A stretch of 64,000 nt of DNA from Siphonodentalium dalli. Lineage: Eukaryota > Mollusca > Scaphopoda > Gadilida > Siphonodentaliidae. Position 1 is the first letter of the stretch. Every line of letters starts with the position of its first letter. Shown here in pieces: positions 1 through 64,000 of the stretch. The stretch spans positions 121,215,989 through 121,279,988 of the forward strand of contig CP136068.1 in NCBI GenBank assembly GCA_032622095.1, in the 5' to 3' direction. Made by a program: the position numbers and the translations under genes. Below the pieces are notes generated by a model. That model did not search any database. It saw only the letters and a list, made by a program, of their open reading frames with translations, and had not been told where the DNA came from.

Positions 1-42
1 TAGATGAAGTTTGTTATATCTTGGAGGAAGAGCTTCCAAATT
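1..42 (-). CDS. Possible partial exon at window edge
   Basis: Reading leftwards, a pyrimidine-rich acceptor (ending CTTCCTCTCAG) precedes an open 14-codon stretch that begins NLEALPPRYNK and runs off the window. The frame is phase 0, while exon 626-543 ends in phase 1, so the two do not join directly in this frame. Joined directly, the split codon would be T+AA, a stop. It may be the next exon after a missing one, a 3' UTR exon, or chance. The plus strand of the same bases is also open for about 25 codons. Confidence 0.25.
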
Positions 43-542
43 CTGAGAGGAAGATTGCCAGATCCGAACAAAAAAGTTAATAATAATCTATAAGATAAAC
101 ATTAGATGGTTGGGAGGCATTCGGCGCATATGTTTAGTCCTTCTGGACAATACATATTCTTTAGATTATAGATAGCTGCTGACGGTCCATCGTTTCAAAA
201 AATAGAACATTTTCTTTCCCAGAAAATTGATACCAGACAGTGAGTATGATGTCATTTGTGGCAGCGATTAATAAAATCTGCAATCGTTTTTTGCAACAAT
301 GTGATTTGCCTTGGTAGGAAGTATATATCGCTCTAACTAATGTGCCCAAGTATTAAAATCAACAGTTAAAATTATCAAGCTTCTCAGACATCTTTTCAAT
401 CTTTGTGATGAAAAAAAACCATCTCAAATCTAAATATTAGCTGTTAGAGCCATCATATTACTTCTTAGAGGAAGCTGATCCACTGAGAAGAAGACTTAAG
501 TTTACGCACACATAAATATAAATGTGGGGAATTTAAACTCAC
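43..542. other. Intronic or 3'-flanking sequence, nothing recognised
   Basis: About 500 bases of AT-rich DNA downstream (gene sense) of the exon at 543-626. No repeat family from elsewhere in the window and no credible exon with the required phase were found here. Confidence 0.4.
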
Positions 543-626
543 ATTTTGACAAGTCTTCCTCATCACCGTCATGATCAATACCTGCCCTTTTAGATTTTTC
601 TTTCAGTTTCAACCCTTTTTCCTCAG
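543..626 (-). CDS. Zinc-finger gene, exon encoding acidic/basic tail
   Basis: The acceptor is TTTTCTGTTGAAG and the donor is GTGAGT directly after base 543. The exon is 84 nt: two bases completing a split Ala codon, 27 codons, and one extra base. The peptide starts EEKGLKLKEKSKRAG and continues into the acidic run DHDGDEEDLSK. It fits the phase-1 end of exon 6194-6023. The charged composition matches the helical, charged segment that precedes it. No domain is recognisable. Because the exon ends in phase 1 at a good donor, a further exon is expected to the left. Confidence 0.65.
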
Positions 627-682
627 CTTCAACAGAAAACAACATTTATATTAAACAATGATAACATGACGAAAACAACCAA

Positions 683-951
683 GACTTAGTTTAGTGTGAC
701 TGTCATTTGCAGAATGAGGTCCCCAGAGGATGAATTTAGTGATGCTATCCTCCATAGCCAGCTAGCATCACCAAATTAACCCTCTGGAACCTCATTCTGC
801 ATGGCCTCGTCTGTTATGGGAAACATAGACTCAGACTGATGTTCCCAAATGGTGAATATTGTGATGTAAACCCATTGGGAACCTCAACTATGCAATTTGA
901 GGATATAGAGAAACTAAACTAACAAGAGCATCGCTAGGGCAAAATACTCCC
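683..951. repeat. Partial hAT-type hairpin element (GAATGAGGTCCCC family)
   Basis: It contains the hairpin pair GAATGAGGTCCCCAGAGG / CCTCTGGAACCTCATTC around 714-802 and the spacer found in the full copy at 41799-42262. The right half is missing, and the TTAA element at 956 abuts it. Confidence 0.6.
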
Positions 952-955
952 TTAA

Positions 956-1347
956 CCCTTTACCCAACAGAAGGGCCCTGTGCCAATGCATTCTCTTATA
1001 TATGCGAGTCGACCATAGGTCGCCTCGCATATATAAGAGAATGCATTGGCTTAACACATTAAAAATTATAAAATTGTTAAAGAATGTAAGAAAAAATGGT
1101 AAACAGTGTAAAAAAAAGATTTTTTTTAGGCCAATGCATTCTCTTATATATGCGAGGCGACCTATGGTCGACTCGCATATATAAGAGAATGCATTGGCAC
1201 AGGGTATAACTGTAACTATCACAATGTGGTCAAGGAGCCGGTTCCAATGATACCCATATTTGTATGGTTCTATTGAGACAGACCGAAGATATTTTAGGCT
1301 GTTGAAGCTTTATTTGGCCGGTTTTGGCCGGTTTGTTGGGTAAAGGG
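956..1347. mobile_element. TTAA-flanked nonautonomous element, double hairpin (family P1)
   Basis: Flanked by TTAA at 952-955 and 1348-1351. Terminal inverted repeats are CCCTTTACCCAACA / TGTTGGGTAAAGGG. CCC ends plus a TTAA duplication are the hallmark of piggyBac-type transposons. Inside are two near-perfect palindromes of about 70 bp, with arms starting GCCAATGCATTCTCTTATAT, in opposite orientation and separated by an A/T-rich spacer. There is no coding capacity. Confidence 0.85.
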
Positions 1348-1424
1348 TTAAGCCATTCCAAATTGTACTACCACAAAACAAAATAATAATTTGTGCTTTA
1401 ACAATACAAAGAATATTTCATATA

Positions 1425-2855
1425 CCGTACCGGCCGGTGGATAAATCGCATCGTTGGATAAGTCGCATTGAATTTTGAAGCTTAAAAGGTTGCCTTTTGG
1501 CTCTTTCTGTTGTATACGTCGCACCTATTTCAGTGGCTTGTAAGGGAACATCAAAATGACAGATTGACCTGGATTTAGAGTTATGTAGAGCAGAGGAAGC
1601 ATTTTTTAAAAATCTATTTATCACAGACGTAAAAATGAACGAACATTCCACCAATGCTTCCGGTATTCCCAATGTGATTTGGGGGAATTCCCAAGCAGGG
1701 GAGGTAACATTGGTTCATTTTCATTAGGAGTGTGTGGGAACATGGATTATAAAACTTATTATTTTGACTTGAAAGATGTTTGGACTTTGTCCTTCTTCGA
1801 TTACACTCGTCTTTCACACTTTCTTTTATATGGGCGCTAAAGCTATCAAACACTAACAATGATCTCTCTTTCATCAATCCACCAGGCCTACAACTCCACA
1901 CACTGTCCAACCACGCAAACATCTGTTTTTCGTCCACCCAACCTTTTTCTTGCACACGAATATTCACACCGGGCGTGAATTTCTCTTTGGGCATTGTTTT
2001 CCTCTTGAAAATCAACGTAGGTTTTAGCTTTGTCCCATCTGCCATGCACGCAGGTATGAGGAAAGACACAGAATATCCTATCATTTATAGGAATATAAAA
2101 CTGAGACTCGGCTTACTGTTGTTTTAGGATAATGGCCTCGTTAATTTAGTTGTCGCCTAATTGTCGCGAAGCATGAATAAAAACGCTTTGGGCTAATAGT
2201 GATGCAATGCACTCTTCAGTATTAAGTGTCAACTATACTCAACGTGGGGATTAAATGTTATGCGTACACGGTACAGCATAAAATAATATTTATGTAATAT
2301 AAACAGGAGTTCGCACATACGCCTCATTAAAATATGAGAACACGCTGTCCAGACATGCATTTAGAGTCATTGGGGCTTTTATTATGCCCATTCCAGGGCT
2401 CTAAATAAACATTCCGATGTGACGTCATCTGCTAGAAGTTTGCAGACATCAAAGAGATCATACCGAATGTGGGTCACTCAAGCACGTGTTACACAGTCAG
2501 GTCAAGGACGCCCACTGTTTGTGAATTTGCTGCTGTTTGCGGTGAATTCTTAGATATTAATACATATAATACGATATTTATGTTTTAAATGTCGGACAGG
2601 GAATAAAATAAAGACAAAGTACATATGAGGATGGGGTATTTATTTATTTTTTGTATACCGAATTGTATTATTTTATCGCATTGCAGTTAGTTTGCGTCGG
2701 CATTTTGTCCCGTTATTTACCTGTGATCGCAGTTGATTCCTCAAAATTCGGCTGAAAATATGCCCCTCATTGACTTATCGATCTATAAGTCGCAGGAGGA
2801 TTTTAATAGGGCAAATTGGGTTAAAAAGATGCGACTTGTCCACCGGCCGGTGCGG
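1425..2855 (-). mobile_element. Decayed pogo/Tigger DNA transposon
   Basis: Inverted terminal repeats (CCGTACCGGCCGGTGGA at the left, its complement ending GGCCGGTGCGG at the right) are each bordered by TA, as expected for the Tc1/mariner-pogo group. The interior carries a minus-strand transposase remnant (1614-2084). The N-terminal DNA-binding part is not recognisable, and the interior 2130-2770 has no open frame. It is nonautonomous by decay. Confidence 0.75.
1614..2084 (-). pseudogene. pogo/Tigger transposase fragment (DDE domain)
   Basis: The reading frame contains ACMADGTKLKP, FKRKTMPKEKF, VQEKGWVDEKQM and LLVFDSFSAH, typical of the DDE_1 domain of Tigger/pogo transposases. The second catalytic Asp is in the VFDSF motif. 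After about residue 95 the frame departs from the family. A different frame further left reads NENEPMLPPLLGNSPK, so at least one frameshift or deletion separates the pieces. The start is missing and no intact catalytic triad can be traced, so this is a pseudogene. Confidence 0.75.
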
Positions 2856-2861
2856 TACCCC

Positions 2862-3263
2862 TAATTTTAATGCCAAAATGCGTCAAATTCTAAGTCGAAA
2901 AATAGCCGTAACTCATATGAAAATAATTGGACAGAACCTATATTTGACCTTGGCCTGTAGTTTTATTTGGGAAATACACAAACGAGCTATGGTTCAAATC
3001 AAATAATTCAAACAGGAGTTATCGGTCAGAAACCAAAATGTTAAGACGGTTAAATTCTAAGTAAAAAAAGGGCCATAACTCATGTAAAAATAATTGAGGA
3101 CGGAACCCATATTTGAACTTGGCGTTTATCTTTAGCTGGGAAAAACACATACCAACTTTGGATCAGATCAAATAATCCAAACTGGAGTTATTGATCAGAA
3201 ACCAAAAATGTTAACGGAAGGATGGAAGGACAGATGGACAGACTTTTTTTTCAAAGGGGCATA
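2862..3263. repeat. Helitron-like element with two copies of a ~170-bp core
   Basis: Two diverged direct copies of a core run from TTCTAAGTC.AAAAA through GCCATAACTCAT to GATCAGAAACCAAAA (about 2890-3050 and 3050-3220). A GGACAGATGGACAGAC run and a GGGGCATA end follow. Core repeats followed by an ACAG-type microsatellite resemble mollusc tandem-core nonautonomous elements. Boundaries are approximate. Confidence 0.5.
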
Positions 3264-3265
3264 TA

Positions 3266-3412
3266 AAAAAGAAATAAAATCTATGTGAAGAAGTTTCTAT
3301 AGAAATGTGATTATAAAGAAACTTTCCAGAGAAGATGAGGCCTAAGAAGAATGAGGTCCCCAGAGGGTGAATTTGGTGATGCTAGCCCACAATGCATCCA
3401 GTAGGGCTGTAA
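3266..3412. repeat. Fragment of hAT-type hairpin element
   Basis: It matches the spacer and one hairpin arm (GAATGAGGTCCCCAGAGGG) of the full copy at 41799-42262. Only the right half is present. Confidence 0.5.
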
Positions 3413-3414
3413 TG

Positions 3415-4383
3415 ATTCATAGTGAATACAGTATCATATCGTGTCATTGTTTTATAAAATATTACGGAAATAACTGATGGCTCAAATCTGGAGGATACCC
3501 CGAAGATACATATGAAGATTGGTGACGATTTGATGAGTCCTGTAGGGTGTGCTGAATGATTTAGTCAGGCAAAGAGTGAAATCAAAGATGGCCACTGGCA
3601 GCCATGTTATTTAAAAAGTTTCGTGAATAATCAATGGCTCCATCTGTAGTTCGCCCGAAGATCCATATGAAGTTTGGTGATGATTGGATGAGGGATGTGG
3701 CCTGTATGGTGTGCCAAAGGATTTAGTCATGCAAAGAGTAAAATCCAAAATGGCCACTGGCATCCATGTTTTTCTACGAATTTTTTAAAACAAATCGATG
3801 GCTCCCATCTGGAAGTCACCATGAAGATCCATATAAAGTTTGGTGATGATCAGATGAGGGATGTGGTTTGTACTGTGTGCCAAAGGATTTAGTCATGCAA
3901 AGAGCGGCTGCCAGCAGTCATGTTTTTCATCGAACATTGTTCAAATTCGATTGCTCCCATCTAGAGGTGATCCTAAACATGCCTGCAAATTTTCAAAACA
4001 ATTCTCCAATAAATGCGGGCTGCGTGCTGAGCCGTTGGATTCAAATTTGAGCAATTTGATAGCTCCCATCTAGAGGTGAACTTAAACATGCCTGTAATTT
4101 TTGAAAACATTTCTCCAATAATTGGGCTGCATGGTGTGCCGATGGATTCAAATTTGAAATTCAAAATGGCTGCCAGTGGCCATGTTTTTTTAACAAATTT
4201 CAGGAAAAAATCAATGGCTCACATCTAGAGGTCACCCAGAAGATCCACATGAAGTTTGGTGACGATCGGATGAGGGATGCGGCCTGTAGGGTGAGCCAAA
4301 GGAAATTGCTGATGGACAGACACACGCACAGACAACGGGCACCAACCCACGGCAATAGCTCAAATAAAGTAAAGTTGAGCTAA
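3415..4383 (+). mobile_element. Diverged Helitron/pearl-like tandem-core element
   Basis: About five diverged 150-165 bp units share GATGGC.(N).CAGCCATGTT and AAGTTTGGTGATGATC. They are followed by a GGACAGACACACGCACAG run and the end AGCTCAAATAAAGTAAAG..GAGCTAA, a subterminal hairpin ending in CTAA. The same end occurs at 11546, 54520, 60895 and 45103. The left end is not resolved. Confidence 0.65.
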
Positions 4384-4480
4384 AAATGAACTGGCCAGCA
4401 TGAACCCTGATAGGGTTACTATGGTTACTTGGAGCACTTCCTCATTACAGTTTATCCCCCTCCCTTTTATCTCCCTTATA

Positions 4481-4691
4481 CAATAATGCTCTAATTAATC
4501 GACTCCTTAACTACAGCAGAATTATGGGTAACTTTTCAGGATTTAGTCGGAAATATGGCTTGTTGCCATTCATCGGAAAGCTCTCAGTGAGAGCATTCCA
4601 ATGAATAGCAACAAGCCATATTTCCGACTAAATCCTGAAAAGATACCCATATTCCTGCTGTAGTTAGGATTCAATTATTTAGGGAATTACT
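4481..4691. mobile_element. TA-type foldback element (family FB)
   Basis: Nearly all of the element is one inverted repeat. The outer ends read CAATAATGCTCTAATTAATC / GGGAATTACTG, and the arms contain TTTTCAGGATTTAGTCGG and its complement around a GAAAGCTCTC-AGTG centre. CAGT-type ends with TA flanks suggest a Tc1/mariner-type MITE. The right TA is lost here. Confidence 0.7.
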
Positions 4692-4713
4692 GGGTGACTC
4701 AGAATATATCTTC

Positions 4714-4993
4714 AGGTGGGGGGGGGGGGGGGGGGGGATAGGGGTAAGATAAACTAGTAATTTTCAAGAACAATTCTCCAAACTACAATTATTGCCTCTT
4801 TCACAGGAAAAACATGCTTCAATGTCACAATAGTTTTTTTCTGAGTAGCATAGTCATATCAAAGAATAAAATGAGAGTAACGAGCCATTAGATGTTGAGG
4901 TAAACAAAATTCAGACTGGGGGTGGTGGGGGATAAACTAGGTAATTTTCAAAATTTATGGGGCGGGTGGGGGGGGGGGGGGGGGGGGGGGGTG
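4714..4993 (+). repeat. Two long poly-G tracts in a duplicated context
   Basis: G-runs of about 20 and 25 lie at roughly 4717-4737 and 4968-4991. Each is adjacent to a GATAAACTAG(G)TAATTTTCAA motif, so the context seems duplicated. The region is quadruplex-capable and prone to length error in sequencing. Confidence 0.6.
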
Positions 4994-5121
4994 ATGATAG
5001 TAATCCTAAATTTGGAATTATGTCATCGTTAAACTCAGTTGTTGACAGCTGCATTTGAAGAAGAGACATTCACTTCACTGAAGGACAAAATATTTTGTTT
5101 ATCTGACCCTAATCACAACAG

Positions 5122-5994
5122 CAGGGACCAGCCTAGACCAGATTTTCAGGGCGAAATGACTTCGCCCTACTATAAAAATAAGGCGAAGTGGCCGTTCTAT
5201 AGGGCGAAGTGAGTCTAAAAAATTAAATTGATCAGTACTACATGAGTCGCTATAGAACGAAAATAGGAGAGATGAAATATGTCAATTAAACTTATGAAAC
5301 AATGGTTGAAATATGGAGTCATTATGTTCACTTCATGACCCTAATAACTATTAATAATACCCAAACATAATTGTGAGAAGATAGCAGCATTTTATATCGT
5401 AATTGTGAGAGAATGACAGGATTTTATTTCATATTTTTCGGGTTGTTAAAAATGCCAACAATATTTATCAAACAGAAACGAAACAAAATCATGAACACTT
5501 TTACTGCGCTCTGTTAGTAATCCCGTTTGAAATTTTAATATGCTTCACAAATGAATTTGTTTTAAAATTTCTTTAACCAAACTCCATAGAGGGAGTGATG
5601 AATTGACACATTGTGAGAGGTGTGAGTTGTAATCTTCATTGTAAGGTGTGGTAATCACGGTAATCTAAAAAATAACAACAACCAGATTAACACTTGAGGG
5701 CCGACGATGTTTTCACAGCTGCCAGTAATCAGACTCCGTTGTCAACATGCTTCCAGATTGGAGCATTACAGGTGTTAATTGTTTTATAAAACCATGATAC
5801 ACCCTGATAGTGGAGTATTGTGTGCAATCACAGTTGTAAATTATCATAAATTATTTGGGGAATTTTGCCGAATTTCGTCAGTCAACTTTGGAATTTTTAG
5901 GGCGACTTGAACTTCGCCCGACTGCAAAAATAAGGCGAAGCGGACGGCGCTAGGGCGAAGAAGTCGCCCACGTCGCCCTCTCGGCTGGTCCCTG
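5122..5994. mobile_element. Nonautonomous hAT element, 873 bp
   Basis: The ends CAGGGACCAGCC / GGCTGGTCCCTG are inverted repeats. A perfect 8-bp direct repeat CACAACAG lies at 5114-5121 and 5995-6002. Both points define the hAT superfamily. Inner subterminal repeats carry TAAGGCGAAG and GGGCGAAG motifs in inverted arrangement. There is no transposase frame. The right end lies 28 bp from the donor of exon 6194-6023. Confidence 0.9.
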
Positions 5995-6022
5995 CACAAC
6001 AGTATATAGAGTTTGCACTGAC

Positions 6023-6194
6023 CTGCCATTTTTCTTTTGATACTTGTAATATCGATCTCTAGCTTGACTTTACAGGTGCCACGTCCGATCTGCATCTCAA
6101 TTGTTTTGGAGTAATCCTCGACTATTTGATTAAATTCAGTTTTCCGCGACTGCATTTTCTTCACATGTTGGTAATAATCTTCATAGTGTTCTTT
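6023..6194 (-). CDS. Zinc-finger gene, exon after finger 4
   Basis: The acceptor ends TTTGATATACAG and the donor is GTCAGT. The exon is 172 nt, phase 0 to phase 1, 57 codons plus one base. The peptide begins KEHYEDYYQHVKKMQ and is rich in Lys, Glu and Gln, with an alpha-helical pattern. A region ending SIKRKMA leads into the charged exon 626-543. It continues directly from the C-terminal histidine and RLRYL of the fourth finger in exon 8441-8302, as expected for a helix following a U1-type finger. No named domain was recognised. Confidence 0.8.
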
Positions 6195-6252
6195 CTGTAT
6201 ATCAAATGAATGATTATGTAATTATTGTTATTATGTAATCAGTAGTCTGGCC

Positions 6253-6506
6253 CAAGCCTTGAAATAGTGTGTCTGGCATTTGCAGAATGATGTTCCCAGA
6301 GGGTGAATTTAGTGATGCTACCCCGCATAGCGGGCTAGCATCACCAAATTCACCCTCTGGGAACCTCATTCAGCTGAGGTGTAAGCAGAATGAGGTCCCC
6401 AGAGGGTGAATTTGGTGATGCTAGCCTGCTATGCGGGGTAGCATCACTAAATTCACCCTCTGGGGACCTCATTCTGCAAATGACAGGCACACTATTTCAA
6501 GGCTTG
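6253..6506. mobile_element. hAT-type double-hairpin MITE (family HB)
   Basis: The terminal repeats CAAGCCTTGAAATAG / CTATTTCAAGGCTTG are perfect. The flanking 8-bp duplication GTCTGGCC (6245-6252 and 6507-6514) is also perfect. Inside are two palindromes built on GTGAATTTAGTGATGCTA and its complement. A fragment of the same family follows at about 6515-6580. Confidence 0.9.
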
Positions 6507-6644
6507 GTCTGGCCTCAAAATATGGTGCTGGACATTTGCAGAATGAGATCCCAGAGGGTGAATTTAGTGACGCTACCCTGTACAACAAACAAGCATGTGA
6601 TGTGCAATTATTCCAATAATCCATTGCTGTTACAGGCTTTTTAA

Positions 6645-7084
6645 CCCTTTCATGACAGGAACTGCGCTGGTGCAGCATTAAAGATCCTGTGCCAGTGCAT
6701 TCTCTTATATTTGCGAGTCTCACACAGGAAGCCTCACATATATAAGAGATTGCACTGGCTTACAAGGTCAAGGCAAATATTATTAGGCCAACGCATTCTC
6801 TTATATATGTGAGGATCCCTATGGGAGACTCGCAGATATAAGAGAGAATGCATTGGCACAGGGTTTTCGAAAAATTTCAGGAAGCTAAAACAATTGTCAA
6901 GGTGACCATGAAAGCTGCTACAATTAAAGGGCAAAGAGAAGGATTCCAATGCATGACATCTTCACGCCATGATGTTATGAGCAGACCATTCTTGCTAACC
7001 ACTGAACCACTATGGGAGGTCAAATTTACATTTATTAATAATCAGATTACATTGCTGCACCAGCACAGCCCCATCATGAAAGGG
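6645..7084. mobile_element. TTAA-flanked hairpin element (family P3)
   Basis: TTAA lies at 6641-6644 and 7085-7088. The ends are CCCTTTCATGACAGGA / CATCATGAAAGGG. Two hairpins related to GCCAATGCATTCTCTTATAT lie at the left, followed by about 190 bp of private sequence before the right end. Confidence 0.75.
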
Positions 7085-7140
7085 TTAAGAGCTTTACCTC
7101 TCTACATAGAAACCACCTTAAAAGTTAGTGGAATGACCTA

Positions 7141-7355
7141 CAGTAATGTCCTAAATAATCGACCCCTAAACCACAGCAGAATTAAGGGATTTTTTTTCAG
7201 GATTTAGTCGGAAATATGGCTTGCTGCCATTCACCGGAAAGCTCACGGTGAGAGCTTTCCGATGAATGGCAACAAGTCATATTTCCAACTAAATCCTGAA
7301 AAAATTTCCCTTAATTCTGGTCTGGATAAAGGGTCATATACATCGGGCATTAGTG
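7141..7355. mobile_element. TA-type foldback element (family FB)
   Basis: The ends CAGTAATGTCCTAAATAATC / GGGCATTAGTG are flanked by TA on both sides (7139-7140, 7356-7357). Long arms share GGATTTAGTCGGAAATATGG and its complement. Confidence 0.8.
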
Positions 7356-7544
7356 TAAATAATACAGAATCATTTGAGATGAAGAATGAGGGTTATATTC
7401 AGTAAAAGGCCAAACTCCATGCAGAGTTTACCTCCCTTGATGAATCGGTAAGACCGCTGCTACTGGCGACATTTTACCCACATTCGTTGGACTTTCGTGA
7501 TATTAAGATAAACACTAAGCGAACTTAGCAACATTCTTCCTTTA

Positions 7545-7874
7545 TTAAGCACACAAAATTTCAGACAAAATGTGTGTAATTTCTTTCCTTAGTTTGGAAA
7601 GTCCCACTAGAACCAAATAACTATATTGCGAAACGGTGTGAATTGGTTCTCCGATATTTTTATCAACACAAATGTCTAAACCCACATGGACGACATTGTC
7701 AGGACAACACACACGGAAAGTCAAACACAGTTCTAATTGAGTTCTAATTTGCTGCAATTTTGACGAGTACCTTGCGAAAATTGTCAAAAAAACCACTGCT
7801 TTGATTCTCAACTCATTAAGTTTTAGTGAGGGAATTGTTCTCAACCCACACAGGAAATTTAACATTGGGGCCAT
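7545..7874 (-). CDS. Unrecognised 109-codon open frame
   Basis: The frame starts at ATG, ends in tandem stops followed at once by an AATAAA signal, and contains no known repeat. The sequence begins MAPMLNFLCGLRT and includes FLTIFARYSSKLQQ. A second ATG with good context (CCAAAATGGCG, about 7885) lies just upstream in another frame and opens only 23 codons. I recognise no family. It lies in an intron of the zinc-finger gene, on the same strand. It could be a small gene, a decayed retrocopy or chance. Confidence 0.2.
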   Translation of the reverse strand: MAPMLNFLCGLRTIPSLKLNELRIKAVVFLTIFARYSSKLQQIRTQLELCLTFRVCCPDNVVHVGLDICVDKNIGEPIHTVSQYSYLVLVGLSKLRKEITHILSEILCA

Positions 7875-7982
7875 CGGTTTTCGCCATTTTGGCTGGAAAA
7901 CCCCACGCTAAATATAGAAACCACAGACTAGTACCCAGATGGTGACAGAGTCAGAAAGGAAGTATGACTGGTACACTCTGGT

Positions 7983-8181
7983 CAAGCCTTGAAATAGCGT
8001 GTCTGTCATTTGCAGAATGAGGTCCCCAGAGGGTGAATTTAGTAATGCTACCCCGCATAGCGGGCTAGCATCACCAAATTCACCCTCTGGAAACCTCATT
8101 CTGCTATGCGGGGTAGCATTACTAAATTCACCCTCTGGGGACCTCATTCTGCAAATGACAGACACCCTATTTCAAGGCTTG
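7983..8181. mobile_element. hAT-type hairpin MITE (family HB)
   Basis: The ends CAAGCCTTGAAATAG / CTATTTCAAGGCTTG are flanked by ACTCTGGT (7975-7982) and ACTCTAGT (8182-8189). This is an 8-bp target duplication with one mismatch. The inner spacer of the larger copies is missing. Confidence 0.85.
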
Positions 8182-8301
8182 ACTCTAGTAGAGATTGGTA
8201 AAAGGCATGGAACTCAAAATCAATGCGGATCAAGATTTTGAGTATTTCTCTCGGTGAACAACGAAAGAAGTGAATTGTGTTATGGTTACTACGTTACTTA
8301 C

Positions 8302-8441
8302 CAGATAGCGGAGCCGATGTTTGAGGCCAATAATATGTGACAAGACTGTGTTATGATCGCACTTCGCTTCACACAAATTACACAAATATTTTGGTGGAGT
8401 GTAGGAGTCATGTTTTATAAACTCAGTCACATAACTCAACC
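8302..8441 (-). CDS. Zinc-finger gene, exon with U1-type finger 4
   Basis: The acceptor TTTATATTTTCAG and donor GTAAGT are both strong. The exon is 140 nt, entering in phase 1 with two bases (GG) and leaving in phase 0, giving 46 codons. The peptide reads LSYVTEF..., then PPKYLCNLCEAKC and SHIIGLKHRLRYL. Cys at exon residues 20 and 23 and His at 35 and 41 form a CX2CX11HX5H finger. The basic GLKHRLRYL end is typical of U1-type fingers. It joins the microexon at 30494-30518 upstream and exon 6194-6023 downstream. Confidence 0.85.
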
Positions 8442-8894
8442 CTGAAAATATAAACAGGAGAAATATCTTACACACACTAATTCGTGCTGCACGAATTCAA
8501 AACTGACAAAAATATATTTTCGTAAAAGACTTGTTTCAGTTCTTAATCGTGTTAATCCACTGTGAGCTACATTTTAATTGACATGTTCAGATTACTGATA
8601 GAACAGACCCACCGGAAGTAAGAGAGAGAGTAAGCGTCCGTGGTGATATGGTGCGATGAAATGATGTCAGCGAAGAAATGCCAGCGTAAGTCTGCTTAAA
8701 ACCAAATTGACAAATCGTTCCCGAAGGAACCTGTGTATATATATTAAAAGACCACCACGACAAAAATTAACGTGGAGTAAATTGTAACTGCATCTCACTG
8801 CATCAAAATTTTGTTGAGAAGATGGGTGGTTATGTGCTCAAAATAATCATTCTGACACTCACATAGTTATGGACATCAATGAAATGAACTTTAA

Positions 8895-11686
8895 CCCTTT
8901 CAGTGCCAGGGGCCGATCTCATCGGCCCTAATTTACGGTCTGTAAAATCGGTCCTAAAATTTTTTTTTTTTTTTTGGGTTGAATTTCTTTTGGGTATGCT
9001 TAAGCGAATTTAAAAACAAACTGGATAAAACCTTAGGGGCATGTTATAACTCAAAACTATCACCAAGTATTCATAGTAATAATTTTTATGCCCATGAACC
9101 TACAAAATAAATCTGTTAAAGAATATAAGAAACAATTATTAAAATTGTAAAAAAATATAAAAAATAATGAAAGTGTCAATGACACTGTAGCTCAACTTAG
9201 GTAGGGGAATAATTTAATGGTTGACAGTAAATGGAGGAATAGGAAAGGTGCTAATTGAAATGTCTAACCTGCGCCAAAGGATTTAGTGATGCAAAGAGTA
9301 AGATACAAGATGGCTGCTGGTGGCCATTTTTTTTTACCAATTGACCCCAAAAGGACTCGTTCCCATCTACGTATAATTGTTAACATCCATGACAAATTTT
9401 ATGAAGATCTGACCAAAGCTAAGACCTACAAATTTCATGATGATCAGACGAACAGTACGACCTGTAGACCGTGCCAATGGATTGAATTTTGAAATCCAAG
9501 ATGGCCACTGGCAGCCATGTTATTTGGCCGAATGACCCCACAATGATTCGTTCCCATCTACATGTCAATGTCAACATTCATGACAAATTTCATAAAGATT
9601 AGACCAAAGGTACAACTCGTTCCCATCTACATGTCAGTGTTAACATCCATGACAAATTTAATAAAGATCAGACCAAAGGTATGACCTGTAGCCCACGCCA
9701 AAGGATTTAGTCATGCAAAGAGTAAAATGCTGGTGGCCATGTTTTTTGACCGAATGACCCCAAAACGACTCGTTCCCATCTACATGTCATTGTTATAATT
9801 CATGACAAATTTCATGACCATCTGACCAAAGCTACGACCTGTAGCCCACACCAAAGGATTTAGTCATGCAAAGAGTAAAATCCAAGATGGCTGCTGGCGG
9901 CCATGTTTTTTGACCGAATGCCCAAAACGACTCGATCCCATCTACATGTCATTATTAACATCAATGACAAATTTCATGATGATCAGACGAACAGTACGAC
10001 CTGTAGCCCGCGCCAATGGATTGAATCTTGAAATCCAAGATGGCTGCCAGCGGCCATGTTTTTTGGCCGAATGACCCCAAAATGACTCGTTCCCATCTAC
10101 ATGTCAATGTCAACATTCATGACAAATTTCATAAAGATCAGACCAAAGGTACGACCTGTAGCCCGCACCAAACGATTTAGTCATGCAAATAGTAAAATCC
10201 AAGATGGCTGCTGGCGGCCATGTTTTTCGGCCGAACGACCCCAAAATCCCTCGTTCCCATCTACATGTCATTGTTAACATCCATGACAACTTTCATGATG
10301 TTCCGATCGAAGCTACGACCTGTAGCCCGCGCCAAAGGATTTAGTCATGCAAAGAGTAAAATCCAAGATGGCTGCTGGCGGCCATGTTTATTGGCCGAAC
10401 AACCCCAAAATGACTCGTTCCCATCTACATGTCAATATTAACATCCATGACAAATTTCATGATGATCAGACGAACAGTACACCTGTAGGCCGCGCCAATG
10501 GATTGAATTTTGAAATCTAAGATGGCCGCCAGCGGCCATGTTTTTTGGCCGAATGACCCCACAATGATTCGTTCCCATCTACATGTCAATGTCAACATTC
10601 ATGACAAATTTCATAAAGATTAGACCAAAGGTACAACCTGTAGCCCGCGCCAAAGGATTTAGTCATGCAAAGAGTAAAATCCAAGATGGCTGCTGGCGGC
10701 CATGTTTTTTGGCCGAACGACACCAAAATCACTCGTTCCCATCTACATGTCATTATTAACATCAATGACAAATTTCATGATGATCAGACGAACAGTACGA
10801 TCTGTAGCCCGCGCCAATGGATTGAATCTTGAAATCCAAGATGGCTGCCAGCGGCCATGTTTTTTGGCCGAATGACCCCACAATGATTCGTTCCCATCTA
10901 CATGTCAATGTCAACATTCATGACAAATTTCATAAAGATTAGACCAAAGGTACAACCTGTAGCCCGCGCCAAAGGATTTAGTCATGCAAAGAGTAAAATC
11001 CAAGATGGCTGCTGGCGGCCATGTTTTTTGGCCGAACAACTCCAAAATCACTCGTTCCCATCTACATGACAGTGTTAACATCCATGACAAATTTCATAAA
11101 CTTCCGACCAAAACAACGACCTGTAGCCCGCGCCAAAGGATTTAGTCATGCAAAGAGTAAAATCCAAGATGGCTGCTGGCAGCCATGTTTTTTGGCCGAA
11201 CGACACCAAAATCACTCGTTCCCATCTACATGTCAATATTAACATCAATGACAAATTTCATGATGATCAGATGAACAGTACGACCTGTAGGCCGCGCCAA
11301 TGGATTGAATCTTGAAATCCAAGATGGCTGCCAGCGGCCATGTTTTTTGGCCGAATGACCCCAAAAGACTCGTTCCCATCTACATGTCAATGTCAGATCA
11401 GACATGTCAATGAAGATCAGACCAAAGGTACAACCTGTAGCCCGCGCCAAAGGAAATTGTTGACGGACACACGCACACACGGACACACGGACGACGGACG
11501 CCAAACCATGGCAATAGCTCAAACTTACAAAAGTAAGTTGAGCTAATAATAAATGATGAAAAATTGTTAGGCCAATACATTCTCTTATATATGCGAGGCG
11601 ACCTATGGTCGATTCGCATATATAAGAGAATGCATTGGCACAGGGTATATGGGTTGATACAAAAATCAGACCTGGCACTGAAAGGG
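8895..11686. mobile_element. TTAA-flanked hairpin element (family P2), interrupted by a Helitron-like insertion
   Basis: TTAA lies at 8891-8894 and 11687-11690. The ends are CCCTTTCAGTGCCAGG / CCTGGCACTGAAAGGG. Sequence at 8895-9165 and 11547-11686 is collinear with the uninterrupted copy at 41006-41409. The intervening 9166-11546 is a separate element. A single intact hairpin lies near 11570-11640. Confidence 0.85.
9166..11546 (+). mobile_element. Helitron/pearl-like element with ~164-bp tandem core
   Basis: The left part is AATGAAAGTGTCAATGACAC..TGTAGCTCAACTT (with a short AGTGTC-AAT-GACACT hairpin). The core is about 13 units of 160-164 bp with AAGATGGCTGCTGGCGGCCA and CTCGTTCCCATCTACATGTC. 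The right part has a CACACGGACACACGGACGAC run and the end TAGCTCAAACTTACAAAAG..GTTGAGCTAA. A terminal hairpin followed by CTAA fits the Helitron 3' rule (CTRR). Two unit types alternate, one with GATTTAGTCATGCAAAG and one with GGATTGAATTTTGAAATCC. Confidence 0.75.
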
Positions 11687-11866
11687 TTAAAGAAGTATGC
11701 GTAAAACCACATATGTGGCTGACTTAAGAGAAAATCAACATATGGCTGCGAGACTAACTGGGTCGACATATATTTAATTCAGGCAGCATGACCATATGAA
11801 TATGGAGATATGCTTTCGTGTCCCTTCATACAGGAATATGTTATTTCTTTCAAGTACTGCAACATA

Positions 11867-12455
11867 CAGTCAAATTTCGTTAAGTCGAACGTCGGTAACT
11901 CGAATACCCCACTTAAGTCGAAGCCATTGCCTGGTCCAGGCTGAGCTTGTGTGCAAAGCCAATAGAATAATCACGGTTAAGTCGAAGGTGGATAAGTCGA
12001 AATTCCCGCTTAAGTCGAAACACAATTTGGTCCCACCAGCCAGCTAACAACACTAATTACTATAGTTAAGTCGCAGTGCCATCGGCGACGCATCACCATG
12101 TGATTATAACTCAGTTTGCTTCCATTCAATTGCATAAAAAGCTGTGAAGTTTCCTAGAGTCTTTGTTTGTCCTAATGCATTGTTTATTTAACATATTTAC
12201 GAGGTGCGGTGGTCAATTTCCGCCATGTGAGGATTAGTAGTGTTGACAAATGAAATGAAAATTCATATTCAAATCGCTTGATACAGAGAATACTTTCATT
12301 CAGTCATGTCTTCCCAAAACGAAAACGATGTTCCAAATTAATTCGACTAGTTGTAATTCGTGGTCACTAAATGGTCGAAATGGTTAAGTCGAACACATGG
12401 ATAACTCAAAGTAATCCAACGGTCCCTTGCGATTCGACTTAACGAAGTTTAACTG
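11867..12455. mobile_element. Tigger-related MITE, 589 bp
   Basis: The ends CAGTCAAATTTCGTTAAGTC / GACTTAACGAAGTTTAACTG are inverted and flanked by TA. Repeated TTAAGTCGAA motifs fill both subterminal regions, as in pogo/Tigger nonautonomous elements. No transposase is present. Confidence 0.8.
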
Positions 12456-12457
12456 TA

Positions 12458-13224
12458 TAAGAATATACCATGGTTTACATAGGAATAATGATGTTGAGAA
12501 TGCATGCCCGCATGTCAATATTAATATCTATATTCAGTCCAACTGTCTAATGTAATGTATGTATGTGTAACTCAATAACATAGCTGGTTTCCCCTGTGAT
12601 TTGGTATGAACTCAGGAGTCGTACTATTTTTTGCTGTTTTAAATAGTACTGCTCAAATTTAAATACGAGTAAGGTATCATATGAAATTCAAGTCCGTTTT
12701 GCTACAATATTGATTGAAAGCTGGTTCATTAGTTCCACACCAAAATGTTCAAAATATTCCGTGAATAAATGAGTTTCAAAAGACCTTAGAGAGTTAGTCC
12801 GGCTATGGAAAACAACATGGCCCCGATACTAGTATCTGTACTGGACAGCCATCGACCATTTAGTTTACGAATGTCCAGTACATCGTCCATTGACCCTGAC
12901 ATATTAAAGAAAGTGTTACTATAGACTAACCGACAATTGGATCCTCGTGTGATTCAAGTTGCCCAGGAAGCTTTGAGTAGGAGGAGCTAATCGTGATTCT
13001 CTGTACGGCCTCTTCACCTGTGCGCTTCTCCTCTGTAATATCCAAAGGTATTTATCAATACATAAGCTCTATCATTATTATTATTCACATTTGTAGAGCG
13101 CCTATTTCACGAAATTGTGTTCGTAGGTGCTTCATAACATACATGTGTTGTCAATTAAATGTTATATATACACAACAAAACAGTTATTCATGTGAGTCCA
13201 TACGCGATTTTGAACAAGTGCATT
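12458..13224. other. Intronic sequence, only a minor repeat trace
   Basis: No exon was seen. Around 13069-13135 a TTATTATTATTCACATTTG..AGCGCC stretch resembles a dispersed repeat tail common in marine invertebrates. It is too short to assign. Confidence 0.35.
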
Positions 13225-13228
13225 TTAA

Positions 13229-13611
13229 CCCTTTACCCAACAAACCGGCCAAATAAAGCTTCAACAGCCTAAAATATCTTCGGTCTGTATCAATAGAACC
13301 ATACAAATATGGATATCATTGGAACCGGCTCCTTGACCACATTGTGATAGTTACAGTTATGCCCTGTGCCAATGCATTCTCTTATATATGCGAGTCGACC
13401 ATAGGTCGCCTCGCATATATAAGAGAATGCATTGGCCTAAAAAAAAATCTTTTTTTAACACTTTTTACCATTTTTTCTTATATTCTTTAACAATTTTATA
13501 ATTTTTAATGTGTTAAGCCAATGCATTCTCTTATATATGCGAGGCGACATATGATCGACTCGCATATATAAGAGAATGCATTGGCACAGGGCCCTTCTGT
13601 TGGGTAAAGGG
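13229..13611. mobile_element. TTAA-flanked double-hairpin element (family P1)
   Basis: TTAA lies at 13225-13228 and 13612-13615. The ends are CCCTTTACCCAACA / TGTTGGGTAAAGGG. Both hairpins are intact. The orientation is opposite to the copy at 956-1347. Confidence 0.85.
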
Positions 13612-13628
13612 TTAAGTAGTTTCCGGAA

Positions 13629-13811
13629 TTATAACAGGTCACACAATAACCTAAGTTCATCCAGAAGACTGTTCCATAGAGTTGGCGCAGTGATACGAAA
13701 GGCTCTCTCCCCTAAGGTCGGATGGTCAGATTTTGGCAGTGAGAGAAGCTTCTTCAGACCGTTTCTGCATATCATGACCGTGTTCCACAAATACAGCAGA
13801 TGTTTGAGCAA
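13629..13811 (-). pseudogene. Non-LTR retrotransposon (LINE) RT C-terminal fragment
   Basis: The minus frame contains LGERAFRITAPTLWNSLLDE, which matches the conserved GxRAFxxxAPxLWNSLP motif found just after the reverse transcriptase domain in CR1/Jockey/RTE-like LINEs. Only about 60 codons remain, with no catalytic region. The TTAA element ending at 13611 abuts it. Confidence 0.6.
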
Positions 13812-13897
13812 TTCAACTAGGGAAGCAAAAACATCTTCAAGTTGCGTTTGTTATGAGATTGAAGACCAGTCATCGTAGTACATATAATTTTTTTTAG

Positions 13898-14992
13898 CCC
13901 TTTCTTTACTAAATGGAATCTGCCATACAGTTATAAAAGTATACATGGGAATGACCTATTATTCATTTGAAGGGATGTTCAGGTAATAAAAGCAGACGTC
14001 AGGCAGAAAAACTGATGTATAAAAGAGCACATGATTAATATTCGTTGGAAGGAAATGTTCAAATAATAATTTTAACAAACAACCCATGGTGGTTTGCAGT
14101 CTGAGTAAACTCATACCTAAATATTCATTACAACATTGAATATAAGGTCTGACGGATAACATCGCTATCTCATTTCCAAGTCCTCGGGATTCCGTAATCT
14201 GATTGATTGCGTAAATTATTTTCCGTCCAATGAAACCGTATGGGTTAATAAAAAAGTGTTAGTGGGCGGAGACTCCCATAATGTCACCTCTAAATATAGT
14301 AACAGATCAGAATTTCTCCGATCGAAAGCGATGCTTGCAAATACAACAGAGACAACAATGGCTTCGAAATTATATATTCGGATTAATTTGAAGGATGTGC
14401 TAGACCTGATAGATAGGCCTGCGCATGGTACCAGCTTGGCCTCCCATAAATATAAATAGAACTCACTCATGTCCGTGTATTTGATTTACTTTCATGATTG
14501 TACCATGGTTTGCAAATCAAATTATTTGTCGTAAAAAAGTCATCTGAAAGTTAACACTGAGGAAATGACTTAATTTTATGCTTTTAAATAGTTCTAAAGC
14601 GTCATTTTTGATGACGACCTTATTTTTTGCTCTCGATGCAGCTTTCCGGTTGATGCAGCGAGTTCATCTCCCGAAAAAGAATAGTCGCATTCACGACAAA
14701 TATTATCTGCTGTAAGTTTATGTCGCGACACAGGCCATTGCTATTGCGAAGCACAACAAATAACACGTGGGGACACCTGTCAATCATCGATGTATTTTTT
14801 TTAATCCGTGACGTCATTTTGGGGAAGCTCTTCGATGAATAGAAATGGTTTTGGCCACATAAGCTCCAGACTCTATATTTCAAATATAGAGTCGACGTTC
14901 ACCCAGACTGGGTGGTTTGTTGAACTTCTTATTTGAACATTTCCAAACGGAACTACTCGTCAATGAGAATTTAGACTATTTAGTACAGAAAT
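13898..14992. repeat. Remnants of a TTAA-type element (family P4) around unassigned sequence
   Basis: The left end CCCTTTCTTTACTAAATGG (13900 onward) and the right end TTGTTGAACTTC..ATTTAGTACAGAAATG (14918-14992) match the ends of the copy at 30004-30249. ACCCATGGTGGTTTGCAGTC and CAGACTGGGTGGTTTGTTG near the inner borders are inverted to each other. The 14100-14915 interior shows nothing recognisable. This may be one longer decayed element or two fragments. Confidence 0.45.
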
Positions 14993-15030
14993 GTTTAAAT
15001 ACAAATTAACCAGTGACTTCCAAAACACAT

Positions 15031-15415
15031 CGCAAAAGATAATGTGGTCATCCCTAGGTAGCCAAAAGATAATGTGGTCATCTGTAGGTAGCCAAAGGAT
15101 AATGTGGTCATCTGTAGGTAGCCAAAAGATAATGTGGTCATCTGTAGGTAGCCAAAAGATAATGTGGTCATCTGTAGGTAGCCAAAAGATAATGTGGTCA
15201 TCCGTAGGTAGCGATAATGTGGTCATCTGTAGGTAGCCAAAAGATAATGTGGTCATCGGTAGGTAGCCAAAAGATAATGTGGTCATCTGTAGGTAGCCAA
15301 AAGATAATGTGGTCATCTGTAGGTAGCCAAAAGATAATGTGGTCATCGGTAGGTAGCCAAAAGATAATGTGGTCATCTGTAGGTAGCCAAAAGATAATGT
15401 GGTCATCTGTAGGTA
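15031..15415 (+). repeat. Minisatellite, 30-bp unit, 13 copies
   Basis: The unit GCCAAAAGATAATGTGGTCA+TCTGTAGGTA repeats in head-to-tail register. Six units of 30 bp, one 25-bp unit missing CAAAA (15211-15235), and six more follow. The only variants are CTG/CGG/CCG/CCC near the end of the unit. Copies are almost identical, suggesting recent expansion. Confidence 0.9.
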
Positions 15416-15426
15416 GCCAGGCCTCA

Positions 15427-15550
15427 GAATATGGTGCTGATCGTTTGCAGAATGAGGTATCCAGAGGGTAAATTTAGTGACACTACCTCGCACAGCAGGC
15501 TAGAATCTCCAAATTCATCCTCTGGGAACCTCATTTCTGAATGACCTTAT
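15427..15550. repeat. Fragment of hAT-type hairpin element
   Basis: One hairpin (GCAGAATGAGGTATCCAGAG ... CCTCTGGGAACCTCAT) matches family HB. The same flanking CCTCA(G/A)AATATGGTGCTG phrase precedes the fragment at 6515. Confidence 0.55.
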
Positions 15551-16023
15551 CTGTATAAATAATGTAGACAAGTGACTTCCATGGGGTTTGTTATAGGTTG
15601 ATTGAACTGTCTTACTGTCACTTTACAGTCATCTTTAACATGGCACAGCTAGATAGAAATTCAATGCAACATAGCACAAACCCTCCATGAGAATGACTTG
15701 CCTATGTCATGACTTTCCTCAATAAACACAAGTAGTTCCAATGGATGCTTATGGAGAGTAACATTGTTATATATTATGTGGTGACTTTTGCAGTTGTATG
15801 TCATGAGACATCAAAATTAAGAACGGTAAACACCGATTTGATTCGATGTCGATATCAGAAAGGAGATTCGATATCAATATTCGATTTGATACAAAACCCC
15901 CAATTTGCAGATCATATGGTGTTCTTATACCAATTTATATATATATAAAAGAGTAATTTAGGATAAGCTTAGAAAAAGATTAGGAACAGGTATGTCTGTC
16001 TGTCTGGATTTTTCTCCCACTTT
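15551..16023. other. Intronic sequence before the satellite
   Basis: No gene or assignable repeat was seen. A short TCTGTCTGTCTG run lies at about 15994-16006, just before the satellite begins. Confidence 0.4.
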
Positions 16024-19000
16024 GACCTTATATATATTATTTATGTGGGAGGTAGCATTAGTCTCCAGCGCCTGTGGCGCAAAAGATACTATGGGAGGTG
16101 GGTTCAGTCTGCTTCCTCGGTGGACAAATCTAGGGGCGCCTGTGGCGCATAATATACTATGGGTGATGGGATGGGGTGGTGGGCGGGCCACCTTATACAT
16201 ATTATTTATGTGGGCAGTAGCATTAGTCTCCAGCGCCTGTGGCGCATAAGATACTATGGGTGATGGGATGGGGTGGTGGGCAGGCCACCTTATACATATT
16301 ATTTATGTGGGCAGTAGTATTAGTCTCCAGCGCCTGTAGCGCATAAGATACTATGGGAGGTGGGTTCAGTCTGCTTCCTCGGTGGACAAATCTAGGGGCG
16401 CCTGCGGCGCATAATATACTATGGGTGATGGGATAGGATGGTGGGCGGGCCACCTTATACATATTATTTATGTGGGCAGTAGTATTAGTCTCCAGCGCCT
16501 GTAGCGCATAAGATACTATGGGAGGTGGGTTCAGTCTGCTTCCTCGGTGGACAAATCTAGGGGCGCCTGTGGCGCATAATATACTATGGGTGATGGGATG
16601 GGGTGGTGGGCGGGCCACCTTATACATATTATTTATGTGGGCAGTAGTATTAGTCTCCAGCGCCTGTGGCGCATAAGATACTATGGGAGGTGGGTTCAGT
16701 CTGCTTCCTCGGTGGACAAATCTAGGGGCGCCTGTGGCGCATAATATACTATGGGTGATGGGATGGGGTGGTGGGCGGGCCACCTTATACATATTATTTA
16801 TGTGGGCAGTAGTATTAGTCTCCAGCGCCTGTGGCGCATAAGATACTATGGGAGGTGGGTTCAGTCTGCTTCCTCGGTGGACAAATCTAGGGGCGCCTGT
16901 GGCGCATAATATACTATGGGTAATGGGATGGGGTGGTGGGCGGGCCACCTTATACATATTTATGTGGGCAGTAGCATTAGTCTCCAGCGCCTGTGGCGCA
17001 TAAGATACTATGGGAGGTGGGTTCAGTCTGCTTCCTCGGTGGACAAATCTAGGGGCGCCTGCGGCGCATAATATACTATGGGTGATGGGATGGGATGGTG
17101 GGCGGGCCACCTTATACATATTATTTATGTGGGCAGTAGCATTAGTCTCCAGCGCCTGTGGCGCATAAGATACTATGGGAGGTGGGTTCAGTCTGCTTCC
17201 TCGGTGGACAAATCTAGGGGCGCCTGTGGCGCATAATATACTATGGGTGATGGGATGGGATGGGATGGTGGGCGGGCCACCCTATACATATTATTTATGT
17301 GGGCAGTAGTATTAGTCTCCAGCGCCTGTGGCGCATAAGATACTATGGGAGGTGGGTTCAGTCTGCTTCCTCGGAGGACAAATCTAGGGGCGCCTGTGGC
17401 GCATAATATACTATGGGTGATGGGATGGGATGGTGGGCGGGCCACCCTATACATATTATTTATGTGGGCAGTAGCATTAGTCTCCAGTGCCTGTGGCGCA
17501 TAAGATACTATGGGAGGTGGGTTCAGTCTGCTTCCTCGGTGGACAAATCTAGGGGCGCCTGCGGCGCATAATATACTATGGGTGATGGGATGGGATGGTG
17601 GGCGGGCCACCTTATACATATTATTTATGTGGGCAGTAGCATTAGTCTCCAGCGCCTGTGGCGCATAAGATACTATGGGAGGTGGGTTCAGTCTGCTTCC
17701 TCGGTGGACAAATCTAGGGGCGCATGTGGCGCATAATATACTATGGGTGATGGGATGGGGTGGTGGGCGGGCCACCTTATACATATTATTTATGTGGGCA
17801 GTAGTATTAGTCTCCAGCGCCTGTAGCGCACAATATACTATGGGTGATGGGATGGGGTGGTGGGCGGGCCACCTTATACATATTATTTATGTGGGCAGTA
17901 GTATTAGTCTCCAGCGCCTGTAGCGCATAATATACTATGGGTGATGGGATGGGGTGGTGGGCGGGCCACCTTATACATATTATTTATGTGGGCAGTAGTA
18001 TTAGTCTCCAGCGCCTGTAGCGCATAATATACTATGGGTGATGGGATGGGGTGGTGGGCGGGCCACCTTATACATATTATTTATGTGGGCAGTAGTATTA
18101 GTCTCCAGCGCCTGTAGCGCATAATATACTATGGGTGATGGGATGGGGTGGTGGGCGGGCCACCTTATACATATTATTTATGTGGGCAGTAGTATTAGTC
18201 TCCAGCGCCTGTAGCGCATAATATACTATGGGTGATGGGATGGGGTGGTGGGCGGGCCACCTTATACATATTATTTATGTGGGCAGTAGTATTAGTCTCC
18301 AGCGCCTGTAGCGCATAATATACTATGGGTGATGGGATGGGGTGGTGGGCGGGCCACCTTATACATATTTATGTGGGCAGTAGCATTAGTCTCCAGCGCC
18401 TGTGGCGCATAAGATACTATGGGAGGTGGGTTCAGTCTGCTTCCTCGGTGGACAAATCTAGGGGCGCCTGTGGCGCATAATATACTATGGGTGATGGGAT
18501 GGGATGGTGGGCGGGCCACCCTATACATATTATTTATGTGGGCAGTAGCATTAGTCTCCAGCGCCTGTGGCGCATAAGATACTATGGGAGGTGGGTTCAG
18601 TCTGCTTCCTCGGTGGACAAATCTAGGGGCGCCTGTGGCGCATAATATACTATGGGTGATGGGATGGGATGGTGGGCGGGCCACCCTATACATATTATTT
18701 ATGTGGGCAGTAGTATTAGTCTCCAGCGCCTGTGGCGCATAAGATACTATGGGAGGTGGGTTCAGTCTGCTTCCTCGGAGGACAAATCTAGGGGCGCCTG
18801 TGGCGCATAATATACTATGGGTGATGGGATGGGATGGTGGGCGGGCCACCCTATACATATTATTTATGTGGGCAGTAGCATTAGTCTCCAGTGCCTGTGG
18901 CGCATAAGATACTATGGGAGGTGGGTTCAGTCTGCTTCCTCGGTGGACAAATCTAGGGGCGCCTGCGGCGCATAATATACTATGGGTGATGGGATGGGAT

Positions 19001-21881
19001 GGTGGGCGGGCCACCTTATACATATTATTTATGTGGGCAGTAGCATTAGTCTCCAGCGCCTGTGGCGCATAAGATACTATGGGAGGTGGGTTCAGTCTGC
19101 TTCCTCGGTGGACAAATCTAGGGGCGCATAATATACTATGGGTGATGGGATGGGGTGGTGGGCGGGCCACCTTATACATATTATTTATGTGGGCAGTAGT
19201 ATTAGTCTCCAGCGCCTGTAGCGCACAATATACTATGGGTGATGGGATGGGGTGGTGGGCGGGCCACCTTATACATATTATTTATGTGGGCAGTAGTATT
19301 AGTCTCCAGCGCCTGTAGCGCATAATATACTATGGGTGATGGGATGGGGTGGTGGGCGGGCCACCTTATACATATTATTTATGTGGGCAGTAGTATTAGT
19401 CTCCAGCGCCTGTAGCGCATAATATACTATGGGTGATGGGATGGGGTGGTGGGCGGGCCACCTTATACATATTATTTATGTGGGCAGTAGTATTAGTCTC
19501 CAGCGCCTGTAGCGCATAATATACTATGGGTGATGGGATGGGGTGGTGGGCGGGGCCACCTTATACATATTATTTATGTGGGCAGTAGTATTAGTCTCCA
19601 GCGCCTGTAGCGCATAATATACTATGGGTGATGGGATGGGGTGGTGGGCGGGCCACCTTATACATATTATTTATGTGGGCAGTAGTATTAGTCTCCAGCG
19701 CCTGTAGCGCATAATATACTATGGGTGATGGGATGGGGTGGTGGGCGGGCCACCTTATACATATTATTTATGTGGGCAGTAGCATTAGTCTCCAGCGCCT
19801 GTGGCGCATAAGATACTATGGGAGGTGGATTCAGTCTGCTTCCTCGGTGGACAAATCTAGGGGCGCCTGCGGCGCATAATATACTATGGGTGATGGGATG
19901 GTGGGCGGGCCACCTTATACATATTATTTATGTGGGCAGTAGTATTAGTCTCCAGCGCCTGTGGCGCATAATATACTATGGGAGGTGGGTTCAGTCTGCT
20001 TCCTCGGTGGACAAATCTAGGGGCGCCTGTGGCGCATAATATACTATGGTTGATGGGATGGGGTGGTGGGCGGACCACCTTATACATATTATTTATGTGG
20101 GCAGTAGCATTAGTCTCCAGCGCCTGTGGCACATAAGATACTATGGGAGGTGGGTTCAGTCTGCTTCCTCGGTGGACAAATCTAGGGGCGCATGTGGCGC
20201 ATAATATACTATGGGTGATGGGATGGGGTGGTGGGCGGGCCACCTTATACATATTATTTATGTGGGCAGTAGTATTAGTCTCCAGCGCCTGTAGCGCATA
20301 ATATACTATGGGTGATGGGATGGGGTGGTGGGCGGGCCACCTTATACATATTATTTATGTGGGCAGTAGTATTAGTCTCCAGCGCCTGTAGCGCATAATA
20401 TAATATGGGTGATGGGATGGGGTGGTGGGCGGGCCACCTTATACATATTATTTATGTGGGCAGTAGTATTAGTCTCCAGCGCCTGTAGCGCATAATATAC
20501 TATGGGTGATGGGATGGGGTGGTGGGCGGGCCACCTTATACATATTATTTATGTGGGCAGTAGTATTAGTCTCCAGCGCCTGTAGCGCATAATATACTAT
20601 GGGTGATGGGATGGGGTGGTGGGCGGGCCACCTTATACATATTTATGTGGGCAGTAGCATTAGTCTCCAGCGCCTGTGGCGCATAAGATACTATGGGAGG
20701 TGGGTTCAGTCTGCTTCCTCGGTGGACAAATCTAGGGGCGCCTGCGGCGCATAATATACTAAGGGTGATGGGATGGGATGGTGGGCGGGCCACCTTATAC
20801 ATATTATTTATGTGGGCAGTAGCATTAGTCTCCAGCGCCTGTGGCGCATAAGATACTATGGGAGGTGGGTTCAGTCTGCTTCCTCGGTGGACAAATCTAG
20901 GGGCGCCTGTGGCGCATAATATACTATGGGTGATGGGATGGGATGGTGGGCGGGCCACCCTATACATATTATTTATGTGGGCAGTAGTATTAGTCTCCAG
21001 CGCCTGTGGCGCATAAGATACTATGGGAGGTGGGTTCAGTCTGCTTCCTCGGAGGACAAATCTAGGGGCGCCTGTGGCGCATAATATACTATGGGTGATG
21101 GGATGGGATGGTGGGCGGGCCACCCTATACATATTATTTATGTGGGCAGTAGCATTAGTCTCCAGTGCCTGTGGCGCATAAGATACTATGGGAGGTGGGT
21201 TCAGTCTGCTTCCTCGGTGGACAAATCTAGGGGCGCCTGCGGCGCATAATATACTATGGGTGATGGGATGGGGTGGTGGGCGGGCCACCTTATACATATT
21301 ATTTATGTGGGCAGTAGCATTAGTCTCCAGCGCCTGTGGCGCATAAGATACTATGGGAGGTGGGTTCAGTCTGCTTCCTCGGTGGACAAATCTAGGGGCG
21401 CATAATATACTATGGGTGATGGGATGGTGGGCGGGCCACCTTATACATATTATTTATGTGGGCAGTAGTATTAGTCTCCAGCGCCTGTGGCGCATAATAT
21501 ACTATGGGAGGTGGGTTCAGTCTGCTTCCTCGGTGGACAAATCTAGGGGCGCCTGTGGCGCATAATATACTATGGTTGATGGGGTGGTGGGCGGACCACC
21601 TTATACATATTATTTATGTGGGAAGTAGCATTAGTCTCCAGCGCCTGTGGCACATAAGATACTATGGGAGGTGGGTTCAGTCTGCTTCCTCGGTGGACAA
21701 ATCTAGGGGCGCCTGCGGCGCATAATATACTATGGGTAATGGGATGGGGTGGTGGGCGGACCACCTTATACATATTATTTATGTGGGCAGTAGCATTAGT
21801 CTCCAGCGCCTGTGGCACATAAGATACTATGGGAGGTGGGTTCAGTCTGCTTCCTCGGTGGACAAATCTAGGGGCGCCTGT
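16024..21881 (+). repeat. Satellite array of 165-bp and 97-bp units
   Basis: A 5.9-kb tandem array. The long unit is 165 bp and contains an internal direct repeat GCGCCTGTGGCGCATAA, whose copies are 68 bp apart. The short unit is 97 bp, exactly 165-68. Short units come in runs of six (17775-18356), six (19170-19752, one with an extra G) and four (20243-20630), plus a single one at 16191-16287. I estimate about 25 long units. Shared private variants (e.g. CCTCGGAGGAC at 17372, 18776 and 21050; ATT deletions at 16948, 18357 and 20631) reveal higher-order duplications of about 1.4 and 2.27 kb. Confidence 0.95.
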
Positions 21882-22426
21882 GTATATACCAAAGTTCAAA
21901 CCCCATAAACCCCTTTCGTTGGTGCAAACAGACAAGCTGATTACAGTATACACCGCTCCCCACCACAACTCAGGAGGGGGTCTGTGGATTAACATTGAAT
22001 AATAATCAAGTAGGTCACAAACTATGAGGTGATGACTATGCTCACGGAGCAAACATGTCAGCCTCAAAATCAATCGATTCGGAAAGGTTTAAATTTTTTC
22101 ACATTCGTTTTAGTTCAAAATAAGTTGTGACGAAAAATTTCTCATGTCAGTAATGAATATAAGGTAGCTAAATTGGGTGCATAGATGAACACAGATAATT
22201 CAAGCATTTATTTCTGATTTCTTTGATTAATATGAATCTGTACCAGTAACTCACCTTAGAATCCAAATGCCTGTATGATCAAACCTTGTTTTATAAAATT
22301 AATCTTAGGCCAGAATAGACCAATGTGGCACATACATCAGCATATTATTTTCAAAACTCAAATAATATTTTTTATTTGACCTTATTTATTTACACATGGA
22401 CTTCAGGCACAAGTTTTTGCAACTTT
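21882..22426. other. Intronic sequence after the satellite
   Basis: No exon or known repeat was identified. The stretch just after the array has no match to the sequence before it. Confidence 0.35.
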
Positions 22427-22657
22427 CAGTAATGCCCTAAATAATTGACTCCTTAACCACATTAGAATTATGGGCAATATTTCAGGATTTAGTCGGAAAT
22501 ATGGCTTGTTGCCATTCATCGGAAAGATCTCATTCCATTGAATGTGCTCAGTGACAGCTTTCCGATGAATGGCAACAAGCCATATTTCCGACTAAATCCT
22601 GAAAATTTACCCATAATTCTGCTGTGGTTAAGGAGTCGATTATTTAGGGCATTACTG
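22427..22657. mobile_element. TA-type foldback element (family FB)
   Basis: The ends are CAGTAATGCCCTAAATAAT / GGGCATTACTG. The arms carry GGATTTAGTCGGAAATATGG and its complement. The centre is unusually long (ATTCCATTGAATGTGCTCAG). Confidence 0.8.
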
Positions 22658-22870
22658 TACACGGAGCCTCACTCCTGCCTGCACTTGAAACAAAAACATT
22701 CAAGTTCCGAGATAGCAGAAATTATTAGCGACGGATATGGACTACAAAGAGTGTGAGTTGCTGGAGCAGGTGTTTTATCTGTAATCCGAACTCGATATTT
22801 CAGAAGTCGCTGAACAATATGAATATGAAGTCAGAGGGACCCTGTACGCTGACAAATTAATGAAATTAAA

Positions 22871-22895
22871 GCTTTCGGCCTTAGGCCTTCTTCAG
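22871..22895 (-). other. Hammerhead-ribozyme-like core, possible Penelope remnant
   Basis: The minus strand reads CTGAAGA, then AGGCCTAAGGCC, then GAAAGC. This fits the hammerhead core CUGANGA - stem II - GAAA with a GGCC/GGCC stem II. A GUC triplet lies about 22 nt upstream with a short UGA/UCA stem I. I cannot find a good stem III, so activity is doubtful. Penelope-like retroelements are known to carry such motifs in their terminal repeats. Confidence 0.25.
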
Positions 22896-23189
22896 TTGAT
22901 ATTATTCAGACAAAATCACATCATGGAATTCAGGTAAACATACAAATAACAATGGCGGATTTTTTTCTACTTCTTTGTCTTGATTTGATAAGGGTTGTAC
23001 AAATCGCTTTGTTTTAGATATGTATGATTGCATTAATCTTAGATAATAGTGTTATGGTCGTTTGGCATGACTTGTTCTCCATGTTTAGTTTCGAATTGAT
23101 GAAAGCTGTTTATAACTTACATTTCCATAGAGATCAATCCTCTTTTTGATAAAAAGTGGGCATGATGGAAATAATGATTGGCATCTTAA

Positions 23190-23581
23190 CTCTTTACCCA
23201 ACAGAACGGCCCTGTGCCAATGCATTCTCTTATATATGCGAGTCGACCATAGGTCGCCTCGCATATATAAGAGAATGCATTGGCTTAAAACATTAAAAAT
23301 TATAAAATTGTTAAAGAATGTAAGAAAAAATGGTAAAAAGTGTTAAAAAAAGATTTTTTTTAGGCCAATGCATTCTCTTATATATGCGAGGCGACCTATG
23401 GTCGACTCGCATATATAAGAGAATGCATTGGCACAGGGCATAACTGTAACTATCACAATGTGGTCAAGGAGCCGGTTCCAATGATATCCATATTTGTATG
23501 GTTCTATTGAGACAGACCGAAGATATTTTAGGCTGTTGAAGCTTTATTTGGCCGGTTTTGGCCGTTTTGTTGGGTAAAGGG
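23190..23581. mobile_element. TTAA-flanked double-hairpin element (family P1)
   Basis: TTAA lies at 23186-23189 and 23582-23585. The ends are CTCTTTACCCAACAGAA / TTGTTGGGTAAAGG. Both hairpins are intact. It is nearly identical to 956-1347. Confidence 0.85.
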
Positions 23582-23585
23582 TTAA

Positions 23586-24270
23586 ACACCTGAATTACAC
23601 GTACTAAAAGAGTTTAAGATATATGGTTTGTTCACTGACAATCGCTGATTCAGAATCAAGAGATTTCACTAAATATCAAGTATCCATTGAATCTGACTTT
23701 TGATGGATACAATTTTCATATTTGATTCACACTCTCACACAGTACACTAACTACAGTCATGCAGTCGTCTGCTTCGAGATATGTTTATATAAGATTATGA
23801 TATATCGTTCAACTGAAATTAAGATATAATTCCGATGTATTGTCCTTTCAGGTGAATAAATCATAAATTGTATAAAACAACAACACAACATTGAGGACAG
23901 GACAAGATTTGAAACAAACGACAAAATTTGTTTAGATTTTACAGATGTCAAAGTTGAAAGATACTCGACATTTGTTTGAAGATGGCTGAAACAATTCTAG
24001 TATTCAAAATTAGTATTTGATCTTTCAATATAGAATGAAAATCAAATCAAATATAATAGTCAATATATTTAGCAGATATGGCACTGTAGCATGTTATATA
24101 TACATCTCAGAAACATGCAGAGCATTGCTCTTTGAACATGTCTGGGACTATACAACACACAAGGCACCTATTTTTATATCTGCTATATATACACACAATA
24201 GAGACCTTAAAATGTGCATATAGTGTCCTAAGTGCAACTTCGGGATACAGCGGCCATTTGAGCTTCCTTT
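23586..24270. other. Intronic sequence, nothing recognised
   Basis: AT-rich, without exon-like frames of the required phase or members of the repeat families listed here. Confidence 0.4.
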
Positions 24271-24372
24271 TTTGGGGTCGTGGCCGCGTGGTATTGACAT
24301 TGGGACTTTGAGAGTCTCAAGGCGTGCTCGCCATCATGGGCCAGGGTTCGAATCCCAACCAATTCCAAAAAA
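24271..24372 (+). repeat. tRNA-derived SINE head
   Basis: An A-box-like GTGGCCGCGTGGT is followed about 55 nt later by a perfect B-box GGTTCGAATCCC. The acceptor ends do not pair and the anticodon arm is not convincing. It is therefore read as a SINE head or tRNA-derived repeat, not a functional tRNA gene. Confidence 0.55.
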
Positions 24373-24400
24373 TAATTTTGCACTGTCTAAAAAAATTACA

Positions 24401-24520
24401 TTTGCTTCTATAATGGTCAAGTCAAGTGATAAATCTGTTTTTGTCGAATATCAAATATTCTTTGCTTCTATAATGGTCAAGTAAAGTGATAAATCTGTTT
24501 TTGTCGAATATCAAATATTC
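24401..24520 (+). repeat. Tandem 60-bp duplication
   Basis: Two adjacent 60-bp copies beginning TTTGCTTCTATAATGGTCAA differ by one base (GTCAAG versus GTAAAG). Confidence 0.9.
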
Positions 24521-24913
24521 CCCAGGGCTCCAATTGATGTGATAGCAGATATGAAAGTTAAATTGAATAACCCATATCCTTAAACAAGGGACCAGTCTAG
24601 AGATTGACTTGGGAGACATCTTCTCCCTAAAATGTGCCACATCTCCTTATTTTTTTCCCAGGTCTCGCTCATATACAACTATGCATATTTCAAAACAACA
24701 TATTTGAAGTGTATCTACTGATTTTAATGGTGTATTTACCCATTATAATAGTATTATAAATGGGCTCTTGTATTGCATAATACTTTGGGGGGTCACACAA
24801 ACGTGATGATAGAGAGTAAATCAAACTTCAGCCTTTATGACTTCTCCCTGATGACAGTCCATTTACATGTATCTCTAATAATCTATAATCAATTTGAAAC
24901 CTCTATGATGGTC

Positions 24914-25008
24914 TGTCATGTCTCATACTTATACTCTTTTGTTTTATATCTTCAGGTTAGCTGGAGTCTTATATATATGTATATAAATGGATATTGGTCA
25001 ACTTAACA
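24914..25008 (+). repeat. 5' LTR, 95 bp
   Basis: It runs from TGTCATGTCTCATAC to CAACTTAACA and matches the 3' LTR base for base. TATATATATGTATATAAATG inside could act as a TATA-type promoter. Ninety-five bp is very short for an LTR. Confidence 0.95.
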
Positions 25009-25221
25009 TGGAAGCGGAGCGAACTGCAATTACATTGCGATGATCATCGGACCTCAGCAGATGTTCTAAAGTATAGCGTTTCGTCTGAAGGAAATAATCA
25101 GCGTTCAGAGCCTGTATGCAACCAGGAAAAACAATAGCGTTCAGCGACAGTGTCCTTCAGAAATAGACAATCAGTGTTTGGTGATAGTGTTCTTCAAGAC
25201 TGCTCAGCATAAATAGACATT

Positions 25222-28200
25222 ATGGCGACCTCAATTAACTACAAGATACCACCAGTGTTTTCAGCACAGAAACCATATTCTCGCTGGGTTGACGAAGTTA
25301 AAGCGTGGGAAACACTGACAGATTTGGACAAGAAAAAGAGAGCCGTAGCTATAGCGTTGTCGCTTCCTGAGGAAGGATCAGTGAGAGACAAGGTGTTTAG
25401 TGAAATGAGCATAACCATTCTTAATGCAGATGATGGTGTGGAAAAACTGATAACATTCTTAGATGGACTTTTCAAAAAGGATGCCCTAAGTGAAGCTTAC
25501 GAAGCATATACTGAATTTGATCGTTTCAGACGAAGCAAAGTAGCGACAATGGGAGAATATGTAATTGAATTTGAGAAGCTGTACAACAGGACGAAAAAGT
25601 TTAAAATGGAACTTCCCCAACCAGTTGTTGCATTCAAGCTGTTAGAATGTTCAGAACTCAAAATGAAAGACAGACAGTTAGTGCTGACGGGAGTGGACTA
25701 CTCTGCTGAAAATACATTGTTCCAACAGATGATAAGTTCTCTAAGAAAAATTTTCGGAGAGCAAGCTGCATCGCGACAGGATGGATCTGTTGGCATTAAA
25801 GTAGAGCCAGCATGCTTCACTGCGGAGGAGGTGAATTATTCAGACAGACAGTATAACAATCAGAGAAATTGGGGGCAGAGAGGTAATCGAGGGAGAGCAG
25901 GTGAATTTCGAGGACAGTCGTATCAGAGCGATCAGAGGAACAGTGGTTTTCGAGGACAGTCATATAGCGGTGTTCAGAGGAATAGTGGTTTTCGGGGACA
26001 GTCCTATAGTGGTGATCAGAGAAACAGTGAGTTTCGAGGACAGTTATATCGTGGTGATCAGAGGAATAGTGATTTTCGTGATAAGGGCGTAGGCGTGAAT
26101 AAACTGAACAAGGCCATCAATCCAAACGGCCCTGATGGTCTACCTCTACGATGTCTAAGCTGTGATTCGATCAGGCATTTGGTTAGAGGGTGTCCTCATT
26201 CATATGAAAATATGAATCGAAAGACTGTGGAAAAAGCTGTGTTATTCACTGGTAATGTGCACTCGAAAGAAACTCTTGTCCTTTTGACTGAATCTGCAAA
26301 TTCAGCAGTATTAGATAGTGCGTGTACGTCTACAGTTGCCGGAAAGACATGGATGGACTGTTATCTGGATTCCCTTGAATCCTCAGTTAGGGACAAAATA
26401 GTGCATGCTGTGAGTGACACTCTATTCAAATTTGGGGGCGGAACAGTTCTCAAATCTCTTGGCAAAGTTACATTTCCTTGTGCGATAGCAGGCGAAGAGT
26501 GTGAAATTACAGCTGACATAGTTGAGAGTGAAATTCCCCTGCTGTTAAGTAAAGACTCGATGAAAAGAGCCAAGGTGAAGTTGGATCTTGAGAATGACAG
26601 TGCAAATATCTTTGGGAAAGACATTCAGTTACAGAGCACATCGTCGGGACACTATTGTGTTTCTATTGATCAGATTAGTGTTAGCGTTGATGATACAACC
26701 TCTGCACTGATAGCGACTAGACAATCTGATGACAAATCCAAAGTCATTGAGAAATTGCACAAACAATTTGCGCACCCCTCTTCCAAACGTCTAAAGACTC
26801 TCATGAAGGATGCCGGCGGTTACACAGAGGAACATCTCAAGTGTGTTGATGAGGTGACTGAAGCATGTGATGTCTGTCGGCGCTATAAGAAGACTCCAGC
26901 TAGACCAACTGTTTCACTCCCATTGGCAAGTGAATTTAATGAAGTTGTTGCCATCGACTTAAAGCAGTGGAGAACTGGCGTGTATTTTCTGCATATGATA
27001 TACATGGCCACAAGATTTAGTTTAGCTGCTATAATCAACAGGAAGACACCAGAGGTTATAACTGGAAAACTCATGACCCACTGGATTGGAAGTGGTATGG
27101 GTCCACCTAAGAGGTTTCTTGCAGATAATGGTGGAGAGTTTGCGAATGAAATTTTTCGTGATATGTGCGGAAATCTTAACATTGAAGTCATCAATACAGC
27201 AGCGTACAGCCCTTGGCAAAATGGAATATGTGAACGCAATCATGCAGTTGTAGATGATTGTGTGGCTAAGATTCTAGAAGATCAACCGAACTTGGACTTA
27301 GAAGTTGCATTGGTATGGGCGGTGAATGCGAAGAACAGTTTGTCCATGGTGTATGGTTGGAGCCCTTACCAATTAGTGTTTGGCGCTAATCCTAACTTGC
27401 CTAGTGTGTTGACAGATATGCCTCCAGCACTAGAGAATACGACTATCAGTGAAACATTTGCCAAACATCTAAATGCACTACAGTCGGGTCGGCGTGGATT
27501 TATACAAGCTGAATCGTCTGACAGAATCAGAAGAGCATTACGTCATAAGATTAGATCATCAGGCGAGTGTTTTCAACAAGTTGACAAAGTGTATTATAAG
27601 AGAGATGACGACAAGAGATGGAAAGGACCTGGAGCTGTGATCGGGCAAGACGGAAAAGTGGTGTTTGTGCGACACGGGAGTATATATGTGAGAGTTCACC
27701 CATGTAGACTGATCAGGTGTGGCCCAGAAAAGGAAGTGTCTTCTGATGAAAAAAAAAGACAGTTTGATGAAACTAAAGATTCTAGTGCTGTACATATCGA
27801 TGATGGAGAGTTTACAGACGAAGATCGGGAGATTAGTGGAAACAAAGTTAATAGAAGATCAGATGATGACATTCAGCATGGAGATAGGAGGAATGCAGCA
27901 AATGTGCAGCTAGATAATGTTGGAGAACCAAGTGGCAGTCAACCAGAAATGCATGTAGGAGATACCAGGACAAAGGATCCCAGTGTAAAAGATATTCCAA
28001 AAGTCGGAGAAATTATAGCATACAGATTAAGAGGAAGTAATGAATGGATGAAGGCCAAAGTATTAAGTAAAGGAGGAAAAGCAACTGGAAAAAATTGGGC
28101 TTACATGAATATACAGGAAGAAGATAAAGATGTAATGGCTGGAATAGATTTCATGAAAGATGTCGATGAGTGGAAAAAGGTGGATGTGATAGATGAAGTG

Positions 28201-29727
28201 AATGCTGTTTTTATTCCGGTGTCAAGGCACGATGAAGAAAATGTAAGAAATGCTAAACAGTTAGAGCTTGATAACTGGAAATCATTCCATGTGTATGAAG
28301 AAGTTCCTTACAAAGATCAGAAGGTAATGTCAACAAGATGGGTGATCACAGAGAAAGAAAATGGTGGTAAGCGGGTAGTCAAAGCACGGTTAGTGGCCAG
28401 AGGCTTCGAGGAGGAAACCGATGTCCAGAGTGATTCTCCCACAGCACACAAAGAAAGCATTCGATTGTTTCTGGCATTAGCTTCTACATGTCAGTTTACT
28501 GTTCATTCTATAGACGTGAAGGCAGCGTTTCTGCAGGGAGACGAAATTGATAGAGATATTTATGTTCAACCTCCAAAGGAATGTATTTCAAAGGAATCTG
28601 TCATATGGAAATTACAAAAGTGTGTATATGGCCTTGTGGATGCTTCCAGGAATTGGTTCTTAAGCATGAAAAAAGAATTGAATAGACTCTCATGTGTGCA
28701 GTCCAAACTCGATCCAGCGTTGTTTCTCTGGCAGGGAGAAGGTATGTTTTTAATGCATGTTGATGACATTCTGTGGACTGGCAGTGATTTATTCAAAACG
28801 AAAGTGATTGATTGCATTACCAAAAGATTCAGATGTGGGAAGGAAATGGACAGTTGTTTTCGGTACATTGGTTTAGACATTGAGCAAGATAGTGAGGCAG
28901 TGTATCTTCAGCAGCACATGTATACAGAGGAATTGAAACAAGTGCAACATGCAGTGAATACTAAAGGGAATGAGAGAGGTGTGTATATGGAGATTGTTGG
29001 ACAGATGCACTGGCTAGCATCACAAAGTCGACCAGATTTGTCTTTTGATGTGCTGGATCTTACTACTTCAAGTGAAATTAGTGACTCAAAATTTCGGCAG
29101 AAACTCAACAAAGTCGTAAGGAAAGCAAGAAACAATGTGTACAAGTTTGTATTTCCACAACTTGGTAATTTGGACAAACTGGAGTTGGTTCTTTACACAG
29201 ATGCTTCGTATGCAAACTTGTCTGACAGGATTTCCAGTGCAGGAGGATATATCATATTTCTGAAAGGCGGTAATGGGAGATGTTGTCCTATCTCTTGGGC
29301 AGCAAAAAAGATAAGAAGGGTGGTCAAGAGTACGCTAGCGGCGGAAGCACTTTCTCTCGTGGATGGACTTGATGCTTGTTATTTTGTGAGAAGCGTTCTG
29401 CAAGAAATGATTAATAAGAAAGGAGCTTCAGACACACATGTTCCAATAACGTGTCTGGTTGACAATAAATCTCTGTGTCAGAATGTGCATTCCACAAAAC
29501 TCATATCTGAAAAACGTCTTCGACTGGATTTGGCTAGTATCAAAGAAAGTGTAAACAAGGAAGATGTTTCAGTGAAATGGATAAAAACTGGACAACAAAT
29601 AGCTGATTGCTTAACGAAAGGAGGAGCAGACTTCCATCCACTTATCGAGATGATACACAACGGAAAGAAGAGACTTTCTAAAACTTTTCTTAAAGATTGG
29701 ACAGGATGGTGTTGTGATGGATCCTAA
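25222..29727 (+). CDS. gag-pol: Copia gag-pol polyprotein
   Basis: Intact 1,501-codon polyprotein for copying and integrating the element. Gag has four to five FRGQSYSGDQRNSG-like repeats (about residues 228-288) and a CCHC zinc knuckle at 311-324 (CX2CX4HX4C). The aspartic protease motif is D365-S-A. Integrase has an HHCC finger (H513, H518, C549, C552), catalytic D579, D635 and E671 (D-55-D-35-E), and a WKGPG module at 800-804. Reverse transcriptase has LVARGF, D1098 in DVKAAFL and HVDD at 1179-1182 (usual YVDD). RNase H has D1327, E1375 and D1414, and the chain ends near ADCLTK. The order PR-IN-RT-RH is the copia order. The start is the first ATG, 213 nt after the LTR. No stops or frameshifts, so it is probably autonomous. 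Confidence 0.95.
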   Translation: MATSINYKIPPVFSAQKPYSRWVDEVKAWETLTDLDKKKRAVAIALSLPEEGSVRDKVFSEMSITILNADDGVEKLITFLDGLFKKDALSEAYEAYTEFDRFRRSKVATMGEYVIEFEKLYNRTKKFKMELPQPVVAFKLLECSELKMKDRQLVLTGVDYSAENTLFQQMISSLRKIFGEQAASRQDGSVGIKVEPACFTAEEVNYSDRQYNNQRNWGQRGNRGRAGEFRGQSYQSDQRNSGFRGQSYSGVQRNSGFRGQSYSGDQRNSEFRGQLYRGDQRNSDFRDKGVGVNKLNKAINPNGPDGLPLRCLSCDSIRHLVRGCPHSYENMNRKTVEKAVLFTGNVHSKETLVLLTESANSAVLDSACTSTVAGKTWMDCYLDSLESSVRDKIVHAVSDTLFKFGGGTVLKSLGKVTFPCAIAGEECEITADIVESEIPLLLSKDSMKRAKVKLDLENDSANIFGKDIQLQSTSSGHYCVSIDQISVSVDDTTSALIATRQSDDKSKVIEKLHKQFAHPSSKRLKTLMKDAGGYTEEHLKCVDEVTEACDVCRRYKKTPARPTVSLPLASEFNEVVAIDLKQWRTGVYFLHMIYMATRFSLAAIINRKTPEVITGKLMTHWIGSGMGPPKRFLADNGGEFANEIFRDMCGNLNIEVINTAAYSPWQNGICERNHAVVDDCVAKILEDQPNLDLEVALVWAVNAKNSLSMVYGWSPYQLVFGANPNLPSVLTDMPPALENTTISETFAKHLNALQSGRRGFIQAESSDRIRRALRHKIRSSGECFQQVDKVYYKRDDDKRWKGPGAVIGQDGKVVFVRHGSIYVRVHPCRLIRCGPEKEVSSDEKKRQFDETKDSSAVHIDDGEFTDEDREISGNKVNRRSDDDIQHGDRRNAANVQLDNVGEPSGSQPEMHVGDTRTKDPSVKDIPKVGEIIAYRLRGSNEWMKAKVLSKGGKATGKNWAYMNIQEEDKDVMAGIDFMKDVDEWKKVDVIDEVNAVFIPVSRHDEENVRNAKQLELDNWKSFHVYEEVPYKDQKVMSTRWVITEKENGGKRVVKARLVARGFEEETDVQSDSPTAHKESIRLFLALASTCQFTVHSIDVKAAFLQGDEIDRDIYVQPPKECISKESVIWKLQKCVYGLVDASRNWFLSMKKELNRLSCVQSKLDPALFLWQGEGMFLMHVDDILWTGSDLFKTKVIDCITKRFRCGKEMDSCFRYIGLDIEQDSEAVYLQQHMYTEELKQVQHAVNTKGNERGVYMEIVGQMHWLASQSRPDLSFDVLDLTTSSEISDSKFRQKLNKVVRKARNNVYKFVFPQLGNLDKLELVLYTDASYANLSDRISSAGGYIIFLKGGNGRCCPISWAAKKIRRVVKSTLAAEALSLVDGLDACYFVRSVLQEMINKKGASDTHVPITCLVDNKSLCQNVHSTKLISEKRLRLDLASIKESVNKEDVSVKWIKTGQQIADCLTKGGADFHPLIEMIHNGKKRLSKTFLKDWTGWCCDGS

Positions 29728-29787
29728 GTTCTTGGACTTTAAAATCACTTTATGATTGTTTCATTCATTTAGAAAGACATGGGAGTG

Positions 29788-29882
29788 TGTCATGTCTCAT
29801 ACTTATACTCTTTTGTTTTATATCTTCAGGTTAGCTGGAGTCTTATATATATGTATATAAATGGATATTGGTCAACTTAACA
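29788..29882 (+). repeat. 3' LTR, 95 bp
   Basis: Identical to the 5' LTR and followed by the target duplication TGGTC. Confidence 0.95.
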
Positions 29883-30003
29883 TGGTCCCTGCCTTGAACT
29901 GATAGCATATTTGTTGCTTCACTTGACCAACCCACATGCTTCTGATGCAAATTTGTTACCTACATTATGGTTGTATGTTGTATATTCTAACTTACTTGAT
30001 TAA

Positions 30004-30249
30004 CCCTTTCTATACTAAATGGATTCTCCCACTCAGTTATAAATGTATACATTGGAATGGTCAATTATTCATCTGAAGAGTTTTCAGAAAAAAATAAACA
30101 GATGACAGATAATACAAGTGCAGAAGGAGTCTTACTTATTGGTGGGAAATGTTCAGACAATATGTTCAACAAACGGCCATTAGTTGAACTTATTATCTGA
30201 ACATTTCCTAAGGAAACTATTTATCAATAACTATTTAGTACAGAAAGGG
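30004..30249. mobile_element. TTAA-flanked element (family P4), 246 bp
   Basis: TTAA lies at 30000-30003 and 30250-30253. The ends CCCTTTCTATACTAAAT / ATTTAGTACAGAAAGGG are inverted. Inner inverted motifs GTTCAACAAACGG and TTAGTTGAAC lie near the centre. There is no hairpin of the P1-P3 type. Confidence 0.8.
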
Positions 30250-30493
30250 TTAATAAAGGTTTATGAGACAGAACCCCATTTGGATAACAACACATTCCAT
30301 CAAGTCGGGCTAAAATCCAGGAGATACTCGCACCCAAGGTATAGATACAATTTAGGTGAACTAATGAAGAAAGACAATTCAGGTTGAGACATCAAACTAT
30401 AGATATGGACTAGTCGTTTTGAGCTGAAGTTCGGATCCCATCTTGTTCGCTGTTCACACCACTTCATCCCTTGCTGTTTTCTTGTTTACTTAC

Positions 30494-30518
30494 CCCGTCT
30501 CTGAACAGTTGCCAAATT
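30494..30518 (-). CDS. Zinc-finger gene, 25-nt microexon
   Basis: The acceptor is TTGTTATTTTTCAG and the donor GTAAGT, both strong. The 25 nt encode NLATVQRR plus one base (phase 0 to 1). This exactly bridges the phase-0 end of exon 44689-44621 (ending GKKHKD) and the phase-1 start of exon 8441-8302, where the split codon becomes Gly. Without it the reading frame of the two flanking exons cannot be joined. The short basic peptide would be the linker between fingers 3 and 4. Confidence 0.6.
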
Positions 30519-31017
30519 CTGAAAAATAACAAAAGAGAACAATTGTTTATTATATTTTTCTCATAGAAATAGCAGAAGTCAACATGTAGAAATTTATATC
30601 CCGCCTCTGAGACTCAATATCTTTGATTGGGCATAAAGATGACTGTTAATTCCACATTGACCTCTCAAGATGCAATATGAGGAATACCAAAGACAACCTC
30701 TCTTACCTTCTCTCATGGACAGATTCTTAGTCACTTATGTTATAGAATACTATGCAGAATCATTAGGACATTCTGTGCTGATTATTATATCTATTAAATG
30801 GCCATGTCCATTGACGATGTTCAGTGCCATAACATTTATGTTATTGGGGACGATTGACTGATGACATCATGTGACGTTGTTGGCTTAGTGAACGTTCCGA
30901 CGACCACAATTCAATCATAAGTGGAGGAATCGGGCCCAACAAAATTGTGGATAGTTTGTTCACACGATTGCTAAGTCGATGCAGATGAGGATATCATGGG
31001 TTATTCGTAAGCCATCT
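30519..31017. other. Intronic sequence, nothing recognised
   Basis: Upstream (gene sense) of the microexon. No repeat family or exon was seen apart from the polypyrimidine tract directly at 30519-30535. Confidence 0.4.
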
Positions 31018-31021
31018 TTAA

Positions 31022-31402
31022 CCCTTTACCCAACAAACCGGCCAAATAAAGCTGCAACAGCCTAAATTATCTTGGGTCTGTCTCAATAAAACCATACAAA
31101 TATGGATATCATTGGAACCGGCTCATTGACCACATTGTGATGGTTACAGTTATGCCCTGTGCCAATGCATTCTCTTATATATGCGAGTCGACCATAGGTC
31201 GCCTCACATATATAAGAGAATGAATTGGCCTAAAAAAATCTTTTTTTAACACTTTTTACCATTTTTTCTTACATTCTTTAACAATTTTATAATTTTTAAT
31301 GTGTTAAGCCAATGCATTCTCTTATATATGCGAGGCGACCTATGGTCGACTCGCATATATAAGAGAATGCATTGGCACAGGGCCCTTCTGTTGGGTAAAG
31401 GG
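31022..31402. mobile_element. TTAA-flanked double-hairpin element (family P1)
   Basis: TTAA lies at 31018-31021 and 31403-31406. The ends are CCCTTTACCCAACA / TGTTGGGTAAAGGG. Both hairpins are present, with one arm mismatch (GAATGAATTGGC). Confidence 0.85.
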
Positions 31403-31852
31403 TTAACCATGATTGACTACCCTATGATCTTTCCATCTATGATTTTTAACGTACACACGATTGCGATTCTGTCGCAAAAGGAGGAAACCAAGGACACCCC
31501 ATGATATTGCATCAGTGCTTTATATTATTTTTTTACGATCTTGTCGTGAGCATGCGCAATCCAACTACCAGTTACTGAGCAAGACGGAATTGATTCATGG
31601 TCATATGAACATTCACTTAGAGCTTCATGAACATTTACCCATTATCACTTGGCTGGAAATTTGAACATATTTACCACCAAAACGTTCTCTATTTACATTT
31701 TATTACTATTTTATCATTATTTTTATTGTTCTTAGTGAAGCTATCCCACACAGTGGGCTAGCATCACCAAATTCATTGGTCACTAATTGATATTAACATG
31801 GCTGGGCATGTGTACTATATCTATTAAGCTATTCTTGCATGTGTTAATATAA

Positions 31853-32113
31853 CCCTCTCTATACTAAATACTCATTGACGAGTGGTCTCCTTAGAAAATG
31901 TTCAGACTATAGATTCAACAAATGACCAGGTCATTTGTTGAACTTATTATCTGAACATTTCCTACCAAAAATTATGAATACTTCTGAACTAGTATTATCT
32001 TTTCAGCATACTGTCGTCTGTTCATTCTTCCCGAACACCCTCCAAATGAATAATAGACCATTCCAATAATAAATTTTATAACTGGGTGGGAAAATCCATT
32101 TAGTATAGATGGG
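31853..32113. mobile_element. Element of family P4
   Basis: The ends CCCTCTCTATACTAAAT / ATTTAGTATAGATGGG are inverted. The interior shares the CATTTGTTGAACTTATTATC and CATTCCAATAATAAATT motifs with 30004-30249, in reverse order. TTAA is only partly preserved (ATAA / TTTAA). Confidence 0.65.
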
Positions 32114-32146
32114 TTTAATAATATTTTACACCAGCTGGTCTATGAT

Positions 32147-32400
32147 CAAGCCTTGAAATAGGGTGCCTGTCATTTGCAGAATGAGGTCCACAGAGAGTGA
32201 ATTTAGTGATGCTACCCCGCATAGCGGGCTAGCATCATCAAATTCACCCTCTGGGAAAATCATTCTGCTGAGGTGTAAGCAAAATGAGGTCCCCAGAGGG
32301 TGAATTTGGTGATGCTAGCCCACTATGCGGGGTAGCATCACTAAATTCACCCTCTGGGGACCTCATTCTGCAAATGACAGACACCCTATTTCAAGGCTGG
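32147..32400. mobile_element. hAT-type double-hairpin MITE (family HB)
   Basis: CAAGCCTTGAAATAG / CTATTTCAAGGCTGG ends are flanked by a perfect 8-bp duplication TCTATGAT (32139-32146, 32401-32408). The two inner hairpins are as in 6253-6506. Confidence 0.9.
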
Positions 32401-32533
32401 TCTATGATGGAAAATTCATCAATACCACACCGGTCTTGAATGAGGCAAAACTTATAGCCATACAATCATATTATAGCTCATGTATTGCACAAAGAGTGTA
32501 TTCCAGGTTGCAGTATAATTTATTGCTGCTTAT

Positions 32534-32710
32534 CAACCCTTCCATGACTGGAGCTTCCTGAAATTTAGCGAAAACCCTGTACCAATGGATTCTCTTATAT
32601 ATGCGAGACTCCCTATGCCACATATATAAGAGAATGCATTGGCCTAACAGTATTTACCTTGACCTTGTAAGCCACTGCATTCTCTTATATGCGAGGCTCC
32701 CTATGGGAGA
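32534..32710. repeat. Left part of a P3 hairpin element
   Basis: It begins CCCTTCCATGACTGGAGC and carries one full and one partial hairpin. It breaks off in the second hairpin, and no right end follows. Confidence 0.6.
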
Positions 32711-32938
32711 ATTAAATGTTTTTCTTTCATACTTATATTGACTTAGAGAAAAGATTTTGCATAACATTAATATTTAGGAAACAAATATTGTCTAAATAAA
32801 GTTTATAGCCATAACGTTTTATGACAAATTCTATAATGTGCCTAGAATGTCTATAATAGTAAATTTATCTATGAAATTATGTCCGTAGATTTCAATCGTT
32901 TCATGAATTTTTTAATGTTGAAGTGGCCTCTTTAACCT

Positions 32939-33303
32939 TTCCATGACTGGAGATTCCTGAATTTTTGCAAAAAAAACCTGTGCCAATGCATTCTCTTCAG
33001 GCCTTAAAATCATAAATCTAAAAATTTTGCGAGAACTTGAGAATCTCAATATAGCTTTTCTACAGGGAATCAGCTGATGTTTACGAGAATCAAACTAAGA
33101 ATCATGATTCTGATTCTCGTTCTGATTTTAAGCCCTCACATATAATAAGAGAATACATTGGCCAAACACTATTTATCTTGACCTTATAAGTCAGTGCATT
33201 ATCTTATATATGCGATACTCCCCATGGGAGACTCAGATATACAAGAGAAAGCACTGGCACAGGATACTTAATGCTGCACCAGCGCTGCTCCGGTCATGAA
33301 AGG
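32939..33303. mobile_element. P3 hairpin element interrupted by a short inverted-repeat insertion
   Basis: The left end is CCTTTCCATGACTGGAG and the right end CCGGTCATGAAAGG. The first hairpin is interrupted at about 32998-33137 by a 140-bp sequence with ends AGGCCTTAAAATCA / TGATTTTAAGCCCT and further inverted motifs (GAGAATC / GATTCTC). No clear target duplication was found for this insertion. Confidence 0.6.
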
Positions 33304-33305
33304 AT

Positions 33306-33975
33306 TATTTTATTTTTTTTTGGTCAGCTGAAAGTGATCATGCAAATTGCATTGCAGTTGTTACTGATACATTTCAGCTGTTCTCAGTTTCATTTCTTTG
33401 CAAGTGTTAGAACATGTCTTTATGATTTCTTGGTACTTTTGACCAAGTGTTGACAGTAATTGTTACTGTCATACTGACAAGGCAGTAATACACTTTGATA
33501 AATATTTTGCTAATTATATATACATAAGACTAATACTGTACCTTTTACAACACAAGTATCATGTAACAGCAGATAAAAAGCTGAGTCAACTTTTTTCAAA
33601 ACACGCCAGTTATGTTCTACTTGGAAATCTTATGAATACAACAACCTTTGTATTCATGATGTTTTCCAAGATTACTCTGGTGATATATCAGTCGGTGTAC
33701 ACGCATTGTTCATATTGTATTCATATGTATAGCCATGAGGCAGCTGTCTGGTAATTTCAAAGAGCGCTAAGGAGAATGTCAGGGAAAGCTATCAATCCCT
33801 TTGAGCATTCCTCAAATCATAAAATTTAAGGAGATGGTAATAGACATGCTTATAGACAATAGATGAACAAGTGTTACAAAATTGAATTTCAGAATGACAT
33901 ATGGCAACTAAATTATTGATGGAGAAATGTTTACAAAGATCCCTGATCTGGGGCATAAATTTGTATTATTAGCTA
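33306..33975. other. Intronic sequence, nothing recognised
   Basis: No credible exon or assignable repeat. Confidence 0.4.
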
Positions 33976-34211
33976 CAGTAACGTCCTAAATAATCGACCA
34001 CTAAACCACAGCAGAATCATGGGAAATTTTTCAGGAATTAGTCGGAAATATGGCTTGTTGAGCTTTCCAATGAATGGCAACAAGCCATATTTCTTACTAA
34101 ATCAGTGAGAACTTTCCGATGAATGTCAACAAGCCATATTTCCGACTAAATCCTGAAAAATTTCCCATAATTCTGCTGTGGTTAAAGGGTCATAAACTTC
34201 GGGCATTACTG
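33976..34211. mobile_element. TA-type foldback element (family FB)
   Basis: Flanked by TA on both sides. The ends are CAGTAACGTCCTAAATAATC / GGGCATTACTG. An internal duplication of the arm (two AACAAGCCATATTT stretches) makes it longer than the other copies. Confidence 0.75.
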
Positions 34212-35169
34212 TATGTCAGTCATAAACCAAGTTTAGTGGTGATAAAACAACTGATCAACTACATATCATCCAAAAACTCAGAAAAAAAAAGAAATGAATG
34301 AAGCAATTCCTGAGTGAATTTATACCATGACCTCCAATAATTTGTAATGTTGTGTTCCATGAAGTCTTTTTGAATATATTACCCCCATACTTTCATGAAA
34401 AACCAAAGAATGCATTGAAAATAGGCGACATCACCTCGTTTCCATATAAGGTATGCATTGGTTTTGAAAATAGGTGCAATCAGTTGAGTCTGTTATTGCA
34501 TCGTACTCATCGGATCACATCTGACCTTGACCTTTGACAAACGACGGTGAACACATATCAAGACACACCGTCACCCTTAGGTTAACCATCGCACATTGTT
34601 TTGTTGTAATAATGTGATGTACACAAAAGTTATAGAGTGGACACAAAGGGTAGTGTCTGGTGACTTAATTGAGAGAACGACCTTGACCGTCAACGATTGG
34701 AAAAACATTGTGTGCAACACATCGTCAGCTTATTACGAACAACTATGGCAAGTTTCAACAGAATCCAATAAAGCATTGCGATGTTATGGAGTGGACATGA
34801 AAAATCTCAACCCTGGGAATTAAGGAAAATTTGCCTTGGCGAAAAAATTGCCTACGCAATTTCCATTTTTACCTAAGCATTTTTCAATAAAGTGTTGTTT
34901 TCATTAAATTAAGATGAATTGTTGCTCACAATGTTAACTAACATGTTATGATAGCTGTATTGCATTATTAAATTTATATTCTATCTGAGAATCATTCACT
35001 TTATTCAATTTATGGGTCCACGTTGGTGAGGTAAGAAGCTGGGCATGCAGGTTTAAACTCACTGAACTGCAGTGAATTTGATTTTGAATCACCAATCATG
35101 ATTTGACTGCATGAGGACCATTTTTTATCAATTATTTGTGTTTTTGAACTGAGTGTATTTGTGTATACT
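34212..35169. other. Intronic sequence, nothing recognised
   Basis: Only short open frames. No repeat shared with the rest of the window. Confidence 0.35.
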
Positions 35170-35173
35170 TTAA

Positions 35174-35416
35174 CCCTTTGAGTGCCAGGTCGATTTTTGT
35201 ATCAACCCATATACCCTGTGCCAATGCATTCTCTTATATATGCGAGTCGACCATAGGTCGCCTCGCATATATAAGAGAATGCATTGGCCTAACATTTTTT
35301 TTTTTTTTTTTTTTTTTACAATTTTTTAACAATTTTAATAATTTATTCTTATATTCTTTAACAGACTTATTTTGTAGGTTTAGGGCCGATGAGATCGGCC
35401 CCTGGCACTTAAAGGG
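35174..35416. mobile_element. TTAA-flanked single-hairpin element (family P2)
   Basis: TTAA lies at 35170-35173 and 35417-35420. The ends are CCCTTTGAGTGCCAGG / CCTGGCACTTAAAGGG. One intact 70-bp hairpin is followed by a T-rich tract. This is the parent form of the collapsed copy at 49323-49514. Confidence 0.85.
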
Positions 35417-35637
35417 TTAAAGATTTTAATTACAAAATAAGAGTCAAGCCTGCTAACACAAAGAACCAGGTCATAAATTGACTGGCTGATTCAATTATTA
35501 TCTTCACCACATGACATGATGACCTGTTATTATAATCAAATTGCGTTCGGTGCAAAACATGTTTTTTTTTATTTCGCTCATCTCAACTTCCGTGTTATTG
35601 TGTACTCCAACTAAGTACGCCAGACAGATAACGTTAA

Positions 35638-35885
35638 CCCTTTCAGTGCCAGGGGCCGATCCCATCGGCCCTAATTTACGGTCTGTAAAATCGGCCCTAA
35701 AAAAATATTATTTTTTTTTTTTTTTTTTAAAATTGTAAAAAATAATAACAAATGATGAAAAATTGTTAGGCCAATGCATTTTCTTATATATGCGAGGCGA
35801 CCTATGGTCGACTCGCATATATAAGAGAATGCATTGGCACAGGGTATATGGGTTGACACAAAAATCGGACCTGGCACTCAAAGGG
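35638..35885. mobile_element. TTAA-flanked single-hairpin element (family P2)
   Basis: TTAA lies at 35634-35637 and 35886-35889. The ends are CCCTTTCAGTGCCAGG / CCTGGCACTCAAAGGG. It lies in opposite orientation to the copy 220 bp to its left. Confidence 0.85.
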
Positions 35886-35889
35886 TTAA

Positions 35890-37280
35890 TGACCAATATG
35901 CGCACAAACCGACGATGTAAACACGATAAACAAGCAAGCATCATGAGTATAGGCATAGGTCTATAGACTGTTGCTAACTGTGACTACATGTATAAATATT
36001 ATAAGTATGATCAGCTTCTTTCATTGTGGAAACACGCGGTCGAAAAAGTTTTAAAACATCAGAGCATGTGCTTGTCAAGTTGGCTACACTTCGTCGGAAA
36101 CATCAAATCGCTAGCACCAGTTGGATACATTGTGAGATGATTGGTATGTTGCGCGCTGCATGCGAGTGGCACAATGACCTCATTTCAAGTTGGTGCTGCT
36201 TGCTCTGTCAACCGTAACCGGTTGCTTGGAGACAGATTACCATGTTATATTTTATATTGCCCACTAGCTGATTGTGTCAATGTGTGCAAGTCGCGAGTAA
36301 AATGATTTTGTGGACATGTGTCGTGTGGCCCAATTGTGGAATTAATATAAAATGCGAGCCTAAAACGAATCGTGGCATTGCTAGTGCTTCAACAAACGTC
36401 CATTTCACTTCCTAATTGAACATGTCATCATTTATTTGCCTCGGCTAAAAAAATGCCGACGCAAATTCATTTCACGTCGGCTTTTGCCTCGCACTGCCGA
36501 TTGCCGATGTTAATTCCCAGAGCTGAAATCTTATGGACAGACAGATGGATGGACAGAAAATGTTTGTTTTGGGGGCATAAAAATCATTCTTATCTGGTAA
36601 AAATTATCGGACAAATTCCCAATTCGAAAGCAGATTGTGTTTTGAGCCAATTCATACTGAGTTTGGTGGTGATCAGGCAACCATAACTGGAATTAAGAGT
36701 ATCAAAAAGACCAGAAAACCCAAATTTCATAGTTACAAAAAATGTGCACTCTGAACAGTAAATGTCACTGGATTTTGCAATTATTTACTCAAGAAAGATA
36801 TTTCGATGATATGATTCTGTGAGATAATTATTAATGATATGTCCGATTGATAGATAATTGTCAGATTTTTTAACTATATCACAAAGAATTTGGTTACGCT
36901 ATTCTTATGACAACAACATTCTTCCCGACTTATCAGATTCATGTGTTCTGTTGTGCCGAGACTGTCACCATATAAACTTAATCTGTATAGAATCTCAGAA
37001 TGAGTAATCTTCTTAGTGAATTTTTTTTTATATGACCGCTTTAACTAAAATTACAAAACGCAGCTCATTTTCAAAGTGTTGGCACTGTACAGCCTTGATG
37101 ATATTGATTGATTGAAAGATTGTTTATTTGAATAATAATTACAAGCTTATGAGAATAGTGATAATAAAAAAAATTGTGATATATTGTGCAGGACTGGCAT
37201 GCCCTAAATGGGCAGTCTTCCTGTCGCCCCTCAGACTTTGTTCATTCATTTGTGCATGTGAATGTTCAAATAAAATTTGT
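35890..37280. other. Intronic sequence with a weak repeat trace
   Basis: GGACAGACAGATGGATGGAC followed by GGGGGCATAAAA at about 36536-36583 resembles the end of a tandem-core element like 2862-3263. Nothing else was recognised and no exon fits. Confidence 0.35.
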
Positions 37281-37289
37281 TGGTAAACA

Positions 37290-38245
37290 TGATTAAGCTA
37301 AATTTTACTCATTCTGGCAACGATCCGAGTAACCCCATGGAACGTACCCAGCGATTTGATCAACGAAACAAGAGCATCACTAGGATGTGGCAAAATACAC
37401 CCATGGTAATTCCAACAAAGGGCCATAACTCTAGTGCAAAATTGGCGAGCGGAACTAAATTCATACTTGACCTGTATTTTAGTCAACTCACATACTAAAT
37501 TTCATTCCATTCAGTTTAGACTTAAGTTATGATCCGGAAAAAAAAATTGAGTGCAAATTCCAACAAAAAGGGCAATAACTCTGGTGAGAATAAAGCCTGC
37601 AAACAAGGGGTCGGACACAGTCATTGACCGAAGCAAAACACCTAAATGTCCTGTACCAATCTATTTGCAAATGTCGTCTCTGGCAGCATTTGTGTGACAA
37701 GCTTGTTTTTAAAATCGTGCATGTTTTCAAACTAGTAACCCACGTGTTTGATTTATTTTCATAATTAAATTTAGCAACTAGCAACGGTCCATTTGACATG
37801 GAATTCATACAGTGTATCAAGCCTTTGATGATTTTGATCAGGTTGTTCAATACTGAACAAGTATAAACAAGGTCACAGATGGTAAAACCATAACAGAATG
37901 CAATACTACTGACATTATACTGGGATACATTTGTTTTGAAAGTGTAAATGAAGCTGGGTTTACATTTAAAATCCATGACAGGTACTGAACTTGATATGAC
38001 AGGCACCAATCAGTTGGTGCCTGTCATAGTGTCAGGCACACTCTGGGAAATTTTAAGAAATTATTTGCAGGCTTGGTGAGAATTGGCAGGCGGAAAACAG
38101 ATTCCAACATTACCTTTATTTTGGGCTAGTAAAATAACATACAAAATTTCATTCCATTCAGTTCAGACTTACTAAAATTAACATCTGAAAACGAAAAAAA
38201 AAAAATGGATGGACAGACAGACGAACCAATAACATAATATGTTGC
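37290..38245. repeat. Decayed Helitron-like tandem-core element, interrupted
   Basis: Three partial core copies share (GGGC)CATAACTCT.GT and AATTTCATTCCATTCAGTT (37415-37525, 37555-37600, 38080-38175). They are followed by ATGGATGGACAGACAGACG at 38205-38223. The middle (37605-38035) is unrelated sequence that ends in a TTGGTGCCTGTCATAGTGTC stretch, inverted to TGACAGGCACCAA next to it. Boundaries are approximate. Confidence 0.45.
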
Positions 38246-39512
38246 CATTCAATTGTAGATTATATGAGGTAATATGACTGGCCTGGTAACAACCATACAA
38301 TTATAATCCTGTATATCATCATCTCACAGTCTGCATCTAAATGAAATTCAATTTAACTTTATATTGGAAAACTTTGAGCGATTTCCTCATCACTCGTTTC
38401 CCAACTGTAAATTGACTTCATCTAGATTGCTGTCATATGATCTTATTTACTACAGGATTAGCTCATCACATGCAGTACGGCCTATTGTTTAGAGTACAGA
38501 GCCATAACCATGCCTATTCTGTGATTACTGTGTTTGCCGAACTTGACCAGATAGCAACACTTATTTATTCACATTGATATACAAGTATTACATTAATTTT
38601 AAGTTCAGAGGAAGACCTCCAAGCTCAAATGTATTTATGTTTTACGATGTTTTATTTATAGGTTTACCAATAATTGAGCCATTAATGTTACGGGGTGGCT
38701 CAATAGTAGATGATCAGACAGGGTACAACGTACCTGTCGCGCTAGAATGGTGCAAACTTAGCCAGATTAGAATGATGGCACAGTGCCTTTACAAATTTTC
38801 AACAAAACATAGAAGAATATATAGATAAGGATATTTTAGTTTCTAGTCCATATGATCCCCCCCCCATTCTTCCCTCCTTACAAATAGGACATATAACATT
38901 CCAGATCAATTTTAACCATTATCAATTATCATATTACTACAATGGTACATCATGCATTAGTGCCTATTGTTTAAAGTCCAGAGACATAACCATGCATATT
39001 CTTTTTACCGGTATTGGTGCCTCTTTGCTACCTTCGTTTGTCATACAGTAGTGTGTGACTTCATCATTAATGTTCAAGTCAAGTCAAATTGATAGTCCTT
39101 ATCTTTTTAGAAACGGAATAATATTAATATTAGAATGTTACATTAGCCTTTCATCATCAGACTACGCATGCGCCGTTTTACTACAGTCATAGTAAAACTC
39201 CTTATTTCACATGAGACGTAATTCTCCATGTTAGAAGAAAATACAAACTAGATTAAAATTATGATACTGTGTAAGCAAAAAAAATTCATGCACTATACAT
39301 GTTCTGCCCAATTATTACCCAATGAGCACACATGTACATGTACATTTAATGTTGAATACATACCGGGTATAGGAGAATGAGATTATAAGGTTTTTTTATC
39401 AGTTTAATTGGTTAGACAAGTGACGACGATATGCAGTTTAAAATTACTTACCCGTAATATTTATTGCCTTTTGCAGTAAGTGATTGATTGGTCATCAGCG
39501 ACAATCTGTAAT
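38246..39512. other. Intronic sequence, nothing recognised
   Basis: No exon with acceptable splice sites and phase, and no shared repeat. Confidence 0.35.
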
Positions 39513-40599
39513 CAGGGCCAAAGCTAGGGGTTGAAAGCAGGTTCTATGGAGATTTTAGGGAGACTTCAGTCCAAAATAGGGAGACGTGGGGAGACTTAAG
39601 AAAAACATAAGAAACAACTAGGCCAAATAAAAAATATTACTTGAATCTCAGACCACTACGCATTGAAATAAATGGCCTGCATTAGACAATTGTATTTTGA
39701 TTTTTGATATTCTGTCCAAAAAAAATAAGTAAAAAAAAATATTAAAATAAAAAAAAATATTTTGTTTGTTTTTACCAACATGTCCATACGTATTGAGCAT
39801 TAATTGCAACATACATGAACTCTTAACATATCTATGTCACCGCGATGAAGAGTGCATGACCGTTCACCTCAAAATAAGGTCTACACCAACGAAATGTTTA
39901 ATTACAAATAAAAACAATTAAAATATTAATAGTTGTTATCAGGGTATTTATTCCCTATCCAATTAATAAATAAAATATTATCATTACAAGAATCCAACAT
40001 GAGACCATCTCCATTTGAGGAAGGGCTTTTGATTAAACACCACATTGTTTTGAACGGTACTCTAAATAGGAAATCATGCATAACAGCACGTGTCATGTGG
40101 TAACATAGGTTTACTGCTAGCGTACATTGACAAAGTGTGACATTTTCTTTGATGTCAGCTTATTGATAAAATGTCATTGTAGCCACTGGTTGAACTGTAA
40201 ACAGCGTGAATACTGGTGAATAGCGGTCATTATGTTGAATAGTGGTTGTTGATTAATGAACAATGGGGATGTTGTAAACCCATTGTATGTTATATATAAT
40301 TGGTTTCGGCCGGTTATTTTACATAATCATTTCATTTCATTCGATGTATAATAACTGTTACTTGATATTCTTAAGACTGCAAATAGATCGGGGCGGGATG
40401 GAGAGATAGAACAAAAACATTATGACAGATATATTTTAATATAATTTTTTGCAAAACAAGTCAAATTTCCACTGGTAAATCCAAGGCAAGTTTGGTCAAA
40501 TCCGCAAGGTGACTTTTTTTGCCTTGCGGACATCCGAGGACAAAGTCACTGGCTCAAAGGCGATAATTTCGCTCCAGTCGCCTCCTAGATTGGAGCCTG
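39513..40599. mobile_element. Degraded hAT-like element
   Basis: The ends CAGGGCCAAAGCTAGG and CCTAGATTGGAGCCTG are imperfect inverted repeats. Candidate target duplications TCTGTAAT (39505-39512) and TCTACAAT (40600-40607) match at 6 of 8 bases. The interior has no open transposase frame. Confidence 0.5.
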
Positions 40600-40772
40600 T
40601 CTACAATTAATTTTGATTGGAGATCTAGCTCCTGTTTGAAATAATTTTTTTGATCAATAAAACAAGACTCAACACTGAAAATACATGAACAAAACCATAA
40701 ATTTTGTCTGATATTTTTAGCACAGAGACAAAACCCAAAATAAATTGATCAACAAAAAAACAAGAACATTAT

Positions 40773-40844
40773 TTAGAATTCAGGAAAGCTTTTGACGTAA
40801 TCATCCAGTCCTTCCCAGAAGACGGGAGCAACAACATTCGCATA
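40773..40844 (-). CDS. Candidate alternative terminal exon
   Basis: After an AG (TTGTAG) a phase-0 frame reads YANVVAPVFWEGLDDYVKS and then FPEF and a stop. The composition is protein-like and the phase would fit directly after exon 44689-44621. The polypyrimidine tract is poor and no polyadenylation signal is obvious. This is a low-confidence suggestion of an alternative 3' end or of another gene. Confidence 0.2.
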   Translation of the reverse strand, partial: YANVVAPVFWEGLDDYVKSFPEF

Positions 40845-41005
40845 CTACAATTTGCTCTCATAATTCTTTCAAAATGCTTTTGTGGATTGTGATAATTACA
40901 CAAATATTGAACTATTTACCGGTAGTATTATTATAAATCCTATTCAGTCTAAATTTAGTTATGGAAATGTGAAAATATAATTGCACTCTTAAGATAGTGC
41001 CTTAA

Positions 41006-41409
41006 CCCTTTCAGTAAAATCGGCCCTAAAATTATTTTGTTTTAGATTTTTTTGGGTTCAATGTTTTTGGGTGTGTTTAAGCATGCTATAGCGAATTTAA
41101 AAACAAACTGGATAAAACCTTAGGGGCATGTTATAACTCAAAACTATCACCAAGTATTCATAGTAATAATTTTGATGCCCATGAAAAACGTAAGATTCCT
41201 TGGCACTAAACCTACAAAATATGTCTATTAAAGAATATAAGAAAAAATTATTAAAATTGTAAAAAATAATAACAAATGATGAAAAATTGTTAGGCCAATG
41301 CATTCTCTTATATATGCGAGGCGACCTATGGTCGACTCGCATATATAAGAGAATGCATTGGCACAGTGTATACGGGTTGATACAAAAATCGGACCTGGCA
41401 CTGAAAGGG
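41006..41409. mobile_element. TTAA-flanked single-hairpin element (family P2), uninterrupted
   Basis: TTAA lies at 41002-41005 and 41410-41413. The left end CCCTTTCAGT has lost the GCCAGG part. The interior from TTGGGTTCAATG to AATGATGAAAAATTGTTAGG is collinear with 8895-9165 plus 11547-11686. It therefore shows the empty site of the Helitron-like insertion there. Confidence 0.8.
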
Positions 41410-41451
41410 TTAATGTTGACTAGAAACTGCAATTATTTTCACTCAAATTAA

Positions 41452-41698
41452 CCCTTTCATGCTGATGCAGCATTAAAGATCATGTGCCAGTGCATTCTCT
41501 TATATATGTGAGTATCCCATATGGAGCCTTGCATATATACGAGAATGCACTGGCTTACAAAGTCAAGTTAAATATTGTTAGGCCAATGCATTCTCTTATA
41601 TATGCAAGGCTCCCTTAGTATGGGAGACTCGCACATATAAGAGAATGTATTGGCAAAGGGTTTTCACAAAATTTCAGGAAGTGCCCATCATGAAAGGG
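41452..41698. mobile_element. TTAA-flanked double-hairpin element (family P3)
   Basis: TTAA lies at 41448-41451 and 41699-41702. The ends are CCCTTTCATG / CATGAAAGGG. Two hairpins are separated by CTTACAAAGTCAAG. Confidence 0.8.
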
Positions 41699-41798
41699 TT
41701 AAGACAGAACAGAAGGGTCAGCAACCAGCCCTCAATGTGAGATTGAATGTTCAAAGTCCGTCTGAGCATATTTTTCTTGCATTATCCCCTGATGACAC

Positions 41799-42262
41799 AC
41801 AAGCCAAAGTTTAGTGTGTCTGTCATTTGCAGAATGAGGTCCCCAGAGGGTGAATTTAGTGATGCCATCCAGCACAGCAGGCTAGCATCACCAAATTCAC
41901 CCTCTGGGGACCTCATTCTGCATGGCCTCATCTGATATGGGAGACAGTGTCACAGATTGATGTTCCCAAATGGTGAATATTGTGATGTACACCCATTGGG
42001 AACCACGATTATGCAATTTGTCGTCAGCCAATTTGCGGATATAGAGAAACTAAACTAATAAAGAAATAGAATCTAAGTGAAGAAGTTTCTATAGAAATTT
42101 TATAATAAAGAAACTTTCCAGAGAAGATGATACCTAAGCAGAATGAGGTCCACAGAGGGTGAATTTAGTGATGCTAGCCAACTATGTGGGATAGTGTCAC
42201 TAAATTCACCCTATGGGGACCTCATTCTGGAAATGACAGGCACACTATAAAACTCAGACTTG
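41799..42262. mobile_element. Long hAT-type hairpin element (family HB, long form)
   Basis: Flanked by an 8-bp direct repeat GATGACAC (41791-41798, 42263-42270). The ends are CAAGCCAAAGTTTAGTG / CACTATAAAACTCAGACTTG. Two hairpins flank a spacer of about 190 bp. This is the reference for the fragments at 683, 3266, 54600 and 55065. Confidence 0.8.
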
Positions 42263-42833
42263 GATGACACCGAAGAAAAAAAACAACTAATTATTATACA
42301 ACGTGAGCAAATAATTGCTCTTGTTGTGTTTTCATTGTAGAAAGGACTGATCATCAATCCAACGGAGCACAAAAAAACCTGTATGAATTTACTTCCTACT
42401 TCCGGTATAGAACTATGGGTGTTCAATTCACTGTCGAAATCATCACCATCTGATTAGTCAATGTCATAAAGTACATGCGCTGGATATCAAATGATAGCAA
42501 CATTTCACATTTCATGTGATATATTTATGTGCAGTAATCATTGCAATATCAAGGATTAATGGACGATGGATGAAAAGTGATGGACATAGAACACTTGATA
42601 AATAATGTCAGGTGATCTAAAAGTTAATAACAAATAAATAGTACTTACATTTCAGCCTGATTTACCAACATGATCGTATTACAATTTGAACCAATCACAA
42701 AATGTTGGTTTGTATAGAGTAGGAATGTCTCACAAAAAACATTGTACTTTCACACAAACAACTCAAGAGAAGGACATTTTCACAAACAAAGTACAATTTT
42801 TTTTTAGACAATTCTATATCAAGAGAAATGTAC

Positions 42834-43019
42834 ATTAGTTCCCTAAATAACGACTCCTAACCACAGCAGAATTACAGGAAATTTTTCAGGATTTAGTTGG
42901 AAATATGGCTTGTTGCCATTCATCGGAAAGCTCTCACTGAACAAGCCATATTTCCGACTAAATCCTGAAAATTAACCATAATTATGTGGTTAAGGAGTCG
43001 ATTATTTAGGACATAAATG
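42834..43019. mobile_element. Foldback element (family FB), shortened
   Basis: The arms GGATTTAGTTGGAAATATGG and its complement are present. The terminal CAGTAATG is decayed and the centre partly deleted. Confidence 0.65.
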
Positions 43020-43176
43020 TATCTGCTAGAATCTCATCCAATTCACCACCCATTCACAGAGGAATATAAAAAGAATTCTGTTATTATCAAATCCATATTT
43101 ACTGCTTGTTAATGCCATTTGTGGCATCTCTGAACTAGAAAAATCAAAATAATGAACTTCTCGTGCTATATATTAA

Positions 43177-43554
43177 CCTTTACCCAACAGAACGGCCCTG
43201 TGCCAATGCATTCTCTTATATATGCGAGTCGACCATAGGTCGCCTCGCATATATAAGAGAATGCATTGGCTTAACAAATTAAAAATTATAAAATTGTTAA
43301 AGAATGTAAGAAAAAATGGTAAAAAAAGATTTTTTTAGGCCAATGCATTCTCTTATATATGAGGCGACCTATGGTCGACTCGCATATATAAGAGAATGCA
43401 TTGGCACAGGGCATAACCGTAACCATCACAATGTGGTCAATGAGCCGGTTCCAATGATATCCATATTTGTATGGTTTTATTGAGACAGACCCAAGATAAT
43501 TTAGGCTGTTGCAGCTTTATTTGGCCGTTTTTGGCCGGTTTGTTGGGTAAAGGG
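43177..43554. mobile_element. TTAA-flanked double-hairpin element (family P1)
   Basis: TTAA lies at 43173-43176 and 43555-43558. The ends are CCTTTACCCAACAG / TTGTTGGGTAAAGGG. Both hairpins are present; the second has lost GC in one arm. Confidence 0.8.
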
Positions 43555-43558
43555 TTAA

Positions 43559-43653
43559 GCCAATGCATTCTCTTATATATGGGAGGCGACCTATGGTCGA
43601 CTCGCATATATAAGAGAATGCATTGGAACAGGGCCGTTCTGTTTGGTAAAGGG
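43559..43653. repeat. Partial P1 element (one hairpin and one end)
   Basis: It continues from the shared TTAA with GCCAATGCATTC... and ends TTCTGTTTGGTAAAGGG before TTAA (43654-43657). It looks like the right remainder of an older P1 copy into whose internal TTAA the neighbouring P1 inserted. Confidence 0.6.
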
Positions 43654-43657
43654 TTAA

Positions 43658-43773
43658 CCACAGCAGAATTATGGGTAACTTTTCAGGATTTAGTCGGAAA
43701 TATGGCTTGTTGCCATTCATCGGAAAGCCATATTTCCGACTAAATCCTGAAAAGTTACCCATAATTCTGCTTA
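43658..43773. repeat. Truncated foldback element (family FB)
   Basis: It begins at the TTAA followed by CCACAGCAGAATTATGGG and folds back to CCCATAATTCTGC. The outermost CAGTAATG ends are missing on both sides. Confidence 0.65.
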
Positions 43774-44035
43774 ACTATTTTTATCTTTTTGGTTATTGTA
43801 TTCTTGTGTAATGGTAGATAAAATACTATCTATGTATGATGCGCACATAAATAAAAGTCAACTCTAACAAATTAGATTCAAGCTCAAATTTGTTTTGACT
43901 AATCGACAGATTTCAGGATCGATTTATTCAATAATCAAGTCAACGTCGATTAGTCAGCTAACAGTTTCAACACTGATGACATTCTAGAAATTTGTTCATT
44001 TTGGCCTGAACAAACGCTCTGAGGATAACTTTAAG

Positions 44036-44620
44036 TCCCTATGAATTCTTTCACACAATCCACTCAATATTAAAGTAAAGTTTATGAATAATTAACTCAC
44101 TCCTTGTTAATGCTTTCACACATTCCACTTAATATAAATGTAAAGTTTATGAATAATTAACTCACTCCTTGTTAATACTTTCACACATTCCACTTAATAT
44201 AAATGTAAAGTTTATAAATAAGTAAATCACTCCTTGTTAATGCTTTCACACATTCCACTTAATATAAATGTAAAGTTTATGAATAATTAACTCACTCCTT
44301 GTTAATACTTTCACACATTCCACTTAATATAAATGTAAAGTTTATAAATAATTAACTCACTCCTTGTTAATGCTTTCACACATTCCACTTAATATAAATG
44401 TAAAGTTTATGAATAATTAACTCACTCCTTGTTAATGCTTTCACACATTCCACTTAATATAAATGTAAAGTTTATGAATAATTAACTCACTCCTTGTTAA
44501 TGCTTTCACACATTCCACTTAATATAAATGTAAAGTTTATAAATAAGTAAATCACTCCTTGTTAATACTTTCACACAATCCACTTAATATCAAGGTAAAG
44601 TTTATGAATAATTTACTCAC
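44036..44620 (-). repeat. 65-bp tandem array starting at the splice donor
   Basis: Nine units in exact 65-bp register. On the gene strand the first unit begins with the donor GTGAGTAAATTATTC of exon 44689-44621 (G at 44620). The following units begin at 44555, 44490, 44425, 44360, 44295, 44230, 44165 and 44100. Six of these eight downstream units keep GTGAGTTAATTATT; two (44555, 44230) read GTGATTTACTTATT. The array thus multiplies the 5' splice site inside intron 6. Confidence 0.9.
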
Positions 44621-44689
44621 ATCTTTGTGCTTCTTCCCTTCGAGATGCCCTCGGAATGCCACTGGTCCAGTACAAGTAATGTTACAAAC
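44621..44689 (-). CDS. Zinc-finger gene, exon completing finger 3
   Basis: The acceptor CTTTTTTTCAG and donor GTGAGT enclose 69 nt, phase 0 to phase 0, 23 codons: VCNITCTGPVAFRGHLEGKK + HKD. Joined to the preceding exon end FCD, it forms CDVC...H...H, a CX2CX12HX5H finger ending HLEGKKHK. That signature is the clearest mark of the U1/dsRNA-binding (JAZ/ZFR-like) finger type. A 65-bp tandem array begins at the first intron base after this exon and repeats its donor. Confidence 0.9.
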
Positions 44690-44754
44690 CTGAAAAAAAG
44701 TTTAATGAATGGTGAACAAGGTCCTATAGCCACGTGATGTATATTTTACAACAG

Positions 44755-44845
44755 CTTACGTACGTCGTTTGTTGAACTTATTATCTGAATATTTCCTAAG
44801 GGATAACTACTCGTCAGTGAGTATTTACTATAGAAAGAGCTAAAG
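44755..44845. repeat. Right-end fragment of family P4
   Basis: CGTTTGTTGAACTTATTATC and AACTACTCGTCAGTGAG match the right end of other P4 copies. The terminus is decayed (ATAGAAAGAGCTAAA). Confidence 0.5.
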
Positions 44846-44931
44846 AGACTCAAGACACTTTTTTTGCATGAATTAAAATATAGCATTTCTACAGCGAATT
44901 AGCTGCTTTTAAGGGAATCATACTAATTTTA

Positions 44932-45103
44932 TTTAGAGGTCAAATCCTTAGAAAGTTTGGTGATGATCAGATGAGGGAGGCGGTCTGTATACGTGCTAAC
45001 GGAAATTAAAGATGGTTCACAGATGGACACGCATAGCCAGACAGAAGGACAATGCCAACCCATAGCAATAGCTAAACCTAGACTTTGTCAAGTTGAGCTA
45101 AAA
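44932..45103 (+). repeat. 3' fragment of a Helitron/pearl-like element
   Basis: Part of one core unit (AAGTTTGGTGATGATCAGATG), a GGACACGCATAGCCAGACAG run, and the end CAATAGCTAAACC..TTGAGCTAA are present, as at 4383. The left part is missing. Confidence 0.6.
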
Positions 45104-45105
45104 AT

Positions 45106-46070
45106 ACACTGCCTGTGTTCTCATCTTCATCATTAATAACTCGAATAATGAGATTTCACATGTCACAACAATTGTTATGTAAACATTACTATTACTGTTA
45201 CAGTGGGATTACCAATAAAATTCCAATTGGTCCAATAAGATGGCTTAGTTTAATCAAGCCTTGATGTAAACATCAGAAAAGGTCAAATAACTAAAAAATA
45301 TTTTGAAAATCATATTCACGATTAGTGATGTTTGTTTATGTAACAATGGTTTCAACATGCAAATTTTTGTTAATGGATAACTATCAACAATGAATATAAA
45401 TAAGAAGAAAGGTGATCTATTTCTCCATGTTCTTCTTAGTGGTGATGTTTTACAGACTTTTATATTTTTTGCACATTTACCCACTGCAAATGCCTTGTGT
45501 CCCTTTAATATAAATCATGCAATGCAAAAATAGATATAGAATATCCACATAGTGCGACGAATAACATATTTATTTTTGAGAGTTTGTGGACATCTATTCA
45601 GCTCACATACAAGTAAATATAACTCTTATGTTCAGCCACACTTTGGGGATGTTTCCAATGAACATTATTTTAATTCAGAAACTCACTGTCATATTGGAAA
45701 AAACAACACAAAATTTACAAGTTTCAATTCAGAGTTGAGATAATTAACTATCCAGTCCATTTTTTGTGTTCATGTGACTGCATTATGAAACAGTCCCTCT
45801 TATCAATTCTAAATAGTGCCAGAAATTTACCTGCCATATTGCTATTCCCAATACAATTTTCATAATTATCCAAATTTGAAATTGAAGTGGATGTGTGTGC
45901 GTATAGCTGTCATAAGAGTATTGGTGCGTCGCACTTGAAAGTGTGAACTTTAGAACTGTGTAGGCAACATGCATTGGTTTTATTTCAACTAATTCACATA
46001 ACAATATCGGCATAATTCATTGCAAGAAACTTGTTGGTCTCACACTTAAGATATCCAAATCTAGATGAGC
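45106..46070. other. Intronic sequence, nothing recognised
   Basis: Part of the intron between exons 46541-46375 and 44689-44621. No exon or shared repeat was found. Confidence 0.4.
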
Positions 46071-46072
46071 TA

Positions 46073-46285
46073 CAGTAATGCCCTAATTAATCGACTGCTT
46101 AATCACAGCAGAATTATGGGTAACTTTTCAGGATTTAGTCGGAAATATGGCTTGTTGCCATTCATTGGAAAGCTCTCGGGGAGAGCTTTCCGATGAATGG
46201 CAACAAGCCATATTTCCGACTAATTCCTGAAACATTACCCATAATTCTGCTGTGGTTAAGCAGTCGATTAATTAGGGCTTTACTG
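46073..46285. mobile_element. TA-type foldback element (family FB)
   Basis: Flanked by TA (46071-46072, 46286-46287). The ends are CAGTAATGCCCTAATTAATC / GATTAATTAGGGCTTTACTG. The arms are almost perfect around a CTCTCGGGGAGAG centre. It lies 90 bp from the donor of exon 46541-46375. Confidence 0.85.
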
Positions 46286-46374
46286 TACTTCTAATATGCC
46301 CCAAATGTTGAATAAGTTAGAAGACAACAAAACAAAAACCAGCATAAATTTGAAATTTTGAGGAAAATACTCAC

Positions 46375-46541
46375 GTCACAGAACTGATCAAAACTGCCGA
46401 CAGGACCAATATCCTCCGGGTCAAGATCTCTCGAGCCAAGAGGGACCCCTTTCCTCGCCCGAGAAGCCCGCCTCTCGTCAATTGAATCATCAATAGCCAT
46501 CGCCTTGTCAATTCTCTCGGCAATGGCATTCCGTCTCTCTG
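46375..46541 (-). CDS. Zinc-finger gene, exon with basic-acidic linker and start of finger 3
   Basis: The acceptor is GAATGTTTCCAG and the donor GTGAGT. The exon is 167 nt, phase 1 to 0, 55 codons after completing an Ala codon. The peptide begins ERRNAIAERIDKAMAIDD, a predicted charged helix. It continues with RRASRARKGVPLGSRDLDPE and ends DQFCD, giving the first cysteine of finger 3 (C639 in the chain). The intron cuts finger 3 between its two cysteines, unlike fingers 1 and 2, which are cut before the first histidine. Confidence 0.85.
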
Positions 46542-46765
46542 CTGGAAACATTCAATTGTAGTATAAAATTATAAAAATAAAGTTGAGCAAGAAGTCCCAA
46601 AAAAAAAAAGGGAGGGAAGACTTTATTTTTATTTTTTTTGCCCTGATGACCATGGATGTGATTATATAATTCCAGTCTCGAGTGCCAAGTTTCACAGAGC
46701 TCTCAAACCAGTTTATTAAATACTTCAAATAAACCAAGGAACAATTGCTCTGCTATTGTAGTACC

Positions 46766-47689
46766 TAGGGTTGAAACGATTAATCGACTAGTCGTAGACG
46801 ACGCTGGAATGTCAGAACGTCGACTCTGAATTTTGCCGTCGACTAGTCGGAATATAGTGTATTAGTTTCATGTATAACGTTTTCAAGATCGATTCCGGCA
46901 TAAACGGTGTTAACTGCGCGTAAGTTATGGTCAGTATAACGTTTGGTGGCACCCAGAATTGACAGTGTTACTAGTATAGACACACACGGACCGGTGACCC
47001 GACTATTAATTGGATGAATGAAATTGACAACACAATGTCTCACTCGTCGTTTGAGGTCAAAGACATGATGGCAATGATTGACGCGGCTTTGTAGTTTGTC
47101 CGAGACCGCTTTGATACAGACACTGTGTATATTTCCATTGATCTCGCACCGTCGGATTATGATGCGATGCTGGGTGAAGGTCGCTTAAGGTGACGTCATT
47201 GGTGCTACCGTATATAAATTATACTGACATTAAGAACTGACTATCGTATTCTACAACGTAGCCTATACTATAGGGCGTATTTAGTCGGAACATTAACATT
47301 TTATAGTGACACCGCTCGGCACCGGTTTATTGGTGATCACGTGACTAAACGAAATAATCTCGAATGCTGATATTAAATTTAAAACCTGTATAAATGATCG
47401 TGTATCTAATCATTATCCACCACGTCTAATTATATAATTACATTCAGTGTGTTGGATAAATATCAAGATGTTTACAGTATTATTACCCAAATAAATTGGT
47501 GTGTATGCAGGGAAATGCGCAACGCAATAGAACGCCATTGCATCAGTCATCAGTGTACGCCATGTACGATGAATTTTAGGTACAATGTTATGTTTGAAAG
47601 TTTTGATATCGGGTACCGACTAGTCGACGCAACGCGACTTTTGGGCCTCGACTAGTCGACTCTGAAATTCACTAATCGTTTCAACACTA
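46766..47689. mobile_element. hAT element, 924 bp, nonautonomous
   Basis: The ends TAGGGTTGAAACGATTA / TAATCGTTTCAACACTA are inverted. A perfect 8-bp duplication GTAGTACC lies at 46758-46765 and 47690-47697. Subterminal CGACTAGTCG palindromes occur at both ends. No transposase frame was seen. The similar end at about 43925-43975 may be a fragment of the same family. Confidence 0.9.
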
Positions 47690-47918
47690 GTAGTACCGGT
47701 ATTGAGTTTCAGTCCATTAGGTGTCGGCACACCTGTCCATTTTTTTATTTTTTTTCTTGTAAATAATTCGGATGGACACCGACACCGCCACATGCTGCCA
47801 GTGCAATGTCATGTGGTTGATTGTTTAAACTTGTGTCGATTGCATCCGGTTATGGTTATAACAATATCACCAAATTCATATAAAAAATGTGGATCATAAA
47901 TAGACTCCTACTAGAAGG

Positions 47919-48163
47919 AGGCCCCCACCCCCCCTTTTCGTACGCCGTATTCCATGCCCTGTTATGAGGTATGCCGTATTCCGCCCCCTCTGTTAGGAGG
48001 TATTCGGTATTCCAAAAATACCGGTATTCGTACGCTGACCTTCAAAACAATGAAGTTTTCGTATATTTTTATGTATTCCATATGGCTGTTAACTGGTATT
48101 CCGTATTCCACCCTCTGTGTTAAGTGGTATTCCGTATTCCATGGGGGGTGGGGGTGGGGGCCT
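47919..48163. mobile_element. Inverted-repeat element with C-rich ends, 245 bp
   Basis: The ends AGGCCCCCACC / GGTGGGGGCCT are inverted and flanked by the 8-bp direct repeat CTAGAAGG (47911-47918, 48164-48171). The interior is a series of TATTCCGTATTCC and GGTATTCGGTATTCC motifs. An 8-bp duplication suggests hAT, but I recognise no family. Confidence 0.7.
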
Positions 48164-48257
48164 CTAGAAGGAACGATTAAAGACAACAAATACCACATAA
48201 TTCAGTTAAGAATAAGTCACACATCATCCAAAGTTCTGATACTATACTACGGGTATA

Positions 48258-48820
48258 CAGTAATGCTCTAATTAATCGACCCCTTAACCACAGCAGAATT
48301 ATGGGTAACTTTTCAGGATTTAGTTGGAAATATGGCTTTCCGATGAATGGCAACAAGCCATATTTCCGACTAAATCCTGAAATGTTACCCATAATTCTGC
48401 TGTGGTTAACCCTTTACCAAACAGAACGGCCCTGTGCCAATGCATTCTCTTATATATGCGAGTCGACCATAGGTCGCCTCGCATATATAAGAGAATGCAT
48501 TGGCTTAACACATTAAAAATTATAAAATTGTTAAAGAATGTAAGAAAAAATGGTAAAAAGTGTTTAAAAAAGATTTTTTTTAGGCCAATGCATTCTCTTA
48601 TATATATAGGTCGCCTCGCATATATAAGAGAATGCATTGGCACAGGGCATAACTGTAACCATCACAATGTGGTCGATGAACCGGTTCCAATAATATCCAT
48701 ATTTGTATGGTTTTATTGAGACAGACCGAAGATATTTTAGGCTGTTGAAGCTTTATTTGGGCGTTTTTGGCCGATTTGTTGGGTAAAGGATTAAGGGGTC
48801 GATTAATTAGAGCATTACTG
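48258..48820. mobile_element. Foldback element (FB) split by a TTAA element
   Basis: The outer ends CAGTAATGCTCTAATTAATC / GATTAATTAGAGCATTACTG are flanked by TA. The right arm is interrupted at its CTGTGG-TTAA-GGGG site by the P1 element 48410-48790, with the TTAA duplicated (48406-48409, 48791-48794). Confidence 0.85.
48410..48790. mobile_element. P1 double-hairpin element nested in a foldback element
   Basis: The ends are CCCTTTACCAAACAG / TTGTTGGGTAAAGGA. The second hairpin has lost part of one arm (TATATATATAGGTCGCC). Confidence 0.85.
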
Positions 48821-49322
48821 TACTTTAACTCCCGTCGGATTGTATAAATCAATACATGAGCACGAGCTTGTTCCATTTCCGAACATATTCCGCATTTTTT
48901 AAATAACTTGGGAATTTTAAACAGTCCGATATGTTTTTGATACAAATTTCATTAAACTGTTTCTCAATTCCCGATGTTGTTAGGATAGGATCAACAGTAC
49001 AGTATCTCCCGAGTCTCCTGTCTTAATAACATGTGAAGCAACTTTAGTTATGCGGAGATTGATGTGACTCTATGTGGTCCTATTTTCATGATATGTTTAG
49101 CATTCGGTATTAAACAGTCATAATGTCACCCCCAATAAATTTGACAAACGTGGTGCAAAAAAGTCAATGCGACTTTGTCAGAGACTCAAATAATATTTTT
49201 TGTTGGCTTAATAAATAAAAAATATTTGCCCTCCTAAGCAAATTTCAGGAAGGTGATTTTTTGCCACCCTGAATTTTCCTTAACACCAGACCTGTATATA
49301 TCATGTCACTGAGATGGGTTAA

Positions 49323-49514
49323 CCCTTTGAGTGCCAGGTCGATTTTTGTATCAACCCATATACCCTGTGCCAATGCATTGGCCTGACAATTTTTATTATT
49401 TTTTTTACAATTTTTTACAATTTTAATAATTTATTCTTATATAATTTATTCTTATATAACAGACTTATTTTGTAGGTTTAGGGCTGATGAGATCGGCCCC
49501 TGGCACTCAAAGGG
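49323..49514. mobile_element. TTAA-flanked P2 element with collapsed hairpin
   Basis: TTAA lies at 49319-49322 and 49515-49518. The ends are CCCTTTGAGTGCCAGG / CCTGGCACTCAAAGGG. It is collinear with 35174-35416, except that the 70-bp palindrome is reduced to GCCAATGCATTGGC (49369-49382). Confidence 0.85.
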
Positions 49515-49631
49515 TTAAAAAAAAACAATCCTTTTTTCAATTTCTCAACAATGGTCAATGTTTTTCCTGGAAATACTTTACTAATTTTTATAATTTAATA
49601 CTAAAATAAATAGATCAAATTTAATACAAAC

Positions 49632-49761
49632 CAGCTTCTTTCTCTTCAGCTTCTTTCTCCTCAGATGAATCGTCTGATACCTCGACAGGTTTACTGGCTT
49701 GGGTGCCTAATCTCATTACATTCTGAGTATGTAGAACAGTTCGACTGTGCCTATAGTAGGC
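49632..49761 (-). CDS. Zinc-finger gene, exon completing finger 2
   Basis: The acceptor TATTTTAAG is followed by a 130-nt exon (phase 0 to 1, 43 codons). The donor GTTTGT is the weakest in the model. The peptide begins AYYRHSRTVLHTQNVM, supplying both histidines (H546, H552) of finger 2, and then becomes acidic (SDDSSEEKEAEEKEA). Its first 16 residues match those of exon 57036-56919 at 13 positions, and the length and phases are the same type. The two exons therefore derive from a duplication. Confidence 0.85.
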
Positions 49762-49879
49762 CTTAAAATAGACAATATCAAGATTGAAGAACAATTATAG
49801 TTTTAGTTATCTAATGCCACTCGACATCAAGTGACTACAGGACTACTAGCTACAAAAGATTATATAGGTAAGAATGCCA

Positions 49880-50291
49880 CAAAGCCTGCAAATAGTGTGT
49901 CTGTCATTTAGAGAATGAGGTCCCCAGAGGGTGAATTTAGTGTTGCTATCCTGCACAGCGGTCTAACATTGATCACCAAATTCATCTTCTGGGGATGTCA
50001 TTCTGTTTAGGCCTCATCTTCTGGAAAGTATCTATAGTCTCAAATTAACATTGTTTTAGTTACTTTTTACCTTATAGGAAGTTACTATTTCCCCCAATTT
50101 TCAGAAGATAAAATGCATAATCGAGGTAACGAATGGGTGAACATCACCAACTTCAACTGGGGAATTCATATTCAAGCTGATCCTAGCTCTCCCACAACAG
50201 TTGAGTCTAAGCAGAATGAGGTTCCCAGAGGGTGAATTTACCCTCTGGGGACCTCATTCTGCAAATGACTGACACAATATTTTCTGGCTTG
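49880..50291. mobile_element. hAT-type hairpin element (family HB, long form)
   Basis: The left hairpin arm (GAATGAGGTCCCCAGAGGG) and right hairpin remnant (GGTTCCCAGAGGGTGAATTT folding to its complement) flank a diverged spacer. The ends AAAGCCTGCAAATAGTGTG / CACAATATTTTCTGGCTTG are imperfect. No target duplication was found. Confidence 0.6.
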
Positions 50292-51495
50292 ACTACTGGC
50301 CACAAATGAATACATAGATGATGCCACAAGTATATGATCTGGTAAATAATAACGCACCAGTTTCCTGCGACATGATGGTACAATAAGAACCCAAGCAGAC
50401 ATGTTAAGTTTTGAAAATGGCAATCCTGGGGATTTTTGCAGGGATTTTTGCAGGGATTTTTGCGGGAAGTATGCCCATCTTTTTATTTATCATTTTTATG
50501 ATGAAGATTACATAGTTTTATGAGTTTCTATTTTGTATTTTATAAATTATAAATTATAAATTTTATAAAATTACTCTTGGTGTTACCGACAGTTCGTTTA
50601 TATTTTGAGCAGTATTGCTTAGTGTTGAAGTTACCAACAGTGCATCTGCACATGTGGGAAAAATTGCATGTCTTCCATATTTTTGAGGTTTTCCTTAGGG
50701 CAATCTGGGAGACTCACTGACAATCTGAAACTTAACAGCTCTGAACTGAAGGATTGAGTTGTATCTTGTGTCAACACAAATGAGTGCAATAATGTCACCC
50801 TTATATACCACTGCACTGTGTTATTCTATGTTTATTGCACATCCAAACATTGTAGCATGCAGAATACGGAAATTGAAGTCAATATTAACTCGCTTAATTA
50901 AATAAGCTTGTGATTCAAGTAGTATATACCTCTTAATAGTACAGATTTTCTTTTATAATTGACATTATCATTCAGTCAGGAATATTTTTAACATAATCGG
51001 TCTGTATTACTCATGGATAAGATGGATTGAATTTTCCAAAAATTAAACCCGTGGATTTAAAAAAATATTTCAAGTATTTCATTTTGGAAATACATGATGT
51101 ATTATCAAATTTTAAAATGGTGCGAGTAGAGATGTGCAGTTTTGAAATTTCATTATGGTTTCAGTTTTAACAGAAGAGTCGAGTTTTCAGTTTAGGTTTT
51201 ATTTAACCACACGTATGTATAATGATATACATGTACAGCCAAATAAACTGACATTAAATAATACTTAAATGTGGTGTATTACAAAATATATATAGGTAAT
51301 GGTATATACCATTTCAAATTAAACTCAAATGTTAGAGATGTAACTATATTGGGGTTATCGGTATTTGCCAACACCGATATTTTTCGTTTCTGTTACAGGC
51401 CATACTGATACCTATAATACAATATATCACTTTATGCTATAAGTTAGAAGATTTGGTCACCATCATAATCTGTTTGGTAATAAAATAGAACTCAC
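50292..51495. other. Intronic sequence, nothing recognised
   Basis: Apart from a triple GGGATTTTTGC at 50430-50463, no repeat or exon was found. Confidence 0.4.
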
Positions 51496-51671
51496 ATTAT
51501 TGTCAGCAAATTTGAGGTTACATATTGTACATTCCGTATCATCATCTTCACTGTCTTCATCATCTTCGTCCACTGTTGGTTCCACAGACGACTCAGCACT
51601 CTTTGACTCCTGAGAAGAATTTACCTGTTTTGTTTTGTCCTTGGCAACGGATGATGATTGTTTAGGGTCAG
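51496..51671 (-). CDS. Zinc-finger gene, exon with acidic run and start of finger 2
   Basis: The acceptor CCAATTTAG and donor GTGAGT enclose 176 nt (phase 1 to 0; 58 codons after a split Ala). The peptide begins DPKQSSSVAKDKTKQVNSSQ and passes into the acidic run DEDDEDSEDDDTE. It ends CTICNLKFADNN, giving C530 and C533 of finger 2. The arrangement of an acidic run followed directly by CxxC and the exon end repeats that of exon 62519-61189 (DDSDDEDTTHCAVC). This is evidence for duplication of the exon pair. Confidence 0.9.
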
Positions 51672-52884
51672 CTAAATTGGAAACAATATGTATCAAAATT
51701 TTGTGCTGGAGAGAAGAATGGCAAGATATTTCTTTACCCTTTCTTAACTGAATGGATTCTATATGAGAATAATTGCGATATTAAATGTGTTGGTTTTATT
51801 TATTGCAAAAATTTATTTCAACTGAATATATGAGATATACGTTCACCAGGATGTTGTGGATTAATCGTCAATCAGTATGTCAAGACCAGACCTGTTAAGT
51901 TTTGAAAATGGCCATCCGTGATATTTTTGCGGGAGGAATCCACAAATATGCTCATGTTAAAAAAATTATGTTTTAAAATTAATTCAGTAATTGATTTTAA
52001 TCTTTAATTCCTTTTATTTATGATGAAGATTATAGAATTTTATACTGCGAGATACATTCATGTTTATATGAATATAAAACAATATATTGAACAGCAAACA
52101 AATCATCAAAGGTAATGGTCAACTAAGCTATACCAATTGTGGTCTTCAAGAAAGAAGATCACTTCCTGTTAAAAATAGTTTTCCCCCCTTTAATTGTCCA
52201 CATTGTACGAACAGTCAGGTCATTAATTTTCACTCAACTGCTGCACTTGTGAAGTTTCATCGTTTATACAGCATTTTCAATCATCATGACACAATCATGG
52301 CTTTAGGAGAGTGTGAAAATCAATTAAGGTTATCACCTTGCAATCATAGATAACAGCTATTTGTGTTGAAGTTACTGACAGTGCATCTGCACCTGTCCAT
52401 TTTACTGACAAAAATCAGAAGTACATATTGGGCCGAATGCGGGAAAAATGTATGGTCTTCTGTATTTTGTACATTTTTCGTATGTAATCCGGGAGTCTCA
52501 CGGACAATCCGTGAAACTTAAAGACATATTATGGATTTGTTCGAGGAAGTGAAAATGATAAGTTAGTATTCAGTTGCTATACCAACTGGAGGAATGTAGC
52601 ATTCTACTAACATCGCCGAAAATCTCATACAAACCGACCGTACCACTCCATAGAAAATATCTTCTGAACTACGCTCAATTGTAAATATTTACTTCTTGAT
52701 TTGGGACCGATAATTTCGCTGTCAAGAGTCACTGCGTTTAATTATTATATAATAATGATGATGTGTATTGTCAATTTGGATACAGTATTTGTAAAAATAA
52801 CTACTTTAAATTTCGATTATTCTATATTCTATATTTGATCACCCTATGGGAGCATTTCACATCACTTTAATTGATTTTGATAAA
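51672..52884. other. Intronic sequence, fragment of P4 at left
   Basis: TTACCCTTTCTTAACTGAAT at 51736-51756 resembles a P4 left end. The rest shows no recognisable repeat or exon. Confidence 0.35.
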
Positions 52885-54520
52885 AATGAAAGTGTCAATG
52901 ACACTGTAGCTCAACTTGGAAAGGGAATAATTTAATGTATTACAGTCAATGGAGCAATTAGGAATGTGGAAAGTTGAATGTCTAATACTAGTTTATAGAC
53001 ATGAAGAGAAAAGTAAAATCCAAGATGGCTGCTGGCGGCCATGTTTTCGGCCGAATGACCCCAAAATGAGTCGTTCCCATCTAAATGTCATCGTTAACAT
53101 CCATGACAAATTTATGACGATCAGACTAAAGGTACGACCTGTAGCCCATGCTAAAGAATTTAGTCATACAAAGAGTAAAATCCAAGATGGCTGCAGGCGG
53201 CCATGTTTTTTGGCCGAATGACCCCAAAATTACCCGTTCCCATCTACATGTCATTGTTAACATCCATAAAAAATTTCATGATGATCAGACTAAAGGTACG
53301 ACCTGCAGCCCGTGCTAAAGAATTTAGTCATACAAAGAGTAAAATCCAAGATGGCTGCTGGCGACCATGTTTTTTGGACGAATGACCCCAAAATTACTCG
53401 TTCCCATCTATATGTCAATATTATCATCCATGACAAATTTCATGATGATCAGACGAACAGTACAACCTGTGGCCCGTGCTAATGGATTTAATTTTGAAAT
53501 CCAAGATGGCCGCTGGCGGCCATGTTTTTTGTCCGAATGACCCCAAAATGACTCGTTCCCATCTACATTCCAATTTCAACAGCCATGACAAATTTTATGA
53601 TGATCAGACTAAAGGTACGCCCTGTAGCCCGTGCTAAAGGATTTAGTCATACAAAGAGTAAAATACAAGATGGCTACTGGCGGCCATGTTATTTGGCCGA
53701 ATGACCCCAAAATGACTCGTTCCCATCTACATGTCATTATTAACATTCTTGACAAATTTTATGATGATCAGACTAAAAGTAGGACCTGTAGCCCGTGCTA
53801 AAGGATTTAGTCATACAAAGAGTAAAATCCAAGATGGCTGCTGACGACCATGTTTTTTGGCCGAATCACCCCAAAATTACTCGTTCCCATCTATATGTCA
53901 ATATTATCATCCATGACAAATTTCATGATGATCAGACGAACAGTACGACCTGTGGCCCTGGATTAAATTTTGAAATCCAAGATGGCTGCTGGCAGCCATG
54001 TTTTTTGTCCGAATGACCCCAAAATGACTCGTTCCCATCTACATTCCAATTTCAACAGCCATGACAAATTTTATGATGATCAGACTAAAAGTACGACCTG
54101 TAGCCCATGCTAAAGAATTTAGTCAAACAAAGAGTAAAATCCAAGATGGCTGCTGGCGGCCATGTTTTTTGGCCGAATCACCCCAAAATTACTCGTTCCC
54201 ATCTACATGTCAATATTAAGATCCATGATGATCAGACAAACAGTACAGCCTGTAGCCCGTGCTAATGGATTGAATTTTGAAATCCAAGATGGCCACTGGC
54301 GGCCATGTTTTTTTTCCAAATGACCCCAAAATGACTCGTTCCCATCTACATGTCAATGTCAACATCCATGACAAATTTCATAATAATCGGACCAAAGGTA
54401 CGAACTGTAGCCCGTGCTAAAGGAAATTGTTGACGAATCACGCACACATGCACACACACACGCACGACGGATACCAAGCCATGGCAATAGCTCAAACTTT
54501 ACAAAGTAAAGTTGAGCTAA
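52885..54520 (+). mobile_element. Helitron/pearl-like element with ~160-bp tandem core
   Basis: The left part AATGAAAGTGTCAATGACAC is identical to that at 9166. About nine core units with AAGATGGCTGCTGGCGGCCA follow, then a CACACATGCACACACACACG run and the end TAGCTCAAACTTTACAAAG..GTTGAGCTAA. The units differ from those of 9166-11546 by shared substitutions (GTGCTAAAGAATTTAGTCAT), so the arrays have evolved separately. Confidence 0.75.
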
Positions 54521-54599
54521 AAAATGTCAATCTTCCATCTGGAGATTTTTTTTCCCTGATGTGCGAAAACCAACTAATAAAATTGCTGTGGTCTTAGAC

Positions 54600-55064
54600 A
54601 AGCCTGAATTTAGTGAGTGTGCCTGTCATTTGCAGAATGAGGTCCCCAGAGGGTGAATTCAGTGATGCTAACCTGCATAGCGGGCTAGCATCACCAAATT
54701 CACCCTCTGGGGACCTCATTATGCATGACCTCATCTGCTATGGGAGATATAGACTCAGATTGAAGTTCCCAAATGATGAATATTATGATATACACCCATT
54801 GGGAACCTTGATTATGCAATGTGTCATCTGCCAATTTGGGGATATAGAGAAACTAATTTAAAAAAGAAATAGAATCTATGTGAAGAAGTTTTCCATAGAA
54901 ATTTTATAATAAAGAAAATTTCCAAAGAAGATGAGGCCAAAGCAGAATGAGGTCCCAAGAGGGTGAATTTAGTGAAGCTAGCCTGCTATGTGGGATAGCA
55001 TCACTAAATTCACCCTTTAGGGACCTCATTCTGCAAATGACAGGCGCACTAAATTCAGACTTGA
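54600..55064. mobile_element. hAT-type hairpin element (family HB, long form)
   Basis: The ends CAAGCCTGAATTTAGTGAG / CGCACTAAATTCAGACTTG enclose two hairpins and the conserved spacer of 41799-42262. No matching flanking 8-mer was found, perhaps because the right flank is another copy. Confidence 0.75.
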
Positions 55065-55275
55065 CCTCGTTCTGCTTAGGCTTCATCTTCTGTGCCTGTG
55101 GAAAGTATCTTTATTACAAAATTAACAAGTTTGTTTAGTGTCTTTAGAAACTTCTTCACAAAGATTCTTTTCTAGACACATTCCATCGAGGTTTCCACAT
55201 CACAATATTCACCATCTCAGAACTTAAATCTGAGTCTATATCTCCCATAGCAGATGAGGCCATGCAGAATGAGGT
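55065..55275. repeat. Inverted partial copy of the HB long form
   Basis: TCGTTCTGCTTAGGCTTCATC through TCCCATAGCAGATGAGGCCATG matches the spacer of the neighbouring element on the opposite strand. Both hairpins are reduced to GCAGAATGAGGTC remnants. Confidence 0.6.
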
Positions 55276-55279
55276 CACC

Positions 55280-55442
55280 CCATTTGTAAAAGAATGCACT
55301 GGCTTACAAGGTCAAGGTGAATATTGTTAGGCCCTTTGTATTTTCTTATATATGCGAGACTCATATGGGAGACTCGCATATACAAGAGAATGCATTGGCA
55401 CAGGGTTTTCGCAATATTTCAGGAAGCTCCAGTCATGGAAGG
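55280..55442. repeat. P3 hairpin element, left end missing
   Basis: The half hairpin AAGAATGCACTGGCTTACAA, a second full hairpin, and the right end TCCAGTCATGGAAGGG are followed by TTAA. Confidence 0.65.
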
Positions 55443-55497
55443 GTTAAGAAGATAACTGAAATACAGAATTACAGATTTATACATAAGAAAACATCTA

Positions 55498-56903
55498 CAG
55501 TAAAGCCCGAAATAATCGACTCCTTAACCACAGCAGAATTATGGGTAACTTTTCAGGATTAAGTTGGAAATATGGCTTGTTGCCATTCATCGAAAAGCTC
55601 TCAGTGAGAGCTTTCCTATGAATGGAAACAAGTCATATTTCCGACTAAATCCTGAAAAGTTACCCATAATTCTGCTGTGGTTAACTCTTTCATCCCTGAA
55701 TATACAGATATAGATGTCCCAGAACCCTGGATTATCAGCTTGCCTAAGTAAAATTATATGTCTCTGATGTTTTGCTGTAACACTACCTTTAGAGAGATGT
55801 CGGGTATGGCAAACTGCGTGTTTTATGATCGTTAACAAGTGACCTTCAATTTGTGTTATATACCAGTTGTGGCATCACATCTAAATAATATATCAGGTGT
55901 GAGCAGGTGAGAACCGAGAAGGGACATTGAACCCCAATATATGCTATAGTCGTATGTATCACCTGTATCTGGGATATCAACTTCGCATATCAATGTTTTC
56001 AACAAATACATACATGTATGCGTCATTCTTTGCAAGTGTGGTGTATAAACGTGGTTGTGATGACACCCTGCATGGTTTCAAATGTTTTACCAATCGGTTC
56101 ATTGAACACAATTGCTTTATCAAAGGCAAGAGCAGACCAGTACTAACCTAGCTGGTATGCACAAAAGACGCCATTTGACCGAAACAGATATATACTCCCA
56201 CATTTAGCAAATTTAGACTCACAGAGATTTACTTGTCAGTAAGTTGAGGAATTATGAGTAACATTCCAATAAAACAACTGACAATGTCCTGATTGGATTC
56301 CCAAAATGATTATAAATGTCGATGTCATGTTTATAATATGCACGTGCAGCTATTACTAAAGTCGCGCCGTTGTGCGGCACGGTGATTTCCATAACATTGC
56401 GTCGAAAATAGGAGACATTAGACGGATACCACAAATAAAACATCGTTAGAAAGGTCAACATTTTCTTCTTTATTTCATAAACGTAATAACAATAATCTTA
56501 TCGGTATGTTTTTGTGATAAACAATAAACCAAAATCAAATGTGACTCAAAACACCTGTCGGCAGTATATTGCGTCATCGATTTTTAGGAAACCCCAAAAT
56601 AGTAAAACGTGACGTCATACAGGTGTTGTCTATATTTTGGCCCGGAAATTCTCTTAATGGCGTACGTGCTAGGTATTCGTGTGCACCAGTAAATTAGTAT
56701 TGATACCGAAAATAACCCAAAGGATATACAAGTCGCTAACCAATAAAATCATTTGTAAATCTCTGGAAATATTGTATTATTCCCGACAATTGCGCTGTGA
56801 CCGCTAAAGCGGGCTGCCGGGATGAACGTAAAGTACGTCGTGCCCGATTTAGCAGGCTGCCGGGTTGAAAGAGTTAAGGAGTCGATTATTTAGGGCATTA
56901 CTG
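55498..56903. mobile_element. Foldback element (FB) split by a 1.19-kb TTAA element
   Basis: The ends CAGTAAAGCCCGAAATAATC / GATTATTTAGGGCATTACTG are flanked by TA. The right arm is interrupted at CTGTGG-TTAA-GGAG, the same site as in 48258-48820. The right end is only 15 bp from the donor of exon 57036-56919. Confidence 0.8.
55685..56873. mobile_element. TTAA-flanked element of 1,189 bp (family P5)
   Basis: TTAA lies at 55681-55684 and 56874-56877. The ends CTCTTTCATCCC / GGTTGAAAGAG are short inverted repeats. GGCTGCCGGG is repeated near the right end. There are no hairpins and no transposase frame. Only one copy was seen in this window. Confidence 0.7.
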
Positions 56904-56918
56904 TAGTTTCTCACTAAC

Positions 56919-57036
56919 CTATTTTCATGACACTGGGGTAAGCTACTTTCCTCTTCGGGGCTTCAATTTCCATTCCAGATTCCTTCTTCATTACATTTTG
57001 TGTGTGCAGAACACTTCTAATATGCCTAAAATAAGC
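56919..57036 (-). CDS. Zinc-finger gene, exon completing finger 1
   Basis: The acceptor TTATTGTTTCTTGCAG and donor GTTAGT enclose 118 nt (phase 0 to 1, 39 codons). The peptide begins AYFRHIRSVLHTQNVMKK, giving H448 and H454 of finger 1. It continues with MEIEAPKRKVAYPSVMKI. It is paralogous to exon 49761-49632 over the first 16 residues. A short tandem array begins exactly at the last intron base before this exon, and a foldback element ends 15 bp after it. Confidence 0.85.
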
Positions 57037-57288
57037 CTGCAAGAAACAATAAGTGAATTGTAACTGCATTGATGAAACAATAAGTGAATTGTAACTGCAT
57101 TGCTGAAATAATAGTAAGTGAATTGTAACCATTGATGGAACAGTAAGTGAATTGTAACCGTTGATGAAACAGTACATGTAAGTGAATTTTAACTGCATTG
57201 ATGAAACAGTAAGTGAATTGTAACCGTCGATGAAACAGAAAGTGAATTTTAACCGCGTTGATGAATTTTAGCCACATTGATGAAACAG
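57037..57288 (-). repeat. ~31-bp tandem array anchored at the splice acceptor
   Basis: On the gene strand the units read (TTACAATTCACTTATTGTTT)C(ATCAA)TGCAG. The last one is the real acceptor of exon 57036-56919. About eight units of 27-35 bp are present. At least three upstream units end in CAG; the rest end in CGG or TGG. The array multiplies the pyrimidine tract and AG of the 3' splice site. Confidence 0.8.
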
Positions 57289-57480
57289 CAGGAGTGCCAA
57301 AAGCTACCAAAGGCAAGGGGGCACAACATAAAAAAAATGGCACCTCTTCACTGACTCTGATATGCATGTATTAGCATAAATGCCGAAATTGCATTTTTTT
57401 TTTAACCATGTACATGATTTAAAAGGATTTTCCAGGACCAAGCTCAACAGTAGATTTGTTCCGAAATGAATGTTATTGAT

Positions 57481-60400
57481 AAGCTCAACTTAGGTAGGGG
57501 AATAATTTAATGGTTGACAGTAAATGGAGGAATAGGAAAAGTGCTAATTGAAATGTCTAACCTGCGCCAAAGGATTTAGTGATGCAAAGAGTAAAATACA
57601 AGATGGCTGCTGGCTGCTGGTGGCCATTTTTTTTGGCCAATTGACCCCAAAAGGACTCGTTCCCATCTACATATAATTGTTAACATCCATGACAAATTTT
57701 ATGAAGATCTGACCAAAGCTACGACCTACAAATTTCATGATGATCAGACGAACAGTACGACCTGTAGACCGCGCCAATGGATTGAATTTTGAAATCCAAG
57801 ATGGCCACTGGCAGCCATTTTTTTTTGGCCGAATGACCCCACAATGATTCGTTCCCATCTACATGTCATTGTTATAATTCATGACAAATTTCATGACCAT
57901 CTGACCAAAGCTACGACCTGTAGCCCGCACCAAAGGATTTAGTCATGCAAAGAGTAAAATCCAAGATGGCTGCTGGCGGCCATGTTTTTTGACCGAATGA
58001 CCCCAAAACGACTCGATCCCATCTACATGTCATTGTTATCATTCATGACAAATTTCATGATGATCAGACGAACAGTACGACCTGTAGCCCACGCCAATGG
58101 ATTGAATTTTGAAATCCAAGATGGCCGAATGACCCCACAATGATTCGTTCCCATCTACATGTCAATGTCAACGTTCAAGACAAATTTTATAAAGATTAGA
58201 CGAAAGGCAACCTATAGCCCGCGCCAAAGGATTTAGTCATGCAAATAGTAAAATCCAAGATGGCTGCTGACGGCCATGTTTTTTGGCTGAACGACTCCAA
58301 AATCACTCGTTCCCATCTACATGTCAGTGTTAACATACATGACAAATTTCATAAACTTCCGACCAACACAACGACCTGTAGCCCGCGCCAAAGGATTTAG
58401 TCATGCAAAGAGTAAAATCCAAGATGGCTGCTGGCAGCCATGTTTTTTGGCCGAACGACCCCAAAATCACTCGTTCCCATCTACTTGTCATTATTAACAT
58501 CAATGACAAATTTCATGATGATCAGACAAACAGTACGACCTGTAGCACGCGCCAATGGATTGAATTTTGAAATCCAAGATGGCTGCCAGCGGCCATGTTT
58601 TTTGGCCGAACGACCCCAAAATCACTCGTTCCCATCTACATGTCAATGTCAACATTCATGACAAATTTCATAAAGATCAGACCAAAGGTACGACCTGTAG
58701 CCCGCGCCAAAGGATTTAGTCATGCAAATAGTAAAATCCAAGATGGCTGCTGGCGGCCATGTTTTTCGGCCGAACGACCCCAAAATCACTCGTTCTCATC
58801 TACATGTCATTGTTAACATCCATGACAAATTTCATAAACTTCCGACCAACACAACGACCTGTAGCCCGCGCCAAAGGATTTAGTCATGCAAAGAGTAAAA
58901 TCCAAGATGGCTGCTGGCAGCCATGTTTTTTGGCCGAACGACTCCAAAATCACTCGTTCCCATCTACATGTCAGTGTTAACATACATGACAAATTTCATA
59001 AACTTCCGACCAACACAACGACCTGTAGCCCGCGCCAAAGGATTTAGTCATGCAAAGAGTAAAATCCAAGATGGCTGCTGGCAGCCATGTTTTTTGGCCG
59101 AACGACCCCAAAATCACTCGTTCCCATCTACTTGTCATTATTAACATCAATGACAAATTTCATGATGATCAGACAAACAGTACGACCTGTAGCACGCGCC
59201 AATGGATTGAATTTTGAAATCCAAGATGGCTGCCAGCGGCCATGTTTTTTGGCCGAACGACCCCAAAATGACTCGTTCCCATCTACATGTCAATGTCAAC
59301 ATTCATGACAAATTTCATAAAGATCAGACCAAAGGTACGACCTGTAGCCCGCGCCAAAGGATTTAGTCATGCAAATAGTAAAATCCAAGATGGCTGCTGG
59401 CGGCCATGTTTTTCGGCCGAACGACCCCAAAATCACTCGTTCTCATCTACATGTCATTGTTAACATCCATGACAAATTTCATGATGTTCCGATCAAAGCT
59501 ACGACCTGTGGCCCGCGCCAAAGGATTTAGTCATGCAAAGAGTAAAATCCAAGATGGCTGCTGGCGGCCATGTTTTTTGGCCGAACGACACCAAAATCAC
59601 TCGTTCCCATCTACATGTCATTATTAACATCAATGACAAATTTCATGATGATCAGGCGAACAGTACGATCTGTAGCCCGCGCCAATGGATTGAATCTTGA
59701 AATTCAAGATGGCTGCCAGCGGCCATGTTTTTTGGCCGAATGACCCCAAAATGACTCGTTCCCATCTACATGTCAATGTCAACATTCATGACAAATTTCA
59801 TAAAGATCAGACCAAAGGTACGACCTGTAGCCCGGGCCAAAGGATTTAGTCATTCCAAGAGTAAAATCCAAGATGGCTGCTGGCGGCCATGTTTTTTGGC
59901 CGAACAACTCCAAAATCACTCGTTTCCCATCTACATGACAGTGTTAACATCCATGACAAATTTCATGATGTTCCGATCGAAGCTACGACCTGTAGCCCGC
60001 GCCCAAGGATTTAGTCATGCAAAGAGTAAAATCCAAGATGGCTGCTGGCGGCCATGTTTATTGGCCGAACAACCCCATCGTTCCCAACTACATGTCAATA
60101 TTAACATCCATGACAAATTTCATGATGATCAGACGAATAGTACGACCTGTAGCCCACGCCAATGGATTGAATATTGAAATCTAAGATGGCCACCAGCGGC
60201 CATGTTTTTTGGCCGAATGACCCCACAATGATTCGTTCCCATCTACATGTCAATGTCAACATTCGTGACAAATTTCATAAAGATTAGACCAAAGGTACAA
60301 CCTGTAGCCCGCGCCAAAGGATTTAGTCATGCAAAGAGTAAAATCAAAGATGGCTGCTGGCGGCCATGTTTTTTGGCCGAACAACTCCAAAATCACTCGT

Positions 60401-60895
60401 TCCCATCTACATGACAGTGTTAACTGTTAACATCCATGACAAATTTCATAAACTTCCGACCAAAACAACGACCTGTAGCCCGCGCCAAAGGATTTAGTCA
60501 TGCAAAGAGTAAAATCCAAGATGGCTGCTGGCAGCCATGTTTTTTGGCCGAACGACCCCAAAATCACTCGTTCCCATCTACATGTCATTATTAACAACAA
60601 TGACAAATTTCATGATGATCAGATGAACAGTACGACCTGTAGGCCGCGCCAATGGATTGAATCTTGAAATCCAAGATGGCTGCCAGCGGCCATGTTTTTT
60701 GGCCGAATGACCCCAAAATGACTCGTTCCCATCTACATGTCAATGTCAACATTCATGACAAATTTCATGAAGATCAGACCAAAGGTACAACCTGTAGCCC
60801 GCGCCAAAGGAAATTGTTGACGGAACCACAGACACACGGACGACGGACGCCAAACCATGGCAATAGCTCAAACTTACAAAAGTAAGTTGAGCTAA
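57481..60895 (+). mobile_element. Helitron/pearl-like element with ~164-bp tandem core, 3.4 kb
   Basis: The left arm AGCTCAACTTAGGTAGGGGA is the same as at 9187, but the preceding GTGTCA hairpin is missing. About 20 core units follow, then a GACACACGGACGACGGACG run and the end TAGCTCAAACTTACAAAAG..GTTGAGCTAA. Blocks at 58437-58980 and 59084-59630 are offset by 647 bp and nearly identical, a higher-order duplication of four units. It lies in the first visible intron of the zinc-finger gene. Confidence 0.75.
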
Positions 60896-61188
60896 TAATA
60901 CTGCTTTAGCTCATATATGAGACCTGTAGAGTTGATTTCTCGCAAAAATGCAGTTGAATAGGTAGCAAGGCGAGTTGAAAACACTTATTAATGTGAGCTT
61001 GAGAGAACAAGAAAGATTTGCTCTTTGAAACATGGCCTTCTTCACAAAGTACTGCATTGTTTGTATTACGTGCACAGAACATTTGTCAGTGTGGTTTAAA
61101 TTTCAATAACTGATTAAGTCCCAAGTGAATCATGATATGCATTTTGTATCGCAAGCAAAAATGGCCAAAGCTAACAACGTTCACTTAC
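60896..61188 (-). other. Intron 1 start, nothing else recognised
   Basis: Contains the strong donor GTAAGT (61188-61183). No repeat was found. Confidence 0.5.
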
Positions 61189-62519
61189 ATCATTAGAGAC
61201 AAAATCCACGTTACACACAGCACAATGAGTGGTGTCTTCATCATCACTGTCATCCTCTTCCTCATATTTCTTCACATCCGCTTCATCTTTCTTCACATCC
61301 CCTTCATCTTTCTTCACATCCCCTTCATCTTTCTTCACATCCCCCTCATCTTTCTTCACGTAAACTTCGTCTTTCTTCACGTCCTCCTCATCTTTCTTCA
61401 CATCCTCCTCAACTTTCTTCACATCCTCCTCATCTTTCTTCACATCCTCCTCATCTTTCTTCACATCCTCCTCATCTTTCTTCACATCCTCCTCATCATT
61501 CTTCACATCCTCCTCATCTTTCTTCACATCCTCCTCATCTTTCTCCACATCCTCCACATCTCTCCTCACATCCTTGTTTTCTTGCACATCTTCCTTGTTT
61601 TCCTGCACACCCTCATTGTTTTCTCGCACTTCCTCCTTGTTTTCCTGAACATCCTCCTTGATTTCCTGCACTTCCTCCTTGTTATTTTCATTGCCCATTG
61701 CTTCCTCCCCATTTTGTCCATGATCAGCTTTATTACCATTGGAATCAAAATCTTTCTGTTGATGATAATCTGAATCGCTTTCTTCTGGATAGCCGTCCAT
61801 TTCATTGCCAACACAATAGCCATCCATGTCGTTTTCTTCTTCTACTTTTTGTTCTTCTTCTTGATACCAATCCATTTCATCTGCTCCTTGGCTATTTCCC
61901 TTTTCCTGTCCTTGGTAGTTTCCCATTTTACTCTCTTCTTTGTAGTTTCCCATTTCCTGTCTTTGATAGTTTCCCATTTTATACCCTTCTTGGTAGTGTC
62001 CCTTTTCCTCTCCTTGATAATTTCCCATTTTACTCCCTTGGTAGATACCCATTTGCTGTCCTTGATAGTTTCCCATTTTACTCCCTCCTTGATAGTTTCC
62101 CATTTTACTCCCTCCTTGATAGTTTCCCATTTTACTCCCTCCTTGATAGTTTCCCATTCCCTGTCCTTGGTAGTTTCCAATTTCATGTCCTTGATAGTTT
62201 CCCATTTCACTTGTGCCTTGATAGTTTCCCATTTTATTTCTTTCTTGGTACTTTCCCATTTCACTTGTGCCTTGGTAGTTTCCCATTTCACTTGTGCCTT
62301 GGTAGTTTCCCATTTCACTGCCATATTGATAGTTTCCCATCTCACTTCCTCCTTGGTAGCTTTCCGTCTCATTCCACGACCCACCTGATTGTGGCTGTTG
62401 AAACCCTGACATATTGTGTTGATAACTATTCATTGTATCACCCATTGCTCCATTATCATACTGGTTACCAGTGGTATGCCTTCCATTGTTGCCCCTTCCA
62501 CCATACATAATCTGATCAC
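61189..62519 (-). CDS. Zinc-finger gene, large repeat-coding exon with start of finger 1
   Basis: The acceptor TTTTATTTCAG and donor GTAAGT enclose 1,331 nt: two bases of a split Gly codon plus 443 codons, ending in phase 0. The N-part (DQIMYGGRGNN...) is Gly/Asn/Gln-rich. About residues 55-260 are 9-10-residue repeats of the type GGSKMGNYQ / GTSEMGNYQ. An acidic stretch follows, then KEDVQENKE repeats and some twenty KKDEEDV heptads of coiled-coil-like charge. The exon ends DDSDDEDTTHCAVCNVDFV.., giving C432 and C435. Low-complexity RG/NYQ regions next to fingers are common in RNA-binding proteins. The other strand is also open here because of the repeat periodicity; splice sites and finger homology favour the minus strand. 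Confidence 0.9.
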
Positions 62520-62552
62520 CTGAAATAAAATGTAAACTGAATATCGTGTTAA

Positions 62553-62816
62553 CCCTTTCATGATGGGAGCTATGGTGGCACGCATTATAGATCCCATGCC
62601 AGTGCATTCTCTTATATATACGAGTCTCCCATATATATATATATATATATATATATAAATTTAAGAGAATGCACTGGCTTACAAGGTCAAGGTAAATATT
62701 GTTAGGCCAATGTATTCTCATATATATGTGAGGCTCCCTATGGGACTCACATATATAAGAGACTGCATTGGCAAAGGGTTTTCGCAAAATTTCAGGACGC
62801 TCCAGTCATGGAAGGG
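62553..62816. mobile_element. P3 double-hairpin element near exon acceptor
   Basis: TTAA lies at 62549-62552 and TTAG at 62817-62820. The ends are CCCTTTCATGATGGGAGC / GCTCCAGTCATGGAAGGG. The first hairpin loop has become an (AT)n run at 62631-62655. It lies about 30 bp upstream of the acceptor of exon 62519-61189, so it may contain the branch point region. Confidence 0.75.
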
Positions 62817-63135
62817 TTAGCCATGATATGTTAACATTCATATGGCACATGTCTTAGCATGTTAGTGGATTAAGCATGACATAAAACTACTAGTACATTA
62901 GTACTGTCGACATTATTTTTAAATTCAAGGATGTCTGTCTCCATATATATTTTCCATACTCTAATTCTCTAAATTCCAAACAAAATTTCAAATGATGTGA
63001 TGATCTGTCGTTTTGCGAAATAACTAAGGGTGCCGGTACTATACAGCTGGCAAAAACAACAAATCCTGAACAAAAATTACTCATAGCTTGTGTCACAAAG
63101 AGATCAAATTTCACCTTCGAGTTAAGATTTATCAA

Positions 63136-63390
63136 CCCTTTCATGACAGGAGCTGCACTGGTGCAGCACTAAAGATCCTGCGCCAGTGCATTCTCTTATA
63201 CATGCAAGTCTGCATTGCATATATAAGAGAATGCACTGGCTTACAAGGTCATGGTAAATATTGTTAAGACAATGTATTCTCTTATATATGTGACTCGAAG
63301 CGAGGTTCCCTATGGAAGACTTGCATATATAAGAGAATGCATTGGCACATGGTATTCGCAAGATTTCAGGAAGCTCCAGTCATAGAAGGG
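63136..63390. mobile_element. P3 double-hairpin element
   Basis: The ends are CCCTTTCATGACAGGAGC / GCTCCAGTCATAGAAGGG. TTAA lies at 63391-63394; the left site is mutated to TCAA. Two hairpins are separated by TTACAAGGTCATGG. Confidence 0.75.
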
Positions 63391-63394
63391 TTAA

Positions 63395-64000
63395 GGTCAT
63401 TACTTGACACTTGTAATAAATGGAGCTTGTATTTTCGGTTCCAGATGTGCTGTTCCTTTTGTGTACATCGCTTTAGTTAACATAAATATGCAGAACACAA
63501 CGATGTCACATTTATTGAAAGTATCGACAATTGTCGGGTATACTTCATATTGTTATTCTGAAATAATGCTGACCTCAGGAAAATTCGTAAAAGTTAGTTT
63601 TAATCCAAAAATTAAATGGTTGAAATATATTATAGCACCCTGACAAAATTAATACAAATGTAGCCAAGAATGCCATTCCCCCCGGCCAAATGAGTCAAAG
63701 AATGAATTGGGCGATTCCTAAATTTCTGACAGGTGATGGGTTTCTCAATGGTGCATTGTGCTTTATTATTTCTAAACGAATGGTGTGGTCTTTTGTTTGT
63801 ATGAATATTCACATTTCATATTTCAAGTTGCCGTCGCTTGATGACAAGGAAATATGACACCAGTAAAGTTTAACCATAACTTATGCACAGAACATACAGG
63901 ATATGCGATCGATATGAACAAAATCTGCTGAGATTTCTTACTTCCAAAGCGTTTAATGGCCAAATTATGCAATACCTTGTAATTATTTTTCTACACAGGG
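63395..64000. other. Sequence upstream of the first visible exon, nothing recognised
   Basis: I searched for a preceding exon ending in phase 1 and found no convincing donor with an open frame. The 5' exon and promoter probably lie beyond the window. Confidence 0.4.

Follow-up and report, generated by a model that had tools for sequence, protein, structure and literature searches.

Nine tandem 65-bp units occupy the 5' end of an intron, the first of them beginning exactly at the 5' splice site of a predicted coding exon in a zinc-finger gene. We consider it likely, with a probability of about 0.8, that this array is a locally born, homogenised, and probably tolerated intronic minisatellite that resembles the mirages of lancelets and whose first unit contains the working donor. 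Positions are those of the window, i.e., the whole stretch of 64,000 nucleotides that was analysed, and the exons of the gene model are denoted E1 to E6. The features are as follows (basis in parentheses).

61189..62577, minus strand: exon E1, 3' boundary known from its GTAAGT donor and start set arbitrarily (spliced model)
57037..57271, minus strand: second array, made up of eight 19-35 bp pieces and reaching the E2 3' splice site (Tandem Repeats Finder, lag matches)
56919..57036, minus strand: exon E2 (spliced model)
51496..51671, minus strand: exon E3, with a C2H2 finger completed by E4 (spliced model, Pfam)
49632..49761, minus strand: exon E4, weak donor GTTTGT (spliced model)
46375..46541, minus strand: exon E5, ending in ...FDQFCD and holding the first cysteine of the finger (spliced model, Pfam)
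44621..44689, minus strand: exon E6, VCNITCTGPVAFRGHLEGKKHKD, second part of the zf-met finger, phase 0 at both ends (Pfam, spliced model)
44615..44620, minus strand: GTGAGT at the start of unit 1, presumably the 5' splice site in use (donor scoring)
44552..44554, minus strand: in-frame TGA (intron nt 67-69) within the GTGATT of unit 2 (frame reading from the exon)
44036..44620, minus strand: nine 65-bp tandem units (script, Tandem Repeats Finder, lag matches)

Gene model and structure of the two arrays

The six exons (62577-61189, 57036-56919, 51671-51496, 49761-49632, 46541-46375, and 44689-44621) can be spliced into a single frame free of stops, with AG at the end of all five acceptors and GT at the start of all six donors; where E1 begins was set arbitrarily in this model, and E4 has a weak donor. 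When spliced, the model matches zf-met (E = 6.4e-15), with the best stretch crossing the join of E5 and E6, and zf-C2H2_4 (1.8e-7), with the best stretch crossing the join of E3 and E4. Joining the exons restores zinc fingers that are split by introns (zf-met across 46375/44689), and E6 alone matches zf-met (PF12874) with E = 6.8e-8. E6 is thus well supported as a predicted coding exon, and its end is placed at 44621 because of the donor, the completed zinc finger, and the stop downstream.

Pfam searches for an exon after the array recovered no families on the minus strand at 36036-44035 and one weak match only (TMEM254, E = 0.05) on the same strand at 8200-17400. A zinc-finger-like open stretch at 8440-8302 (minus strand), with an acceptor, a GTAAGT donor, and a weak zf-U1 match (E = 0.038), may belong to the same gene as a later exon; it was kept out of the exon model, the link being unproven. 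A genome search for paralogues of E5-E6 gave six matches, of which two are the locus itself and four are weak (identities of 38, 39, 33, and 56%, with E no better than 0.09), and therefore yielded no paralogous intron for comparison.

Other elements were observed in the window. E1 contains coding tandem repeats of 21-bp units (61259-61683; VKKDEED-like repeats) and of 27/54-bp units (61872-62365; MGNYQG-like repeats). A 1504-aa open frame at 25213-29727 (plus strand) resembles, as judged by eye, a Copia-type retrotransposon polyprotein, and a 5.6-kb array of 97/165-bp units (16233-21882) includes several minus-strand open frames. Rfam returned no matches over the whole window at gathering thresholds.

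A preliminary description had reported nine 65-bp units in register with unit 1 at the start of the intron, and a script run on the window bore this out, finding the units free of indels from 44620 to 44036. From unit 1 to unit 9, departures from the consensus number 5, 3, 0, 0, 2, 0, 4, 0, and 8, such that units 3, 4, 6, and 8 are identical to it and the two end units are the most diverged, the interior being identical or nearly so. Tandem Repeats Finder calls the array at 44044-44628 (period 65, 9.0 copies, 94% matches). Its left edge is sharp: the two exon bases adjacent to the donor mismatch at lags of 65 and 130, and matches at these lags farther up the exon are sporadic. GT is present in all nine units and GTGAGT in seven (units 1, 3, 4, 5, 6, 8, and 9), units 2 and 7 having GTGATT, which agrees with the earlier count of six intact donors among the eight downstream copies. 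Searching the 2.23-Gb genome with a dimer of the unit gave five matches, all within the array itself; the absence of further matches does not establish that the unit is rare. That the unit was detected at no other locus favours the minisatellite reading.

Two inverted repeats adjoin the array at 43560-43765, and the motif GATTTAGTCGGAAATATGGC of one of them reappears in an array at one locus of the survey described below (L031), and a repeat at another (L051) has part of it. A search for GTGAGT pairs spaced 20 bp apart was uninformative: the pattern matched 563 and 751 times, its reversed control 1258 and 756 times.

The second array in the same gene comprises eight pieces that run from 57271 up to the acceptor of E2. 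Over its first 21 bases the last piece is identical to the unit TTACAATTCACTTATTGTTTCATCAATGCAG, and once four gap bases are allowed its end, TGCAG, falls at the acceptor; of the seven pieces before it, three end in ATGCAG. This hexamer carries little weight by itself, because six of 100 EGF acceptors agree with ATGCAG at no fewer than five of the six sites; Tandem Repeats Finder stops the array at 57043, six bases before the exon. Two splice sites of the zf-met gene, the E6 donor and the E2 acceptor, have an array at the edge, a coincidence that counts against the minisatellite reading.

Arrays at the edges of other exons

From the genome we sampled 100 EGF_CA and 80 LDLa exons, each together with 450-500 bp of flanking sequence at either end. 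The EGF_CA exons were 100 of 150 listed, taken from the top down, with exons in open frames of 932-3334 aa and those ranked below the last one taken left out; the LDLa exons were 80 of 150 listed, with near-duplicates, long open frames, and those ranked below the last one taken left out, together with one exon (C9:74750861) left out with no reason given. Donors and acceptors were called with a generic weight matrix, not one trained on this genome, and one locus (L077) was without a donor call, such that 180 loci yielded 179 donors. Some stretches overlap (e.g., L023/L064, L082/L083, L105/L110, and L108/L112), and an array in these was possibly counted twice. The sample represents two domain families; kinase exons were excluded because one tandem cluster dominates their list. 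That cluster, on contig C2 at ~149.83-150.60 Mb, holds about 95 of the 135 matches to kinases, many with equal score and a 281-aa open frame. Sets of LDLa exons with equal scores are mirrored on opposite strands of contig C4 (264.50-264.58 and 265.15-265.24 Mb), reflecting either inverted duplication of a large segment or a duplicate introduced by assembly. No match was obtained for the mollusc haemocyanin domain; this does not indicate that the domain is absent.

The called donor lies inside an array at nine of the 179 donors, and at one more an array begins just after it. Eight of the nine belong to the EGF set of 100 (L091, L045, L086, L062, L043, L073, L074, and L095), as does the locus where the array starts 2 bp past the donor (L069); L129 is the only LDLa exon with a donor array, and its donor call is weak. 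Relative to the donor, these arrays start at -94, -50, -50, -16, -15, -10, -5, -5, -5, and +2, with none at 0. The exact start of the E6 array is one point within this scatter and, because sampled starts range from -94 to +2, needs no mechanism acting at the exon border. Accordingly, the earlier claim that the array lies exactly at the donor and multiplies a plausible donor stands, but exactness does not imply that duplication began at the exon border. Nor is the array singular, since exon-edge arrays occur elsewhere in this genome and in lancelets. Similar donor arrays at other exons count in favour of the minisatellite reading.

In the stretches fetched, GT is present in 16/16 copies at L043, 11/11 at L062, 10/10 at L073, 8/10 at L074, 7/7 at L095, and 3/3 at L091, and at the donor-equivalent place in just 1/12 copies at L069. 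At L045 the script recognised a single copy, versus 2.0 copies by Tandem Repeats Finder. Three of the arrays (L073, L074, and L095) have one common unit and are related copies, which reduces the number of independent cases; that of L095 ends at 6.4 copies and those of L073 and L074 reach 9.8, running off the stretch, a difference that fits a change in copy number. Overall, 61 arrays were found in 46 of 100 EGF stretches versus 20 in 19 of 80 LDLa stretches, suggesting that such arrays are concentrated in some genes.

Around the 179 donors, seven array starts fall between -16 and +2, whereas 20 background windows of 19 bp located deeper in the intron average 1.5 (Poisson p = 0.0009); the E6 array supplies one more, at 0. 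This density is poorly predicted by random placement and weighs against the minisatellite reading. It raises the alternative that the 5' splice site is a mutational hot spot that, via transcription or splicing, promotes duplication at or near the exon end. However, the p value becomes 0.019 once L073, L074, and L095 are collapsed (with the background uncollapsed) and about 0.07, by hand arithmetic, when the weakly called L129 is also omitted. Moreover, one background window contains six starts, acceptors have no excess (one array start against a background of 1.5), and the sample is confined to two domain families. We regard the enrichment of array starts at donors as a hint and no proof, and a hot spot as unlikely.

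Alternatively, the duplicated segment may at first have held the last exon bases, with the exon part since diverged or lost, such that the exact start would be a product of erosion. Exon bases are often included in the sampled arrays (e.g., those of L062, L043, and L091), and the exon tail ACAAAGAT resembles the unit end ACAAGGA when one gap is allowed. That likeness is weak, however, being equalled at 5.25% of 2000 random positions, and copies 2-9 are all preceded by an identical CAAGGA, with only unit 9's own end differing. Such a history is, in our judgement, quite improbable.

Donor copies and their predicted coding consequences

Scored with a generic weight matrix and a generic U1 end, unit 1 is the best of the nine donors (7.8), followed by units 3, 4, 5, 6, 8, and 9 (6.3) and by units 2 and 7 (2.2); the corresponding predicted U1 duplexes are -7.1, -6.5, and -2.9 kcal/mol. 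Reading on from E6, the TGA inside the GTGA of unit 2 is in frame, and therefore each of units 3-9, if used as a donor, would give a stop-containing product. Unit 2 is the sole downstream copy that would avoid this TGA, and its use, through a weak GTGATT, would add a frameshifting extension of 65 nt. The earlier expectation that the frame would be kept whenever the number of added units is a multiple of three fails on this stop.

Under the minisatellite reading, the first 65 intron bases would have been duplicated in tandem at the E6 locus, with the 5' splice site taken into the unit. The array may then have grown while its interior was homogenised via unequal exchange or slippage, with the end units left diverged. 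The copy adjacent to the exon would have stayed the working donor, and the other copies would be cryptic donors whose use would shift the frame in the case of unit 2 and end translation early in the case of units 3-9; the array is therefore probably tolerated, and presumably near-neutral, rather than used.

A use for the copies can nevertheless be envisaged, either as U1 sites that guard a long intron against premature polyadenylation, U1 protection of introns being known (PMC5499120), or as poison donors that lower expression via stop-containing transcripts. At six of the eight downstream copies U1 is predicted to pair almost as well as at unit 1, and a stop would result from units 3-9, both points in favour of such a use. 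However, the 65-bp array was found at the E6 locus only, and donor bases are not preserved over the rest of the unit: among downstream copies pooled from six arrays (of 11 whose copies were examined), donor bases (-3 to +6) depart at 44/513 sites versus 131/2076 in the rest of the unit (p = 0.077), the direction being that of faster donor decay. In the E6 array the counts are 2/72 versus 13/448. L074 alone has 24/81 versus 29/355, and the pool without it has 20/432 versus 102/1721 (hand arithmetic). Donor bases depart less at L043 (3/135 versus 13/300) and L062 (3/90 versus 28/362), the direction expected from selection and a point against the minisatellite reading. In the pool, then, nothing indicates that the copies have been retained for U1 binding, L043 and L062 being the two arrays with a leaning in that direction. 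Pooled donor bases are no more conserved than other bases of the unit, which is consistent with a minisatellite, and we give a working role for the copies very little credence.

Misassembly of a shorter array, for which several identical 65-bp units would be hard for short reads, is extremely improbable given private changes that distinguish the units and a nine-contig assembly with contigs of 190-300 Mb, which suggests long reads.

Significance and comparison with lancelet mirages

Should a 5' splice site promote tandem duplication after all, with donor arrays seeded at exon ends that grow and turn over, a proposal we hold to be improbable, it would point to splicing- or transcription-linked mutation, longer introns, and raw material for exons outside lancelets. 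Multiplied splice sites are also a natural test of how the spliceosome chooses among near-identical donors, and boundary duplications a test of whether introns and exons can originate in this way. The sampled EGF-type genes of this genome, with the donor in an array at eight of 100 exons, provide enough cases to study as a class; the lancelet genes named in the available portions of the mirage literature are few, too few for such a study. The E6 array itself is an ordinary, well-preserved example.

Mirages are said to have been originally described in a paper on lancelet Adh. Lancelet genomes comprise ~0.5 Gb in 17-20 chromosomes; the genome considered here comprises 2.23 Gb in nine contigs and is therefore probably that of another kind of animal. 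As characterised in the available portion of one source, mirages of lancelet globin genes are tandem arrays at, and spanning, the exon-intron boundary, with a homogenised interior and diverged ends, and the units of the Adh3 mirage are 10-72 bp (PMC3087553). Length instability between alleles or cells and undisturbed regular splicing also belong to the definition.

Much of this description applies here. Unit 1 lies at the E6 donor and hence at an exon-intron boundary, the splice signal GTGAGT is carried by many but not all copies (7/9), homogenisation has affected interior units (3, 4, 6, and 8 being identical) and spared those at the boundary, and both 5' and 3' edges are affected within the gene. 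The 65-bp unit also falls inside the size range given for Adh3. Unlike mirages as described in that portion of the source, the unit has no clear exon part but only the weak gapped similarity noted above, and this difference counts against a minisatellite of the mirage kind. Because the behaviour is similar and a clear exon part is lacking, we place the E6 array beside mirages as a variant.

A further parallel is provided by lancelet PGBD5, in which imperfect repeats, 60 and 108 bp long, are reported to overlap splice sites or to coincide with them (PMC3902484). Coincidence of repeats with splice sites is common to both cases; the gene differs, the animal is probably of another kind, and the PGBD5 repeats are imperfect. 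Among the titles and abstract openings surveyed, which covered few subscription journals, such arrays were not recognised outside lancelets. Set against these known systems, the E6 array clearly illustrates a peculiarity that is little known but has been described before.
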